Source of the DNA: Acholoe squamosa
Lineage: Eukaryota; Annelida; Polychaeta; Phyllodocida; Polynoidae
NCBI GenBank assembly: GCA_949317995.1
Contig: OX439050.1
Location: 23,447,839 to 23,511,838, forward strand
Length of the DNA: 64,000 nucleotides
Direction: 5' to 3'
The notes beneath the pieces were generated by a model that did not search any database, was not told where the DNA came from, and was given only the letters and a program-made list of their open reading frames with translations. Below, piece after piece: positions 1 to 64,000 of the stretch; positions within the stretch are counted from its first letter, which is position 1; each line of letters begins with the position of its first letter. A program made the position numbers and the translations under genes.

Positions 1-235
1 GGATAGCCATGGCGGGATCTCGCGAGGCGAGAGGTCTGACGTCATACTGGTCATAACTAGAGCGGACTCGTGGTGGTTAGACGCCACCCGTTTTTGCTCT
101 AGTTATTTGTCGGCGGTTGTACAGCCTGTAGCTGTCGTGTTAGCCTAGCTAACCCAAACCCTCTCTGTTGGACGAATCCTTCGGGAGGAGTCCAACAAAA
201 CTTGCCAATTTATTTTGGAAGTCGGACCCGGTGCC

Positions 236-3130
236 ATGGCACAGGGAACGATTGACGCTGCGCGTCAAACTGCCAACATTCCGTTGGAACAAGACGAGGA
301 CCCGAAGGTCTCGTCTCGGGTCGAGGAATCTATGGATTCTTCGACAGAGGAGGCCGCCCGGACGCTCTCGGCTATGGCCGAGGCAACCGACCGGGAGAGA
401 ATGCCACCTCCACCACCGCCACGCCCGGAGCGCCCGTCTACAACAGCCGCTTCGGGTAGCAAAGTGGATGTCCTGGACATTCCAATGTATCCTCCGGGAT
501 TCAGGACTCAGATCAGACGTCTAGCACACGTTGATCGCCAGGAAGGTATCGTGTACACCTCCTGGGGTACGTACATCCCTATGCACGCCTCCATGTTCGG
601 ATGCGGGCCCATGGCGGTGGAAGAGGGCGTGCCCGAGCCCATACCAGATGATCTCAAGACTATGGTAATGGACTCGTGCAGTGACGAGCTGGCTGACAAC
701 ATGCCAGTTTCTTGGCTCCGCAACTATCTGAAGTTGGCGGAGAATATGGCGACTAACGAGAATTTAGCTCGAGCCGTCTTGATCTCTGCGGGCATCATCC
801 AGAAGGCCGCGGAGTTAAGGGAGTCCGAATCCGACATGGATACAGACTCCACAGTTACCTTGTCGTCGGTGGAAACCGACCGGGTCAAGCGATTGACCCG
901 TAAACCTGCGCCCAAGGGTCCTCTCACTGAGAGCGATCTGGAGGCTGAGGATGTCCGCATCGCCGTCGAGAGGTCCACAACCGAGACCGACCCAGCTGCC
1001 GACATCCCGGAGGCACCTGGCGAGATCTCGGAAGAGGACATCTCGCGCCAGCAGGCTGCTGTAGAGGCAAAGCGAGCCGAGCTTGCCAAGCAGCAGAAGG
1101 AGCTCACCGCGGCTCGCCGGGCCCATCGCAAGCAGCAGGCCCAACAAAAATCTGAGATCTCTTCCGACTCTGACTCCCCGGTCAGCGGAAGGAGGAGCCC
1201 TCGGACAGTGGACAGGAGCCGACGCGAGTCGGATTCCAGTCCTGAAGTTCCGGCCCAACCGACTAAGGTTGTGCGCCGGAAGAAAAAGAATGGAGCGAAA
1301 GCGTCTCCGGCAGAGCCCACGCCCCCCACCAAGCCGAGGGGTAAGGGCAAACCGAAGACGCCCGCTCCCACTCCCACAACCACCACGGTAGCCACCTCGG
1401 TTACTGCATCTTCTGCAGCCAGCACGTCGGGTGCAAAGGCCAAGTCCCCTACCAAGGCTTCGACTGGTACTACCACCTCCAGCCGAGCCAGCCGTAGGGG
1501 AGCTAACATATACACGGACAGTGAGGAAAGCGAAAGCGATCCAGAGCTGCCCGAGTCTGCCAAATCTGATTTGGAGTCCGTGACAACGTGGGAAGAAATG
1601 ACCACGGATGTTCCCAAGGACGACAATCAGAAGTGGATGTGGAAGAATGCAGCCGAGGGGTTCAAGGAACGGACTCCCCGCTGCTTCGCGGACTGTGCTT
1701 ACGACACAGTCCACTACATGTGTCCGAGCGCCGTCAATAAGGACGGTGACAGCGATGACGAGGAGTGGATGAAGTCCGGCCCCTCGGATACGCCAGTAGG
1801 CAAGTTCTACCTGATTTGGATTGACCAGCTCAAGTCCAAATTAGGCTCAGTCTATAGCTACGAGGCCCGGACGAAAGTCCAGTGGGCAATGACCCAATGG
1901 GGACCAACCGGCAACCGCCGAAGGTGCCCGTTCGAGTCTTGCCAGCTGGCTCTCACGGGTGAGAAGGTGTTCGAGACGAAGCCCCGCTTCGCTCGGCACA
2001 TCGTCGAGTACCATATGCATCACAAGCCTGTGATGATGTGTGTGCTCGGGGACCGCCCGAGTAAACATTGTGATGGCTCGTTCAGCACTCACCGGCGCCG
2101 AGACATGGCTCTGCACTTGCAGAAGGCCCATGGCATCGGCCTGGAGAAGACCAGGAAACGAGCCATCAAGTGCTTCAGCGAGCTCCTTGCTAATTGGTCC
2201 GCGCTGAGCATTAAAGAAGTGAAAGAGCAGGCATTCGAGACCGGATTCTGCTCGTGGAAGAGCGGCAACTTGCTGACATACTTCCAGGCGAACTCCTCGT
2301 CCACGAAATTCGGGATGCCCAGTGAGGTGCACCTGAAGGTGAAAAAGTGGCGAGGAGACGACAAGCGAGAGAAGGCCAAAGCCCGCTCTAAAGGTCCAAA
2401 CGGAGGCACAGTCACGACTACTGCTTCCAAGAGGACCCGAGCAGACCGGTCCGTGAGCCCTTCGGGTGGCAAGGACCAGCCCAGACCAGCCAACCCAGCT
2501 GATCGTCGCGAGTCGGGACAACAAGTCTCGGCTCTAGATATGCCTGGCAACCAGGCCCGCAGGTCGGGTAGCCAGGCGACCGCACCGGCGACTCCAGCCA
2601 CCTCCACACCTGCACCCGCGGAACAACGCCCGGGCGAAGCCTCTGGCGGCCTGGATGATGGGGGCGAACTCTTCGCTCCCCCATCCGGGTATTCCACTTG
2701 GTGGGCTGGAGAGGGATCCTCCGGCAAGCGCCCCACGTACAGCGAGTACGCGGCGAAGTTCCCTTCAATGGGACCGGCTGGACCCGAGTCGCAGGTCCTT
2801 ACCTCCTTGGGCCGGGCCAAAACCCGTGGTAGAGGCCGCGGTGGGCTGGAGTCCACCCGAGGCTCCCCGGGTGGTGGCCGAGGCCGAGGAGGCATCACGG
2901 TGGAGGGCCCGTCTGCTCCTCCAACAGGCACCCCGCCTGTCTCAGTGGAGGCCCCAGCGCCACCACCAGTGATAGTTCCACCGACGGGCCCTCGGGTACC
3001 CCTAATGGAACTAATCTCCGGTACCCTGTCAGGTCTTCAGGATCCGAATACGTTCGTCGACCACCGCGATGTCCGAACGGTTCAGATCCAGAATGACCTG
3101 ATGGCAGAATGGCAGGCATTGCACCGCTAG
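236..3130 (+). CDS. Large C2H2 zinc-finger / RGG-rich protein, probable retroelement gag-like ORF
   Basis: A 964-residue intronless ORF. I chose the ATG at 236 because it lies in a GCCATGG context; the open frame also extends slightly upstream without an ATG. The first 450 residues are Pro/Ser/Thr/Lys-rich and low complexity, with acidic Ser-Asp-Ser patches. A folded centre follows, with two C2H2-type fingers: a CPFESC pair with a downstream HIVEYH, then a Cys pair with HLQKAH. The C terminus has GRGRGG repeats typical of nucleic-acid binding. Base composition is far more GC-rich than the flanks. It lies inside an intron of CEP104 with no introns of its own, which suggests a retroelement or a domesticated gag-like gene. 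No polymerase, protease or integrase follows. The family is not recognised and no function is assigned beyond likely nucleic-acid binding. Confidence 0.6.
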   Translation: MAQGTIDAARQTANIPLEQDEDPKVSSRVEESMDSSTEEAARTLSAMAEATDRERMPPPPPPRPERPSTTAASGSKVDVLDIPMYPPGFRTQIRRLAHVDRQEGIVYTSWGTYIPMHASMFGCGPMAVEEGVPEPIPDDLKTMVMDSCSDELADNMPVSWLRNYLKLAENMATNENLARAVLISAGIIQKAAELRESESDMDTDSTVTLSSVETDRVKRLTRKPAPKGPLTESDLEAEDVRIAVERSTTETDPAADIPEAPGEISEEDISRQQAAVEAKRAELAKQQKELTAARRAHRKQQAQQKSEISSDSDSPVSGRRSPRTVDRSRRESDSSPEVPAQPTKVVRRKKKNGAKASPAEPTPPTKPRGKGKPKTPAPTPTTTTVATSVTASSAASTSGAKAKSPTKASTGTTTSSRASRRGANIYTDSEESESDPELPESAKSDLESVTTWEEMTTDVPKDDNQKWMWKNAAEGFKERTPRCFADCAYDTVHYMCPSAVNKDGDSDDEEWMKSGPSDTPVGKFYLIWIDQLKSKLGSVYSYEARTKVQWAMTQWGPTGNRRRCPFESCQLALTGEKVFETKPRFARHIVEYHMHHKPVMMCVLGDRPSKHCDGSFSTHRRRDMALHLQKAHGIGLEKTRKRAIKCFSELLANWSALSIKEVKEQAFETGFCSWKSGNLLTYFQANSSSTKFGMPSEVHLKVKKWRGDDKREKAKARSKGPNGGTVTTTASKRTRADRSVSPSGGKDQPRPANPADRRESGQQVSALDMPGNQARRSGSQATAPATPATSTPAPAEQRPGEASGGLDDGGELFAPPSGYSTWWAGEGSSGKRPTYSEYAAKFPSMGPAGPESQVLTSLGRAKTRGRGRGGLESTRGSPGGGRGRGGITVEGPSAPPTGTPPVSVEAPAPPPVIVPPTGPRVPLMELISGTLSGLQDPNTFVDHRDVRTVQIQNDLMAEWQALHR

Positions 3131-3154
3131 CAGTCTGTTGACTACTGGCGTGTG

Positions 3155-3745
3155 ATGACTGAAGCCACCGTTAATCTGGTCTACGAGATCCAGAGGCGGG
3201 AGGAAGAGAAAATAAGGGAGCTGGAAAGGAAGAAGGTCGAGGAAGCCCTCGAGTCCTGCCGGCGGAAACAGAAGGAAGCCGAAAAGCTTAAAGAGTTTCA
3301 CGAAGCTGAAAACTCCAGATATATCCATCGATTTAAGGAGGCTGACCTCAAGTTTTTCCTGGCATTCAGGAAACATCTGGAGGAGTGGGACGGCTTACCG
3401 TCGTCTCTTATCTTCGTACCAGATATACCCCCGAATGCCCCGCCAGCCCCGGCTACTCCACCGGTTCTGGCCACTCCACCGGTCCCGGCTGCTCCGCCAG
3501 TTCCGGCAGCTCTCCTGCTCCCGCCCCCCACTTGGAACACCCGGGCTGTCCCAACTGCCACGGTTGCTGCACCAGCATCCGAGGCAATGGACAGTCCGTC
3601 CGCAGTGATGAGGGCCTTGAGCTTGGGGAGCGAGACTCCCAGCGAGGCTTCAGCGGCGCTCTCTACGAGCAGCTGTAGCAGCTCGGCTCCATCTGCCTCA
3701 GTGGAGCCGGCTGAGAAGATGGACACAGATCCTGAAGATCTTTGA
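3155..3745 (+). CDS. Second ORF of the zinc-finger unit: coiled coil plus Pro/Ala-rich tail
   Basis: A 196-residue ORF that starts 22 bp after the stop of the zinc-finger ORF; the ATG at 3155 is used. Residues about 10-65 are a highly charged helix (runs of Glu, Arg and Lys) that should form a coiled coil. Residues about 90-150 are Pro/Ala-rich with repeated PPVxATPP-type units, and the C terminus is Ser/Ala-rich. It shares the high GC content of the upstream ORF, so the two probably belong to one transcription unit or element. It could be a separate product of the element or a frameshifted C-terminal part of the upstream protein. No known family is recognised. Confidence 0.45.
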   Translation: MTEATVNLVYEIQRREEEKIRELERKKVEEALESCRRKQKEAEKLKEFHEAENSRYIHRFKEADLKFFLAFRKHLEEWDGLPSSLIFVPDIPPNAPPAPATPPVLATPPVPAAPPVPAALLLPPPTWNTRAVPTATVAAPASEAMDSPSAVMRALSLGSETPSEASAALSTSSCSSSAPSASVEPAEKMDTDPEDL

Positions 3746-4878
3746 GTGTCCATCTGTTGGTGTCTCCTTGTACCCGAGGGTAAATGCATTTAGTATGCCA
3801 GAGGCACTGTTCCTTACGCTGGACTCCTGATACCTGGAACGTAACCTGCAGCGAGGATGGACGCTAACCCGAACACCCAAAGGACTACAACATCTAACCG
3901 GGTCTCCATCTTCCCATCTTCATCAGGGCACATCATAACAGCAACGTGGTTTGCCACCACACACATGTCGCCGGGTGGAGCTGCAGAAACCAGTCGTTCC
4001 AGGTTCGCCGGAAGTCCGGTATATTGTAAGGGTGATCCTGCTACCCTGGTAGGACACCTATATTTCATATTTTGTATAAATCTATTTTTATATCGTATAT
4101 TATATTCTTGTAAGTAAAAGTACTCAAAATTTTTTCTCGGGTTATTTACCCCACCTCGGGTCGGTAAAAACATTGTAAAAATTTATTAATATCACCTTAC
4201 TACACATCCAATATTCTTCGTCGCGTCTCATGTTTAATAATAACACACTTGTAACATTACCACCATAGGTCGATGGTCCATAAGGGGCCACTTCCTATTT
4301 TTGTTATTATTTATAAACACTTCGGGTTATATACGATGATGCCTTATTATGTACATATAACTTATAATGCCCCTTAAATGTTCTATATTTAATACGAACT
4401 GTGTATATATAGACTTACCTATTTATTTATAACACCACTGTATAAAGTCAACAATAGTTACTTATTAATTACACCCAACCCTAGGTAAAGTCTAGTGGGG
4501 GTGGTGTAGGGGCCGGCATCATTGTATATATATTAGTGCCGTTCATCCGAGAGACGTGTTCGTGTGGTGCTTGTTCCTTCTATGCTAGCTAGGTGTCGCT
4601 TTGCGATACCTCGTTGGTACAAGAGGGGGCAGCACCATGCCTCGCGTCCAGCTCCTACTAAGGAGCCGGACGAGCGGCAGAAGGGGACTGGACATGGTCC
4701 AGTCCAGACGCTAGTACTTTGTTATCAAAGAGATCTAATAAAGTCCTACCCGAGAGGTAGGGGTTTCTGGGGCTTTGCCCAACCCGAACTACTCGTGTTG
4801 TGTTGGTACATCTAGTGGTAAGCGAGCCAAAGAGCCACCCAACATATAAGTCAATACGAACCATTACACTTTCTTTAG
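3746..4878 (+). other. 3' part of the GC-rich unit and remaining intron before the CEP104 exon
   Basis: There is no convincing gene here. Short overlapping ORFs on both strands at 3,814-4,173 look coincidental. Positions 4,080-4,500 turn AT-rich. Positions 4,500-4,810 turn GC-rich again, hold two short stem-loops (ggactggacatggtccagtcc; ctacccgagaggtag) and an AATAAA at about 4,737, and could be the 3' end or LTR-like terminus of the element. No matching 5' copy is visible because the window starts inside the element. Confidence 0.3.
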
Positions 4879-7800
4879 CAATCTCCAGCGAAGAAAACTC
4901 CAAAAAAAGAAAAGCCTCTAGCAACGGCGGAAACAGTGGATGATGACAGTTCTACATTGTTCCAGATGGAACAGTAAGTCAACAGATTTTACTTCTTATT
5001 ACTATTGATTTAGTCACATTTTCCTAGATGAATGAATTTTCAAACTGTGTTACATTTCAATCTATTTACATCAGTTGTGTTTTTCTCTCATTTTCTCGAG
5101 TGGGTTGAACAATTAGTAAAAATATCTAGAACCAACCAGGATGGAATGATGTGACTGTAAAGAAATGGAAAGGAATGTATAAACTTATAGAAGCATGTCA
5201 TGTATATACATGATGAGCAATGTGATAATCATAAGTTTTATGTAATACAGTCACCATTATATACAAAGTAGTTGTTTGATAAAAAAAATAAAATAAAAGA
5301 GTTTACTTTAAGGAGCTTGTAGTTCATGGTTTTGATAAATTGTATTTAGTTATCAAAGGAAGATGTACATTTCTGTAGAAGTTAGGGTCAAGATCAAGCA
5401 AGTGAATATAATTGTAATAAACAGAGGATAGGTGCATGTGTTGCTGCAAGAAAGGAATGGTGAATTTGTTTCCAGCTTTATCAAGAGATTTACGGAAAGG
5501 AAATCATTCCATTGGATTATACTTCATATGTGACAGCCATAGATAGAAAAAATATACCATGAGTGTGCTTTGAAAAGACTGTGCATTATCTTTGTTTTCT
5601 AAAATATATTCTCTCACGTGTGCGGCCTTTTGCTGAAACAGAGTACCTCTTGAAGAAAGGTATTGAGTGTTATTGTTATACTACACCTTTTGTCTGATCA
5701 GAAAAAAATCCTAGGTGGTAGAGTGTACATCAATATCCTTTTAGTGCTGATGAAGTTTTTCGGTATTGTTCTTTTGAATGAGTTGATAGCATTTTCTTGT
5801 CTTTTGTATGTTATGAAATACCACATTTACTTAGCTAAGATCAGACAAGATTTGTAGTCTACACAATCCTCCAATTATCATTGATTATTGTCTTAAATTA
5901 TTTGCATGCAGATGCATAATTACAGTTAATATATATTTTTCCACTGCACATCTACCTTTTTAAGAATCCTTCTCCATTTCTTGTAAAGAAAAAAAAGAGA
6001 AAACATCGTAAAAAGATTGATACTGAAATATTTTTATAGTCATTCAAGTTGTATCAAAACAAGTCTACATTATCTTATTATAATCACTTAAATCATGAAA
6101 ATGATGTGATTCCAATCATACTACATAGGGAAGGGTAATTCACTACCTTGAATATTCTTACTTAAATTTTAGTTTCTATAATCTATCTAGATTTAAAAGA
6201 ATACATACCCTGATAATATTGAAGAAAGTCTGTGTTAAAATCCTTAGTATCTCTCTTTCCCTAAAAGCTTACATAATGAACTGAGGGGACATGTCTAATA
6301 CTGGGAGAGGTAGACTTTGCTAGCAAAGATATTGTAGAAAGGTTTCCCTCAGGGAAGAGAACCTCACAATGTATAAGACATTTATCCTCATTCATTTATC
6401 ATTTCATTATATGCCTACAAATTTCATCTTTAGCAAATCTTATACTCTCTAAAGTCTCCTCATCTTGTCATCTTGAATACCTAATTCATATGAGTTGCTG
6501 GACTACTTGCATGAATGAAATACCTAGTTGTCAAAGGGTTTCATTTATCCAATGTTGTTCTTGACATAAAAATGTATGTCTACAGGTATATGATAAATCT
6601 ATCTCTCTCCTTCAACTTCACTTTCTGTAATGGATCACTTAGTACATAGGCTACAACTATGAATATACACCTATTTTCATTACAATAGTTAACACAAGCT
6701 TGTCATCTTGAGGGTGACAATTTCTGTTACAATATTTGTTAGTAAGATTAAATGGTGTGACAAAGAAAGATTGTGAGGGAATCTGTCAACTGTATCATCT
6801 CTGAGAGAAAATATTTTCTTTCAAATCAAAGTAGCAGGAATCAGGGTGTCCGGCGATCCTACTTATCCTACATTTTCCTATTTTTTTTTATTATTTTGCT
6901 ATTTTTTCCTACTTTTTTCTCCAAAATGCCTACTTTTTCCTACTTTTTTAAATTCCTTGGTGTCGAATATAAAAATACCGTTAGTTGCTTTGAAGCACAT
7001 CTTGCTTGTGTCGGTACCGTAATCTCCCGCGTATAAGGCGCAGCCCGCGTATAAGGCGCACCTAGAGTTTGAAAATATTGCCAAAAAAATCAAAAATTCA
7101 TATCTTTTGTTCTACTGAATGGATTTTAAAAATTCAAAAAGCTCTGGCCTACATTATATCCTATTAGGACTTAGGGGAAGTGTAACATATCAAAAGAAAG
7201 GTCTTGGTATCCCCCTTGTGGATTTGGGGATAACTAAAACCCCTCGTATAAGACGCGCCTTATACGCGGGAGATTACGGTACATGTTTATAGTAACCTTT
7301 GTCAAGTGAAATCAACCCTCAAGTCTTAATGTGTGCCATGCATAGGCTATTGTATTTACCAATGAGGTACCTGAGTGAACTTATGACAGGCATGGTAAAT
7401 TACTTAGGAGTACCTGATTTTATTGGCAAAACTATGACATGTGAATGATTTTCCTCCTCTTAGGCCACACCAAAAAAATAAGTTGGTCTAAGGATTTTGG
7501 CTTTGAAAAAATGGTGTGAGCGAGTGAAATTTTTTTTTAAGAATTTTTTGGCGTCAAATGGATTCCTTTCGGGAAAACTCAGGCGAGCAAAAAAAATCTA
7601 TTTTTTAAAAAAAAATTGCCAAACATAAGAGAAAACTTGTAGAAAGTGAAGCGAGCGAAATCCAAAGAAAAAAAAATTGTATTTCCGAAAATATGGAGAG
7701 GGAAATCCATAGACCAACTTATTTTTTTGGTGTGGCCTTATATGTTTCATCCATTTAGTTTTTTACTGGCTAGTAACATTACGTTGGGTAGATAGCAAAT

Positions 7801-10800
7801 TCTGTAACATCATTTGCATTATTATCTGGTAGTCAAATTTTGTCATGTCTGTCGTGCTCCTTTAGTACTTGCGAGAAACTGAGTATTGGAGTTGTAGCGC
7901 TACTACATTGAGCCTCCACATGGTTTATAAAATAGTGCAGTTTTGCTGTTATCTCCCACTTGTTACAACTTAAAAGTTAATTTAAATATTACATGTTCCA
8001 TACAACCTATTAGGACCCAATTGGCTGTATTCATTTACTTGTTTCGAGTACCAGTACTGCCTCCTGCTACTCAAATTATTTGAAAACAAGTTAAAGCAAG
8101 AACAATGGATACTGAAGGATTAGACTCTGCAGAAAGACTAGACAGGCAGCCTGCAAGCAACTTGTCTAATATGATAAGAGATTACCAGGTCCTCTTAAAG
8201 TTCATTTAGTCTAACTTGTATTGTGTTTTCTCAAAAAGTTTTCTATCCTTATTTTGTGCTAGAAATGTCTCCATTGATTAGGACATGATTTATATACACG
8301 ATTAGACTTCTGTTTGCTATAAGTTTTATTTGTATTCTTATATTCCTTACTGTAATTTTCAAGTGTAGTCTTCACATACATACTAGTATAGATAATATAA
8401 TATTAGAGCATAGAAACCATAGTTTTTCAAACTTTCACAAAGCCTCTTTTGCATATACAAGGCAAAAGTTTAGAGAATCGTAAATTCTCTCGTATAAGCC
8501 GCCAATTATACCAGAATCCAAATCAAAATTAGGTTTATAGGATTGGCCCAAAGTCTTGGTGCGGCTTATATGAGGGTTTTTTTATACCATAGAACAGTAC
8601 TAAACTATCAATTTTCAAGCCCCGGTTGTGCCTCATACCCTCCTTTCAAACTCAGTGTGCAGCTTATACCAGGGATGAGGCTTATACGAGAGAATTTACG
8701 GTAGTGGGGATTGGAATACAATGGTTATAGGGTATGAATTGAGCTATAGTAATGGGTCAATCAATGACCAGTGGATAGTAGTTTTATGGAGTGAAGGTTG
8801 TGGATCTAACAGGGTTTGGATGTGCAGGCATTCACAGATTCAAATAGATTTCAGTCAGATGGAGTGATAGACAGGGGTCCGCATAGAGAGTGATATTGTG
8901 ACATACCCTCTGTGCAGAACATGAATACATTGTACAAAAACTGTGTCTCTTAAGTAAGTTCTATAGAGGGGTTTCACAAAATTAGTACCTCACAGATCTT
9001 GTATGGCAGCCATCCTGAGGCAAAACCTTTGCCATAGACTTATCATTAAAAGTTTCACTTGTTAGTGTGCTGAAACAACTAGCCAATTTCTCAATCTCAA
9101 TCTAGGATCAGTAATCCCAATACATTGGCAACAATTCATAACAAAGAAACAATTTACTGTTTTATTTCACACATTGTGCTCCAACATGGCCACTGTACAT
9201 CATTTTGACGTGCAGACGCGTAGTAAATGCCTTCATGAAACCACTGTATATCTTGTTTTCATACATATGATACAGGTACAAACTGACCACCATTTAAATA
9301 TGTTCTGGAATATTATCCTAATAGATTCTGCATATAAGCTTATCAATTCTGAGGATAATAGGTTTGTTACACATGCATTGTTTATTCTACATATGTCCTA
9401 TTTTTTATTATATTTGCCTACTTTTGTCCTACTTTCGTCCTACCTTTTGGAAATTTTCAGTCCTACTTTTGTCCTACTTTTTCAAAGGGGTCTGCCGAAC
9501 ACCCTGATATCATATACTTAATGTTCTACATTCTTTTACTCAAATTATTTAGTACAGTTGATTATTGTCTGTAAAATGTGTTATGATGTAATCATATGTC
9601 AGTTTTGTCAGTTGTATTTATCTATGAATTATGAAAAGATGTTGACATTACCATATCAAATATCTAAGCTAAATATGTGTTTACATCCTTTCCAAATCTA
9701 ATGAGGGTTATGACACTATTTCAACTCATGAACATTGAAAAAGACACATTGAATTGCCTGAACAGGAAGCCCTGCAGAGATCTCACAATTTCATCATTTC
9801 CCATAGAAAAGAAGATTAAGATTATGTATTGAATGCCAAACCTATCATTAACAATCCTTTACTTTTGCTTCAAGATATTCATTCAGCAAAAGTTTGATGA
9901 ACTATTGTATTGTTATATGTCCAACATATACAACAATGTGAATTGATAGACCAGTGTGTACGAAATATAATTCATCCTGAGGACAATGAACATATATATC
10001 TTAAATTTGATTAACCCAAAATCTGATTAACAAAAAAAAAATGAAGCAATGGAATTTGACTGGGTGTGCATTAAATTGTATTCTGTGTCTCTACACAGCA
10101 CCTGCATCTTCTGTGGGGAGCGGGACGAGAGCTTTGATGAAGAGGGTCTTGACCTTCACTACTGGAAGAACTGCCCCATGCTGAAGCGCTGCACCTTCTG
10201 CAAACAGGTCAGGCATTGATTGATATTTTTGTGTAACATCTAACGAAATCATAAAACCAAAAATTTGTTGTTTATTGTCAATGTGGTAAATAGGTGCTTC
10301 CTGATATCTTTTCACGAGGTCCATGATTCGTTTCGCAACAATCAGTGGACACCTTTTGTTTATGAGGCAGATTATCTAGATGTCATCTGACATACATTTG
10401 AAATCCACTTAGCTGTATCAGTTAAAGATATTCTATAGGTACCAAGCATAATCTATCTTATCCGATAGATGGATTTACCATGGCAGTTTCTTTTTATGTT
10501 TTTTATGTCTCTACATTCAACATTAATTCGTTTTGATGAATTATTGATTCTTTGCAAGGAACCTTATTGTTTTTTAATTGCTAAGATCTATATCCTATTT
10601 CTCAAGTATATGCTATTTTCCATGCTTTAATTTATAGTTAGGTCATGTATTTTACAAATGTATCATTTTGTTCACAGGTGGTGGAGATTGCAGGACTCAG
10701 TGAGCACTATGTCAATGAGTGTGAGGCCAAGGGAACATTCTCCAAATGTCCACGCTGCACTGAGGCCATTAACAATGCAGAGTTTGATCAACATGTTGCA

Positions 10801-12372
10801 GAGAAATCTTGTGCACGTAAGTTATACAAGCATTTGTGTTTTATCCTGAGCAGTTCTTTACCATGTCTACCCCGGTAATAAATATGACTAGGGCATGGGG
10901 GTACCTACTGAGGATTCTTTGCTGTCAGACAAAATGTGGATCCTTCAATTTTTTTTCTTTTTTCATTATGTTTTGAAAATTACAGTAATTAGTGCAGTGT
11001 ATAACAGTGTTGTGTATAGTATTATCAAACCCCTTTTCTTATCAAAATACCTACCCTTTTTCTCAGGGACTGGTGAAAAGGTTTATGTCCCTCTTTAGGA
11101 GGGGTTAAAAATCATGTACCTCCCCACCCACCCACCCAACATTGTCCTGCTGATAAAGAATGACCGCTCCCTTAATAGATCATTTTGTTGCCTCAAATGT
11201 TTAACTATGAAGTCTCTAAATCAGGGGTGTGAAATTTCCGCGGAAACGCGGAAATCCGCGTTTTTGATGCTCAGAAAGACCATTCTTGAGATCTATGCAA
11301 ATCCACTGAGAAAAGAATTTACCATTTGTAGGGGGGGGGGGTCTGACTTAGAATTTCTGCCAATACCATTCTAGATTGAAAATGTGGGCATCCCAATGGT
11401 AGTTCCAAACATACTTGTACAACAGAGTGTGTTATATTCTGCCCAAAGAACATTTAGATCACTTTTATCCAACATTGAAACATAAGCTAGCAAGCCGTAT
11501 ATTACACTTCAGAGGAAATAGGTTTTGGGATTTCACACCCCTGTAAATGGAGATGGCATAATGTCATTGGATGTTGTGATTTGATAACAGAAAATTGTTA
11601 TACTTTGTATATAATAAGTGGTAAATCTTTTTTTATTATACATGATAATTTCTTTCTTTGTCTCATAGCGGCAGAAAATGGAAAGTCGCACTGCCCACTG
11701 TGCCACCTGAACTTTGCACCAGGGGAGGAGGAGTGGAAGAATCATCTAATGGGTAAAGACGGCTGCAAGGCGAATCCGCGCCGCCTCCAGAGCCTCAATA
11801 GACAACAAACAGCGAGTAAGTTGTTAGTTATTTAGACCAAAATACCTTTCTTTTAAATTTATTTTCCATGTTGGACCATGTAAATTCTTGTATCACCACA
11901 TCTTTGCACTAGGTTTTGAAGAAGTGCCAGTTTTGTACAACATTGGGTATAGGGCTCTGAAATATCTCTATTAAAACCAGGGATGTAAGTCATCAGGGAA
12001 TTCCCTGATTTCAGGGATTTTGAAGTTCCAGGGCCCTATACATTCATATAGAAACCCAGGTTTTTGGGGCGAATATTGGACCATTTCAGGGATTTTCGTG
12101 GTCTGTGACTTTCATCCCTGTAAAACACAATGAACCTTAAAGAGGTGTCATTATATAGAGACAAAATGGACCTGCACTGACTGCAGTTTCTGACACATTC
12201 TAGTGAACATAGTAATATAAATCTTCTGCTTGTGATATGTCAATGACACCATTCGTCAGGCATGCATTAATTGCTGTGCACATAATTTCTTGTAGGTTCC
12301 AAAGGCGGAAAGGCAGGAACAAAGTCAAAAGCCACCACACAGGGTAAGACTGCAGGAAACAAGGCCAAGTAA
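4879..12372 (+). CDS. CEP104: CEP104, 3' part: C-terminal zinc-finger array (five coding exons)
   Basis: Coding exons are 4879-4973, 10099-10207, 10678-10816, 11669-11815 and 12296-12372. Each intron has GT-AG ends and the phases agree across all junctions. The exons encode a Lys-rich linker, then the CEP104 zinc-finger array: TCIFCGERDESF, a short segment ending in RCTFCKQ, a CPRC finger, and a CPLCHLNFAPGEEEWKNHLMG finger, followed by a basic Lys/Gly-rich tail that stops at 12,370. CEP104 acts at the tips of cilia and distal centrioles; its TOG domain binds tubulin and its zinc fingers bind CP110/NEK1-type partners. The N-terminal jelly-roll, coiled-coil and TOG exons lie to the left of the window. 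The family call rests on the strong match of this array to vertebrate CEP104. The first acceptor could also be at 4,888, which would shorten the exon by about 10 bp and change its phase. Confidence 0.9.
7015..7281. mobile_element. MITE with perfect 27-bp terminal inverted repeats
   Basis: Ends taccgtaatctcccgcgtat and its exact complement enclose about 210 bp with no ORF. The TA at both tips fits a TA target duplication (Tc1/mariner/pogo type). It is non-autonomous. Confidence 0.75.
7463..7737. mobile_element. MITE flanked by TTA target duplication
   Basis: Terminal inverted repeats begin ggccacaccaaaaaaataag and continue for about 29 bp. TTA occurs on both sides (7460-7462 and 7738-7740), as for PIF/Harbinger-type elements. 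There is no coding capacity. Confidence 0.75.
8478..8703. mobile_element. MITE with ends like cgtaaattctctcgtataag
   Basis: An inverted repeat of about 24 bp at each end encloses about 180 bp. Its terminal motif (cgtaaattctctcgtataagc) resembles the 7,015-7,281 element, so the two are probably related TA-duplicating families. Confidence 0.65.
11223..11542. mobile_element. MITE with ends aggggtgtgaaatt
   Basis: Inverted terminal repeats aggggtgtgaaattt / ggatttcacacccct flank about 290 bp in a CEP104 intron, with a similar ctntaaat sequence on both sides as a possible 8-bp hAT-type duplication. The interior has a tccgcggaaacgcggaaatc self-complementary patch and a G-run. Confidence 0.6.
11978..12120. 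mobile_element. hAT-like MITE, cagggatgtaagt family (host copy)
   Basis: A 143-bp element with ends cagggatgtaagtc / gactttcatccctg, and taaaac directly before and after it as target duplication. A related copy with the same terminal motif sits inside the provirus at about 33,382-33,552. Confidence 0.65.
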
Positions 12373-14687
12373 TACCATTGGATTGAGAATTTTCCAGTCA
12401 GAGTCTGCATGACTAACCTGAGAGTCTTTTTTTAATTGACCTCTAAGTGTGGGCACCATTGTTAATCATTTTTGTTCAAATGATATTCAATTATTTGTCA
12501 GCTGTGCACTGATTTAAAATCTTTATTTTTACTTTATTTCACTTTGTGTCATTTACTATGACATTGTGCTTGAAAGAAGTTGTATTTAAGTTTATCTTAT
12601 GCTAATGAGTTGTTAGATTTGAAAAAAGAAAAAAAGCAAGGTTAATTCTTGTAGAGTATTTTATAACTGCTCAACAACTATTATATAATGCACCATGCAG
12701 CATTTACACAGAGAAAGCCATGTAGAATATTACTATGTATGTGTACGCGAATATCTAAGTAATAGGAAAGCTTCATTATTTGAATTGTTTCTGACTCTAA
12801 TGTCATAATTTGTCACTTTAATGTAGTCGATATGCTATACGTGCCATTTGAATCATAGCTATAAAATAGTGTGACATACACATGTCAGGATTTTCCTATT
12901 GAGGGCCATCTCATGGTAAAACTAACCTGACAATATTTAATAAAGCTTTAAGTCCTTTAAAAATACAAGTTAGAAGTATGCCTACAGTAAAAGCTTGCTC
13001 TCACCCTGGATCGTTGATGACCGAGACTAGTACCGACTGCCGGTGTCTCATCACCACATTATAGATACTGTTACCAGCAGTTTACATCTATGTTTACAAT
13101 ATTGTTGTAGTTGAAACATTTGCTTCCATCCACTTCCTCAGATTTCATTCAACAAACTGTGATTAACAAAAGGATATCTAGAGTTACAAAACAGAAATGA
13201 TACTGTTGAGTAGCATTAGTATAATATAATTGTTGACATTTTTTTATCTTAGGAATATTTTTACATCTAGTCAGTGCAACCCCACTCCAACGATCCTCAC
13301 CATGCATTGTTTTTATTACATATATCAATATATAGAAGCAGAATACATTCTTGACTATGAGAGAAGATAAGCTTGCTATCATATATAGTCCCTGGAAGAA
13401 AAGCTTCCAAGACCATATATAGATTGTAATCAAAGAACTGTGACCATAGGGGGATTCTCTGTAATCTTCTGCCATAATGATTTGCAAGATATCAAGTAGC
13501 CACATAATAGGTAATGTGCATGTTTGATTATCAAAAGTTACGTCGATATTACCAATATATATTACACGCTAGCCACTGAACAAAACTGTAATGTTAGGAA
13601 CATTAGTTATTAGGAGGACATCGTTTGAACTATGTTTAGTCGCTGCTGCATGAAACACATTAAGAGTTCGGTTGTAATGTTGATATTTCAATGAAGTAGC
13701 TGATGAGAAAAACATTTGTTATAGTCTCTGTGATATATGTTTTTAATATATGTATTGTTATACTTATTGGGCAAAATGATGCATATCAGGGAAGCTCTTT
13801 AATTTATGGTATTTATCATATTAGACATTACCATTCCAATATGTGGGTCATCCTGAATTCTTAGACAGAGGCGGATATTGAGACCAATTTTGATATACTT
13901 CATTAACTGAAAAAGTACAGATGGACCACATAGCTAAATTAAGATGCACATTTATGCTCAATTGAATCCGCTTGCAAATACTGTTAAAACTTCCTTTTAT
14001 TGTTGTCATTCATAGCCTGAATATCTGTACACTCATTAATGCAGTACATTTCTAATGCTCCATAATGTGAATGAACATGTTGATATGTGTAGCTGGGATA
14101 TCCCTTAAACAAATTAAATATTTGTTCATATTAGACCCTTTACAGTGAAGGAATACACAATCAAGTGCACACATTTTATGTTGTCAATAAATCCTAATTG
14201 ATGCACACACTTACAATGAAATGTCGTTGATTGATACTGAGTATGGACCTGTGTTCATGAATAAAACAACTACTTCAATATATAAATAGTTCTATTTCTG
14301 TGTGTTATTTGCATTACAGACAACTACAACCAAACTTTTTCTTTGTGTTATCTTATTTTGATTTTCTAACACCATTATTTCCTCTGATATTTTTTATTTG
14401 TTTTCCTTAATGACTACTATAAGTGGAACAATGAAGGTTAGAATATTTCTTTTTCTTTGGTCAAGATTGTGCATTCAAAAAGACATTATTTGGGAACTTC
14501 TAGACCTAATAATTATTAGTATACTGTCGCATTGTCTTCTTGCATGGTACATCTAATGTCTTGCTGCTTTTTACTCTAATCTATGCATTGTATACTTCAT
14601 TTCAGTGACAAAATAATACTTTAATGAGGTGACAGTTTATTCTCAAAATGAAAAAAAGGATGCAATGATATAGAATACAATATAATG
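12373..14687 (+). other. CEP104 3' UTR and intergenic DNA
   Basis: AT-rich, without a convincing ORF. A poly(A) signal AATAAA at 12,939-12,944 is the likely CEP104 transcript end. The rest shows no structure that I can name. Confidence 0.5.
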
Positions 14688-14830
14688 GTAAAGGTGAACG
14701 ATGAGCAGTTTGAGCTGACCGTTTCTTCACGAGCGTGTCCTGCCCTTTCCGCCGGTAGGCCGAGTGCGGAGCGGGCAGGACACGCAAGTGAAGAAACAGG
14801 AAGCTCAAATTGCTCAGAGTTCATCTTTAC
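14688..14830. repeat. Large imperfect inverted repeat (hairpin, about 60-bp arms)
   Basis: The left arm starts gtaaaggtgaacgatgagca and the right arm ends with its near complement. The most GC-rich part is gggcaggacacgc against gcgtgtcctgccc. The loop is about 25 bp. RNA from either strand would form a long hairpin. It could be a foldback transposon or a hairpin-RNA gene. Confidence 0.7.
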
Positions 14831-14959
14831 ATTTATGTCAAGGTGTTTGGGTTGATAATTAATCAATATTTCATCAATAAGATTGAAATTGAACCCTTAT
14901 TTACCCATCGTCTTCACGAAATCCTGACCACCGCCATATCGGATGTTTACGTTTCAAAA

Positions 14960-15012
14960 GGGCTGCGCATGCGCGGTGGGCGTATGACGTCATCGTGCGG
15001 ATTTGGCGCCGG
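14960..15012. promoter_or_regulatory. Promoter-like cluster: NRF1, CRE and E2F-type sites
   Basis: Within about 50 bp lie tgcgcatgcgc (14,964-14,974; NRF-1-like palindrome), tgacgtca (14,985-14,992; full CRE) and tttggcgcc (15,002-15,010; E2F-like), all in a local GC-rich island. It lies about 2.1 kb upstream of the TBCA coding start and is the best candidate for its promoter and 5' exon. The role is inferred from motifs only. Confidence 0.45.
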
Positions 15013-15589
15013 TTATTCAATGCAGGGGTACAATATGCGGTCTCAGTGCATTGTCAATGGGGCATCGATATTCACCTTGACATAAATACTTTTATTTTCA
15101 AGATAAGTTTAACATTCTCTGACAAAATGGTTGTTCTCAGTGAACACACCTTCACACTAAACTTGACCCTATTTGCATTAAAGGAGCTCTGAACTGGCGA
15201 TGTCGATGTCGTCAGCGGAATTAGCTTCTCAATTCAGAGTGCCTTTAAGGATGGTCATGGGCTAAGCTCGAGTTTTACATCCACTGCTGTAATGAAAATC
15301 TAGCAAAAATTGAAATTACCACCAGACTTTCATACAAAATACAGGGTTTAGAAGACATGGTTATCCTTCACTGATACAGTCCTCCCTCTATTGCAAACTT
15401 CTTCGGGACAATCTGAAATTTGTTATTAGAGGGGTGGTCGCACTAGGGGGGAGTTTACACATTACATTACATGGAGGATCTGATAAAATAAAAAGGTTTG
15501 TTAAAGAAAATGCAGTAAGAAAAATGTATGTAGTATTGAAGGCTCAAAAAGTAGGGTTGGTAGGTGAATTTTCTTTTTGGAGGATGACG

Positions 15590-15890
15590 AAGTCCTGTCA
15601 CAGACCCTGGTGTACCTCAGGTCTCCCTGATGCCAGTACCCACACAGAGCAACATGGTGGGGGAGGGGGGGGGGGTGAAGAAGTCCTCTCACAGGTCGTG
15701 GCGTCTCTCAGATCTTAACCACGCCAGTACCCACACAGGGGAATGGGTTGGGGTAGGGAGGCAGGGGTAGGCAGTGAAGAAGTCCTGACACAGTCACTGG
15801 CGTCTCTCAGCTATTTACCAGGCCAGCACTTTCACAGAGGAACGGCATGGCCAGGCCGGGGGGGGGGGGGGGGTATGAAGACGTCCAGTA
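15590..15890. repeat. Three degenerate tandem units of about 100 bp
   Basis: Each unit carries gaagtcct, a cacag...tggcgtctctcag-like phrase, a ccagnaccca(c)acag-like phrase and a G-homopolymer of 8-17 bases. The units are diverged, so this is an old minisatellite. A G-run of this length may also carry sequencing-length errors. Confidence 0.55.
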
Positions 15891-16337
15891 CAGACATAAC
15901 ATTCTATGCCATTGGAACGGTTCTGTGTAATATTTCAAATTCAAATTTCTCAATTCAATTCAGAGATCCTGGACTGCTTTGGATTTCTACCACGCATCAT
16001 TCTTTTTTTTACTATAGAAATGGATTCAGGGAAGGATAAATTGGGATATGACAAGTTATCAGGTTCATTATGACAGTATTAATACTGTATTATATAAATA
16101 TTAGGCCCATGATTAGGGAGAACAATGGATTAAGGTGCACTGTAAAGTAAACTTGCAACTCATCTACTAACCTAGCACAGTGGTCACATTAGAGGGAGAA
16201 AAATGACTTTTGGGACTGAAATTTTAGTGGTCGCACGGTGAGGTGGTCGCATTGGAGCAATTATTTTATATCAAAACAAAGAGGAAATTGATTCAGTCGT
16301 TTCAAAGATGGCCGTAATAGTAGTAAGGTGGTAGTAA

Positions 16338-16632
16338 GGGAGTGGTCATTATTTATCAACAGGGGGGGGGGTGGGTTTGGGGGGGGCATACAATTTTCAG
16401 ACCCCTCTTGAGGGGGGACTATAAAAAGTCACCCTCTTTTTAGCAAAAAAATCCTGCGCACTACCATAGTTCAAAGAGGGGTGCGAAAATTCTCCGCGCC
16501 TCCGGCGCAGGGGGGCACAAAAGATTTTAACTGCTATCAAGAGGGGGGGGGCGTAAAAAACTATAGAATAAAGATTTTAGAAAGTGAATGAAAAGCCACC
16601 CCCCTCCTATTTTTATTATATGACCACCACCT
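16338..16632. mobile_element. MITE-like element with agtggtcatta termini
   Basis: Begins ggagtggtcattatttatca and ends ttattatatgaccaccac, with several G- and C-rich runs between. Similar ends recur at 22,221 (same strand), 22,852 (same strand) and 23,410-23,428 (complement), so this is a dispersed family. Confidence 0.5.
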
Positions 16633-17149
16633 AAGATTGGCAGCTAGCCTGGTGTTGAAAGTAATATTCTGCATTGAGATAGGTGCTATAAGGCACACTG
16701 TAAAAAATGACTGTTGAATCTACCAGTGATCCTTGCAAAACTGAACAGTGAACCACCGTAATTATACAACAGGGAGCCAGTATAGCTTTTACAAGAAGCT
16801 CTAAGTGGCAGTGCGGTGGTACAAGAAATCTCTGTGAAAATAATGATGGATCTCTGTGAAAATAACGATGGATCTCTGGCAACTTTGGGACGAGAGATCC
16901 TTCGTTATTACGACATTTTTTTTACAGTACATACCTGGATCTCAATTTCAATTAAATTAAAAGTGCTAAGCATATCACATTTAAAGTGCTGCCTGAGTTG
17001 AGGCTAATCCCGTACAGTGCAAAGTGGGTTCGTTTTACACATGTATAAGCCATGTACGTGAGATAAGTGTGATGAGACAATGATTTAACATCTTACTCTG
17101 TATAAAAGTTTGGGAACATTGAGGAAAACTTTCATATTTTTTAGTCTCA

Positions 17150-18270
17150 ATGAAAAGCAATGCTGATAGAACGAAACAGCTTCGAATCAAGACCGGAGTT
17201 CTCAAAAGGATAGCGAAGGAGAAAGAGCTTTATGAGGATGAGGTGGTCACCAATGAAAACCTGTTACAGGACATGTACGAGGAAGTCCAGACTGAATCAG
17301 TAATTCGGGTAAGGATTGGATGCCTACTTTGGTAAAAAAAAAAAGAAATGTAAAAAGAACGTCTTTTTTTTGTATTTTCCTAACGCTTTTTCAACATCAA
17401 AATCTCCGTGTTCACTAAAGAAAACCCCTGTTTTTATGTACCAAAGAAACATTTTTACATCTTTTATAGTTTTTTTTTTTTATTATCCATACCTATTTCA
17501 AACCTCAAACCCTGGTTTAGTTAATGTAGATATAGTTGAAATAATTATTTTCTATAGGCGTAATGTACATTATAATTGTGATGATATTGATAATCTAAGG
17601 CCCAACACATATCTGTTCAAATCAATTAAATGTTGTTCAAAACAGCATCCAGAGTTTCAAATATTCCTTTTACAATAGAAACAACAGGAGTTGGTTGACA
17701 CATCCAAGGCAAAGGTGGCTGACGGGATTCGCAAACTGAAGAAGTCGTACAGGTGGGAATTTACTGGCAAAATATTTTTTTTGAAGCAACCTCAGTCATA
17801 AAGTTTTATTTAGGCCCGTGACCGATATCTACCTTTGATCCTTTGAGATCATTGTTAAATCGCAATAATAATATGATTCATTATAATTGGTGATTATCAC
17901 TAGACTGCACCATTTTGTCTTTATACATACGGACTTCTCCATCCCATCTTAAAGGATCTATATCCCCTCCTTTCTGTACCCTCTATTGTGTGTCTAGTGC
18001 CCATATGGACATGTTTGTCTGTGGGGCTGATGTCTCTTGTAGTTCTCTTGTCATGAACATGACATTGGCATTGAACAACTATTGCTCATTGTTGAATGGT
18101 TGTCAGTCAATTCACATTTCACGTAATAATATTTAATTTTCAGAGACCTTGAGGAGACGGTGGAGCTGGAGAATATGGTCACTGCTGAGAAAAGTATACT
18201 TGAAACCAAGGAGTATCGAGAGGCTATAGAATTGCTCTCTGAAGTGAAGAATAAATTAGAGGAAGATTAA
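17150..18270 (+). CDS. TBCA: Tubulin-specific chaperone A (tubulin folding cofactor A)
   Basis: Coding exons 17150-17308, 17679-17752 and 18144-18270 join in phase through GT-AG introns and give 119 residues, close to the usual length of about 108 for cofactor A. The protein is all-helical. The segment LRIKTGVLKRIAKEKELYEDE matches the family signature (IKTGVVKRL-KEK-YE in vertebrates), and the C terminus keeps the YREA motif. TBCA captures beta-tubulin released from the CCT chaperonin. The ATG at 17,150 follows a good acceptor (ttttttag at 17,137-17,144), so there is an upstream exon. If that exon is coding, the true N terminus differs by a few residues. Confidence 0.9.
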
Positions 18271-20025
18271 CTCTCTGCAGGCTCAAACTGACACATCAAA
18301 TTTTAAAGAGTGATTTGACTTAAGCCGTGAGTAGCACACATGGGATGATCTGTAGTATATGTATGTTTATCAGCATATATGCACAAATAAATCACATTTA
18401 GGGCTAAAAACAAGATTCTTGATGTAATTGTTGGCTATAGACCCTAATTTCGATTTTAGACGTCTCAATATTGTCTTATATTCTGAAACGATATTTGGAG
18501 TGTCTGACTAAAGAGGTACTATATAGGCCTCAGTATGGACATCCAGTGGGTCGGGCATTGCTTGATCTGACACCTGGCAAAACTAATAAGCACTGATAAG
18601 AACCAGCATGATGGGTACCATGTGTTACATAATGTACATAAAAAAAAGTCTGCACAGAATACATAACAGGGAATTATCTGATTGGTTGATAATGCATCCT
18701 AGGTCCCTTTACCAGGGTGAACCTCAATAAACACAATCAGTCTTCCAAGGTGTTATTTTGGTCAGGAGTAAGCACGTGCTCACTTAGGGCCAATGAGCAG
18801 CTCCAAACCAGAGGGAGGTAACCAATGAGTGTAATGTATAGTAACTGACAAACCAAATTTTGCAATAAAGTTAGCCTGTAAATTGTTGTATATATTATAT
18901 GTGTGGACTTCCTTTTCTTAGAATCCATATTCATTCAAAAATTTTCAACTTATATAACCAATCTATTTGATTTCAAATAATCTGCTACAGAACTGATATA
19001 ACTGTGGAGGCATATCTGCATGTGATCCCTGAAGTCGTATAGGATGACTTTAGCTTTGGGAATGAACATGATTTTTTTTTTACTATTTCATTAGAGACAT
19101 TTTTATGGTAAAGTATTGTTCATTTCCAGAAATATGTCAACCAAACTGGCAATATATGGGCATTTGTATCCGGCCCTATCCACTGAGGTTGACCGTGTTT
19201 TGCAGGTAGGCCAGGTGACCAAGAACCACCCCCTCCTTTTTTTTTTTTTTTCCTTTTTTTTTTTTAGCCTCAGAATGGTTTGGTGCCTTCACGGCCCACC
19301 TGAGTTGTTATGGGAACCAGGAGGTGGGGCGGGGGGAGGCATCTGGGGTGGGAATGGTCTGGAGTCCTTGGTTGTGGCCTATGGTCAGTTGTGGTCGCCC
19401 ACACTAGATCTAGACCCCCAGCCTCGGCTCGTGTGTCTGGTCACACGGTAGAGGGAGCCTGAGAATGACGCAATATGTTATAATGCCTCCCCCCCCCCCC
19501 ATCACAAAGCCTCCGCCAGCGCATTTTCATTCCAGATCAACTATCGTCGGGCTGTAGGGTGCGAGATTGTAAGACCCCCCACAGCGCTATCAATAATAAG
19601 GTGTGTGGGTAGGGTATAGGGTGACCAGTGGAATAATGGGTAGGGAGGAAGGTAGGTGGCGAGGTCTTGGTCCACAGGATTCCCGGGGGGGAGGGGGTAT
19701 GTGAAAGAAGGAATCCGGCCACAAAGTTGGGCCCATGCGATTGGAAGTATTTAGAAACCAAGGGGTGTTGAGAATAGAATATGGAAATCTATCAGAAAAA
19801 AAGAGAAAGAATTGACTTAACCTTTTTTACCAGAAAACAGGGTTTTGGGACAGACAAACTCACCATAGTTTTGCCATAGAGAGTGGTCTAGACTGCTGGT
19901 CAAGTTTCTGTGATGTGGGGAGGGCCCTGCATGTGTGTGCACCCTGAGCAGCCACTGTAGTGAGTGGGGCCTACCTGTGCTATAGTAAAGGTATGTGATC
20001 ATACAGTAGAAGTTGCTGTAATCTA

Positions 20026-20755
20026 AAATACAGCAAGTTTTGCTGTATAAGTCTCAACTTTGTTGCTGTAAATACAACATTACAGCAAGTGTTGCTGTAG
20101 ATATAATCTCATATATTTGCTGTAGCCCCAAATACAGCAACACCCACTGTTCAGTTACTGAGTGTTTTGCTGTAGATGCAGGTTTACTGCAAGTACTGCT
20201 GTAGACATTGTGGTTCTGTGATTTGGCACCAGGTAGCCTTAGTATCACTTTGTCAATTCTGTCACACACACCTTTCCTGTGGCTTGGAAGTAAATATGAG
20301 TATGGACACCAAGCTTCCTAGTGTATCAGCTAAAGTGCCGGTTGTAAAGATAATGCAATACACCACACTTGCCTGTTGTGACTCGGGTGTGATACTCAAT
20401 GGCTAGTTTTACACCCATTTTGTCATAAATGATGCTACATAGCTGGCTATCATGATGGCCCAACTACATATCTCTACTTGGTCAGCCCAACCAAAATGCA
20501 ATGACCAAAACATTACAATCTTCTGTAGATTTACAGCAAATTACAATCTACTGTGTATTTACAGCAAATTCTACTGGAACAATTGCTGCCAGCAACTTTT
20601 GCTGTTGAACAACAGTAGTATGATTTACAGTAGAAGTTACTGTAGTTCAACAGGAGATGTTGCTGTACCTTTACAGCAAGTCAGTTGCTGTAGACCTACA
20701 GCAAAATCTACTGGAACAATTGTTGCTAGCAACTTTTGCTGTAGATGTACAGCAT
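20026..20755. repeat. Field of ttgctgta / tacagcaa inverted repeats
   Basis: More than a dozen copies of ttgctgta and its complement tacagcaa occur in about 730 bp, often as pairs such as ttgctgtagatgtacagca that would fold into short hairpins. Spacing is irregular, so it is not a simple satellite. Confidence 0.65.
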
Positions 20756-22464
20756 TAACTATTTATACACACAGTGCAGTATTTGTGGACACAGGGGGTA
20801 TCAATCTTATTTTAAAATGCTGGGGTTTCTATTCCAATCTTTTTGAGCTCTGAACAGAAGATTGTTGAGTGACATAACATTCAAATGTATCCTGCTGCAT
20901 TTCCATTTTCCTAGGCAATAAGGGCACTTCTTGTGGCAGATTCTGCTGTAGTTATACTGTTTTGGTCTGATCAAAATGCAACACAGATGATAATGTAGCC
21001 CTATATCATACTAGTTCTATGCAATCAGTGCTGGATTGATTTGCATGGTTTAGCCCAGCATCATACCCAAGTCTGGATAAGGAGTTTTGGGGGAGCTATC
21101 CATTTCCACTACCAAAGTGCATGCCTCCCCAGGCAGCTCAAAGTAGTCAGTTCTCACTTACTCATTCATATAAAACCATGGTTTTACTACTATAAACCTT
21201 TTGAACATTGGCATGTATATGTAGTATGAAACCATACCTTCGCCTTTGGTATACATCTTCATGTTGTTTATTGAAGGTAAATGCCCATAAATGGAAGATT
21301 AGTCTGAGGAAAGAGGAAAATAGTTGTTTGTCTGTGCCCTGTCAGTGCGGACTGAACCCCTCATATTGCTTATATACTGCCTACACACAGCCAAAAGGCC
21401 CTTATCACGGTACTAGTCTGCTGGGTATACAATAGGCTATGGTATAGGCAAAGGTTCACGAGAATTGGGTATGATCGAGACCTCGTGAGATAACCCCAAT
21501 CATACCGAATTTCCATTTTTCATGACCATTTGGACGTGAGTGATCATCTCACGGGGTGTGAGATACGGAGCTGTAAGGTAAATACCTATGGGACATTGAT
21601 ATCCCACTGTTTCGAAAAATGAAATCAATAGAAGAGGTGCGAAATCCTTTGTTCTACATGTCCATAGTGCTGTCCACTGTGATAAAAGTGGTTGTATAAA
21701 CACTCATTTTCTCTCATCTTTCTCTGCATGTACCCCTGCCCTCCTATCTCTGTCATGTTCTTTACAGTCTCCCCATAGGACACCAACTGCTGCATAATTA
21801 TCTTTACAGTCTAAAGTCATTACTTTTGTCAACTGGTGCATATTCCCACAGCGTTAGACCATGCATGCTATTGATGTAGCATTATGTAATAGGTATAGGC
21901 CTAATACATACTAGTATCAGGAAACCGTGGTAAAATCAATAGAAGTATGTCAGAGCTGTTGGCGAGCCCCCAGACTGTGAGATCATTATATTAAATGTCA
22001 TCAATTTACCTTTCCTTTGCACCCCATTCTAGAACCCCCCCAGTTAACATTGTGGTGTGCATCACCCAATTCCTATGGTATATTGTGGTAATTTGATAAC
22101 CCTGGATGGCACCCAATATCAATGAATAATCCTCCTCCAGGGGATGTAATGTCACACAGCCTCTGTGTATCTTTACCTGCTGGGAACTGGTTAGCCCAAG
22201 CCTCTGTCGGCCTCGTCACTAAGGAGTGGTCATTATTTATCAAAGAGTGGCATAAAAATCTTCCACGCCTCTAGTGAAGGGGGGGGGGAGGGGAGGGCAC
22301 AAAAATTGTTGACTGCCGTCAAGGGGACCGTAAAGGAAATTTCGCCTGTGTGCACAAAAACTCACCACCTCATCGGGGACTTTCTGTATAGAAATATCAT
22401 AGAAACAAATACATTAGATTACATTTACCCTGCTACATCCCCAGCCACACCCATGTGGTGTGCA

Positions 22465-22624
22465 CAGGGACGTAGGAAAAGGGGGGGGGGGCAGGGGGGC
22501 CTGCTCCCCCCCCCCAATAATGAGGAGGTTCCCTATATAAGCCTATATAAAAAATATAGCAGGTCCCCCCAACCGAGACCCCTGGGCCCCCTCCCCCAAT
22601 AAAAAATTGCTTCCTACGCCCCTG
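22465..22624. mobile_element. hAT-like MITE with cagggacgtaggaa ends
   Basis: A 160-bp element with ends cagggacgtaggaa / ttcctacgcccctg and GC-rich runs inside. The flanks gtgtgca and ggtgcag suggest an imperfect 8-bp duplication. Confidence 0.6.
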
Positions 22625-23439
22625 GTGCAGATTACAACATAGATAACTGCTACTGACCATTATTTGCAAGTTATCCCCAAGTCCACTAAGTGTACCTTTA
22701 CTTATGTGACATATGCCAAAACATAGAGGACCTCCACTAGTGGTACCCACATCTGCCACCATCCGGCTGAGGGCGCAGTGTGCCCCTCAGGGCCCCATCT
22801 GCATCTGCCACCAAGCAGCCTATGAATAGTCTGCCTAGCCAGACAATAAGGGAGTGGTCATTATTCACAAACAGGAGGATGGTGGTGAGTTTTAGTGTGG
22901 ATGGTGATTTCTATACCACCCACTACCCCCAACAATACTCTGGTGCCCTGAGGTATAAACCCTCAGGGAACCACCATACAGGAAGTAGTATAGGAAGCAG
23001 CAAAGCATAGTGGTAGTTTACTATATTCCACTCCCACTATGCCCCTCTTCCACCTAATGGGAACTGGAAATACTACTCAATCTCCGAGCATAGGTTTTAT
23101 TTTTTTAGTCTGAAACATATGGTTGAAGAGTGTCAAGTTCAGGGACATTGTGGCAGTCACTAGTGCCTATATGGCACTAGGTACGAGTGTACCCTTGACC
23201 TGTTAGTACACTCGGTCGTTGTCGGCTAGAGTGTACCCCAACAATGGCAACCACTTTTTGGGGCCCTTTATGCCGAAGCCTCGGAAAATTTCCACATGCC
23301 TCTTTGATCTTTTTGCTAAAAAGAGGCCAATTTTTTTTACGCCACGCCCCCCCTTCTCAAGAGAGGTCAAAAGTTTCTACCCCTCCCCCTTAACCCCGCC
23401 CCGCTCGTTGATAAAATGACCACTCCATAGGCCCAGACA

Positions 23440-23711
23440 TTAAGGCACGTGGCTTTATTACCACGTGATGTGGCTAATGGGGGTATCAATGAATGGGGTA
23501 TGAGCCATCGGCCAATCAGAGACTAGTATCCAAGACCAATCCAGCTGCCATCTACTAGTACCCCCAGTTCAGCAGCAGCCCACGTACAGCGGCAGATACC
23601 ATTCAGCACAGACGCTCTCTACACACGGTCCTACCCACAGCCAGCTGTGATACACTTTCACGGATAGAATTCACTGTTATTCCTAGATCAAGCAGAGCAG
23701 GTATAAGCAAG
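23440..23711 (+). promoter_or_regulatory. Promoter and 5' UTR exon of the dehydrogenase gene
   Basis: Two E-boxes cacgtg (23,446-23,451 and 23,462-23,467) lie 10 bp apart in mirror arrangement in a locally GC-richer stretch. Further on, gcaaggtaagt gives a strong splice donor at 23,712, which would end a non-coding first exon spliced to the acceptor at 25,965. Transcription start is not determined. Confidence 0.4.
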
Positions 23712-23805
23712 GTAAGTGTGGATTCCTTTTCATCATTAGGCCCCAAAGAAATTGTAAGTTTCGGGTGACATGGCCCAAAAGGTTGAGATAGTTAGGTCGG
23801 ATTCG

Positions 23806-23837
23806 GTTTGTTGTTGTTGTTGTTGTTGTTGTTGTTT
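23806..23837. repeat. (GTT)n microsatellite
   Basis: About nine uninterrupted gtt units, followed by a ttct-rich tract. Confidence 0.85.
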
Positions 23838-25210
23838 TAATTTATGATTTTTCTTTTCTTCTTTCTTTTCTTTCTATCTTTCTGTCTTTCGTCATAAACA
23901 GACGTGTACAGTAGGGTAACTTGTACGATCCCGTGCTATTTAATATCAATATCTGAGTCACAGATAATTAATTTTATCTTTAGTACCAACCAAAATGCAT
24001 AAGCTTGGACAAAAATGGTGGATTCTTTACTTGGTCAAAAGAAGAATCTCAAAATGTTTAAAATATGAAATCAAGGTTAACATATACTGTGAAAAACATG
24101 AAAAAATGTGAAAATTTTCTTTTAAAAAAAACCCTCTTGTGCTGAGGTAGGTCGGGTGACTAGAAACCAAACTTCTTTATCGTTGGCCTAATGATGGTTA
24201 CGATATGCCATCTAGAAGTTTATATACAAATATGATTTAAGCAGTCGATTTAAGAAACCTGGTTGTGTAACAGTTTTCATCAGGCAACAACTTGGGAACA
24301 GTGAGAAAATTCCTCGAGTTCATAAGGTCAGCAGGTCATCATATCATGCACGGGGCTTGAACCTGACTCCAACGGCTTGGGGAGCAGGGTTGTATAACGA
24401 ACCCTCAATTGTTGTGATATTGGGTTTACATAATCGTAGTGAAAACTATTCTCATGGGTGGGCTTTATTTTGTCCATAGCCTTTGTAGTTACAAAACACT
24501 ACCCAGGAATGAGGGTTTCATCAATGGAGGCTTGTGGTCTCTGCCATGTATAAGATTTATCTTATATTTATTTGTTTGTATGCTCATTCATCTCAGCCTG
24601 TAAATCTGCCTTGCCATCAAAACTATATATACTGCATATCAAATTAATTTGTAGCAATAAGAGAAGTAAAGTTTCACCCTTTTATTGACATACCTACACC
24701 ACATGTTTTGCACCTGTGATTTGTCAATAAAACAATTTCAACCATTAAAAAGTGGAAGAAAAGTCGAAAACCCCAAAACTGGGACTATGTACGCGCCACA
24801 GTGTGGTAATGGGACACTGGTGAGGGAGATTTGTCCACGTACATGTATATGGCTCTGGAGGGGGGGGGGGGGTACCCATGTCACATGTCCATTTTAAGAA
24901 ATGCTCATTACCCTATGTCTCCTGTCATCTCTGAAAACATAATGATTATCATATTCCATGTCGAAATGTACCACTTCATATTTAATCATGTATCTTTGTC
25001 ATGTCACATTTTTGAATTATAACTATTGCCCACGATTTAAAGAAATGGCCATGTCACCACATCAAGAGAGCCCATGCCCCCTGTCGATTTTAGGATATCT
25101 ACCTCTCAATTCACTGAGGGCCCAGGTAATGTATAATGTAACCACAGTAAGCGAGTGCTTCTTTGATAGTATGAATTGTACTTATACTTGCCTGTTAGGT
25201 ACATGGCCAT

Positions 25211-25256
25211 GGACATCTTCGCACCGAGACCTGCAGGTCTCGGTGCGAAGATGTCC
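25211..25256. repeat. 46-bp perfect palindrome with no spacer
   Basis: Bases 25,211-25,233 are followed immediately by their exact reverse complement; the centre is gacctgcaggtc. It is GC-richer than its surroundings and lies in the first intron of the dehydrogenase gene. Confidence 0.9.
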
Positions 25257-25965
25257 TCTCCTACTTAAGGAAGGGCCAACTGAAGTGTTGATACTTCTCT
25301 TTTGCACTCTTTTCAAAGTTTGTATGGATTCGCTGTTTGATAACCAGGAAAAAGTCAGTGTATAGTCCATTGTAATAGACGAGAATGCTCCACAATCCTA
25401 CATAGATGGGCTTTCATTTGTGGTAATAACTGGCTGAGCCATTCACCCTGTACGTACTATCCATACGACACAGTGCAGTGATTTGTTTGTCTCAGATATC
25501 TATAAATAGAAGCAATCTAGAAAATGTAATTAATGGACAAATAATCACAACACATAGTAAGGTCATTGAACCATATATGTATCTCAGTGAACATAAACCC
25601 ACTTGTTAAATGATTGATCGACCCTGCATTGCTTACAAGTGGCTTACGAACAGGCTCTGGTGTAATGGTTATATGCAGCACTCCCTTTGTAGCAATTGCC
25701 AAACCACTCAGCTGAAGGGGACTGTCATGCCCTTTTCCATGGTTTCTACTTTCAAGAACCCTCCCCGTTTCCTGCTTTTACTATAGAAATGTACATGCTT
25801 AGGTGCCATCCCTCACCCCACATGAATATATTTGTGGACATCTTTCTTACAAAAGTTTTTAAACAAGAATGATGTAAATTGCACAAGATGTGCTGACTGG
25901 ATTATCTGACGGGCACATCTAAGTTCTTAACTTCTCATGCATGGACTTCTTTTTGTTTATTCCAG

Positions 25966-28086
25966 ATGCAGGAGGCTCCTAGTTCTATCCTTATCACTGG
26001 TGCTAACCGTGGTTTGGGTTTGGAGTTCGTACGTCAGCTCCTCGCTCTTCCCACACCCCCAAAACACCTCTTTGCAACCTGCAGGAACCCAGAAAATGCA
26101 AAGGTATCTAAACACATCTGACTTGATGCTGGGAAATATTTGATAATATTAATTAATTCAAATCTTAAAGATACTTATATTTAGAACAACAATAGGAGCT
26201 TTATGAACATTTACAGAAATTCATTTCTGAAGTTGATAATCTAAATGAGGTTCTTTTCTTACAATGCAGCTGCAAAAGATGTAAATTCATTGAACCATAC
26301 ATGTAGCTTTGTAACAACTAAAATATCAAAAATGTAAACAATGTGACAGGTGTCATTGAGAGATAGTTTGAAATGACAAAACCTTCTTATTTCCAGGAAC
26401 TTCAAGAAATTGCCAAGTCTAATTCCACATTGAAAGTGCTGCAATTTGGTGAGTCTTATTGTTGGCCTCTGGTCCCTAACAAAATTATCAATTAGGTGAC
26501 AGATTTTTTAAGCCTTGTGTGTCCAAATGAAAAAAAATAAACATGTCAAATTTGTGCCTTCTAGTCATCGGTCTGTACTGTCAAGGAACCAGCTATTTTT
26601 GTTCATGTCTGAATGTACAAATTATTAATTAGGTGACAGATTTTTTAAGCCTTGTGTGTCCAAATTAAAAAAAAAAAACATGTCAAATTTGTGCCCTCTA
26701 GTCATCGGTCTGTACTGTCAAGGAACCAGCTATTTTTGTACATGTTTTGCAATCATTGAATCAATTTATCATGCATCAGTTCCTCCAAGGACATGAGGAA
26801 ATAATAGAATCCAATTTTGAAATAAGTTACCAGAAAAAAATCTTTTTACAGATGTAACCAATCATGATGCACTTCCAAGTATATGTGATGCTGTTGCTAA
26901 GGAATTAGATGGAGAAGGTCTCAACATGCTGATTAATAATGCTGGTGTTATGCCCCGCACATCGTTGGAAACTTTCACTGAACAGTGTCTGATTGACACT
27001 TTGAAAATCAACGCTGTCTCACCAATAGTGATAACTAAGGTAGTGTATAATTCAAATCCACAAGAATTACAACAGATCTCATTATAGGTGTATCCCTGAT
27101 GTTGCCCCTTTCTGGGAAATATACCTTTACTTATGAATTTGTAAAGCTATACAGTCACATGTGATTTATGATAAAGCTTTCTCTTTTTAAATATATCTAT
27201 TTCCCATTTCCCAAATTAAAGTTAAAAGAGTTTGACTTTCTTTGACAAATTGCAGGCATTCCTGCCTTTACTAAAACAAGCTGCCTCCAAGAGTGATGAT
27301 ACTAAACTCAGCTACCGTAGGGCAATGGTGATCAATCTATCAACAATACTGGCCAGTATAAGTGAAAACGCTGGTGGGATATATGAATACAGGATGACCA
27401 AGGTAGGTTTTAAACTATTTTCCATTATATAAATCCTTTATAGTCTTCATGTTATATAGATAGTTAACTAAGATATAATCGGTTGGTTTATATACAAGGC
27501 AATATATTCATTAAAAAAATACAGCACAACATATTTTGTAATAATTAATGGTAGATCCTTCTCGTAACCCCAGGACATTTACATGACAACAGGCTTCTGC
27601 ACATAGGCATGTGACAGAGGAGAGAGATGATGTAATTCTATAGTATGTTCTAGATAACCTCATGAGGTCATGATTCTTTACACCTTCAACCTTTTGAATG
27701 TCTAAAGCACAACGATAATTGTACAAATAAAACTTAAAATCTTGAAAATCAAAATAGAATTAATTGAATAATGAGTGTACCTTGTAGTGAGAAGTGACTC
27801 AAATCTCTCAATCCTCTTACTTAATACTGTTACTTTTAGAAATATTGTTTCTAAATTTCAGGCTGCATTGAACATGGGAACAAACTGCCTGTCCATTGAC
27901 CTGAAAAAGGATGGTATCCTGGCAATGCTCATCCACCCTGGCTGGGTTCAGACTGACCTCGGAGGCAGCAATGCTGCAGTTACAACAGCCGACAGCATCA
28001 GTGGTATGCTATCTGTATTCGCTACAGCATCTGAAGATCATGTGGGCCAGATGTACAGCTTCAAAGGCAACAGGATTGAGTGGTAA
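25966..28086 (+). CDS. Short-chain dehydrogenase/reductase, C-factor/sniffer-like
   Basis: Five exons (25966-26103, 26397-26448, 26852-27039, 27256-27402, 27862-28086) join in phase to 249 residues, the normal length of a classical SDR. The N terminus carries the NAD(P)-binding TGANRGLG motif, DVTN lies near residue 64, NNAG follows the central strand, and the catalytic Ser lies in NLSTILAS with YRMTK as the Tyr-xxx-Lys pair. The HPGWVQTDLGG segment after the active site is characteristic of the C-factor/sniffer (carbonyl-reductase-like) group. It should be a soluble NAD(P)H-dependent carbonyl reductase; the substrate cannot be inferred. The ATG directly follows an acceptor, so exon 1 is non-coding. 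Confidence 0.88.
26483..26745. repeat. Tandem duplication of about 126 bp in intron 2 of the dehydrogenase gene
   Basis: Copy 1 (26,483-26,608) and copy 2 (26,620-26,745) are almost identical and share aattaggtgacagatttttt and ctgtactgtcaaggaacc. The near identity points to a recent duplication. Confidence 0.8.
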
Positions 28087-28833
28087 TTCTAGGCCATAGC
28101 AGAAAGCCGACTGAATGATGTATTCTTACAGACATGTCAGAGTTTCAGATGCCTGCAACATTTCAGATGTTTGAGGTTGATAATTTAGTCTAGAAAAAAA
28201 TGTATAAAGAATTTTAGATGATTATTTCATAGTTTTCCTTATTGGTAAAGGTGTGCCCTATCCCAAAGCATCTATTTTTAGGTGTTTTGTTGAAAAACAT
28301 AGGGTATAAACCCCATTTATGAGTCCCCCAAAATAATCTTCAGATGTTTGGCCAATACTGAACTGACATGTCTGATTCTTATCATACCCTGGACAAATAG
28401 AATATTGCTGCTGTATTATATGATTATTGTAATCTATGTTTACTTTACTGTACATATTATGTTTTATTTACTATTATATTATTATTATTATTTACTTATA
28501 TTTATTTACCATAAATGACGGATATATTATAATGTACAATTTCACTACTATAGTGGGACAACTTGGACCATTAAGCGTTCCCTCCGCTGAAGCCTAAATA
28601 AACAGCTTTGAATTGAATTGGATTGAATAAAATTTATTTGAGCGAATGAACGTCGTTTTGGACTAATTGAGTATGTCAACTGCCTATGGTAGAATCTCCT
28701 GTTTTCAGAATCCCCTCCGACATTAGTTTTAACAGAATGGTATACCAACTGATATACCATCTCTTTGTCATCCATGCATTCATTATCCCCATTATTATCC
28801 TTATCCCCACTTCTAACCAAATATGTGCCAGGT
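28087..28833 (+). other. Dehydrogenase 3' UTR and flank up to the provirus
   Basis: AT-rich with no ORF of note. AATAAA at 28,597-28,602 is a likely poly(A) signal. The provirus begins about 240 bp after it, so the insertion lies just downstream of the gene. Confidence 0.5.
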
Positions 28834-28839
28834 AATATT
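28834..28839. repeat. Left target site duplication AATATT
   Basis: Six bases AATATT directly before the AGTAGT terminus, repeated at 63,547-63,552 directly after the ACTACT terminus. Six bp is the duplication length known for Polintons. The motif is itself palindromic, so it could also be read as an extension of the inverted repeat. Confidence 0.8.
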
Positions 28840-28849
28840 AGTAGTATAT

Positions 28850-28899
28850 ATATAGGTCTTCTTTGGATATTTCTAAAAAAATATCCAAAGAAGACCTAT
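28850..28899. repeat. Subterminal hairpin of the left end
   Basis: A 22-bp stem (tataggtcttctttggatat...) with a 6-bp loop, starting about 10 bp from the tip. The right end has the mirror copy at about 63,487-63,537. A position next to the terminus suggests a role in end recognition or replication start. Confidence 0.8.
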
Positions 28900-29067
28900 A
28901 TTTTTTGAATATCCAGAAAATACCTATTATTTTGGATATTAGGATTATTTTTGGAAATAGTAATCATATCATAAATTTTAAATACAAAAGAGAGGTCAAG
29001 TGGTTCTCATGTCACACGGTTCTTAGCTGAGCTTTCGGTACAGAGGAATGAACTAAGTGCACCAAGG

Positions 29068-29170
29068 ATTGAAGGAGGATTGAAGGATTGAAGGAGGATT
29101 GAAGGATTGAAGGAGGATTGAAGGAGGATTGAAGGATTGAAGGAGGATTGAAGGAGGATTGAAGGAGGAT
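29068..29170. repeat. Minisatellite in the left TIR
   Basis: Units ggattgaa and ggaggattgaa alternate about nine times. The right TIR has only about three units, so copy number changed after insertion or differs between ends. Confidence 0.8.
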
Positions 29171-29692
29171 TGTGGAACACGTTCAATTCCAGATCAGTGC
29201 TCTAAGGAACGGTGAGCGTTACTGAAACAGGAGGACCATTATGTATGGTTGCTTTCACCAACTGATGGGAGCATCACCCGTTCATGCTTCAACCAACAAT
29301 GGGAGCATCACCCGTTCATGCATCATCCGCTCTAAGTGGACAAGGTCGCAAGAATAGTCCAGATCTTTTACGCACTGAAGCTACACCTGGAGCTACAGAC
29401 AAGGAGGTTCGTGACATGAGGGCCGGACCTCTCCAATTAACCCCAGACATTGCGTTCCTTATATACTCCACCTCAGCAGTGAAATCATAAATGTGGTGTT
29501 ACACCTTTAAGTCTATGAACAAATAGACATTCAGTTTAAGAGGATATAGATTTTTTTCATCAGTTTGAGTGATTTAGGGACAGAGTTTTTTCTCCTCTAT
29601 TTTTTGATATGTTTCATTGATATCAGCAAAGAATATTTGCTGAGTTATTAGAGGAATTTACAGCGTTAGTTTACAATTGAAGCGATAGATTT

Positions 29693-30060
29693 ACATTCAA
29701 AACGCGGATTTTTTGTCCCCCTCTACCGAGAATAATATGAACTACATTCAAAACGCGGATTTTTTGTCCCCCTCTACCGAGAATAATATGAACTATCTCT
29801 GGCATGATATATGTAGCGCGCGGATCACCAATCTGCGCAATTCTCAAATAGCGCAGCGTAATTTTCTTGAACAGTTTGAATGATTCATGTATAGAGCTCT
29901 TTCTTTTCATTGTTTGATATATTTTATTGATATCAATAAAGAATACTTGCTCATAGCTTACAATTGAGACGATAGATTTCATCATATTCAGTTCGTAGAA
30001 CGCATTCTTGGGTTTCCCTCTACCGAGAATAATATGAACTATCTTTGTCCTGTTCTAGGT
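29693..30060. repeat. Inner boundary of the left TIR with partial duplicated copies
   Basis: A 49-bp unit containing acgcggattttttgtccccc is present twice in tandem (29,694-29,793). A further degenerate copy of the TIR's inner part plus this unit, with cgagaataatatgaactatc, occupies about 29,870-30,048. No ORF here is credible. Confidence 0.6.
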
Positions 30061-30089
30061 TATGTGGAACTAAATAATTTATGTACATA

Positions 30090-31150
30090 GCTTTTCCCAT
30101 CTTTTTGACACTAATCTGCGTGTCACATGACGAATTTAGGATAAGATCATGTCTCATGTCATTTTTCTCCATGTCCTTGACACTAGGTTCCATGTCACAT
30201 GTTGTTAAATTACTATTATCCCATGTCTTTGACACTGATCTGCGTGTCACACGGCGAATTTAGGATATGATCATGTCTCATGTCACTAGGTTCCATGTCA
30301 CATGTCAAATTACTATTATCCCATGTCATCATGTCTTTGTCACTGATCTGAGTGTCACACGGCGAATTTAGGATATGATCATGTCTCATGTCCTTTTTCT
30401 CCATGTCCTTGACACTAGGTTCCATGTCACATGACAAATTACTATTATCCCATGTCTTTGTCACTGATCTGAGTGTCACATGGCGAATTTAGGATATGAT
30501 CATGTCTCATGTCATTTTTCTCCATGTCCTTGACACTAGGTTCCATGTCACATGTCAAATTACTATTATCCCATGTCTTTGACACTGATCTGAGTGTCAC
30601 ACGGCGAATTTAGGATATGATCATGTCTCATGTCATTTTTCTCCATGTCCTTGACACTAGGTTCCATGTCACATGTCAAATTACTATTATCCCATGTCTT
30701 TGTCACTGATCTGAGTGTCAGTTAGCGAATTTAGGATATGATCATGTCTCATGTCATTTTTCTCCATGACCTTGACACTAGGTTCCATGTCACATGTCAA
30801 ATTACTATTATCCCATGTCTTTGTCACTGATCTGAGTGTCACACGGCGAATTTAGGATATGATCATGTCTCATGTCATTTTTCTCCATGTCCTTGACACT
30901 AGGTTCCATGTCACATGTCAAATTACTATTATCCCATGTCTTTGACACTGATCTGAGTGTCAGTTAGCGAATTTAGGATATGATCATGTCTCATGTCATT
31001 TTTCTCCATGACCTTGACACTAGGTTCCATGTCACATGTCAAATTACTATTATCCCATGTCTTTGTCACTGATCTGAGTGTCACATGGCGAATTTAGGAT
31101 ATGATCATGTCTCATGTCATTTTTCCATGTCCTTGTCATCAGGTTGTATG
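30090..31150. repeat. 121-bp tandem satellite, about nine units
   Basis: The phrase gaatttaggatatgatcatg recurs at 30,256, 30,364, 30,485, 30,606, 30,727, 30,848, 30,969 and 31,090, mostly at exactly 121-bp spacing, with one 108-bp unit. Each unit is built from shorter catgtc/gtcac words. Diverged outlying copies occur at about 33,345-33,380 and 33,553-33,700. Confidence 0.92.
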
Positions 31151-32263
31151 TTGTTAAATTACTGTAGTAAATTTTGTTATAACAAAGTGTGTAATTTTAG
31201 TTATAAAAGAATTTCGTTTTAACCAAATTATACAATATGAGAGCATTAGGGATCAATTAGACACACCCCCCACCTTCCTTACCCTGAGTTTCGTTATGCT
31301 GTAAACTCTCAAATAGTATATAGTCCTGCCACCTGTTGATATAGTAGAGTATTATATACGGCGCTGATGAATATCATTTTATTGATAAATCGAGACTGTT
31401 TGATGACGTTTAATGAAGTATTATGTAGACCTCTTAGGATTTTTTGGGATTATACCAGTAAGTTGGATTGAAGAAGTATAATGCAGATCTCAGGAGAATG
31501 TTTTTGGATTAAATATTGGTCTGGAGAGACCAGACCTTCAAAAATTCCAAATAGAAGATCTACGAACTCTTAAGCTAATGTTAGCCTAGACTTGAGTTAT
31601 ATTAGTATGATCCATGCATGAATTTATTTCTATATGTTCATGTACGAGTGTTATGATTATGGGTGTGCTACATTGATAAATGTTTTGAGAGATGACGTGT
31701 TATAAATAAATATTACCTAATGTTTTATTGGTATAGGCTATAGTTTATTGTATAAAAGATTTATATTGTATCGATATATTTCTTTATATAACATCATATT
31801 TTTATAGGACAGTGGTGTTCTAATACGTAGCTTTATGTAAAAAGAGAATAGTGCTGCCACCTGTTGATTTAGTATCGTATTACGTGGTTATTAACTCTTA
31901 ATGAAGTAAAATGTTGACCTCATAGGATTTTTTTTGATCATATTATAACATCTCACGTATAGTTGAGTTTTGAGATGCGTCTTATACGTAAGGTATTATG
32001 GTAGACTAGCTGAGCTGGTGTTTATTCTCTGTTATAGGAAAAATCTTTTCTTAGGACAAAGCAATATATTTTTCTTCACCCTTTAAATACTGTAAATGGA
32101 TTATTGTATTTCTTGCTGTAGATTATGATATTACATTGATAAAGTCTTATTTATTTTTTATTTCACTTTTTTATTTATTTTTTAAGAGAGAATATTATCA
32201 TAGTATTTTTTTATGTACTGCGTATCATAATTGAAAATAAAACATTTTGTATGAAAATTGAGT

Positions 32264-32506
32264 ATGATGCACTCTTATGTTGGTTACAGACGTGTTTGTC
32301 TCCTATGTGGTAGGAAATCCTTTAAGGTTCGCTTATGTTTTGTACTTGTTGAATGTTACGATACTATCATAATTAATAAAGTGCTAGAGAGAAATTTTAA
32401 TGAAATTTTATCGAAGTTTTTAATTAAACATTTTATGACAGATGGTATGTCAGCTTTTTATTTCTATTTTTGCTATTTATTTTTATTTTCCACTGTTTTC
32501 TTATGA
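32264..32506 (+). CDS. Small ORF with CxxCGRK motif (doubtful)
   Basis: About 80 residues with ATG at 32,264. A VCLLCGRKSF segment and an amphipathic middle look protein-like, but the C terminus is a run of Phe/Tyr typical of AT-rich noise. A gtatgt donor-like site at 32,443 could end a coding exon before that run. No family is recognised; it may be a gene remnant. Confidence 0.2.
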   Translation: MMHSYVGYRRVCLLCGRKSFKVRLCFVLVECYDTIIINKVLERNFNEILSKFLIKHFMTDGMSAFYFYFCYLFLFSTVFL

Positions 32507-33381
32507 ATTGCGCATTAAACACAGTTTTATATTGCTAGTCTTAAAGGGTGAAGACTGGAAGCTTTCCCACCCTTAACCACTTTAGGTCTTATCCTATATA
32601 TATTAAGATAAATGTTATTATTGTAATCATTATCTCAAGATAATTTTCTTAATTCATATATTTTTTATAAGTTTTTTAAAGTTGACGATGCTTGAAGTTA
32701 AAAAAAAGTGATTTTTGAACAGAAAAAAAATTATGAGTCTTGTATTTAGAAGATTAAAGATGGATTTTTCACTATATTACTTCTTATAGAGCTAAAGACC
32801 CAGGGTCAAAATGTCACAACTTTCCCAGAGAATACTGCGTTCAGATAATGTCTTGAGCAAAACAAGGATATTAATCATGTCTTCCAGATAACGTTCTGAA
32901 CAAAACAAGGACATAAATTATGCATCAGTACATACGTACTTAGTTCTTTAGTTTGATTATTCCAATAATTAAAAGATTTTCAATAATAGAGTAATTGTTT
33001 ATTGTTTTCTCATACAGATTTCAATAGAATAGCGTATTGCATAATGAATAGTGTTCTTTTAAAAGCCACACGGAAGGCTAGTATATACCTTATAGCCAAG
33101 ATACATATGTCAGGTTATATAACCGTACATGATGAAATATATGAATTTTGGTTAAGTGATTCATAATTATTAACAAGCGTAGCTATAAAATATGAATGTT
33201 TTCTTGGATAAACAGAATTACTACCTTAATCTCCAGTGTATAAAAGTCAGCGCGTATATAAGAAGCATTTATAATTTTAATGCTGTTTTTTCAGTAAATA
33301 TACCCTTCAACTTGAGGAAATATTATAAGACGCAGTGGTCTTTAACATTTATCTGAGTGTCATATGACGAACTTAGGATTA

Positions 33382-33552
33382 GGGATGTAAGTCAGGCATG
33401 GGCAAAAATCAGGAAGCCATACATTTACTTGATATAAAAGCCATCTATTTTTCCAAAAGTCTCTCTTTACCACTTGTATAAGGAAAGTAGATGGCATTCA
33501 AAATTTTCAGAAATCAGGAAATCCTGATAAATCCTGAAGACTTACATCCCTG
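33382..33552. mobile_element. hAT-like MITE inserted in the provirus
   Basis: Ends gggatgtaagtc / gacttacatccctg are the same family as the host copy at 11,978-12,120. Flanks taggatta and taggataa form an 8-bp target duplication within a diverged copy of the 121-bp satellite unit, showing insertion after that unit existed. Confidence 0.7.
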
Positions 33553-33835
33553 TAGGATAAGATCATGTCTCATGTTATTTTTCCATGTTATATGTCGTTA
33601 AATTACTATTATTTCATGTCTTTGACACTAATCTAAGTGTCATATGACGAATTTAGGATATTATCATGTCTCATGTCATTTTTCCATCTCACATACAGAT
33701 CTCAGGAGAATGTTTTTGGATTAAAGTGAGTATATAAGAAGCACCTATAATCTTTATGCTGTTTTTTCAGTAAATATACCCTTCAACTTGAGGAAACATA
33801 AGACGCAGTAGGGAATGTCTTTAATATGCAAGACA

Positions 33836-36161
33836 TTATGGTATGTTTGAACGTAGAGGTATTAACTCAAAAATTTCTCTGCTTGTGCTAGCTTGGCCTG
33901 AAGTTGGTCTATATATAGGAGATCTGTTTCTTTTTTTTCGAGCCTTTAATATTATGACAATGCTTGTTATCATAAGTAAAGGAATGATTACACCAAATGA
34001 TACAGACACAATAAAAGATGAAGATGCCGTTGAAGAGTTAACAGAATCGTTTGGAAGAGACTCTCTTGTGCTATTCATCAAGGAGGGGCTTGAAGTTGAC
34101 ATTTTCTGATCTGTTACTGTATGTGAGAGGGAAGAGCTGCTCCTTAAGGCGTGGCTTAAAGTCGTCAGTTTGTGCTCTCTTGGTACAGCTGAAAGGGGAG
34201 AGCTGCTCTTCAAGGCGGGGCTTAAGGTTGACAGCTCCTCATGGTTTGGTATATAAGAAGCAGGAGTGTTGGGCTGATCTTCCAGATGAAATCCTTCTCC
34301 AGACAGTGAAGACGTTGTCATAGTATCCTCATATTGATAGTCTCTTTCTTGAGGAGCAGTTGTGGTTTGCTGTTCAGACGTCTTAATCAAGGTAAGTTTT
34401 TCTCTGAAAAGAAAGGTTATATTATTTTAATGTATGTTAGGTAATTTTTGTTAAGATATTTCTGAAAATATAAGGTTATTATGTCTTTTCAAAAACTAGA
34501 ACAGAGTTAAAGAAAATATAACAACGTTTATATGGTTTTGGATTCAGGATTTCTTAAGACATTTTTAAGGTTATAAAGTCTCTTCAGTGACTTAAAAAGA
34601 TATATAGAAAATATTTTGACGTCGTTGGCATTTTCGTACAAGTCGTGGTTTATATAAAACAAATTAAAGTGTTATAATAATTAGTAAAAATATAGAAATA
34701 CCTTGAAGTAGCCTCTTTTTCAATGACAGTAGATGTATAGGCAGCAGGAGTGGAAGCAGGGATATAGATGGTGCGTCTATATATGATCGAAGTAGGGATA
34801 TAGGTACTAGGCTTGAAGGTGGAAGTAGGCTTGTAGACAGTAGGTTTGTAGGTGGTAGTAGACTTATAGATTATAGTAGACAGAGTAGAAGTTTTTGTTG
34901 TGGTTGATTTTGCTTTCATCAGATGATATTCTGTGAGACGGATATATTTTCCTTCTGTTGGAAGGTAGACATGAGTTTTCCTGTTAAAATAGGACGTTAA
35001 CTTTATCAGTGTTATAACAGAATTATTTTTGAAACATTTGACAGTATAGACAATGTGTTATAACAGATTTGAACTACGATCTCTTTTATTGTATCAGATT
35101 TGGCACGGTGCCAGGACACTGCAGGGCTTTTGACAGGATTTTTTGCAATGCGCCAATTGCACACTTTTTAGCAAATACAATGCGCCATTCTGTAAATGAA
35201 TGGTCATTCTAGCCATTTAAATGCGACATTTAGGCATTAAATGCGTGTATTGCGCACTGCGCAGCCCTGTTAAAAGCCCTGGGACAGCGTCGAATTAAAG
35301 ATTCTAGTCTATGATCTCATATTTTCAATAGCACTACTTTTAGCATGGTCTAAAGCTGAATACATATTTATTTTTTTAGCTAGCAGAGAAAAAAATTAGG
35401 AATTTACATGTGAGCACTAATAAGGCCATAGGAACTCAGGTTACAGTTTACTGTCCGAGCCGTTTTGAAATTTGATGAGGCATTTTTTCATTATTCATTA
35501 TATAGGTAGCACTGCCTTGAAATCTTCAGGTTGTATATGCCACCATGTTATTGACATTCCTGGCATTGTAAGCTTTAATTTGATACCAAATATGCCCTCC
35601 TTTGCTCATTCCTACCATGTCTAAATACATTTTTGAAAAATTCTACAATATTTTTTTAGATAATGAATAATGAAATTTTCTCATCCGGCCCTTTAAATGT
35701 ATGCGGGCGGTGGACGGTAAACTATAATATGAGTTCTATTGGCCTAACAGAAAATTGCTCTGAGATTAGTATTTTTGGTTAAGAAATATTATTTTAGAGT
35801 GTAAGAGTAAAAATTTCGACGAATTACTATTCAGTAAAATAGGATAATAAATCCTTTTAAATTACCTGCATGTCCCTGCTTCACAAGAATAGAGAGCAAC
35901 TTTCGAGGAAACTTGCTCTAAGAAAGGGAATCGGTTTCTTCCATACTGTATTTCCTGCGTTTGGTCGTTACTTTGTGTCCTGATTTCTGAAGTGATTAAA
36001 GTTTTGTGTGTCAGTTCCATTTGAATCCAACATGTTAGATTAGGACTCTGGCAGGAAATAATGCTATCCTCTAAGAAAGAGCATGAACAATTTTCTTTTG
36101 TTCCCACTCCTAGACAAGCAGGGACAAGAACGAATATTAGGAAATAAGTCCACATCTTCAC
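33836..36161 (-). CDS. Three-exon mucin-like type I membrane glycoprotein
   Basis: Exons on the minus strand: 36161-35866, 34980-34702 and 34403-33836. Both introns have GT-AG ends and both junctions are phase 2 with agreeing frames, giving about 380 residues. Exon 1 encodes a signal peptide (KMWTYFLIFVLVPACLGVG) and a Cys-containing segment of about 75 residues with NCSC, SCQSPNLTC and SCEAGTC. Exon 2 is Thr/Tyr/Pro/Lys-rich with repeated YKPT/YIPTS units. Exon 3 is Ser/Thr-rich, then has one hydrophobic span (FIVSVSFGVIIPLLMITSIV) and a basic cytoplasmic tail of about 38 residues. The layout is that of a heavily O-glycosylated surface protein. It is the only convincing minus-strand gene of the element. 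It could be a virion or cell-surface glycoprotein or a captured host receptor; no family is recognised. Confidence 0.7.
35122..35281. mobile_element. hAT-like MITE in intron 1 of the glycoprotein gene
   Basis: A 160-bp element with ends cagggcttttgacagg / cctgttaaaagccctg and imperfect 8-bp flanks ggacactg and ggacagcg. The interior is rich in atgcgc words. It sits between exons 1 and 2 and would be removed by splicing. Confidence 0.7.
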
Positions 36162-36851
36162 TGTGAGCTAGATGACGAAGAACTAGAGAATAACCTAGAT
36201 CTTTCTTTAACCTAACTAGTTTAGCTGTAGAAAAAGGTATTAATACGAGTGAATGAGAAAAGACTGACAATGAGCCTTTAACTAAAAGTAGGGTGAGTCA
36301 TAGTCTTCTTAGATAAAATAGATAAGTACCCGTTTCGAGTTTCCATGACTAGATAACAGCGAAGTAGTTCAGCTTGTCGATGGTATGAGAGGATTTCGCT
36401 GAAACTTAGGCATCTTTTAGGTCCTAAAAGAAAATAATCCTTGCTTCTTGACATGATTTTCCGCTTTTGAAGCTGTAAATCCTACGTTAGGTCTTAGAAT
36501 ATTATATTTTGCAGAAGAAGCTTCTGGCGAAATTAACCCGGAAGTTCAAGTTAATCATTTTGGTTCCTGTATGATCTAGTAGTTTTCAAATTTTTTACCT
36601 AGCCGTAAAGTCTCGGACCACCAAAATATTTCTCACTATAATTTATTGTAGCTTAACCACCTTAAAAACCAGCATATAATCATTATAATCGTGCATTATA
36701 ATTATAAATTTTTATTTTCATCTTTTATGTATGAAATATAGGTTTGACCAATTCAGTTTTTTTCTGTTGGTTTGCGTGTGTATCTACCTATATTTCGGTC
36801 TGAACTGTGCCTAATGATTCAATAGTGCTCATAAGTTTTTTAATGTTGCCT

Positions 36852-37158
36852 ATCAGCACTTAACCAAAGGGCTTGTGTGTCATATTTATATTCTATGGAT
36901 CATTATATGGTGGTCCGAGATCAGGAGGGGGACGGACGTTATACCACCTTATAAATATTTCATTTCCCTGAGATTCTCTTCTCGGCTTTCACTAGCTTAT
37001 CAGCGCTTAACCAAAGGGTCTGTGTGTCACATTTATATTCTATGATTGTTTTTTACTGCGGATCACTATATGGTGGTCCGAGATCAGGAGGGGGACGGAC
37101 GTTATACCACCTTATAAATATTTCATTTTCCTGAGATTCTCTTCTCGGCTTTCACTAG
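36852..37158 (+). promoter_or_regulatory. Duplicated segment with TATA box (two copies)
   Basis: Copy 1 (36,852-36,996) and copy 2 (36,999-37,158) share cagcncttaaccaaaggg, a gtggtccgagatcaggaggg core and TATAAATA (36,950-36,957 and 37,113-37,120). The TATA box is followed about 30 bp later by the pyrimidine-rich ctcttctcggctttcact, a plausible start site. It is probably a tandem promoter for rightward transcription. Confidence 0.5.
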
Positions 37159-37679
37159 AGTTTTCATTTGAAATAAATTTTCCTTAAATTCAGATGATTT
37201 CTTTTAAATGTCTTTCAAATTTATGTGCAATTTAACCCTCATCCTTGATAAAGCGGTACTGCCCTTGAACCCTCATCGGGTAGAAAGAAACACATAGCGG
37301 AACCATAAACATTTGATGAGACACGACAGGAGTAGAGGAACCAAAAGTATTTCATTAGACACGGTAGAAACAGAAAGAGACATCTAACGGATTAACTAAG
37401 AAACATAAGGCTAGGTAAATTTTTGTAAGAAGTATTTTGTTTTCGATTGCGGAATATGCGTTCGGAAAATACATTTTTCTCTAGAACTATGGCATATTTT
37501 TGATATACAAAAGTATGGTATTCTTTATGTTTTTCATAGAATAAGACAATAAATCAGAAAGGTCTAGATAGGGCTTAAAAGTATGATTTCTCGGAGAAAA
37601 CACTGCTGCTAAAGATGGTTTTACCTAAAGCGGAAGGTATAGTCAGCCATTTTTTTATAACAGAGTGACGCATGCGTAA

Positions 37680-38340
37680 TGACTTATTGTGTTCGAGGAA
37701 AAAACTAACATACTAAGTAATTTTATGTTTCGCGTTCAAGTGAAAAATAAGGTTATGAGCTGGAAGGTTGTTGCGTTCGAATAGAGATTGAAATAATATC
37801 TTATTGCTTTTGTTGAAGGTGTGTTAGATCATTTAAGTAAAAGCATTCGAGTGGAAATTGCCTGATGCGTTCGAGTGGAAATTGTCTGATGCGTTCGAGT
37901 GAAAACTGTAGTAATAAACTGAACTGATGCGTTCGAGTGAAAACTGTAGTAATAAACTGAACTGATGCGTTCAAGTGAAAACTGTAGCAATAAACTGAAT
38001 ATTGAAATTAGTTGTGTTCGAGTGGATATTTAATAATGAATTAAATTTTTCTTTTCATATAAAAGCAGAACAGGAGAGGAGCATGTAAAACGCTACAGCT
38101 TATAACGAACCTAGGAAAAGGAAAACTGTAAGGTAGGTGATTTATATAGTTAGACCTTTTTTAACTTAACGCTTTCGAGTAAAAACTAAAATGTCAAACT
38201 TCAAATTTTATGCGTTGAAGAAGAAACTATAGTTTCAAGTTTTTTTATGCGTTAGAGTAAAAATAAATTATTTTATAGTGTTCGAGTAAAAACTACAGTC
38301 ACAAACTAAATATAGTTATTTGGTGTGTTTGTGCGAAAAC
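37680..38340. repeat. Field of gcgttcgagtgaaaact repeats
   Basis: At least ten copies of a g(c)gttcgagt(g/a)aaaact word. The best part (37,860-38,000) has three units of about 38 bp carrying gtagtaataaactgaactga. Units outside are diverged and irregularly spaced. Confidence 0.75.
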
Positions 38341-38547
38341 TGTAGTGAAAAACTGAATGCTTTTACTTACTGCTTTTAAAAAATAGACCCTGTTCAATTA
38401 ACGATGTTGATGTTTGAAACGTCAATAAATATCACATCACAATGGCGCTCTTCCTATAAATCAGCCATAGTAAATATACTTAGTAAATGAACTTTAATGA
38501 GCTTAGTTTACTTTAAAGAATTCCTATTTTTTTTGTTTTAGTGTATC

Positions 38548-39384
38548 ATGAGTGGAGGAAACTCTGTGTCTAACTACGAGGAACATAGAGGAGGACAACT
38601 AGCAAGGCAAAATATACAGGCGTGTCAGAGATTATTGACCCGTACGAGATTGATAATTAATTATCTGTTCCGTGATATTTTCTACGTACACAGAGGTAAA
38701 TTTATTAACCTATTCTTTGTTACTAAATAAAAAAGAAAAATACTTTTTTATTTGAATATAAAACCAAGTTCTAATAATAATGTTTTAAGTTTAAGAAGAT
38801 TTAGTTTTAATCTTCTCAATAAAAATTTATTTTTTCAGGTTAATACTTTACTCAATAATTTAAGAATGACCTTGCTGAACTCGAGTTATATATTAAAGAT
38901 TTTATGAAATGTTATTTTTCAGATCAATACTTAATCCAAACTCAATCCGAGAGTGATCTTACTGAACTTGAGTCAGAAAGTTTTACTGTAAAAAGCAAAG
39001 GTAAATTTCTTTTGTTTTGGATTTTAGTCATAGATAAGACGAATTGTTATTTATATTTTACATTAAAATTTAATCTAAATGAGTTTATAATGTAAAATTT
39101 AATCTAAATGAGATTATTATTAAAAGATTATATTGAAAAAACATTATAATTACTATTTATAATGTTTTATAATAACAAGATGAAGATATGAAACTGATTA
39201 AAATAATAACAAGATGAAGATATGAAACTGATTAATTTATATATATCATATTGAAAAAATAACGATAATTAGATGATGACATGAAACTGATTATATATGA
39301 AATGATAAAATGCTGATAATTTAAAGAAATTAAGTGTCTTTTTTCTTTTCAGATAGACGTCTTGTGCTGTCTTCTTATTTTTGA
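38548..39384 (+). CDS. Small three-exon gene of unknown function
   Basis: Exons 38548-38695, 38923-39000 and 39353-39384 join with GT-AG introns, all in phase 1, into a protein of about 85 residues. Each donor is gtaaat and each acceptor follows a long pyrimidine run. The start ATG itself lies 7 bp after an acceptor (gttttag at 38,535-38,541), implying an upstream untranslated exon. Exon 1 encodes a helical, Gln/Arg-rich segment (RQNIQACQRLLTRTRLI), exon 2 an acidic Ser/Glu segment, exon 3 a short tail. A decayed copy of exon 2 with its acceptor lies at about 38,830-38,890. No known family. Confidence 0.55.
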
Positions 39385-39755
39385 TTAAGGACTCAGCAGC
39401 ATCAAGGTCGTTTAGTCTGTGTAACATCAAGGTCGTCTGCAGTTTGCTCTAACATCGAGGTCGTTTACAGTTTACTGTATCAACAAGGTTATTCACAGTT
39501 CATTTAGGACGAGGATCTGCTAGCAACATCAAGATTGCTGATTAAATTTGGATAAGGTTATTATTTTATTTTATTTATTTGCTTACTTGCTTTTATTTAG
39601 TTAGCTTGTATCAGTCATTCAGTTAACGTGCTTCAGTTGTCTTGTTTATTTAGTTATTCAATAAATTATATAGCTGGCTTGCTTCTATTATGGTATAATA
39701 TATCATTCTTTCGGTGTTATCTAATTGGTTTGCATATTTTTTGGTTTTAATTCTT
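39385..39755. other. Spacer with aacatcaaggtcg repeats
   Basis: Contains four to five diverged copies of aacatcaaggtcgtttac(a)gttt at 39,398-39,540, then AT-rich sequence. No ORF. Confidence 0.5.
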
Positions 39756-40409
39756 ATGTCAATTCAGTATTACACTAATAATATTGTTTTAATAGCTAGA
39801 ACGTACCCTTGTGCTAAGTTAGACATAGAGAATTTATATCAGCTGCAGGGGAAAATTTCTAAATATAGAGGTTCTATTGTTATTTTAAAAAAAGATTTTT
39901 CTTTAAAATTTACCAAAAATGGGTGTTGTTATATATTTTTAAGAAATGATTTTAACTTTATTGTAAGCAACATTAAAAAGTTTATTTCCTTTTTTTGTTC
40001 AAACTTTTGGAATCATTTTTCTTTAATAAATTACAATAAAATTAAAGTATCATTATTAAATATCCAAATAAGTGTAGAAATTGACATAAAAAATAACAAT
40101 ATTAAAGTCATAGAATTTCTTTTAAAAATACGATTTCATTTTAAAGACAAATATTCATATAAATTAAAGGAGTCTAACACATATGAATCTGTTTGGGTAA
40201 ATTATGAAGGATTAAAAGATTATAATGTGAACAATGTTTCTGTCATAAGAATTTCAAATAAAGATATTACTTTTACTTTAGGTTATAATTTCAAAGGGAA
40301 TTGTATAACTAAAGATTGTAATATTTTTTTATTTTTATGTTCTGAGATAAAACTTGTGTTAGACGAAATAATAAAGGAAAAGTCAGATAATAAAAATGAA
40401 AGAAATTAA
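39756..40409 (+). CDS. Unknown protein, possibly with TBP-like repeats
   Basis: 217 residues from the ATG at 39,756; the frame is open further upstream without an ATG. The sequence has two similar halves. Each has a strand-rich part containing a short KD-F-like phrase followed by a hydrophobic helix (ILKKDFSLKFTKNGCCYIFL then SNIKKFISFF; RISNKDITFTLGY...FLFLCSEIKLVLDEI). This pattern of sheet followed by long helix, repeated twice, resembles the TATA-binding-protein fold, but no diagnostic residues are certain. The 3' end overlaps the next gene by 14 bp, so the two are probably co-transcribed. Confidence 0.5.
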   Translation: MSIQYYTNNIVLIARTYPCAKLDIENLYQLQGKISKYRGSIVILKKDFSLKFTKNGCCYIFLRNDFNFIVSNIKKFISFFCSNFWNHFSLINYNKIKVSLLNIQISVEIDIKNNNIKVIEFLLKIRFHFKDKYSYKLKESNTYESVWVNYEGLKDYNVNNVSVIRISNKDITFTLGYNFKGNCITKDCNIFLFLCSEIKLVLDEIIKEKSDNKNERN

Positions 40410-41466
40410 ATTGATTTCAGAAATTCTTTTAACAATATTTTTTATTTTAAGTCAAAATAATGAATTTAACAGAGTTTACTGGAATGAAATTAAGCTTAAA
40501 GAGAAACATTGTTTGTATTACATTTTAAAATATATTAAAAGGAAGAAGCAAGAGTCTTTTATATCAAAAGAGAAAATATTTGATCTAATGAAAGATGAGA
40601 CTTGGTTTTTTCTTTTGTCTCTGTTAAAAAAAGAAGAAGCCTACAAAAAAGAGTATGAATTTTGTATAAATCAAGAGAAAGAAAAAATTCTTTTAGACCT
40701 TATTTCTTCTCATAGTGTATTGTTAGAATGTATTTCAGAAGTTTTGAATCTTAATATAACTTTTCACACAAAAAATCAAAGTGTAGATTTTTTTCCTTCT
40801 GAAAATATGAGAAGCAAACCTGTTTCTATTTTTTTTGATTCTGAGAACGAGGAAGTGAAAGAATATGTAGAGACTAAGAAAAGAAAAAAGAATAAAAAAA
40901 TATTACCAGCTTCTGATAATGTTTTCAGTGAAGAGAATTTGTCAGATTCTAGTGAAAATGAGGATAATGATTCGAAATCTTTAGACATAGAAAGAAAAAA
41001 GAGAAAATCTAAATCTGTTAAACCTAAACGAAGCGTTTCTCAAGATACTTCTTCTGATCCTGAATTTAATTTTTTAAAAGAAGATTTAGAATTGTCTGAG
41101 AGCGATTCAGATAGTGAAGAGCAGGGTTTAACGAATAAAAAATTTAAAAAAAATGAAGAAATGAAGCATGAGAAAAAAATAGATATAGATGTAGATGATA
41201 AAGTAAATTCGTTACGAGAGTTTTCACCTTTTGCTAACTTATTTAAAGAACAGCTAGAACAGTGTAGGGCTAACTTAGAATCTTCTATTAAAGTATGTGA
41301 TAGAATATATAAGCATTTAATTGTCTTACAAACTAATATGTTACCTGAAAATATAGAGAAATGTGCCAAATGTCCGCAACATTGTTCTGCAGCTATTCTC
41401 AGGTGTACTAAAGACAGAAGAGGTCCTAAAAATTGTAAACCAAAAAAATTAAAAATAATGAAATAA
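40396..41466 (+). CDS. Unknown nuclear-type protein with acidic/basic centre and C-terminal Cys cluster
   Basis: 356 residues. The first 130 are helical and hydrophobic in pattern and may fold. Residues about 145-265 are low complexity, alternating Lys/Arg-rich stretches (KKRKKNKK; ERKKRKSKS) with acidic Ser-Asp-Ser stretches, typical of nuclear proteins. A helical segment follows, and the last 40 residues hold CAKCPQHCSAAILRC and a basic end. The first codons overlap the preceding ORF. Position among the left-arm genes suggests an early regulatory role; this is inference from location only. Confidence 0.6.
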   Translation: MKEIKLISEILLTIFFILSQNNEFNRVYWNEIKLKEKHCLYYILKYIKRKKQESFISKEKIFDLMKDETWFFLLSLLKKEEAYKKEYEFCINQEKEKILLDLISSHSVLLECISEVLNLNITFHTKNQSVDFFPSENMRSKPVSIFFDSENEEVKEYVETKKRKKNKKILPASDNVFSEENLSDSSENEDNDSKSLDIERKKRKSKSVKPKRSVSQDTSSDPEFNFLKEDLELSESDSDSEEQGLTNKKFKKNEEMKHEKKIDIDVDDKVNSLREFSPFANLFKEQLEQCRANLESSIKVCDRIYKHLIVLQTNMLPENIEKCAKCPQHCSAAILRCTKDRRGPKNCKPKKLKIMK

Positions 41467-41578
41467 ATATTATATAAAAGTTGCTTAGCATAATGTTTGA
41501 GTGACATTTTATTTTTTTATACTTAACTTTTTGACTTAAAATTTTAGTTATGAATTTTATTTTATTTATTACCTACAG

Positions 41579-42535
41579 ATGGAACGTGAAAACCAAGAGC
41601 CAGAACCTATTTTGTCCAAGTTAAACAACCAATTTTTTCAAGGAACAAAATTTGCTAAAAATGTTCATGATGTACAAGAAACATCTTCTCTTCAGAAGCC
41701 TGAAGAGGAAATGCCTCTTCTTGTAAGACCGAGTCGAGCTTATCCTACTAAAAGAATGATATCAAAAGAAGAAGATCTGGAGGTTATGCCTCCATTAGTA
41801 AAGAAAAAAAAACTTTCTGAGCTTTGCAAAAGCGACTATGGTCCAGCTTCTTCAGATTTACTAGACGAAGCTATTCAGATTTCTGGACTTGAGTTGTCAA
41901 AAGATGACTATCAAGTTGTGAATGAAGTTGTCTCCTTAGAAGATAACAATGAACTTCACGTTGACTATGAGGAAATTGGTGGTATTGAAGACAACAATGA
42001 CCACTACAGTCATCGTGAAGTTGAAGTTATTCTCGAAGGGGACAAGGACGAAATCATTGACAGTAACGAAGTTAATGTTGCTGGTGAAGAAGTAGCTGTT
42101 CTCCAAGACAGTGACTTAGTTCCTAGTGAAGTTGTCGTGAAAGACGACAACAACATCACTCTTCCTGATAAAAGTTCAGCCAAAGTTGTCAATGTCACTG
42201 AGCCTTTTTCTGATTCTATACAACAGGCTAATACGAGAGACTACCTTCAACGTTTAATTCTGTCTCGCTTGCCTGTTTCTGTCGTCTTCCCTCAAAAGAA
42301 AGACACAGAGACAGGATCTCTTTTCTTGAAGCTGATGACGAAAGTTCCTACAAAAACAAGAACAAAAATATGTAAAAAAATCACTTGTGAAACATGCACT
42401 GACGAGCTGTTCTTTGGAGGGGGAGTATATTTCACTGCACAGAAAAAGAGCATGATGTCATGCCGTTATTGCTTGAAACTTTTTGGCTCCCCTCTCCTTT
42501 TGATTCAGCATATTTCGTCAACACATTTGGATTAA
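41579..42535 (+). CDS. Acidic protein with C-terminal C2H2 zinc finger
   Basis: 318 residues. Residues about 90-220 are strongly acidic with repeated short Val/Asp/Glu phrases (EVVVKDDNN; EVNVAGEEVAV), like an activation domain. The C terminus has a CETC pair and then a C2H2 finger, CRYCLKLFGSPLLLIQH with a terminal HLD. Codon use is less AT-rich than in neighbouring genes. The ATG directly follows a splice-acceptor-like ttattacctacag, so the mRNA may carry an upstream leader exon. A DNA-binding regulator is the likeliest role. Confidence 0.6.
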   Translation: MERENQEPEPILSKLNNQFFQGTKFAKNVHDVQETSSLQKPEEEMPLLVRPSRAYPTKRMISKEEDLEVMPPLVKKKKLSELCKSDYGPASSDLLDEAIQISGLELSKDDYQVVNEVVSLEDNNELHVDYEEIGGIEDNNDHYSHREVEVILEGDKDEIIDSNEVNVAGEEVAVLQDSDLVPSEVVVKDDNNITLPDKSSAKVVNVTEPFSDSIQQANTRDYLQRLILSRLPVSVVFPQKKDTETGSLFLKLMTKVPTKTRTKICKKITCETCTDELFFGGGVYFTAQKKSMMSCRYCLKLFGSPLLLIQHISSTHLD

Positions 42536-42713
42536 AAAATTCACAAGAAATAAAACATAAGCTTCAAGAAAAGTTACTTTAATGTTTATATGATGTTATA
42601 TTTGAACATGTGTGCAGCCTATATCATAAATATGTAGTATGAAAATGTCATACAAGAATTTCAATGTTTGTTTTATATCTTAAAATAATCCGTCTTGTTT
42701 TTATAGGTTCAAG

Positions 42714-43559
42714 ATGGAAAAGCAACTCTACTTGAACTTTTTTTTACTTTCATTAAGAAGTTTATACTTTAAAAACTATTTCAATTTTTATCGTGAACCT
42801 TTGATGGAAAAATTAAACATTGAAATACCTGCACATTCATTATTATCTGTATCGAAATGTTTTTTATACATTTCCTTCTTAAATATTTCATCAAAAAAAG
42901 CTTGTTATGAACGTTTTAATGAAATCAAAAACATAGAGTCCTTAGCATTTTTTGCTTCTTTTTTTCAGTCAGATTTTTTGTTTAATTATATATATCAAAG
43001 GACTACGAAAAAAATCAAAGAAATAGGGAAAGCATTGAAAGTTTATGTTTATTGCGGAACTATGTTTCATGTAAGCAGTAGAAAATTATTTTGGTTTGCT
43101 TCAGATCTTCTAAAAGTTAATCGTTCTGACATATTAGACGATTTGCTTTGTACAAAACACAGCATATTTGCTTATTGTGATTATCTTTGTTATTCGGATA
43201 ATGAACTACAAAATAAAATAACTGATATGTTACAAGATTTAGACCTTAATGCAGAAATTGTTAAGTTTCGCTGCGGAGGGTGTGGGAAATACCATACTTT
43301 TGATAAAAATAAAAAAATTAAAACATTAAAAGTAACATATATGCTGTGTTGTGCTTGTCCAGTTAATTATAAATGTTACAGTAGTTTTAAGTTTGCTTCA
43401 TACAGTACTCATTATCGGAAAGGTATAGCATGTTATGATTGTGGCATGAAATGGAAAAAAGCAAAGCCAATATGTAGTCCTGAATTTTGTTCATGGCTAA
43501 GAAAAAAATTCAGAAGCTTAAGAAAAAAAACTATAAAAAATGCATTACATTATTATTAA
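42714..43559 (+). CDS. RING-like zinc-binding protein A (paralogue pair)
   Basis: 281 residues. The first 180 are helical with an FFASFFQSDFLFN motif. The C terminus has a treble-clef/RING-like arrangement: CGGCGKYH, a CCACPVNYKC segment and CYDCGMKWKKAKPI. The next ORF has the same architecture (FFSDFFQSSYLLE; CKLC; HCCMQPVHIKCL; CKYCDVKWFEKKPI), so the two arose by duplication. RING-type domains often act as E3 ubiquitin ligases, but the spacing here is not canonical. An acceptor-like gtttttatag lies just upstream of the ATG. Confidence 0.6.
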   Translation: MEKQLYLNFFLLSLRSLYFKNYFNFYREPLMEKLNIEIPAHSLLSVSKCFLYISFLNISSKKACYERFNEIKNIESLAFFASFFQSDFLFNYIYQRTTKKIKEIGKALKVYVYCGTMFHVSSRKLFWFASDLLKVNRSDILDDLLCTKHSIFAYCDYLCYSDNELQNKITDMLQDLDLNAEIVKFRCGGCGKYHTFDKNKKIKTLKVTYMLCCACPVNYKCYSSFKFASYSTHYRKGIACYDCGMKWKKAKPICSPEFCSWLRKKFRSLRKKTIKNALHYY

Positions 43560-43897
43560 AGTTTAAGAAATATAAGGATGTAAAAAAACTACTATGTGAT
43601 AACTTCTAACAGGTATCCTTTATCACATAAGAGTATATAACCTGTAAGTTCGGTGTTTAGTTAGGCACTGTGACATTTCAGGTTAAGAACCTTAAAACAG
43701 AACATTCTGTACCATATTTATCAAACAAGTTTTGATATATAAAGTCTATTGAAGATAATATGCCTTTACCATATTTGTTGTTGGATTGAAATAAAGAGGA
43801 TTTATTGTAAGTTATTGAGTAGATATAATAAAGTGTCAAGTTTTGAGAAGAGATTTCACAGTAAGTTATATCAGAAAAAAAATTGCTGATATAAAAG

Positions 43898-44752
43898 ATG
43901 ATAATGAAAGTTAATGTTGGTTTGCTTTTAAGTCGTGTTTATTACTTAGAAGCTATGTTGACTTTCACTGATGGTAAAATAGATGATTTAATAGATGTCA
44001 GTTTCCCTGTTCAGAATTATATGAGTGTAAGAGAAGCTAAACATATATTTACAGCGCTTTCTTTGATTCAGCCATTTTCATCTTTAAAAGAAATAAGAGT
44101 AGAAGCTTTATGCTTTTTCTCTGATTTCTTTCAGTCTTCATATCTTTTAGAAGAAATAATGAAGATTGTTTTATCTGATGTCATGTTATTGCCTAGAATT
44201 ATTAAAATGTGCTGTATTTTTTTAAAATATACAGATTTTTATTATAGAATAAAGGATTTTTCATGTTTTATTTTAGAAATTTCATATTTTGAAGATGTAA
44301 TAGAATTGATGAAACCTGCTCACAAAAGACATTACTTGAATGTTAATCCTAATGATTATGTTTTAAGTCCTTTAAAGAAAAAAATAAGAGATCAAATAAG
44401 AAAAAAAGAACATAAAATGTCTATTCTTTATATGTTTTGTAAACTTTGTTCTTCAGAGCTGATAATTTCTTCTAACAGCACAAATGTTACTTACATTCAT
44501 TGTTGTATGCAACCTGTTCATATAAAATGTTTAAAATTTTTCTTTATGAAAACGAATCATAAAATAAAAAAGTGTAAATATTGTGATGTTAAATGGTTTG
44601 AAAAGAAGCCAATATATAGGTATGAAAAAGATATATTATTATGGTTATCAAAAAAATCAGAATCATGCTCTTCTTTGAAGAAAGACAAGTTACCTAAAAT
44701 GGCTTTACTTGAAAATAAAAATGTTGAAAAATATAACAGTGTTATGTTATGA
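43898..44752 (+). CDS. RING-like zinc-binding protein B (paralogue pair)
   Basis: 284 residues, paralogous to the protein at 42,714. It shares the helical N-terminal part with FFSDFFQS and the C-terminal zinc site CKLC...HCC..PVHIKC...CKYC, closer to a RING/PHD pattern than its partner because of the His residues. It ends in a Lys/Ser-rich tail. The 340-bp gap before it carries no ORF. Possible roles are ubiquitin ligation or transcription control; not determined. Confidence 0.6.
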   Translation: MIMKVNVGLLLSRVYYLEAMLTFTDGKIDDLIDVSFPVQNYMSVREAKHIFTALSLIQPFSSLKEIRVEALCFFSDFFQSSYLLEEIMKIVLSDVMLLPRIIKMCCIFLKYTDFYYRIKDFSCFILEISYFEDVIELMKPAHKRHYLNVNPNDYVLSPLKKKIRDQIRKKEHKMSILYMFCKLCSSELIISSNSTNVTYIHCCMQPVHIKCLKFFFMKTNHKIKKCKYCDVKWFEKKPIYRYEKDILLWLSKKSESCSSLKKDKLPKMALLENKNVEKYNSVML

Positions 44753-44852
44753 TGTTATATAATGTTTTCAATTATGAAATTAATAAATATTTTTCAAGTT
44801 TAATTTCTTTGAGATAATCAAAAAAGTATATATCATATAAGTAAAAAAAGAA

Positions 44853-45782
44853 ATGTCAATTTCCTCTCCTTTTTACGTGAATTTACCCTCTAATACTATT
44901 CACCCTTCTAGGGAAAACAAAACAAGTTCTTATTATGTTAATTTACCTTCAACTATTACATTGAAAGGGGAATGGGAGGTTGGAGTGGTGGAAGTTAATA
45001 TACCTATTTCTTGGTATAATTTTCCTGAAAGACCAGAACGAAATAGAACTATAATAGTGGAAAGAAATTTTTTTAAATTTAAAAAAAATGTGTTCATAGC
45101 AAATTCTGCAAGTGATGTTACCTTGGAGAAAAGGTTTATAGTAGAAAGAATTCCTTATGGAAATTATAATTCTATTAATAACCTTATTGGAACTATAAAT
45201 TCTGTTTTAGAAAAAATTGATATTTATCCTGAGGATGTTTTCTTTAAAAAAGAGCGAAAACCTTTTATGAAAATAGAACCACAAAATTTAAAACCTATTC
45301 TTAAAGTAGGAAAAGGAGACGTAGTAACTTTTTCTTCTGATTTGTCTTCTTTGTTAAGATTAGATTTACATGAAAAAGCTGAGAAAAAAGAAGGAAATAC
45401 TGTGTCTTTCATGGGACCTCCTTTAGAAAATTTTGAAGAATATAAAAAAATAGCATCAAATTTAGGACCAAATGAATATGAAAATTTCATAGCGGGTGGG
45501 GTTCCTAATTTGCATTACATAGCATCTAATATTTATATTTATAGCAACATAGTTTGTAATGAAGTAGTAGGAAACAAACAAGTTCCACTTTTAAGAACAA
45601 TAAGATGCACAGGAAGCTTTGGTGATGACATAACAGAAGTTTTTGTTACTCCATATTACAAAAAACTTAAAAGAAATGAAATACAAGAAATTCAAATAAC
45701 TGTCTGTGATGACTTAGGAGATCTTGTTAAATTTGAATACGGAACAGTGTTTTTGGTTTTACATTTCAGACCGATAGTCTAA
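44853..45782 (+). CDS. Probable minor virion protein (penton/fibre-type candidate)
   Basis: 309 residues, mostly predicted beta strand. The opening motif FYVNLPS...YYVNLPSTITLKGEWEVGVV followed by EVNIPISWYNF is a conserved feature of a Polinton structural gene that usually lies close to PolB. The C terminus ends in a strand FLVLHFRPIV. The stop codon overlaps the PolB start (TAATG). Assignment to penton rather than another virion surface component is inference; a jelly-roll fold prediction would decide. Confidence 0.55.
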   Translation: MSISSPFYVNLPSNTIHPSRENKTSSYYVNLPSTITLKGEWEVGVVEVNIPISWYNFPERPERNRTIIVERNFFKFKKNVFIANSASDVTLEKRFIVERIPYGNYNSINNLIGTINSVLEKIDIYPEDVFFKKERKPFMKIEPQNLKPILKVGKGDVVTFSSDLSSLLRLDLHEKAEKKEGNTVSFMGPPLENFEEYKKIASNLGPNEYENFIAGGVPNLHYIASNIYIYSNIVCNEVVGNKQVPLLRTIRCTGSFGDDITEVFVTPYYKKLKRNEIQEIQITVCDDLGDLVKFEYGTVFLVLHFRPIV

Positions 45783-48700
45783 TGATTTATCGTCGTAGAG
45801 CATTAAAAAATCTTATCACAGAATATGATATCATTCCTAATTCTTTAAAATATGATCCTGATTTATTTTTGTTCAAAAATTTAAAAAAAGTGAAGAAAAA
45901 AATATTAAAAGTAAAGAAAGAAGAAGGTGGAGTTAAATTTCAGATAGGACTTTGCGTTATTTTAGGAAAATATAACTTAGAAACTAATGAATATTTTCAA
46001 ATAGAACCATGGTTTTTAAGTCCAGTTCAATTTGGGTTTGATTCTTTGAATTTAGAAGAAACAATTAGGTCTAGTTTTTCTATTATATTAGGATTTTTTG
46101 ATTCTTTCCTTCACATGGGATCAGGATGGTTTCTTAAAAAAATCAAAGTTCTTAGAATTTCAATTTTTAAATATAACCCTTTAGGAGGAAAAGAAAGACA
46201 AAAGACTAAAGACTTAATAGACAAAAAAAAATCAATTTTAAATATAAAAGGAACTGGTAATAAATGCTTTCTTTATTCTGTTTTAGCTGGTCTACATAAA
46301 GTAACAAATAATTCAAATTTAGCAAAATCTTATGATATTTTTTTAAATGAATTGAATCTTTCTTTTATTACTTTTCCTGTGAAATTAAATGAAATATCAC
46401 AATTTGAAAAAAAGAACAATCTAACAATAAATGTATTTGGTATGTTAGAAACAGAGCAAAAGATTATTCAACCTTTCCCTATGTATATTTCTACTAATTC
46501 GACTACTGTTTCTGAAGGAAGACATGTTGATTTATTATTATATGATGATCACTACTATTTGATTAGGAATTTACATAAGTTTATAAGACCTTTTTTCTGG
46601 AAAAAAACTAGATATTTTTGTTACAAATGCTTGATATCTTTTTGCTCAGAAAAAAAATATAAGTCCCACATAACTCAGAATTGCAATAAAAATCCTTACG
46701 TAGGACAAGGATACTATATGCCACCTATAGGTTCACATCTTAATTTTTCAGATTTCAAAAATAAAGTAAAAAGTCCTTTTATCATTTATGCAGATTTTGA
46801 ATGTTATAATTATAAAATGAAAGAACCAATTTATAAAGGTAAATCTTTATGTGAACGCGAACATAAATTAAATGCTTTCGGTGCTATAATGGTGTCAAAA
46901 TATAAAGAATACAATCAAGATCCATTCATATATGTAGGAAAAAATGTCATATCAAATTTTGTCTCTTATTTATATCAAAAAAGAGCTGAAATATCTTATA
47001 TTTTACACCATAAAAGAGAACCTATGAAATTAACTCCTCAAGATATTTCTCATATAGCTAAGCAGAGAAAATGTTACGTTTGTGGGGTTTCATTGACTCG
47101 TAAAGGTATACGTAAAGTTTTAGATCATTCTCATATAGGGCGAGAAGGTAAAGGGAGAGACATAAATTATGCTTGTAACAGATGTAATCTTACTTATACG
47201 TCTTTAAGGATGGATAAATTAAAAATACCTATTGTTATTCATAATAGCATGAACTATGACACTCATTTTCTTATTCAAAAATTATATAAATATGTGGACG
47301 AGAAAAATATATCTGTTATAGCAAAATCGTCAGAAAAATTTTTGACTTTAAGTTTTGAAAATTTTCGTTTCATAGATTCTTTTCAATTTCTTCCTACTTC
47401 TTTAGCTAAATTAGCAAATCTTATGAATGAAAAAGGAACTGATGACTTCTATGAAACAAAGAAGCATTTAAAAGATAAAAAATTATTACCTTATGTTATC
47501 CGTAAAGGAGTTATGTGTTATGATTATATAAATTCATGGAGTGTTTTGAAAGAAAAAAAATTGCCTGCAAGAAAATATTTTTATTCTTCTTTAACAAAAG
47601 AAAACATTTCTGACGAAGATTACCAGCATGCTCTTTTTATGTTCAAAGCTTTCAAATGCAAGAACCTAAAAGATTATTTGAAAGAATATTTAAAAATAGA
47701 CGTTTTGCTTTTATGTGACGTTTTCGAATCTTTTAGAGAAAAGGCTTTAGATTATTATGGATTAGATCCATCACATTTTCTTACTTCACCAAGCTTAAGT
47801 TATCAAGCCATGTTGAAATATACTGGGGTTAAATTAGATTTATTTTCGGACATAGAAATGTACAATTTCATAGAAACAGGTGTAAGAGGAGGGATAACTA
47901 ATGTTTCGCACAGGTATGCCATAGCAGAAGAGCCTGATGAACATATTTTTTATATTGATTGCAATAATTTATATGGAAAATGTTTAGCAGATTTTTTACC
48001 TATTTCTGATTTCAAATGGTTAGAAAAAAAAGAAATAAATAAATTAGAAATATGTAACATTCCAGACGATAATGAAACAGGCTATATTATGGAAGTAACT
48101 CTATCTTATCCTGCAAACCTTCATGATAGACATAATTCTTTTCCTTTAGCACCAGAAAAATTAGAAATAAAAAAGGAAGATTTATCCACTTATGCTGAAC
48201 AAGTACTCAAAGACATAGGAATTTCATATAAAAAAGGAGGAAAAAAATTAATATGTAATTTAAATCAAAAGGAAAATTATGTTATACATTACCGTAACTT
48301 AAAGCTATATCTAAACCTAGGAATGAAAATTAAAAAAATACATAGAGTTCTTTCATTTAAACAAAAAGATTGGATGAAACCATACATCGATTTTAATACA
48401 ACAAAAAGAACCTTAGCTACTTCTTCTTTTGACAAAGAATTTTTTAAACTTTTAATTAACAGCACTTTTGGGAAAACGTTAGAAAATGTTAAGAAAAGAT
48501 CAACTATGAAATTAACTTCTAATCCTTTAGTAAGTGAAAAACTTATAAGAAAACCAAATTTTAAATCACTACATATCTTTCAAAAAGACTTCGTAGGTAT
48601 ACAATATAACAAAGAACGAATTCTTTTAAATAAACCTATATACATAGGATTTACAGTATTAGAACTATCAAAATTATGGATGTTTAATTTTCATTATAAT

Positions 48701-49285
48701 ATCATGTTACCTGCTTTTTCAGAAAGCATTATTCAATTGTTATACACGGATACAGACTCATTCATTTATTATATTAAAGATGAACATTTCTTAAAAAAGA
48801 TAAAAAATATTGAAAATTATTTTGATTTTTCTAATCTTAAAGAAAGTCATCCTTTATTTTCCTCTAAAAATATGAAAGTTTTAGGAAAATTCAAAGATGA
48901 AACAGGAGGGAAAAAAATAAAAGAATTTATAGCATTAAGACCTAAAATGTATTCTATTCTTTATGAAACTGGAGAAGAAGAGAAAAAAGTGAAAGGCATA
49001 AAAAAAAGTTGTATACAAGAAATAAAACATAGTAACTTTAAAAAAGTCTTATTTAAAAATAAAATAAGAGAAGATCAATTCTGTAATATAGTAAGTCTTA
49101 AACATAAAGTGTATACCATTTCCCTACATAAGATTTCTCTTTCTCCTTTTGAAGATAAAAGATATTTATGTGATAGCGGGATAAAATCTCTTGCTTATGG
49201 ACACTATAGTATACCTAAAAGAAAGAAAAAAAGAAAAAAAAACGAAATACCTTTTCCAGAAATAAAAAAGAAAAAAAGATCATGA
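45782..49285 (+). CDS. polB: Protein-primed family B DNA polymerase
   Basis: 1167 residues. An N-terminal module with CFLYSVLAGLH and HVDLLLYDDHYYLIRNL leads to a zinc finger (CYKCLISF...H...C). Exonuclease motifs: D338-F-E340 (YADFEC), H487-N-S-M-N-Y-D493 and Y636-LKI-D640. Between Exo I and Exo II lies an HNH/endonuclease VII-like insert with Cys431-x2-Cys434, D448-H-S-H451 and a later CNRC. Polymerase motifs: A with D726 (YIDCNNLYG), B with N893 (INSTFG) and C with D990-T-D992 (YTDTDS). All catalytic residues are intact. The enzyme should copy the linear genome from its ends using a terminal-protein primer. It overlaps the preceding gene by 1 bp. Confidence 0.95.
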   Translation: MIYRRRALKNLITEYDIIPNSLKYDPDLFLFKNLKKVKKKILKVKKEEGGVKFQIGLCVILGKYNLETNEYFQIEPWFLSPVQFGFDSLNLEETIRSSFSIILGFFDSFLHMGSGWFLKKIKVLRISIFKYNPLGGKERQKTKDLIDKKKSILNIKGTGNKCFLYSVLAGLHKVTNNSNLAKSYDIFLNELNLSFITFPVKLNEISQFEKKNNLTINVFGMLETEQKIIQPFPMYISTNSTTVSEGRHVDLLLYDDHYYLIRNLHKFIRPFFWKKTRYFCYKCLISFCSEKKYKSHITQNCNKNPYVGQGYYMPPIGSHLNFSDFKNKVKSPFIIYADFECYNYKMKEPIYKGKSLCEREHKLNAFGAIMVSKYKEYNQDPFIYVGKNVISNFVSYLYQKRAEISYILHHKREPMKLTPQDISHIAKQRKCYVCGVSLTRKGIRKVLDHSHIGREGKGRDINYACNRCNLTYTSLRMDKLKIPIVIHNSMNYDTHFLIQKLYKYVDEKNISVIAKSSEKFLTLSFENFRFIDSFQFLPTSLAKLANLMNEKGTDDFYETKKHLKDKKLLPYVIRKGVMCYDYINSWSVLKEKKLPARKYFYSSLTKENISDEDYQHALFMFKAFKCKNLKDYLKEYLKIDVLLLCDVFESFREKALDYYGLDPSHFLTSPSLSYQAMLKYTGVKLDLFSDIEMYNFIETGVRGGITNVSHRYAIAEEPDEHIFYIDCNNLYGKCLADFLPISDFKWLEKKEINKLEICNIPDDNETGYIMEVTLSYPANLHDRHNSFPLAPEKLEIKKEDLSTYAEQVLKDIGISYKKGGKKLICNLNQKENYVIHYRNLKLYLNLGMKIKKIHRVLSFKQKDWMKPYIDFNTTKRTLATSSFDKEFFKLLINSTFGKTLENVKKRSTMKLTSNPLVSEKLIRKPNFKSLHIFQKDFVGIQYNKERILLNKPIYIGFTVLELSKLWMFNFHYNIMLPAFSESIIQLLYTDTDSFIYYIKDEHFLKKIKNIENYFDFSNLKESHPLFSSKNMKVLGKFKDETGGKKIKEFIALRPKMYSILYETGEEEKKVKGIKKSCIQEIKHSNFKKVLFKNKIREDQFCNIVSLKHKVYTISLHKISLSPFEDKRYLCDSGIKSLAYGHYSIPKRKKKRKKNEIPFPEIKKKKRS

Positions 49286-49352
49286 GATAGCTTGAAAAAA
49301 CTTTAACCTTATTAACATTAGAAAGAAAGCCTAAGGCATAATAAAAGAAAAA

Positions 49353-49670
49353 ATGAACAAATCAGGAAAATACCCTACTTTGGCTTTTGGTCGGAGGAAA
49401 AGAATAGATATAAATAAATTTAAAGGAAATATATATTTACATTTTCATGACTTGACTAAAGATAAAAGTATATCTCTTCAAAAAGAAGAGTTTGACCTTC
49501 TTCTTCGAATGAAAAATAAAATATATAAAAAAATTGAAAAAGTTAAGAAATTGAAGAAAGAAAACAAGCAAGAAAAAATAAAAAAAAAGAAAGAAAAAGA
49601 ACAAAATTTAAGTAGTGATAGCAACAGTGAAAGTGAAATGGAATTAAGTGAAAATGATAGCAGTGAATAA
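49353..49670 (+). CDS. PC4-like (p15) single-stranded DNA-binding / transcription cofactor
   Basis: 105 residues. Residues about 12-58 match the PC4 core: a GRRKRIDINKFKGNIYLHF strand pair, then DLTKDKSISLQKEEFDLLL leading into the helix. PC4-family proteins bind melted DNA and support transcription or replication. The rest is a Lys-rich coiled stretch and an acidic Ser/Asp/Glu tail, the reverse of the human order where the acidic part is N-terminal. Position right after PolB suggests a role in replication or late transcription. Confidence 0.65.
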   Translation: MNKSGKYPTLAFGRRKRIDINKFKGNIYLHFHDLTKDKSISLQKEEFDLLLRMKNKIYKKIEKVKKLKKENKQEKIKKKKEKEQNLSSDSNSESEMELSENDSSE

Positions 49671-49811
49671 TATTATGAAAATATTAATGAGATAAATGAA
49701 TGACTTACCTTATTACCTTTAAAATAATATTATAAAAATATTATTGAGATAAATGAATAACTTAGCTAATTAGCTTCATATATTTTCGTTTTCAATTTTT
49801 TATGATAAAAA

Positions 49812-50537
49812 ATGGTTTCTAAATGCGAATTTTGTGGTAAAAATGCTGATTTAGTAAAAAATAAAAAATATTGTTTAAAATGTGCAGAGTCAATGGTACA
49901 AGAATGTATAAGGTGTCATAGACCTTTTCAATCTTATCATTTTTTTACGTCTGATGAAAATCACCTGAGATGTAATGCTTGTTACAATAAATACATGAAA
50001 GAAAAGCTAAGAAGCAAAGCTAAATCCGCACAAAATTTCAGTATAAAAGTCATGGAAGATATGAGCGAAAATGAAGACTCGAACAGCATATCTTCAGAAG
50101 AAGAAAAAAATGACTCCACCAAAAATATTGAATCAAACATTGTTCGTCCTATCAAGAAAGAAGAAAACTTGAAAAGAAGAAAAGAAGAGAGTGATGATAA
50201 TGTAAGTCATAACGAAAATGAATATGAAGAAAAAAAAGTAAAAATACAAGTCAAGAAAAAGAAAAAGATGAATAAGACTTCTAGCAGGGTGGAAAATAAT
50301 ACAAGTGATGATGACTTAAGTCAAGATGAAAATGAAAAAGCAGGAAGAAAGGAAAAGGTGCAGGTTAAAAGAAAGAGAAATGTGAACAAGCAGCAATCTA
50401 ATACCTCACGAAATAAAACTAAAATTAATTCTAGTTCAAGGAAAACAAAAACAGGAAACAAAAGTCTGATATTTAACGTAGATGGAAACATGAAACCGAG
50501 TGGCTTCATCCCAATTTACATGCCTGTTAATCAGTAA
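49812..50537 (+). CDS. N-terminal zinc-ribbon protein with charged low-complexity body
   Basis: 241 residues. Residues 1-65 hold four Cys pairs (CEFC, CLKC, CIRC, CNAC), giving two zinc-binding knuckles. The remainder alternates acidic Ser/Glu and basic Lys/Arg stretches and is probably disordered. The last 20 residues are a separate short conserved-looking end (GFIPIYMPVNQ). A zinc-knuckle ORF between PolB and integrase fits a DNA/RNA-binding structural or regulatory protein. The family name is not known to me. Confidence 0.6.
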   Translation: MVSKCEFCGKNADLVKNKKYCLKCAESMVQECIRCHRPFQSYHFFTSDENHLRCNACYNKYMKEKLRSKAKSAQNFSIKVMEDMSENEDSNSISSEEEKNDSTKNIESNIVRPIKKEENLKRRKEESDDNVSHNENEYEEKKVKIQVKKKKKMNKTSSRVENNTSDDDLSQDENEKAGRKEKVQVKRKRNVNKQQSNTSRNKTKINSSSRKTKTGNKSLIFNVDGNMKPSGFIPIYMPVNQ

Positions 50538-50764
50538 ACATTTTTTTATTGGATGAATAAAATTAAAAAAATTTCATGGATAACCGTGAAATCTGACAGT
50601 ATAATATATCGACACACTTTCTATTACATTGAGATGGTTTAAAATCACGTGATTATATGTATCGTTCTATTCATGTATAAAAATTATTTGATATATTAGA
50701 ACGAAACCATGCATATCGGATTTCCGTCTCTGTAATGTAATACAGGAAATATGTGTCAAAAAAT

Positions 50765-51724
50765 ATGAACCAACAAACTAAAAACAAAGAAAATATTTTA
50801 AAAGAAATATTTTTCAATCCGTCTGATCCTGCCTCTTTCAGTTCTGCAAATAAATTATATGAAAGTGCAAAGAAAAAAAATAAAAATATAACTCATACGG
50901 ATGTATCAGCTTTTCTTCATAACACTAGAACCTATACTTCTCACAAAAAAATAAAACATAGGTTTTTACGAAGAAAAACTATAGTGAAAGGTATAAATGA
51001 TCAATGGCAAATAGATTTAATTAGTATATTTAATTTAAAAAATGAAAATGATGATATCAAATATTTACTTGCTTGTATAGATTGTTTTTCTCGTTATGCT
51101 TATATTTTTCCATTAAGAAACAAAACAGCTTCCGTCACTTTAGATGGCTTTAAAAATATATTAATGAAAAGCAAAGTTAAGCCTAGAATTATACAATTTG
51201 ATGACGGAAGTGAATTTAAAGGTGTATTCAGAAAATATTTAAAAGAAAATAACATTAAATTTTTCAGTACATCACAAGACACTAAAAGTGCAATAGTAGA
51301 AAGATTCAATCGTACTATACAAGATAAAATATATAAATATCTTACTTTCAAAAAGACTTTGAGATATATAGATGTACTTCAAAATTTAGTATATAGTTAT
51401 AATCACAGTAAGCATAGAACTTTAGGTATAAGTCCTTCAGAAGTAACTAAAGCAAACGAAAAAAAAATATGGATAAAACAATACGGGAAATATTTATTCT
51501 CTAAAAAACATCATTTACCCTTTAAAGTTGGAGATAAAGTTAGAATTACTAAATATAAAACTACTTTTAGAAAAGGATATTCTTCTCATTGGAAAAAAGA
51601 AATTTTTCAAGTAGCTTATGTTCTTAGAACTTGGCCTGCAACATATGTATTAATTGATAAAAACAATGAAATATTAAGTGGTAATTTTTATAAAGAAGAA
51701 CTAGTTAAAATTGAAGGAATTTAA
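50765..51724 (+). CDS. Retrovirus-like DDE integrase
   Basis: 319 residues from the ATG at 50,765 (the frame is open slightly upstream without an ATG). The catalytic core has D84 (QWQIDL), D146 (QFDDGSEF) and E179 (SAIVERFNR) with the usual RNase H-fold spacing. A C-terminal SH3/chromo-like region follows (FKVGDKVRITKYKTTFRKGY). The N terminus is helical, without a clear HHCC zinc finger. It should insert the linear genome and make the 6-bp target duplication seen at the ends. Confidence 0.92.
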   Translation: MNQQTKNKENILKEIFFNPSDPASFSSANKLYESAKKKNKNITHTDVSAFLHNTRTYTSHKKIKHRFLRRKTIVKGINDQWQIDLISIFNLKNENDDIKYLLACIDCFSRYAYIFPLRNKTASVTLDGFKNILMKSKVKPRIIQFDDGSEFKGVFRKYLKENNIKFFSTSQDTKSAIVERFNRTIQDKIYKYLTFKKTLRYIDVLQNLVYSYNHSKHRTLGISPSEVTKANEKKIWIKQYGKYLFSKKHHLPFKVGDKVRITKYKTTFRKGYSSHWKKEIFQVAYVLRTWPATYVLIDKNNEILSGNFYKEELVKIEGI

Positions 51725-51734
51725 AAAAAAAAAA

Positions 51735-52397
51735 ATGGAGCACATAGAATTTCCTATTTTCAATGCATGTATTAGAATACCTTTTTCTATGATAGTAGCA
51801 GGTCCTAGTAACAGTGGTAAAACTACTTTTGTTCATAATTTAATAGAAAACAGTGATCGCATATTAGACAAAAACATAGATTATTTTATTTGGTGTTATG
51901 GTCAAACACCTCCTAAAAAACCTTCTATAATGCAAGATAAAGACGTTATTTTCATTAATGGTATTCCTTCTTCTTTTGATAAATACATAAAACCGAACTT
52001 AAATGGACTTATTATATTAGATGACTTAATGAAAGAAAGCAGTAATAATGCAGAAATAGGAAAATTATTTACTCAAACTTGTCATCATGAAGGTTTAAAT
52101 GTGATATATATATCTCAAAATTTTTTTTCTGAAGGGAAAGAAAGACAAACTGTGAACAGAAATGCTACTTACCTTGTTATATTTAATTCTCCTTTAGATC
52201 AAACAGTGCCTCAAATATTAGGAAGAAAATTATTACCAAAAAATCATAAAACTTTTATCAATATTTTTAATGAAGCAACTAGAAAACCACATTCTTATCT
52301 CTTAATAGACGGACATCAAAAAACTCCACAAGAATACAGATTAAGAGGAAATATTTTTGATGTAGGCCAAGATGTTTATATTCCAAATAAAACTTAA
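51735..52397 (+). CDS. FtsK/HerA-type genome packaging ATPase
   Basis: 220 residues, starting at the ATG at 51,735, which is 11 bp after the integrase stop; the open frame begins earlier without an ATG. Walker A is G23-PSNSGKT30 and Walker B is LIILD96-D97. A QNFF motif and a C-terminal sensor-like Arg/Lys region fit the A32/FtsK packaging family of Polintons and related viruses. It should drive DNA into preformed capsids. Confidence 0.92.
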   Translation: MEHIEFPIFNACIRIPFSMIVAGPSNSGKTTFVHNLIENSDRILDKNIDYFIWCYGQTPPKKPSIMQDKDVIFINGIPSSFDKYIKPNLNGLIILDDLMKESSNNAEIGKLFTQTCHHEGLNVIYISQNFFSEGKERQTVNRNATYLVIFNSPLDQTVPQILGRKLLPKNHKTFINIFNEATRKPHSYLLIDGHQKTPQEYRLRGNIFDVGQDVYIPNKT

Positions 52398-52474
52398 AAA
52401 AATGTACGTGTGATAAATGAAATAAAGAATGATATAAAAGACAAGAAATAGTTTTGTTTATTACGTTTTAAAAA

Positions 52475-52906
52475 ATGCCTAAGAAAAGGAAATCTTTATT
52501 ATTAAAAAAAAGACCTATATTAAAAAGGAAAGGGAAAAAAAGAATTTTAAAGAAAAAAAAGACTAAAAGAAACAAAAGGCCTAATTTGTCTAGGCAATTA
52601 GCTTTCCTTACGGTCTTAAGTAACACTAAAAATAAAAAAAGAAGAAATCTTCTGATAGAATATGCAGGAAAAGAAGACATAGATGCTATATGTCAATGCA
52701 TTTATAACGTACTGAAAGGAAACATTAAATTAAGTCCTTTTTCTTATGCTAAACTTAAAAAGCATAAAAAAAATTTAAGATTTTTAGTAAATAGACGTGT
52801 GAATAACAAAAAAAGGAAAGCAGTATTGAAACAAAAAGGTGGTTTTTTGTCTATGCTTATTCCTTTAGCCGTAACTTTACTAGGAGGTTTAGCAGGAAGT
52901 AGATAA
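52475..52906 (+). CDS. Small basic core protein with hydrophobic C terminus
   Basis: 143 residues. The first 40 are almost all Lys/Arg (KKRPILKRKGKKRILKKKK). A helical central part (LLIEYAGKEDIDAICQCIYN) follows, then a second basic stretch, ending in QKGGFLSMLIPLAVTLLGGL. A basic DNA-binding part plus an amphipathic, Gly-rich end resembles condensing or membrane-acting minor virion proteins of adenovirus type. It sits in the virion gene block between ATPase and capsid. Exact homology is not shown. Confidence 0.65.
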   Translation: MPKKRKSLLLKKRPILKRKGKKRILKKKKTKRNKRPNLSRQLAFLTVLSNTKNKKRRNLLIEYAGKEDIDAICQCIYNVLKGNIKLSPFSYAKLKKHKKNLRFLVNRRVNNKKRKAVLKQKGGFLSMLIPLAVTLLGGLAGSR

Positions 52907-52910
52907 TAAT

Positions 52911-53237
52911 ATGACTGCTTCTTTCAAAAAAAGTATTGTCATTCCTTTAGTTACATATAAAAAACTTAGAGCTATAGAAGAAATTAAGACGAAAGAAACT
53001 AAAAATGAAAAAAATCCTATTCTTGAAAGACAAAAAGAAATATTAGCAGAAAAAATGTATAATATTCAACCATATAAAGTTTTAAGTACTAATCAAGATA
53101 TATCTAAACAAAATCCTACTTTTTTTTCTTATTTTCAAGAAAATCAATCTGAAAAATCTTTTCATACAGGTATATCTATAGAAGAAATATTATCACATAT
53201 AAGACAAGCACAAATACCTTACATAAAAGAAATTTAA
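52911..53237 (+). CDS. Small virion-block protein, possible N-terminal half of a split gene
   Basis: 108 residues, starting 4 bp after the previous stop and ending 6 bp before the next ATG. It begins with a strand-like SIVIPLVTYKKL and contains helical, Lys-rich parts. In related elements I recall a single ORF with a V-P-...-K-start and a later W-x-x-x-G segment in this place; here the latter part is in the next ORF. The split is inference from memory of gene layout. Confidence 0.5.
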   Translation: MTASFKKSIVIPLVTYKKLRAIEEIKTKETKNEKNPILERQKEILAEKMYNIQPYKVLSTNQDISKQNPTFFSYFQENQSEKSFHTGISIEEILSHIRQAQIPYIKEI

Positions 53238-53243
53238 AAAAAA

Positions 53244-54008
53244 ATGTTAGCTTTACAATTTTTTTGGAATGATCAGGGTGAAATAATAATGAACGGAAAA
53301 CTGCTAAAAAATTCTAATGTGATAGACATAATGAAATTTTTTTCTAATACTAGCATAAAAAAAGAACCTCTTGGCATTAATGAACTTTGGTATAATTTAT
53401 CTCGACATATACCTAAATCTTGGTTTCTCAATAAACCAGGAAAAAGCAAGCAAGATGCTGACGCTTATAAAATAAAAAAATATCCTATAGAAGATCAAAA
53501 TATAGACATTATAAAAAAACGACAACGACAAATACATAAAAAAATTGAAAAAGGAAAGATAGAATCCATAGAAGCAACAGATGATGAATATTCAGAAAAT
53601 GATTACGATGATCCAATTGAAAAATCATTATTTAAAGATTCTGACAGCGTGGACGACAATAATTTAAATTATCCTCCAGAATATGGTAAACAAAAATTAT
53701 TTATTCCTTCAGGAGAAGAAAAAACCTTCACAGAATCTGAAGAAAATAAAAAAGATGAAGCAAGTGGAGGAATAGGAGAAGAAATAAAAATTAAGAAAAT
53801 AAAACCAACTTCTTTTGAACAAAAATTCGATGAAGAAAGTGAAATAGAACCTATGTCCTCTACCCCTCCTTCTGAAGATATTTTTGGAGAAATAAAAAAG
53901 AAAAAAAGTTCGTCTAAAGCATCACCACGTAAAACACGTTATGGGAGATCAAAAAAAACCAACCCTAAATATTATGGGAAAGATTGGGACACGAAATGGA
54001 AAAAATAG
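53244..54008 (+). CDS. Acidic/basic virion-block protein, unknown
   Basis: 254 residues. Residues 1-75 look folded (LQFFWNDQGEIIMNGKLLKN; PLGINELWYNLSRHIP). The remainder is charged low complexity with acidic stretches and a Lys/Ser/Arg-rich end (KKSSSKASPRKTRYGRSKK). It follows the 108-residue ORF by only 6 bp and precedes the core-like gene. It is likely a scaffold or core protein; not recognised with certainty. Confidence 0.55.
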   Translation: MLALQFFWNDQGEIIMNGKLLKNSNVIDIMKFFSNTSIKKEPLGINELWYNLSRHIPKSWFLNKPGKSKQDADAYKIKKYPIEDQNIDIIKKRQRQIHKKIEKGKIESIEATDDEYSENDYDDPIEKSLFKDSDSVDDNNLNYPPEYGKQKLFIPSGEEKTFTESEENKKDEASGGIGEEIKIKKIKPTSFEQKFDEESEIEPMSSTPPSEDIFGEIKKKKSSSKASPRKTRYGRSKKTNPKYYGKDWDTKWKK

Positions 54009-54069
54009 TAATAAATAAAGAAAAAGCATTTGAGATAAAGAAGAAAAAATCCTAGGAAAATAAATAAAA

Positions 54070-54517
54070 ATGTATTCGAATTGTGCTCATAAAAAACTTC
54101 TTTACAGGCAATTTTTACGAGAAAATAAAAATCCATTATTTTACAATCAATATGGAAGTGGATATAATACACTAACTCCTTTCATAGGAAGCAGAAATCA
54201 AAGAGGATATGGTATAGGTGGCATACTAAAAGGTTTATTTAAAACAGTCGTACCTCTCATTACTCCTGCGGTGAAAAGTGCAGGTAAAGCAATAGGAAAA
54301 CGAGCTCTTAAAGGAGGAATAAAAATTGCAAAAAATGTTTTAAAAGGTGAAAATATAAAAAAAGGCTATAAAAAGAGAAGCTGAAGAAAGTTTGTCTGAT
54401 TTAGGTTCTCAAGTTATTTCAAACTTTTCAAATCGAAAGAAATTATCTCCTCAGCCAAAAATTATAAAAAAGAGAAACAGAAAAAAGAAAGGAAGGCATG
54501 GTGATATTTTCGGATAG
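54070..54517 (+). pseudogene. Minor core protein (pVI/pX-like) with frameshift
   Basis: The open part (54,070-54,384; 104 residues) has an N-terminal YGSGYNTLTPF region and a Gly-rich amphipathic stretch GIGGILKGLFKTVVPLITPA, followed by a GKAIGKRALKGG-type basic helix. This is typical of the small membrane-active/core proteins just before the capsid gene in Polintons. The frame stops at 54,382-54,384 after a run of A and AG bases. Directly after, in another frame, coding-like sequence continues to a stop at 54,515-54,517 with a basic end (KKRNRKKKGRHG). A 1-base loss in the A-run, or ribosomal slippage, explains this. Confidence 0.6.
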
Positions 54518-54600
54518 AATAAATAGCTTGAGATAAACCGATAACTTGATCTTTTTATGTTGTCAAAGTAAAAATAAGAAGATACACCTGAACAAAAAAT

Positions 54601-55968
54601 ATGTCTTTTTTAAATGAAAATTTACATCATTGTATAAGCTCAGAATTGGATTATAAATATATACCTCCTACTGATACTACAAGAATAAAAACATACTATG
54701 AAAAAATAGATCCTACAGCTTCACCAAACAGCAACACTGTTCAATTTACATTAAAATCTAACAAAAAAGATTATGTTTCTTTACATAACAGTTACCTTTA
54801 CATAAAAGCAAAAATATTGAAAGCAGATAAAACAGCACCTGACGCTCCAGCTAACGATGGAACTATAAATGATAATGCTAAAGTTTTTCCTGTTAATTAT
54901 TTTGGTGCTACTATGTTTAAGAATGTAAAAGTTTTCGTAGGAGGAATAAGGATATCAGACAGCAATGATTTATATGGTTACAAATCAATAATAGAATTTA
55001 CTTTAAGTTATGATCCTCTTACAGCTAAATGTTTAGGACCATTAGGTTTTTACATAAAAGACAATAAAGATTTCAATGAAGTTAACACTTTAACAGGTAC
55101 AGCTCACAATGCAGGAGCTAAAAAAAGATATGAAAAAACAAAAAACGGAACATTGTTTGAAGTGCATGTAAGAATACATGACAGTCTTTTTTCACAGTCT
55201 AAATTATTACCTGGGGACTTGCCTCTTTCTATTGAATTAGATAGAGCAGATGAAACTTTTTGTTTAATGTCAAAAGTAGAAGCTCAAAAATATATTATAG
55301 ATGTACAAGAAATAAACTTGTACGTGAAAAGAGTTAGATTAACAGATGATTTTCATCAAGAATTAGAAGAAGCAAGAGCTACTAATTTACCTATATGGGA
55401 TATTCCTATCCATAAAATAGACATGAAATATGTCACTTTCGGTCCTCAAAAAGCTATTCTTCAAGCTTCACATGTTGTGAATAACACACCTTTACCTAAA
55501 AGAGTCATAATTGGTCTCGTGCATTTAGATGGCTTCACAGGCACTCATAATCGTAATCCATTTAAATTTGAAAACTTTAAAGTTAAAGAAATAGAACTTA
55601 AAGTAAACGATGGAGGAACTCCTTTTTATCATTATGAATTAGATTTTCCAAATAATATGTATAACATGGCTTATCTTGCTCTCCTTAAATCTACAGGAGA
55701 TATATTCAGAAATGAAGCACAAAATGTAACCATAGACGAATTTAAAGAGGGAACAACATTATTTTGCTTTGATATTTCTAAAGACGGAGCAACATCAGAA
55801 ACTTTTGAATTAACTGAAACTGGTACTTTAGGTTTTGTAATAAAATTAGAAGAAGAATTAGATCATGGAGTAGCAGCCATTGTATATTTAGAATATGATG
55901 AGATCATGAGATTAGACTCAAGTAATATGCTAAAATTTAAGTCTGAATTGACTAACCTAACAAAATGA
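54601..55968 (+). CDS. Major capsid protein, double jelly-roll (hexon-like)
   Basis: 455 residues. The N terminus (SSELDYKYIPPTDTTRIKTY then VQFTLKSNKKDYVSLHNSYL) is the characteristic opening of Polinton double jelly-roll capsid proteins, with a strand-rich body and a conserved KNVKVFVGG segment in the first jelly roll. Length fits the family. Its place directly before the protease and after the core proteins matches the usual morphogenesis block. The stop overlaps the protease start (ATGA). Confidence 0.88.
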   Translation: MSFLNENLHHCISSELDYKYIPPTDTTRIKTYYEKIDPTASPNSNTVQFTLKSNKKDYVSLHNSYLYIKAKILKADKTAPDAPANDGTINDNAKVFPVNYFGATMFKNVKVFVGGIRISDSNDLYGYKSIIEFTLSYDPLTAKCLGPLGFYIKDNKDFNEVNTLTGTAHNAGAKKRYEKTKNGTLFEVHVRIHDSLFSQSKLLPGDLPLSIELDRADETFCLMSKVEAQKYIIDVQEINLYVKRVRLTDDFHQELEEARATNLPIWDIPIHKIDMKYVTFGPQKAILQASHVVNNTPLPKRVIIGLVHLDGFTGTHNRNPFKFENFKVKEIELKVNDGGTPFYHYELDFPNNMYNMAYLALLKSTGDIFRNEAQNVTIDEFKEGTTLFCFDISKDGATSETFELTETGTLGFVIKLEEELDHGVAAIVYLEYDEIMRLDSSNMLKFKSELTNLTK

Positions 55969-56513
55969 ATGGAAAAGAAATAAATTTTTATCTAAATCTC
56001 ATAAAAGAAGAAAAAAAAGGAGAATATGGAGTGTTTTCAGCAGATACCATACCTGAAGTGACGTATTACCCTACTAGTTACATAGTTAACACTGACAACA
56101 GTGATTCTCCTGGTGAGCATTGGGTAGCTTTATATTATGAAAAACCTAATAACTTAGCTGAATATTTTGATTCATATGGATTTCTACCTCTTCGTGAAAG
56201 TTTTCTTAAAGCATTACCTGAAAAATATAAATATTCAACTCATGCTATACAAGGTTTATTTTCTACAACTTGCGGACAATATTGTTTATATTATCTTGAG
56301 AAAAGAGCTAACAACATGTCCATGCAAGATATAATATCTAGTTTCACGACTGATACAGACTGGAACGATAATAAAGTAATAAATCATTTCAAAAAGAAAA
56401 AAATACCTGTGATAAAAGAAGCTTATTTCCCATATCAAATTTGTCAAAGCTGCTTACCTAAAAACGATTTCTTAAATAACAATTACACTTTAAAATCTAA
56501 AAAATTGAAATGA
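55965..56513 (+). CDS. Adenain-like (C5 family) maturation protease
   Basis: 182 residues. Catalytic triad in the Ulp1/adenain order: H52 (GEHWVALYY), D69 (EYFDSYG) and C103 (STTCGQYCLYYL), with Q96 for the oxyanion hole seven residues before the Cys. Length is close to adenovirus protease (about 200). It should cleave capsid and core precursors during maturation. ATGA overlaps tie it to the capsid gene before and the membrane protein after. Confidence 0.92.
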   Translation: MNGKEINFYLNLIKEEKKGEYGVFSADTIPEVTYYPTSYIVNTDNSDSPGEHWVALYYEKPNNLAEYFDSYGFLPLRESFLKALPEKYKYSTHAIQGLFSTTCGQYCLYYLEKRANNMSMQDIISSFTTDTDWNDNKVINHFKKKKIPVIKEAYFPYQICQSCLPKNDFLNNNYTLKSKKLK

Positions 56514-56962
56514 CGGAATCAAACCTTTTAAGTAAAATCAATAATGCAACTAAAAAGAAACTACCAGCTATACAAGCAAGTAGTATTTTAGTTATGTTTG
56601 TCTTAGCTATAACAGGTATCATATATAATGAAACACAAAAAAAATATTCTTCTCCTTTACAAAAAGGAGATGAAATATTCCTATGTTGTACAGAAACTGG
56701 CAACATTTTTCGCAATGGAGAAAAAACACAAAGTTTTTTAACTTGTTACATAACAAACATAAATGAGAGAAAAAGCTGGTCCTATCCTTACTTAGGACAG
56801 TCTGTTTCAAATAATTCTCAAACAAACCAAAGCTCAAGAGTAAATCAGTTTACTGATATAATAACCATAAATTCCTCTCTTAAAAATAGATATGTTGTAA
56901 TACATATACCTAAACAAAGAAAAATCGCTGAGATAAATACCACATCTCCAACTTACAACTGA
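56510..56962 (+). CDS. Small membrane protein, unknown
   Basis: 150 residues with a single hydrophobic span at about residues 20-40 (ASSILVMFVLAITGIIY) after a short basic N terminus, so it is probably anchored with the C-terminal part outside. The outer part has four Cys (EIFLCCTETG; SFLTCY), several N-glycosylation sequons and ends TSPTYN. It overlaps the protease stop by 4 bp, which suggests late, virion-associated expression. Confidence 0.6.
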   Translation: MTESNLLSKINNATKKKLPAIQASSILVMFVLAITGIIYNETQKKYSSPLQKGDEIFLCCTETGNIFRNGEKTQSFLTCYITNINERKSWSYPYLGQSVSNNSQTNQSSRVNQFTDIITINSSLKNRYVVIHIPKQRKIAEINTTSPTYN

Positions 56963-57010
56963 TCAAAAAATATCACGCTGATCCTATAAACAATAACTTA
57001 TATTTTAAAT

Positions 57011-57433
57011 ATGGATTATTTAAAGATTCAATTAAACTATGAAAAAGAACGTAATGAAATCCTAGAAAAAATTTGTCACCATCAACACTCATACATTTGC
57101 TCGTTAGAAAAAGAGAAAACTGAATATCAAAACAAAATAAAAGAAGAAGAAGAAAAAAATTCTTCTCTCTCTTATAAAATAAAAGAGACAGAAAAAGAAG
57201 TCATGAGTATGTTAGCACATAGAAAAGCCTATGGCATAGCTAAAATGGAGAGGGAATACAGGAAAAGAAAAGGTCCGATTTACATAAACACTATAGTATC
57301 AGACAGTAATGATAAGGATGAAGAAGCTGCTGAAGATATAGATATAGTAGATCTCCCTCGTGAGAGTTTATTAAACATATATAGAAGTATACCTGATGAA
57401 GTGTTTTATGAAGAAAAACATGAATGTGATTAG
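57011..57433 (+). CDS. Coiled-coil protein, unknown
   Basis: 140 residues. Residues about 5-85 form a continuous charged helix with heptad-like spacing (KERNEILEKICHH; KTEYQNKIKEEEEKNSS). A short acidic part and a C-terminal DLPRESLLNIYRSIPDE follow. It could act as a trimer or dimer scaffold. No family is recognised. Confidence 0.6.
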   Translation: MDYLKIQLNYEKERNEILEKICHHQHSYICSLEKEKTEYQNKIKEEEEKNSSLSYKIKETEKEVMSMLAHRKAYGIAKMEREYRKRKGPIYINTIVSDSNDKDEEAAEDIDIVDLPRESLLNIYRSIPDEVFYEEKHECD

Positions 57434-57463
57434 GTATACTTAATCACTGCTATATAATTCAAA

Positions 57464-58105
57464 ATGAGTTTTCAAACATACAGCATAAGAAATCTTTTAA
57501 AAAATAAGAACATCAGTGACGAAATAGCAATCAAATATGTTAATGCTAAAAAAGAAAAAATTATATGCAATTCTGCTTTCTTAAACATACTCCTTGAACA
57601 CTATAAACAGGTATTCAAGCATAGGCAAATAATATCTGCAGCCTTTTTCGTTATAGGAGAAACAGTATTTAATTATGCAGAAAAAATATGTCTTATAAAA
57701 CGATTAAATATGCATGATTTATCAAAATTATCAGTAAAAGAAGCTATAGGTTATACCTTAAAATTCTTTTCTACTGAAGGTCTTAAAGATGAAAAAGACA
57801 AAAAAATTTGGGAAAATGCATTAGATCATCATTATAAAAATAATGATCATCACCCTGAATACTATTCAGGTAAAAACATGGAAAAATATGCTTTAATTGA
57901 AAGTGTATTTGATATGATAGCCTGTCATATAGAAAAAGATTTGAAAATTAAAAATATAACTGTGAATGATATTTTAAACGGAGAAATTACCTTTCATGAA
58001 ATGTTAAACATTAATCCAAATTTCTTTAGTAGATACACTATCGAAGACAGAGAAAAAGTAAATTTTTATCTTGCTTCGTGGAAAAGTATTCTAAGTCAGC
58101 AATAA
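57464..58105 (+). CDS. DUF5662-like protein (His/Asp-rich, HD-type)
   Basis: 213 residues. The centre has HDLSKLSVKEAIGYTLKFF and then DHHYKNNDHHPEYYSGK, with ESVFDMIACHI further on. The order H-D-x-S-K, HHYxxNxHHPE and a later acidic/His helix matches the DUF5662 family found in many large DNA viruses and phages, which looks like a metal-binding HD-type phosphohydrolase. The biochemical role is not established; nucleotide or RNA phosphate cleavage is a guess from the motif. Confidence 0.7.
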   Translation: MSFQTYSIRNLLKNKNISDEIAIKYVNAKKEKIICNSAFLNILLEHYKQVFKHRQIISAAFFVIGETVFNYAEKICLIKRLNMHDLSKLSVKEAIGYTLKFFSTEGLKDEKDKKIWENALDHHYKNNDHHPEYYSGKNMEKYALIESVFDMIACHIEKDLKIKNITVNDILNGEITFHEMLNINPNFFSRYTIEDREKVNFYLASWKSILSQQ

Positions 58106-58108
58106 AAA

Positions 58109-58414
58109 ATGCTTAAAATAAAAAAATATATTATTACAAATTCTGTAAATAAAAAAACAAAAACACAAATCACAAACATTAAATATACAAGTTTTACGAT
58201 ATCTTTACTGGCTATATATTTGTTTTTTACTTACTGTATCATATATGAACTTATGCATATTGTAATATTATGTCCTTTTTATATATCATATATAACCTTA
58301 TACATATTATATTATTTCTGTTTTTGCATCATAGTATACTTGTTTCCGATACTACTTTGTGATACAGCTAACATAACCAGTTTCCGATACTACTTTGTGA
58401 TACAGCTAACATAA
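58109..58414 (+). CDS. Hydrophobic small ORF (doubtful)
   Basis: 101 residues starting 3 bp after the DUF5662-like stop. Two or three very hydrophobic Ile/Tyr/Phe-rich spans could be membrane segments but may also be AT-rich noise. Its 3' end runs into a 38-bp tandem repeat, so the reading frame is not under obvious coding constraint there. Confidence 0.25.
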   Translation: MLKIKKYIITNSVNKKTKTQITNIKYTSFTISLLAIYLFFTYCIIYELMHIVILCPFYISYITLYILYYFCFCIIVYLFPILLCDTANITSFRYYFVIQLT

Positions 58415-58455
58415 CCAGTTTCCGATACTACTTTGTGATACAGCTAACATAACCA
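58342..58455. repeat. Three exact tandem copies of a 38-bp unit
   Basis: The unit contains gtttccgatactactttgtg and cagctaacataacca. The three copies are practically identical, directly upstream of the death-domain gene; they may be promoter elements or slippage products. Confidence 0.9.
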
Positions 58456-58491
58456 ATCTTAACTTTACATCTGATTACATATAACTTCAAA

Positions 58492-59112
58492 ATGCCTTTG
58501 CCATCCTATTATTTCAATCAAGACTTAGGTTATTCTGATCAAGTCTTACAACAAATATCTGTACTGTTAGGTACAGACTGGATGAAACTAGGTATTTATC
58601 TAGGCATACCTGATCACCGTTTAGAAAATATTTTTAAGTCTAAAAAACCATGCGAAATGGCATTAGAAATGTTAAAAAAATGGTGGAGAAATGTTCCTCC
58701 ATACAAGAGATGGGAGGAACTAGAAACAAGTTTTCTGGAAACTAGCAGAAGAGACTTAATAGAATTCACTCAAAAATATTTTGGCGAAAAATTATTGGAA
58801 AATTACCATACTGATTCCACTGCTATATATCTTTTCTTGAGCAAATTGAGCGAAAAAATACCATCAGACTGGAAATATATCGCTATTTATTTAAACATAT
58901 CATATAAAGATATAAAAAATATTTCTTATGAACCTGAACGTGACTTAACTCAATATGCCTTCCAAGTGCTAAAAATGTGGCAAACATCTAAATACAGTGC
59001 AACTCACCATCTCATAAAAGCTCTGTCTGACATGAACAGAAAAGATGGTTTGAAAATTATCTTCGATGAATTCGATAAAAGAACAGGAAGTGAACAAGCA
59101 GGCTTTAATTAA
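58492..59112 (+). CDS. Tandem death-domain protein, probable apoptosis/immune signalling decoy
   Basis: 206 residues made of two similar helical domains (about 14-92 and 105-190). Domain 1 has LLGTDWMKLGIYLGI, then MALEMLKKWWRNVPPYKRWEELE. Domain 2 has IPSDWKYIAIYLNI, then YAFQVLKMWQTSKYSATHHLIKAL. The W-x-x-LA-x-x-LG-I helix, the L-x-x-W helix and the final L-x-x-AL-x-x-x-x-R-x-D helix are the death-domain pattern. No enzymatic or membrane part is present. Adaptor-type proteins of this build usually block or rewire host death-receptor or MyD88/FADD-like signalling; this role is inferred. It was probably captured from a host. Confidence 0.75.
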   Translation: MPLPSYYFNQDLGYSDQVLQQISVLLGTDWMKLGIYLGIPDHRLENIFKSKKPCEMALEMLKKWWRNVPPYKRWEELETSFLETSRRDLIEFTQKYFGEKLLENYHTDSTAIYLFLSKLSEKIPSDWKYIAIYLNISYKDIKNISYEPERDLTQYAFQVLKMWQTSKYSATHHLIKALSDMNRKDGLKIIFDEFDKRTGSEQAGFN

Positions 59113-59913
59113 AATGTTAAAATATCTTTGTGATAAGCTTTAATAACTACAATACAGTTAGTCATAACAATTTATTAGTTATAATATATTATCATGTTAT
59201 CTGATTATAAGATTGCTTTAAATATCTTGTGATAAGCTTAAATAACTAAATATTATAATAAATAATACAGCAACAATAGTAACAACTGTCATAGTTATAA
59301 TTTTTTATCATATTGTCATCTAATCATAAGATTGCTTAAAATATCTTTATGATAACCTTAGATAACTGTATATCATAACTAGTGATATAACAGTTGTAAC
59401 AACTTACTATTATCATAATATAATATTGTTATCTGTTTATAACTGCTTTTAATATAGTTGTGATAAGCTAAGATTGTAATAACTTGATATAGTTATAATT
59501 TTTTATCACATTGTCATCTAATCATAAGATTGCTTATGATGATCTTAAATAACTATATATCATAACTAGTGATATAACAATTGTAACAACTTACTATTAT
59601 CATAACATAATATTGTTATCTGTTTAAAACTGCTTTTAATATAGTTGTGATAAGCTGAGAACTAAATAACTATATATCATATAACAAGTAGTATAGCAAT
59701 AATCATAAGTACTTAGTATTATACATACTATAGTTATAACATTATATTGTATTATCGCTTTAAATATCGCTGAAATAAGCTTAGATAACTATATCATAAC
59801 AAGTCATTAAACAAGTCATAAGTACTTAGTATAGTTATAACTTCATATTATTACTGATATTAGTTATAACTTCATATTATTACTGATATCTTTATATATC
59901 AATATCAACAAAA
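59113..59913. repeat. AT-rich degenerate tandem repeats between death-domain and dUTPase genes
   Basis: Diverged units carry gtgataagctta(a/g)ataacta, tatatcataactagtgatat, acttactattatcataa and gttatctgtttataactgct. At least five units lie at roughly 120-190 bp spacing. There is no ORF. The gttataa/ttataac words make many short inverted repeats. Confidence 0.75.
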
Positions 59914-60594
59914 ATGGCATATTTACACGAGTCTTATTATGTAACACTTACGGATAACAGAAATACAGCATTAATAACACCATGCAATACTCCTGTTACC
60001 ACGCCTGATATAAATCCTATAAGTAAACCTGTGATATATTATATAAAAAATACAGAAAGAGCGATTGAACCAACAAGATCAACTAAAGAATCTGCAGGAT
60101 TTGATTTATACAGTGCTTATGATTATATTATTCCTGCTAAAGAAAGAATGTTGGTGAAAACTGATTTAACGCTTGCTATACCTCCAGGATGCTATGGTCG
60201 CATAGCACCTAAATCAGGTCTTGCAGTTCATCATTTTATTGATGTTGGTGCAGGAGTAATAGATGGAGACTATAGAGGCACTGTTGCCGTCCTACTGTTC
60301 AATTTTGGTAATAAAAACTTTGAAATAAAACATGGAGATCAAATAGCTCAAATCATCATAGAAAGAATTTGCATCCCTCACCTTGAAGAAGTATCTGTTC
60401 TTAATGTAACTGAAAGAAACAAAAGAGGATTCGGATCAGGGAAAGAAAAAACAACTAATGAAACTGAAGAAAAACCAGTTGAAAAAATGGATGAAGAACC
60501 ATCAAGAGAAAACCCTGTCAATGAAGAGGCTGCAGATGAAGAACAATTCTTTGATGCAGTTGAAGAACAAGCCTATGAAGAAAAATCAAATTAA
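59914..60594 (+). CDS. dut: dUTPase (trimeric type), complete
   Basis: 226 residues. All five motifs are present: I SAGFDLYSAYD (D64), II GRIAPKSGLA, III GAGVIDGDYRG, IV GDQIAQIIIERI and V RGFGSG. The enzyme cleaves dUTP to dUMP and keeps uracil out of DNA. An extra N-terminal 40 residues and an acidic Glu/Pro C-terminal tail of about 65 residues are unusual for the family. The tail's last phrase (DAVEEQAYEEK) is repeated in the DNA 67 bp further on, out of frame, so the tail was once longer or has been duplicated. Confidence 0.93.
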   Translation: MAYLHESYYVTLTDNRNTALITPCNTPVTTPDINPISKPVIYYIKNTERAIEPTRSTKESAGFDLYSAYDYIIPAKERMLVKTDLTLAIPPGCYGRIAPKSGLAVHHFIDVGAGVIDGDYRGTVAVLLFNFGNKNFEIKHGDQIAQIIIERICIPHLEEVSVLNVTERNKRGFGSGKEKTTNETEEKPVEKMDEEPSRENPVNEEAADEEQFFDAVEEQAYEEKSN

Positions 60595-60874
60595 GAATCA
60601 GCAAAAGAAAAAACGAGTCGATGCAGTTAAAGAACAAGCCTATGATGAAAAAGCATTAAAAATAAAAAAAAATCAACATCATATAAACCATTAATAAAAT
60701 CAATGAAATGCCCTCCATCTCTCGATGTGAAATTATCCCTAATAAAAAAATTAAATAAAATCGAGTTATGTTTTTTATGCATACAATATAACAAACAAAA
60801 TATCCTTGGGATAAACTAAAAAATCACACAATCTCTATGATAAACTAAAAAATCATACAACCAAAAAAAACATA

Positions 60875-61471
60875 ATGGACAACAAAGCAAAAGTAGATGA
60901 ATGCTTGCTTTATATTTTACAAGATTCTGATTACAATGATCATTCACCTCGAAATAATATTTTTCCATATGAAAACACTAAAATAATTACTTTTATTTTA
61001 AAAAATGAAATAGCAGAACTTTTTTTAAATAAATGGAAAAACGATGAAGTTCAAACTTCTTCACTTTTAAATGAAGTAATAAAAAACTTAAAAAAATTAA
61101 TCAATGTCATGTATTACACAGATCACTTTGGAGTTAAATGGCAAACCCGAGATAATTCAAGATACAGCAAGATTTCAATAATATTCCATGGAAATAGTCG
61201 TATCAATGAAACTACTACAGTACTTAAGTCTAAAGAATATAAAAATTTTATCCAGTCATTGAAATCTGCGAATATACTATTTTTAGATCAAACAATCACT
61301 TTCAGAAGTCAATTTCAAAGTATACTAGAACACATATGTAACTCATTCTCTGCCACTCTGTTCATAAATGATGACTTAATTCTTTATTTTCCCGGCTGGA
61401 GACATATAAATGAATCAATACCAGCAGAAATTTATGATTTAGATCGTCTTTGGTATCCACTCTCTGTGTAA
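60875..61471 (+). CDS. Unknown protein
   Basis: 198 residues, mixed helix and strand, with no transmembrane segment or low-complexity part. A notable stretch is YYTDHFGVKWQTRDNSRYSK, and near the end LILYFPGWRHINES. Codon use and AT content match the element. The 280-bp gap upstream has no other ORF apart from the tail repeat. No family is recognised. Confidence 0.5.
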   Translation: MDNKAKVDECLLYILQDSDYNDHSPRNNIFPYENTKIITFILKNEIAELFLNKWKNDEVQTSSLLNEVIKNLKKLINVMYYTDHFGVKWQTRDNSRYSKISIIFHGNSRINETTTVLKSKEYKNFIQSLKSANILFLDQTITFRSQFQSILEHICNSFSATLFINDDLILYFPGWRHINESIPAEIYDLDRLWYPLSV

Positions 61472-61570
61472 CACGGTTGCTAAGGTATGCGCTACAAATC
61501 GAGTAAACACTCGTTACTAAGTGTAGCTATGACAACATAACGTAGCAACATAATTCATTGCGTCAAAAAA

Positions 61571-62110
61571 ATGGCTGACAACGAAACTATAATGAATAAC
61601 ATTGAATCATCAACCTCAGAAGATGAAACAAGTTCAGAAGAAAGTCATCATCGGTATGAAACCAATTTCACAGTGCGAGCACATAGTTACACGGATCAAG
61701 GTGAAGTGAAAACGTGTTTGCGAGGATGTTATAACATTTCCTACAATCTCGATTTAGTTGTTATGTACGATGACGTGCCGCACGAAGACAACACACTCGT
61801 ATACTTGGATGTAAAAGAAGAACAAAAGATCGAAATTTTCGAAGAAGAATGGACAGAACTCTCATCTAAAATGGATCAAATAAAACATCTGTTTAGTTCG
61901 AACGTTAACATGAACTCTAAAATTGAAATAGAAGGTTTCACTGTCACCAAATTAAACTGGGATACGTTACTGTTCGCATCAAAGAACATTGAAAGCCACT
62001 TCATGTTAAAACCAAATCAGTTAGATAAACTGAATACTGCGATGGAAGACATTCAAGACAAAGAACTTTTTGACTATCTTGATATACTGTACATTTTAGA
62101 AGAAGAATAA
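61571..62110 (+). CDS. Acidic protein, unknown, with weak PC4-like repeats
   Basis: 179 residues. The first 30 are Ser/Glu/Asp-rich. Two later segments end in a similar pattern of a short strand followed by a helix: KIEIFEEEWTELSSKMDQIK and FMLKPNQLDKLNTAMEDI, resembling the (K)-x-I-x-L-x-x-x-Q/W-x-x-L end of PC4 domains. This is a weak resemblance. It lies among accessory genes before the second dUTPase. Confidence 0.5.
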   Translation: MADNETIMNNIESSTSEDETSSEESHHRYETNFTVRAHSYTDQGEVKTCLRGCYNISYNLDLVVMYDDVPHEDNTLVYLDVKEEQKIEIFEEEWTELSSKMDQIKHLFSSNVNMNSKIEIEGFTVTKLNWDTLLFASKNIESHFMLKPNQLDKLNTAMEDIQDKELFDYLDILYILEEE

Positions 62111-62220
62111 GAAAAACAGAATCCTAAAGGTAAAACACACTTCTTAATGTCTCTGAATGATATAAATGTCTCTGTGAATGCACACTTCTTAATAGTCTTA
62201 AAGTACAGTCAATAAAAAAA

Positions 62221-62691
62221 ATGGGAAACAAACCTGTTTTAGGATATACTAGATATGATTCCAATACATTTCCTCTAAGCAAAGAAAAAACTAACGCAGT
62301 AGGATTTAATTTATATAGTGCTTTCAGTTATATAATTCCAGCCAAAGAAAAATGTTTAATTGAAACAGGCATCAAAGTTGCTGTCCCTACTGGGTATTAT
62401 GCACGTATAGCACCATTAAGTGGGCATAGGTTTAAGTATACAAATGTTAAGGCAGGAATCATAGACAATGATTACAGAGGACAAATTCATATCCTTTTTT
62501 TAAATTTTGGTGAAAAAGAATATAAAATAAATTGTGGAGATCCGATTGCACAACTTGTGTTGGAAAAAATATATAATATTACATTAAAAGAATCTAACAA
62601 ACTCAAAGATACTCCTTATTCGAAAATATGTTTCCAATTAAGACACAGCAAAATATATGAACAATGGCGTAAAGAAACACATATGTCCTAA
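62221..62691 (+). CDS. Degenerate dUTPase paralogue
   Basis: 156 residues, clearly related to the dUTPase at 59,914. Motif I has Asn for the conserved Asp (VGFN30LYSA), motif II is changed (ARIAPLSGHRFK instead of a GLA end), motif III is kept (AGIIDNDYRG), motif IV is kept (GDPIAQLVLEKI), and motif V (RGFGSG in the paralogue) is absent, replaced by a Lys/Gln/Arg-rich end. Without motif V it should not close over the nucleotide, so it is probably not an active dUTPase. Open reading frame suggests a retained, possibly regulatory role. Confidence 0.85.
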   Translation: MGNKPVLGYTRYDSNTFPLSKEKTNAVGFNLYSAFSYIIPAKEKCLIETGIKVAVPTGYYARIAPLSGHRFKYTNVKAGIIDNDYRGQIHILFLNFGEKEYKINCGDPIAQLVLEKIYNITLKESNKLKDTPYSKICFQLRHSKIYEQWRKETHMS

Positions 62692-62895
62692 TGATATGAT
62701 TTTATAATAATACTTAACTCTGTTCTATTACATTATTATAATAAAATGTATTATATCCAAACAACTTGTTTCACTTCATTTTTATTTTCACTTATAGACA
62801 GCATAATACTTCAATCAAAGTGTCAAATGATCTGTACATCACATATTTTATTTATCATCGTAATACAAGAATTGCTTTAAATCCAATGAAAATGA

Positions 62896-63546
62896 AAATC
62901 TATCGTTTCAATTGTAAACTAACGCTGTAAATTCCTCTAATAACTCAGCAAATGTTCTTTGCTGATATCAATGAAACATAACAAAAAAATAAAGGAGAAA
63001 AAACTCTGTCCCTAAATCACTCAAACTGTTGAAAAAAATCTATATCCTTAAACTGAATGTCTATTTGTTCATAGACTTAAAGGTGTAACACCACATTTAT
63101 GATTTCACTGCTGAGGTGGAGTATATAAGGAACGCAATGTCTGGGGTTAATTGAAGAGGTCTAGCCCTCATGTCACGAACCTCCACGCCTGTAGCTCCAG
63201 GTACTAGCTTCAGTGTGAACAAAATCACGACTATTCGTGCGAGCTTGTTAACTTAGAACGGCTGATGCTCCCATTGTTGGTTGATGCGTGTATGCTCCCA
63301 TCAGTTGGTTGAAGCACCATACATAATAGTCCTCCTGTTTCAGTAACGTCATTCCTTAGAGAGCTGATCTGAAATTGAATGTATCTCTCAATCCTCCTCC
63401 TTCAATCCTCCTTCAATCCTCCTTTACTATTTCCAAAATAATCCTATTATCCAAAATAATAGGTATTTTCTGGATATTCAAAAAATATAGGTCTTCTTTG
63501 GATATTTTTTTAGAAATATCCAAAGAAGACCTATATATATACTACT
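62896..63546 (-). repeat. Right terminal inverted repeat (about 651 bp)
   Basis: Complement of 28,840-29,692 with point differences and shorter because it lacks the inserted stretch and most minisatellite units. It ends ...tatatatactact at 63,546. The subterminal hairpin is at about 63,487-63,537. Confidence 0.9.
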
Positions 63547-63552
63547 AATATT
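63547..63552. repeat. Right target site duplication AATATT
   Basis: Six bases directly after the CT terminus, identical to 28,834-28,839. Confidence 0.8.
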
Positions 63553-64000
63553 ATCATACATTTCCTGGATATAATATGGCGATGGTTGGTAGTTGCAGGA
63601 ATATGCATCCTTTATTATTCATAAAAAGATATTGCGCATGCGTGCAGAATGGTTGACTTCCGGCAAGGTACCGGATCTCCATATTGGATTGACACTGTGA
63701 AGAAGCAACACTGGCACAGAATTTTCAGAGATTCAGATTATACCATAATCTGAATCTCGCACTATGACATAACATGTATATAATGGTTCAGTTTCTATGC
63801 AAATAAAAATTTAAAAAAAAAAAAAAAAAAAAGAAGCGGGGTTTGGGTAGGCAAGGAAGTCTTGAAATAATGCTCACTGACGGCTACATAATACACAAGT
63901 TTCGAGTTCGCCGTGAACGCCCCTAAAGCCGGGAATATATCAAAGGTTGGGGCGCTGTAAATGACCAGAAGGAGGGGTTAGAAGATAGCCACAGGGAGTA
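63553..64000. other. Right host flank
   Basis: Host DNA resumes. It has an NRF1-like tgcgcatgcg at 63,633-63,642, a short inverted repeat gattcagatta/taatctgaatc around 63,731-63,756, and AATAAA shortly followed by a run of about 20 A at 63,813. The last feature looks like the poly(A) end of a reverse-transcribed insertion. No ORF. Confidence 0.45.

What the first reader, a model, noticed from the sequence alone, without database searches (positions are those of the whole stretch)
33836..36161. Spliced mucin-like type I glycoprotein on the opposite strand of a Polinton-type provirus
Three exons with consistent phase-2 GT-AG junctions give signal peptide, Cys-rich head, Thr/Tyr/Pro stalk, Ser/Thr stalk, one transmembrane span and basic tail. 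Surface glycoproteins are not part of the standard Polinton gene set, and splicing of such a gene is unusual. It could be an envelope or attachment protein, or an immune-directed surface decoy.
Basis: partly seen in the sequence, partly recalled or inferred. Interest (0 to 1): 0.85.

Follow-up and report, generated by a model that had tools for sequence, protein, structure and literature searches.

The report
Swappable surface glycoprotein of a Polinton
A virus-like element copied many times through an animal genome (probably an earthworm's) carries a real, spliced, mucin-like surface-protein gene that selection keeps in working order and that is swapped between otherwise near-identical copies of the element, much as some viruses swap surface or immune-evasion genes.

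Summary
A minus-strand, three-exon, phase-2 gene (ATG 36155; exons 36155-35866, 34980-34702, 34403-33836) encodes a signal-like peptide, six-cysteine head, Thr/Ser/Pro stalk, one membrane span and conserved tail, inside a 34,707-bp Polinton-type element with terminal repeats and a 6-bp target duplication. It is not chance: exon 3 has 152 matches in the genome, divergent copies keep splice sites and phase, and the head is under purifying selection (dN/dS 0.11-0.28 in the divergent pairs with finite dS). The new point is modularity. The window element and one on another chromosome are 99.6-100% identical in the six genes compared (integrase 969/969 nt), yet their heads are 53% identical (dS about 1.7); similarity stops near 38.5 kb. 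Fourteen elements identical in one core protein carry at least nine forms of the gene; two forms share promoter and head (99.3%) on different stalks and tails. Another element lineage shows no recognisable copy. No relative was found elsewhere with exon-sized queries. Best reading: a host-facing surface protein diversified by recombination, working like adenovirus E3 CR1 genes. Splicing and function are untested at RNA or protein level.

The parts
28840..63546 (.). Polinton-type element, 34,707 bp, with inverted terminal repeats and the same six bases (AATATT) on both outer sides
   Evidence: TIR arms; ends and flanking duplication
35866..36155 (-). Glycoprotein exon 1: signal-like peptide and six-cysteine head; GT donor follows
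34702..34980 (-). Glycoprotein exon 2: conserved first ~20 codons, then Thr/Tyr/Pro stalk of variable length
33836..34403 (-). Glycoprotein exon 3: Ser/Thr stalk with degenerate repeats, membrane span, conserved basic tail, stop
36156..36347 (-). Upstream segment 81-85% identical (together with exon 1) in L022, L025, L027, L030, L031, L032; presumed promoter/5' UTR
   Evidence: function inferred
34981..35865 (-). Intron 1; parts of 35421-35752 match L030, L032, L033, L053; no other match to the 16 loci shown
34404..34701 (-). Intron 2
29700..38523 (.). Left arm holding the swapped module; right limit about 38,524 against the C10 element; left limit not determined (32406-33129 is again 82% identical to C10)
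39714..44752 (+). Five ORFs: 99.6-100% identical (DNA) between window and C10 element; 71-81% where they align to the second core subfamily
44853..45782 (+). 309-aa core ORF; 93.5-93.9% to the second subfamily, in which 14 copies are listed as 100% identical in protein
45782..49285 (+). Type B DNA polymerase (1167 aa)
   Evidence: homologs up to 67% identity over residues 600-1100, several annotated PF03175; motifs seen by eye; no direct Pfam polymerase hit at E 0.01
50753..51724 (+). rve integrase
   Evidence: PF00665 47.6 bits, cut-off 32.6; 124 scored places, 97-100% identity
51711..52397 (+). A32-like packaging ATPase
   Evidence: PF04665 27.2 bits, cut-off 22.8
54601..55968 (+). Possible double-jelly-roll capsid protein (tentative)
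   Evidence: PF21738 E 0.0087, below cut-off
55965..56513 (+). Adenovirus-type cysteine protease
   Evidence: PF00770 24.0 bits, cut-off 21.3

Best explanation
The gene is a genuine, selected gene carried by the element. It encodes a type I surface protein with a cysteine-bonded head on an O-glycosylated stalk, expressed in the host nucleus from its own promoter and spliced (shown: gene structure, conservation, selection; inferred: expression, disulphides, glycosylation, localisation). It lies on a left-arm module that recombination moves between elements, and the head can also be moved apart from stalk and tail, so near-identical replication/packaging cores carry different surface proteins (shown by sequence). 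The most likely role is display on the host cell surface, where the constrained head binds a host or competing-virus ligand and the conserved cytoplasmic tail controls sorting or signalling: immune modulation, receptor interference or superinfection exclusion, as E3 CR1 proteins do for adenoviruses (inferred). Diversity is kept because different heads and stalks suit different host or rival variants (inferred).
For: Conserved splice sites and phase. Head dN/dS 0.11-0.28 in the 11 of 13 pairs with finite dS; Fisher p 1.4e-4 to 1.2e-10 in 8 of 8 pairs. 103 of 124 scored integrases have a glycoprotein match in the window's geometry; 14 of 14 second-subfamily cores have one on the expected side and strand, 13-31 kb away (places, matched by hand). 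Cassette swap: integrase 969/969 nt and five ORFs 99.6-100% identical, head dS 1.7, edge near 38.5 kb; C14 and C11 elements 96.8-100% identical over the longest core matches shown (6,000 bp at 99.9%) while their glycoprotein loci share one 43-nt match. Head swap: L022/L031 99.3% over 2,270 bp to the end of exon 1, then 74-79%. The largest ORF without any assignment is 356 aa, so no obvious large unspliced fusogen. E3 CR1 genes of human adenovirus D are hypervariable and recombinant on a >90% conserved genome (PMC6141750 passages).
Against: No RNA or protein evidence. Head fold unresolved (exon 1 alone: pLDDT 48.6). No sequence link to E3 CR1 or another family. Pairwise tests show purifying, not positive, selection on the head, which is not a typical arms-race sign. 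A virion role is not excluded. The gene is not universal: 21 of 124 integrases have no match within range; 13 of these 21 lie beside a core ORF with a 321-aa open frame, and none of the 15 such cores listed has a glycoprotein match near it (by hand); 3 of the 21 were read over 5.5-6 kb with no match at E 0.1. Of 24 glycoprotein loci fetched by place, 9 have no scored integrase or core ORF nearby.
Confidence: 0.5

Rival explanations
1. It is a virion surface (envelope or attachment) glycoprotein: the element leaves cells with a membrane and this protein binds receptors, so the swapped forms are serotype- or tropism-like variants.
For: Type I architecture with a stalk and a conserved basic tail that could contact a capsid; a putative fusogen is reported in nematode Mavericks and candidate envelope glycoproteins are mentioned for an adintovirus.
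Against: No large fusogen-like ORF among those listed (a spliced one would be missed); ATPase and protease are of the non-enveloped adenovirus/Polinton kind; the gene is on the opposite strand, away from the packaging genes.
Confidence: 0.28
2. It is a host gene carried as cargo or captured recently, with selection coming from a host function and not from the element.
For: Introns; exons of 39-41% GC against 27.6% in the core and 37.9% in flanking DNA; 50 of 144 exon-3 matches have no scored integrase within 45 kb (at least 14 of these 50 do have a core ORF nearby); 9 of 24 fetched glycoprotein loci have no scored core nearby.
Against: 14 of 14 second-subfamily cores and 103 of 124 integrases have it on the expected side; element-borne forms are themselves deeply diverged under purifying selection. 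No host homolog outside elements was identified, but the surroundings of those 9 loci were read only for L035 (7 kb, no core match).
Confidence: 0.12
3. The exons are a chance pattern in non-coding left-arm DNA.
For: Composition-biased stalk; exon boundaries were called by eye.
Against: Conserved splice sites and phase, exon-centred conservation, dN/dS well below 1, about 150 places.
Confidence: 0.01

Closest known systems
Human adenovirus species D E3 CR1-alpha/beta/gamma genes
   Same: Hypervariable and recombining genes of the immune-evasion E3 unit on a >90% conserved genome, with spliced messages (PMC6141750 passages); that CR1 proteins are membrane glycoproteins is recalled
   Different: No sequence similarity found; here the gene is on the strand opposite the core, near a terminal repeat, with introns inside the coding region, in an integrated element
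Putative fusogen of nematode Mavericks (Widen and colleagues; seen only as one passage of a meeting report, PMC10680173)
   Same: A membrane gene beyond the usual set, carried by a Maverick/Polinton
   Different: That one is described as structurally similar to viral fusogens; this one is a small head on a mucin-like stalk
Adintoviruses / animal Polintons (PMC11071296 passages; PMC8097293 passages)
   Same: PolB, rve integrase, packaging ATPase and adenovirus-type protease
   Different: A spliced, opposite-strand, swappable glycoprotein is not mentioned in the passages seen; the word 'glycoprotein' does not occur in the main text of PMC8097293
Animal sialomucin-type receptors (endomucin, ECSCR, TMEM154)
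   Same: Mucin-like type I architecture; scattered weak HMM matches of exon 3 forms (1-3 of 13 members each)
   Different: No homologous head; matches look compositional

Membership tests
Polinton/Maverick element | rve-type integrase | tested here: met
   PF00665, 47.6 bits over cut-off 32.6
Polinton/Maverick element | Type B DNA polymerase | tested here: met
   No direct Pfam polymerase hit at E 0.01; homologs up to 67% identity, several annotated PF03175
Polinton/Maverick element | Packaging ATPase and adenovirus-type protease | tested here: met
   PF04665 and PF00770 above cut-off
[quoted passage not shown]
   PF21738 E 0.0087, below cut-off; no convincing PDB sequence match
Polinton/Maverick element | Terminal inverted repeats and 6-bp target duplication | tested here: met
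Adintovirus (definition in PMC11071296 passages) | Integrase with C-terminal chromodomain | tested here: inconclusive
   Only rve at E<=0.01 in the 323-aa ORF; not filed as an adintovirus
Adintovirus (definition in PMC11071296 passages) | PolB with N-terminal OTU-like domain; Hexon recognisable by BLASTp | not tested
   OTU-like N-terminus judged by eye only
Adenovirus E3 CR1 | CR1 domain homology | tested here: not met
   No adenovirus family among Pfam matches of 17 exon-1 forms at E<=10; PF05393 (E3A) matches of 6 of 13 exon-3 forms at best E 0.03 (the window's was below the cut-off). Exon-sized pieces only
Adenovirus E3 CR1 (works-like) | Hypervariable, recombining surface-type gene on a conserved genome | tested here: met
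Viral fusogen / envelope protein | Fusogen homology | tested here: not met
   No fusogen match in Pfam or PDB sequence searches of the exons; fold not testable with the model obtained
Mucin-like type I membrane protein | Signal-like N-terminus, S/T/P-rich stalk, single span, short tail | tested here: met
   (hydropathy and composition only)
Mucin-like type I membrane protein | O-glycosylation | not testable with these tools
   no tool for it was available

The most novel reading that the evidence does not exclude
Animal Polintons run a 'serotype-like' system: a pool of deeply diverged surface-protein forms (heads with dS above 1, separately swappable stalks and tails thanks to uniform phase-2 introns) is shuffled onto a few near-clonal cores inside one host genome, giving combinatorial diversification of a host-facing protein. 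This would be direct evidence that these elements meet, recombine and face selection at the cell surface like exogenous viruses.
Probability: 0.5. Interest if true: 0.85.

Novelty: new variant of a known kind. Interest (0 to 1): 0.72.

Why it matters
Whether animal Polintons behave as infectious viruses or only as transposons is a long-standing question. A selected, surface-type gene swapped between near-identical elements is hard to explain without repeated encounters between elements and selection acting outside the genome. The many near-identical cores (124 scored integrases of 97-100% identity) make this host a good place to look for expression and particles.

Tried and rejected
Chance ORFs: rejected by conserved splicing, exon-centred conservation and dN/dS. 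A later host insertion into one element: rejected, most scored integrases have a copy on the same side. Known family: Pfam, PDB sequences, 5.8 billion proteins with exon-1 and exon-3 profiles and IMG/VR with the exon-1 profile gave no accepted relative. The LRRNT match of the head (E 0.011-0.015 for the window; 8 of 17 forms; below cut-off) and an exonuclease match (7 of 17 forms, best E 0.0025) were not accepted; among exon-3 forms one matched ECSCR (E 8.9e-5), five RIFIN (best E 5.6e-4) and three Stevor (best E 5.9e-4), taken as membrane/composition matches. An Ig-like reading of the head was considered by eye and no tool supported it. Structure prediction of exon 1 alone failed (pLDDT 48.6), so no fold search was made. 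The capsid candidate had no match in phage records or IMG/VR. Rfam: none. Paper searches (listings with abstract starts) showed no description of this gene; most subscription papers are not held.

Full report
Setting. The window lies at G000:C16:23447839-23511838 in a 1.48-Gb genome of 63 contigs. A 34,707-bp element occupies 28840-63546, with inverted terminal repeats and the same six bases, AATATT, on both outer sides. Its plus-strand genes include an rve integrase, an A32-like ATPase and an adenovirus-type protease (both above cut-off), a possible double-jelly-roll capsid protein (below cut-off) and a 1,167-aa type B DNA polymerase, which had no Pfam hit of its own for the polymerase but homologs of up to 67% identity, several annotated PF03175. 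This is a Polinton/Maverick-type element. The integrase has 124 scored matches of 97-100% identity in the genome. The mitochondrial contig (15,641 bp) reads by eye as nad3-nad2-cox1-cox2-atp8-cox3 with an invertebrate-type code. I recall this order as typical of annelids; with matches falling almost wholly on contigs C1-C18 (54-127 Mb where the length was seen) an earthworm is likely, but this is inference.

The gene. On the minus strand, exon 1 (36155-35866), exon 2 (34980-34702) and exon 3 (34403-33836) are separated by GT-AG introns in phase 2. Exon 1 starts with a hydrophobic segment and then has six cysteines that are invariant in 17 of 17 aligned forms. Exon 2 is 42% and exon 3 38% Ser/Thr/Pro; exon 3 ends with one hydrophobic span and a basic tail that holds most of the invariant residues of that exon. 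Glycosylation, cleavage and topology were not tested.

Is it real? In the same genome exon 3 gives 152 matches (identity 100% down to 35%; 10 of the 150 listed carry a stop), and the head of a divergent copy gives 150, of which 3 carry a stop; both searches score only the best candidates. I fetched 20 loci spanning that range. Counting the window, exon 1 was recovered in 19 of 21 sequences, all 19 with GT after the same codon position; exon 2 in 20 of 21, all 20 with AG before it and exactly one in-phase AGGTR donor, although the stalk varies from 71 to 159 codons; exon 3 in 21 of 21 with an in-phase AG. L040 has a shifted frame in exon 2 and some copies have a shortened or damaged exon 3; these were described, not mended. 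In a DNA comparison of the window's left arm with 16 loci (which cover mainly the gene and a few kb beside it), matches at E 1e-10 fall on exon 3, the start of exon 2, exon 1 with up to about 190 bp upstream, and part of intron 1; outside the gene there is a 727-bp match of 82% at 32406-33129 to L052, short matches to L027 at 30190-31119 and 38271-38366, and the core from 38536 to L059; L036, L050, L051 and L054 gave none. Introns therefore mostly do not align between the window and divergent forms; closer forms do share intron sequence. Synonymous changes exceed nonsynonymous ones strongly in the head (8 of 8 pairs, one-sided Fisher p 1.4e-4 to 1.2e-10) and weakly in exon 3 (5 of 7 pairs below 0.05; the window against L027 and L052 gave 0.052 and 0.074). 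Against the window, dN/dS is 0.15-0.31 for exon 1 in copies with dS above 0.35, and 0.46-0.78 for exon 2 in divergent copies with finite dS. In close copies the exon-1 ratio is noisy (0.29-1.17). So the head is constrained and the stalk nearly free.

It belongs to the element, but not to every element. Pairing places, 103 of 124 integrases have a glycoprotein match on the opposite strand in the window's geometry (limit 45 kb, 60 kb for the 13 extra exon-1 rows; median 17.4 kb for the 94 of 144 exon-3 matches that pair). Fifty of 144 exon-3 matches have no scored integrase nearby; the integrase search scored 124 of 12,723 candidates, and at least 14 of the 50 have a core ORF nearby. Of the 24 glycoprotein loci fetched by place (L021-L040, L052-L055), 9 have neither a scored integrase nor a scored core ORF nearby; of these only L035 was read further (7 kb, no core match). 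Twenty-one integrases have no glycoprotein match. Thirteen of these 21 lie beside a core ORF with a 321-aa open frame, and none of the 15 such cores listed has a match near it, so one element lineage seems to lack the gene or to carry something unrecognisable in its place. In 3 of the 21 I read 5.5-6 kb at the expected place and found none at E 0.1.

The unexpected part: swapping. (i) The element at C10 (L052, L059, L060) has an integrase identical to the window's over 969 of 969 nt, and the five ORFs from 39714 to 44752 are 99.6-100% identical; PolB and the rest were not compared. Similarity is 98.3% from 38,524 to 44,920 and drops to 47-60% in forced-alignment bins to the left of about 38.4 kb. 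The mature part of its head is 53% identical to the window's, with dS about 1.7 and dN/dS 0.20. Nine other exon-1 places score exactly the same and were not fetched; the ten lie 15.8-34.6 kb from an integrase of 99-100% identity, two of them paired with the same one. (ii) A second core subfamily, about 94% identical to the window in PolB and in the 309-aa ORF, has 14 members listed as 100% identical in that ORF. All 14 have a glycoprotein on the expected side and strand, 13-31 kb away (by hand). I fetched 13 of these 14 glycoproteins (not the C18 copy); they fall into at least nine forms, with exon-3 identities of 31-86% between the eight forms in the matrix. For three of them (L036, L033, L028) PolB dS between the elements is 0.002 or less, while their heads differ with dS 0.98, 1.42 and saturated. 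The C14 and C11 members are 99.9% identical over 6,000 bp and 96.8-100% over the longest matches further left, then 82% over 721 bp, and their glycoprotein loci share one 43-nt match (the listing was cut at 40 rows per pair). (iii) Two members, L022 and L031, are 99.3% identical for 2,270 bp through upstream DNA and almost all of exon 1, then drop to 74-79% in exons 2 and 3: the same head on a different stalk and tail. Because both introns are in phase 2, such exchanges keep the frame. L055 holds a tandem arrangement in which an exon 1 related to that of L052 is followed by exon-3 pieces of two kinds.

Interpretation. Shown: a selected, spliced-type membrane-protein gene on a module that recombines among near-identical elements. 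Inferred: its function. I favour a host-facing surface protein over a virion envelope protein because no ORF of 100 aa or more looks like a large fusogen (a spliced one would be missed), the recognised packaging genes are those of non-enveloped relatives, and the gene is a separate opposite-strand unit with host-like exon GC (39-41% against 27.6% in the core). The nearest functional parallel is the E3 CR1 group of human adenovirus D, described as hypervariable and recombinant on a conserved genome and part of an immune-evasion unit (PMC6141750, passages). There is no sequence membership. Precedent for an extra membrane gene in Polintons is the putative nematode Maverick fusogen (PMC10680173, one passage) and candidate envelope glycoproteins of an adintovirus (PMC11071296, passages).

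Limits. No RNA, protein or population data; pairwise dN/dS cannot see positive selection at single sites; the head's fold is unknown; the genome searches score only best candidates, so counts are lower bounds; absence of relatives elsewhere rests on exon-sized queries, which could miss full-length spliced proteins.

Noticed in passing
58492-59112: 206-aa plus-strand ORF with a Death domain (PF00531, 60.8 bits) and a bacterial death-like domain match: a possible apoptosis or innate-signalling modulator carried by the element.
   Followed up: no
59914-60594 and 62221-62691: Two separate dUTPase ORFs in one element.
   Followed up: no
57464-58105: ORF with DUF5662 at 82.1 bits, cut-off 27.
   Followed up: no
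42714-43559 and 43898-44752: Two cysteine-rich ORFs that look related (both match the same stretch of L043 and of L057, at 27% and 61-67%) and vary between core subfamilies.
   Followed up: partly
L055 (G000:C8:59596100-59602400): Repeated glycoprotein exons, with exon-3 pieces of two different forms: a possible intermediate of exon exchange.
   Followed up: partly
L056 and L057 (G000:C13:54967000-54972500, G000:C12:32431000-32436500): Elements with a 100% identical integrase but no recognisable glycoprotein at the expected place; both have the 321-aa core frame shared by 15 of 128 cores.
   Followed up: partly
35421-35752: Part of intron 1 that also matches L030, L032, L033 and L053, looking by eye like a short inverted-repeat transposon.
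   Followed up: no
215-3130: 971-aa ORF in a 56-63% GC stretch, unlike the rest of the window, with no Pfam match at E 1.
   Followed up: no
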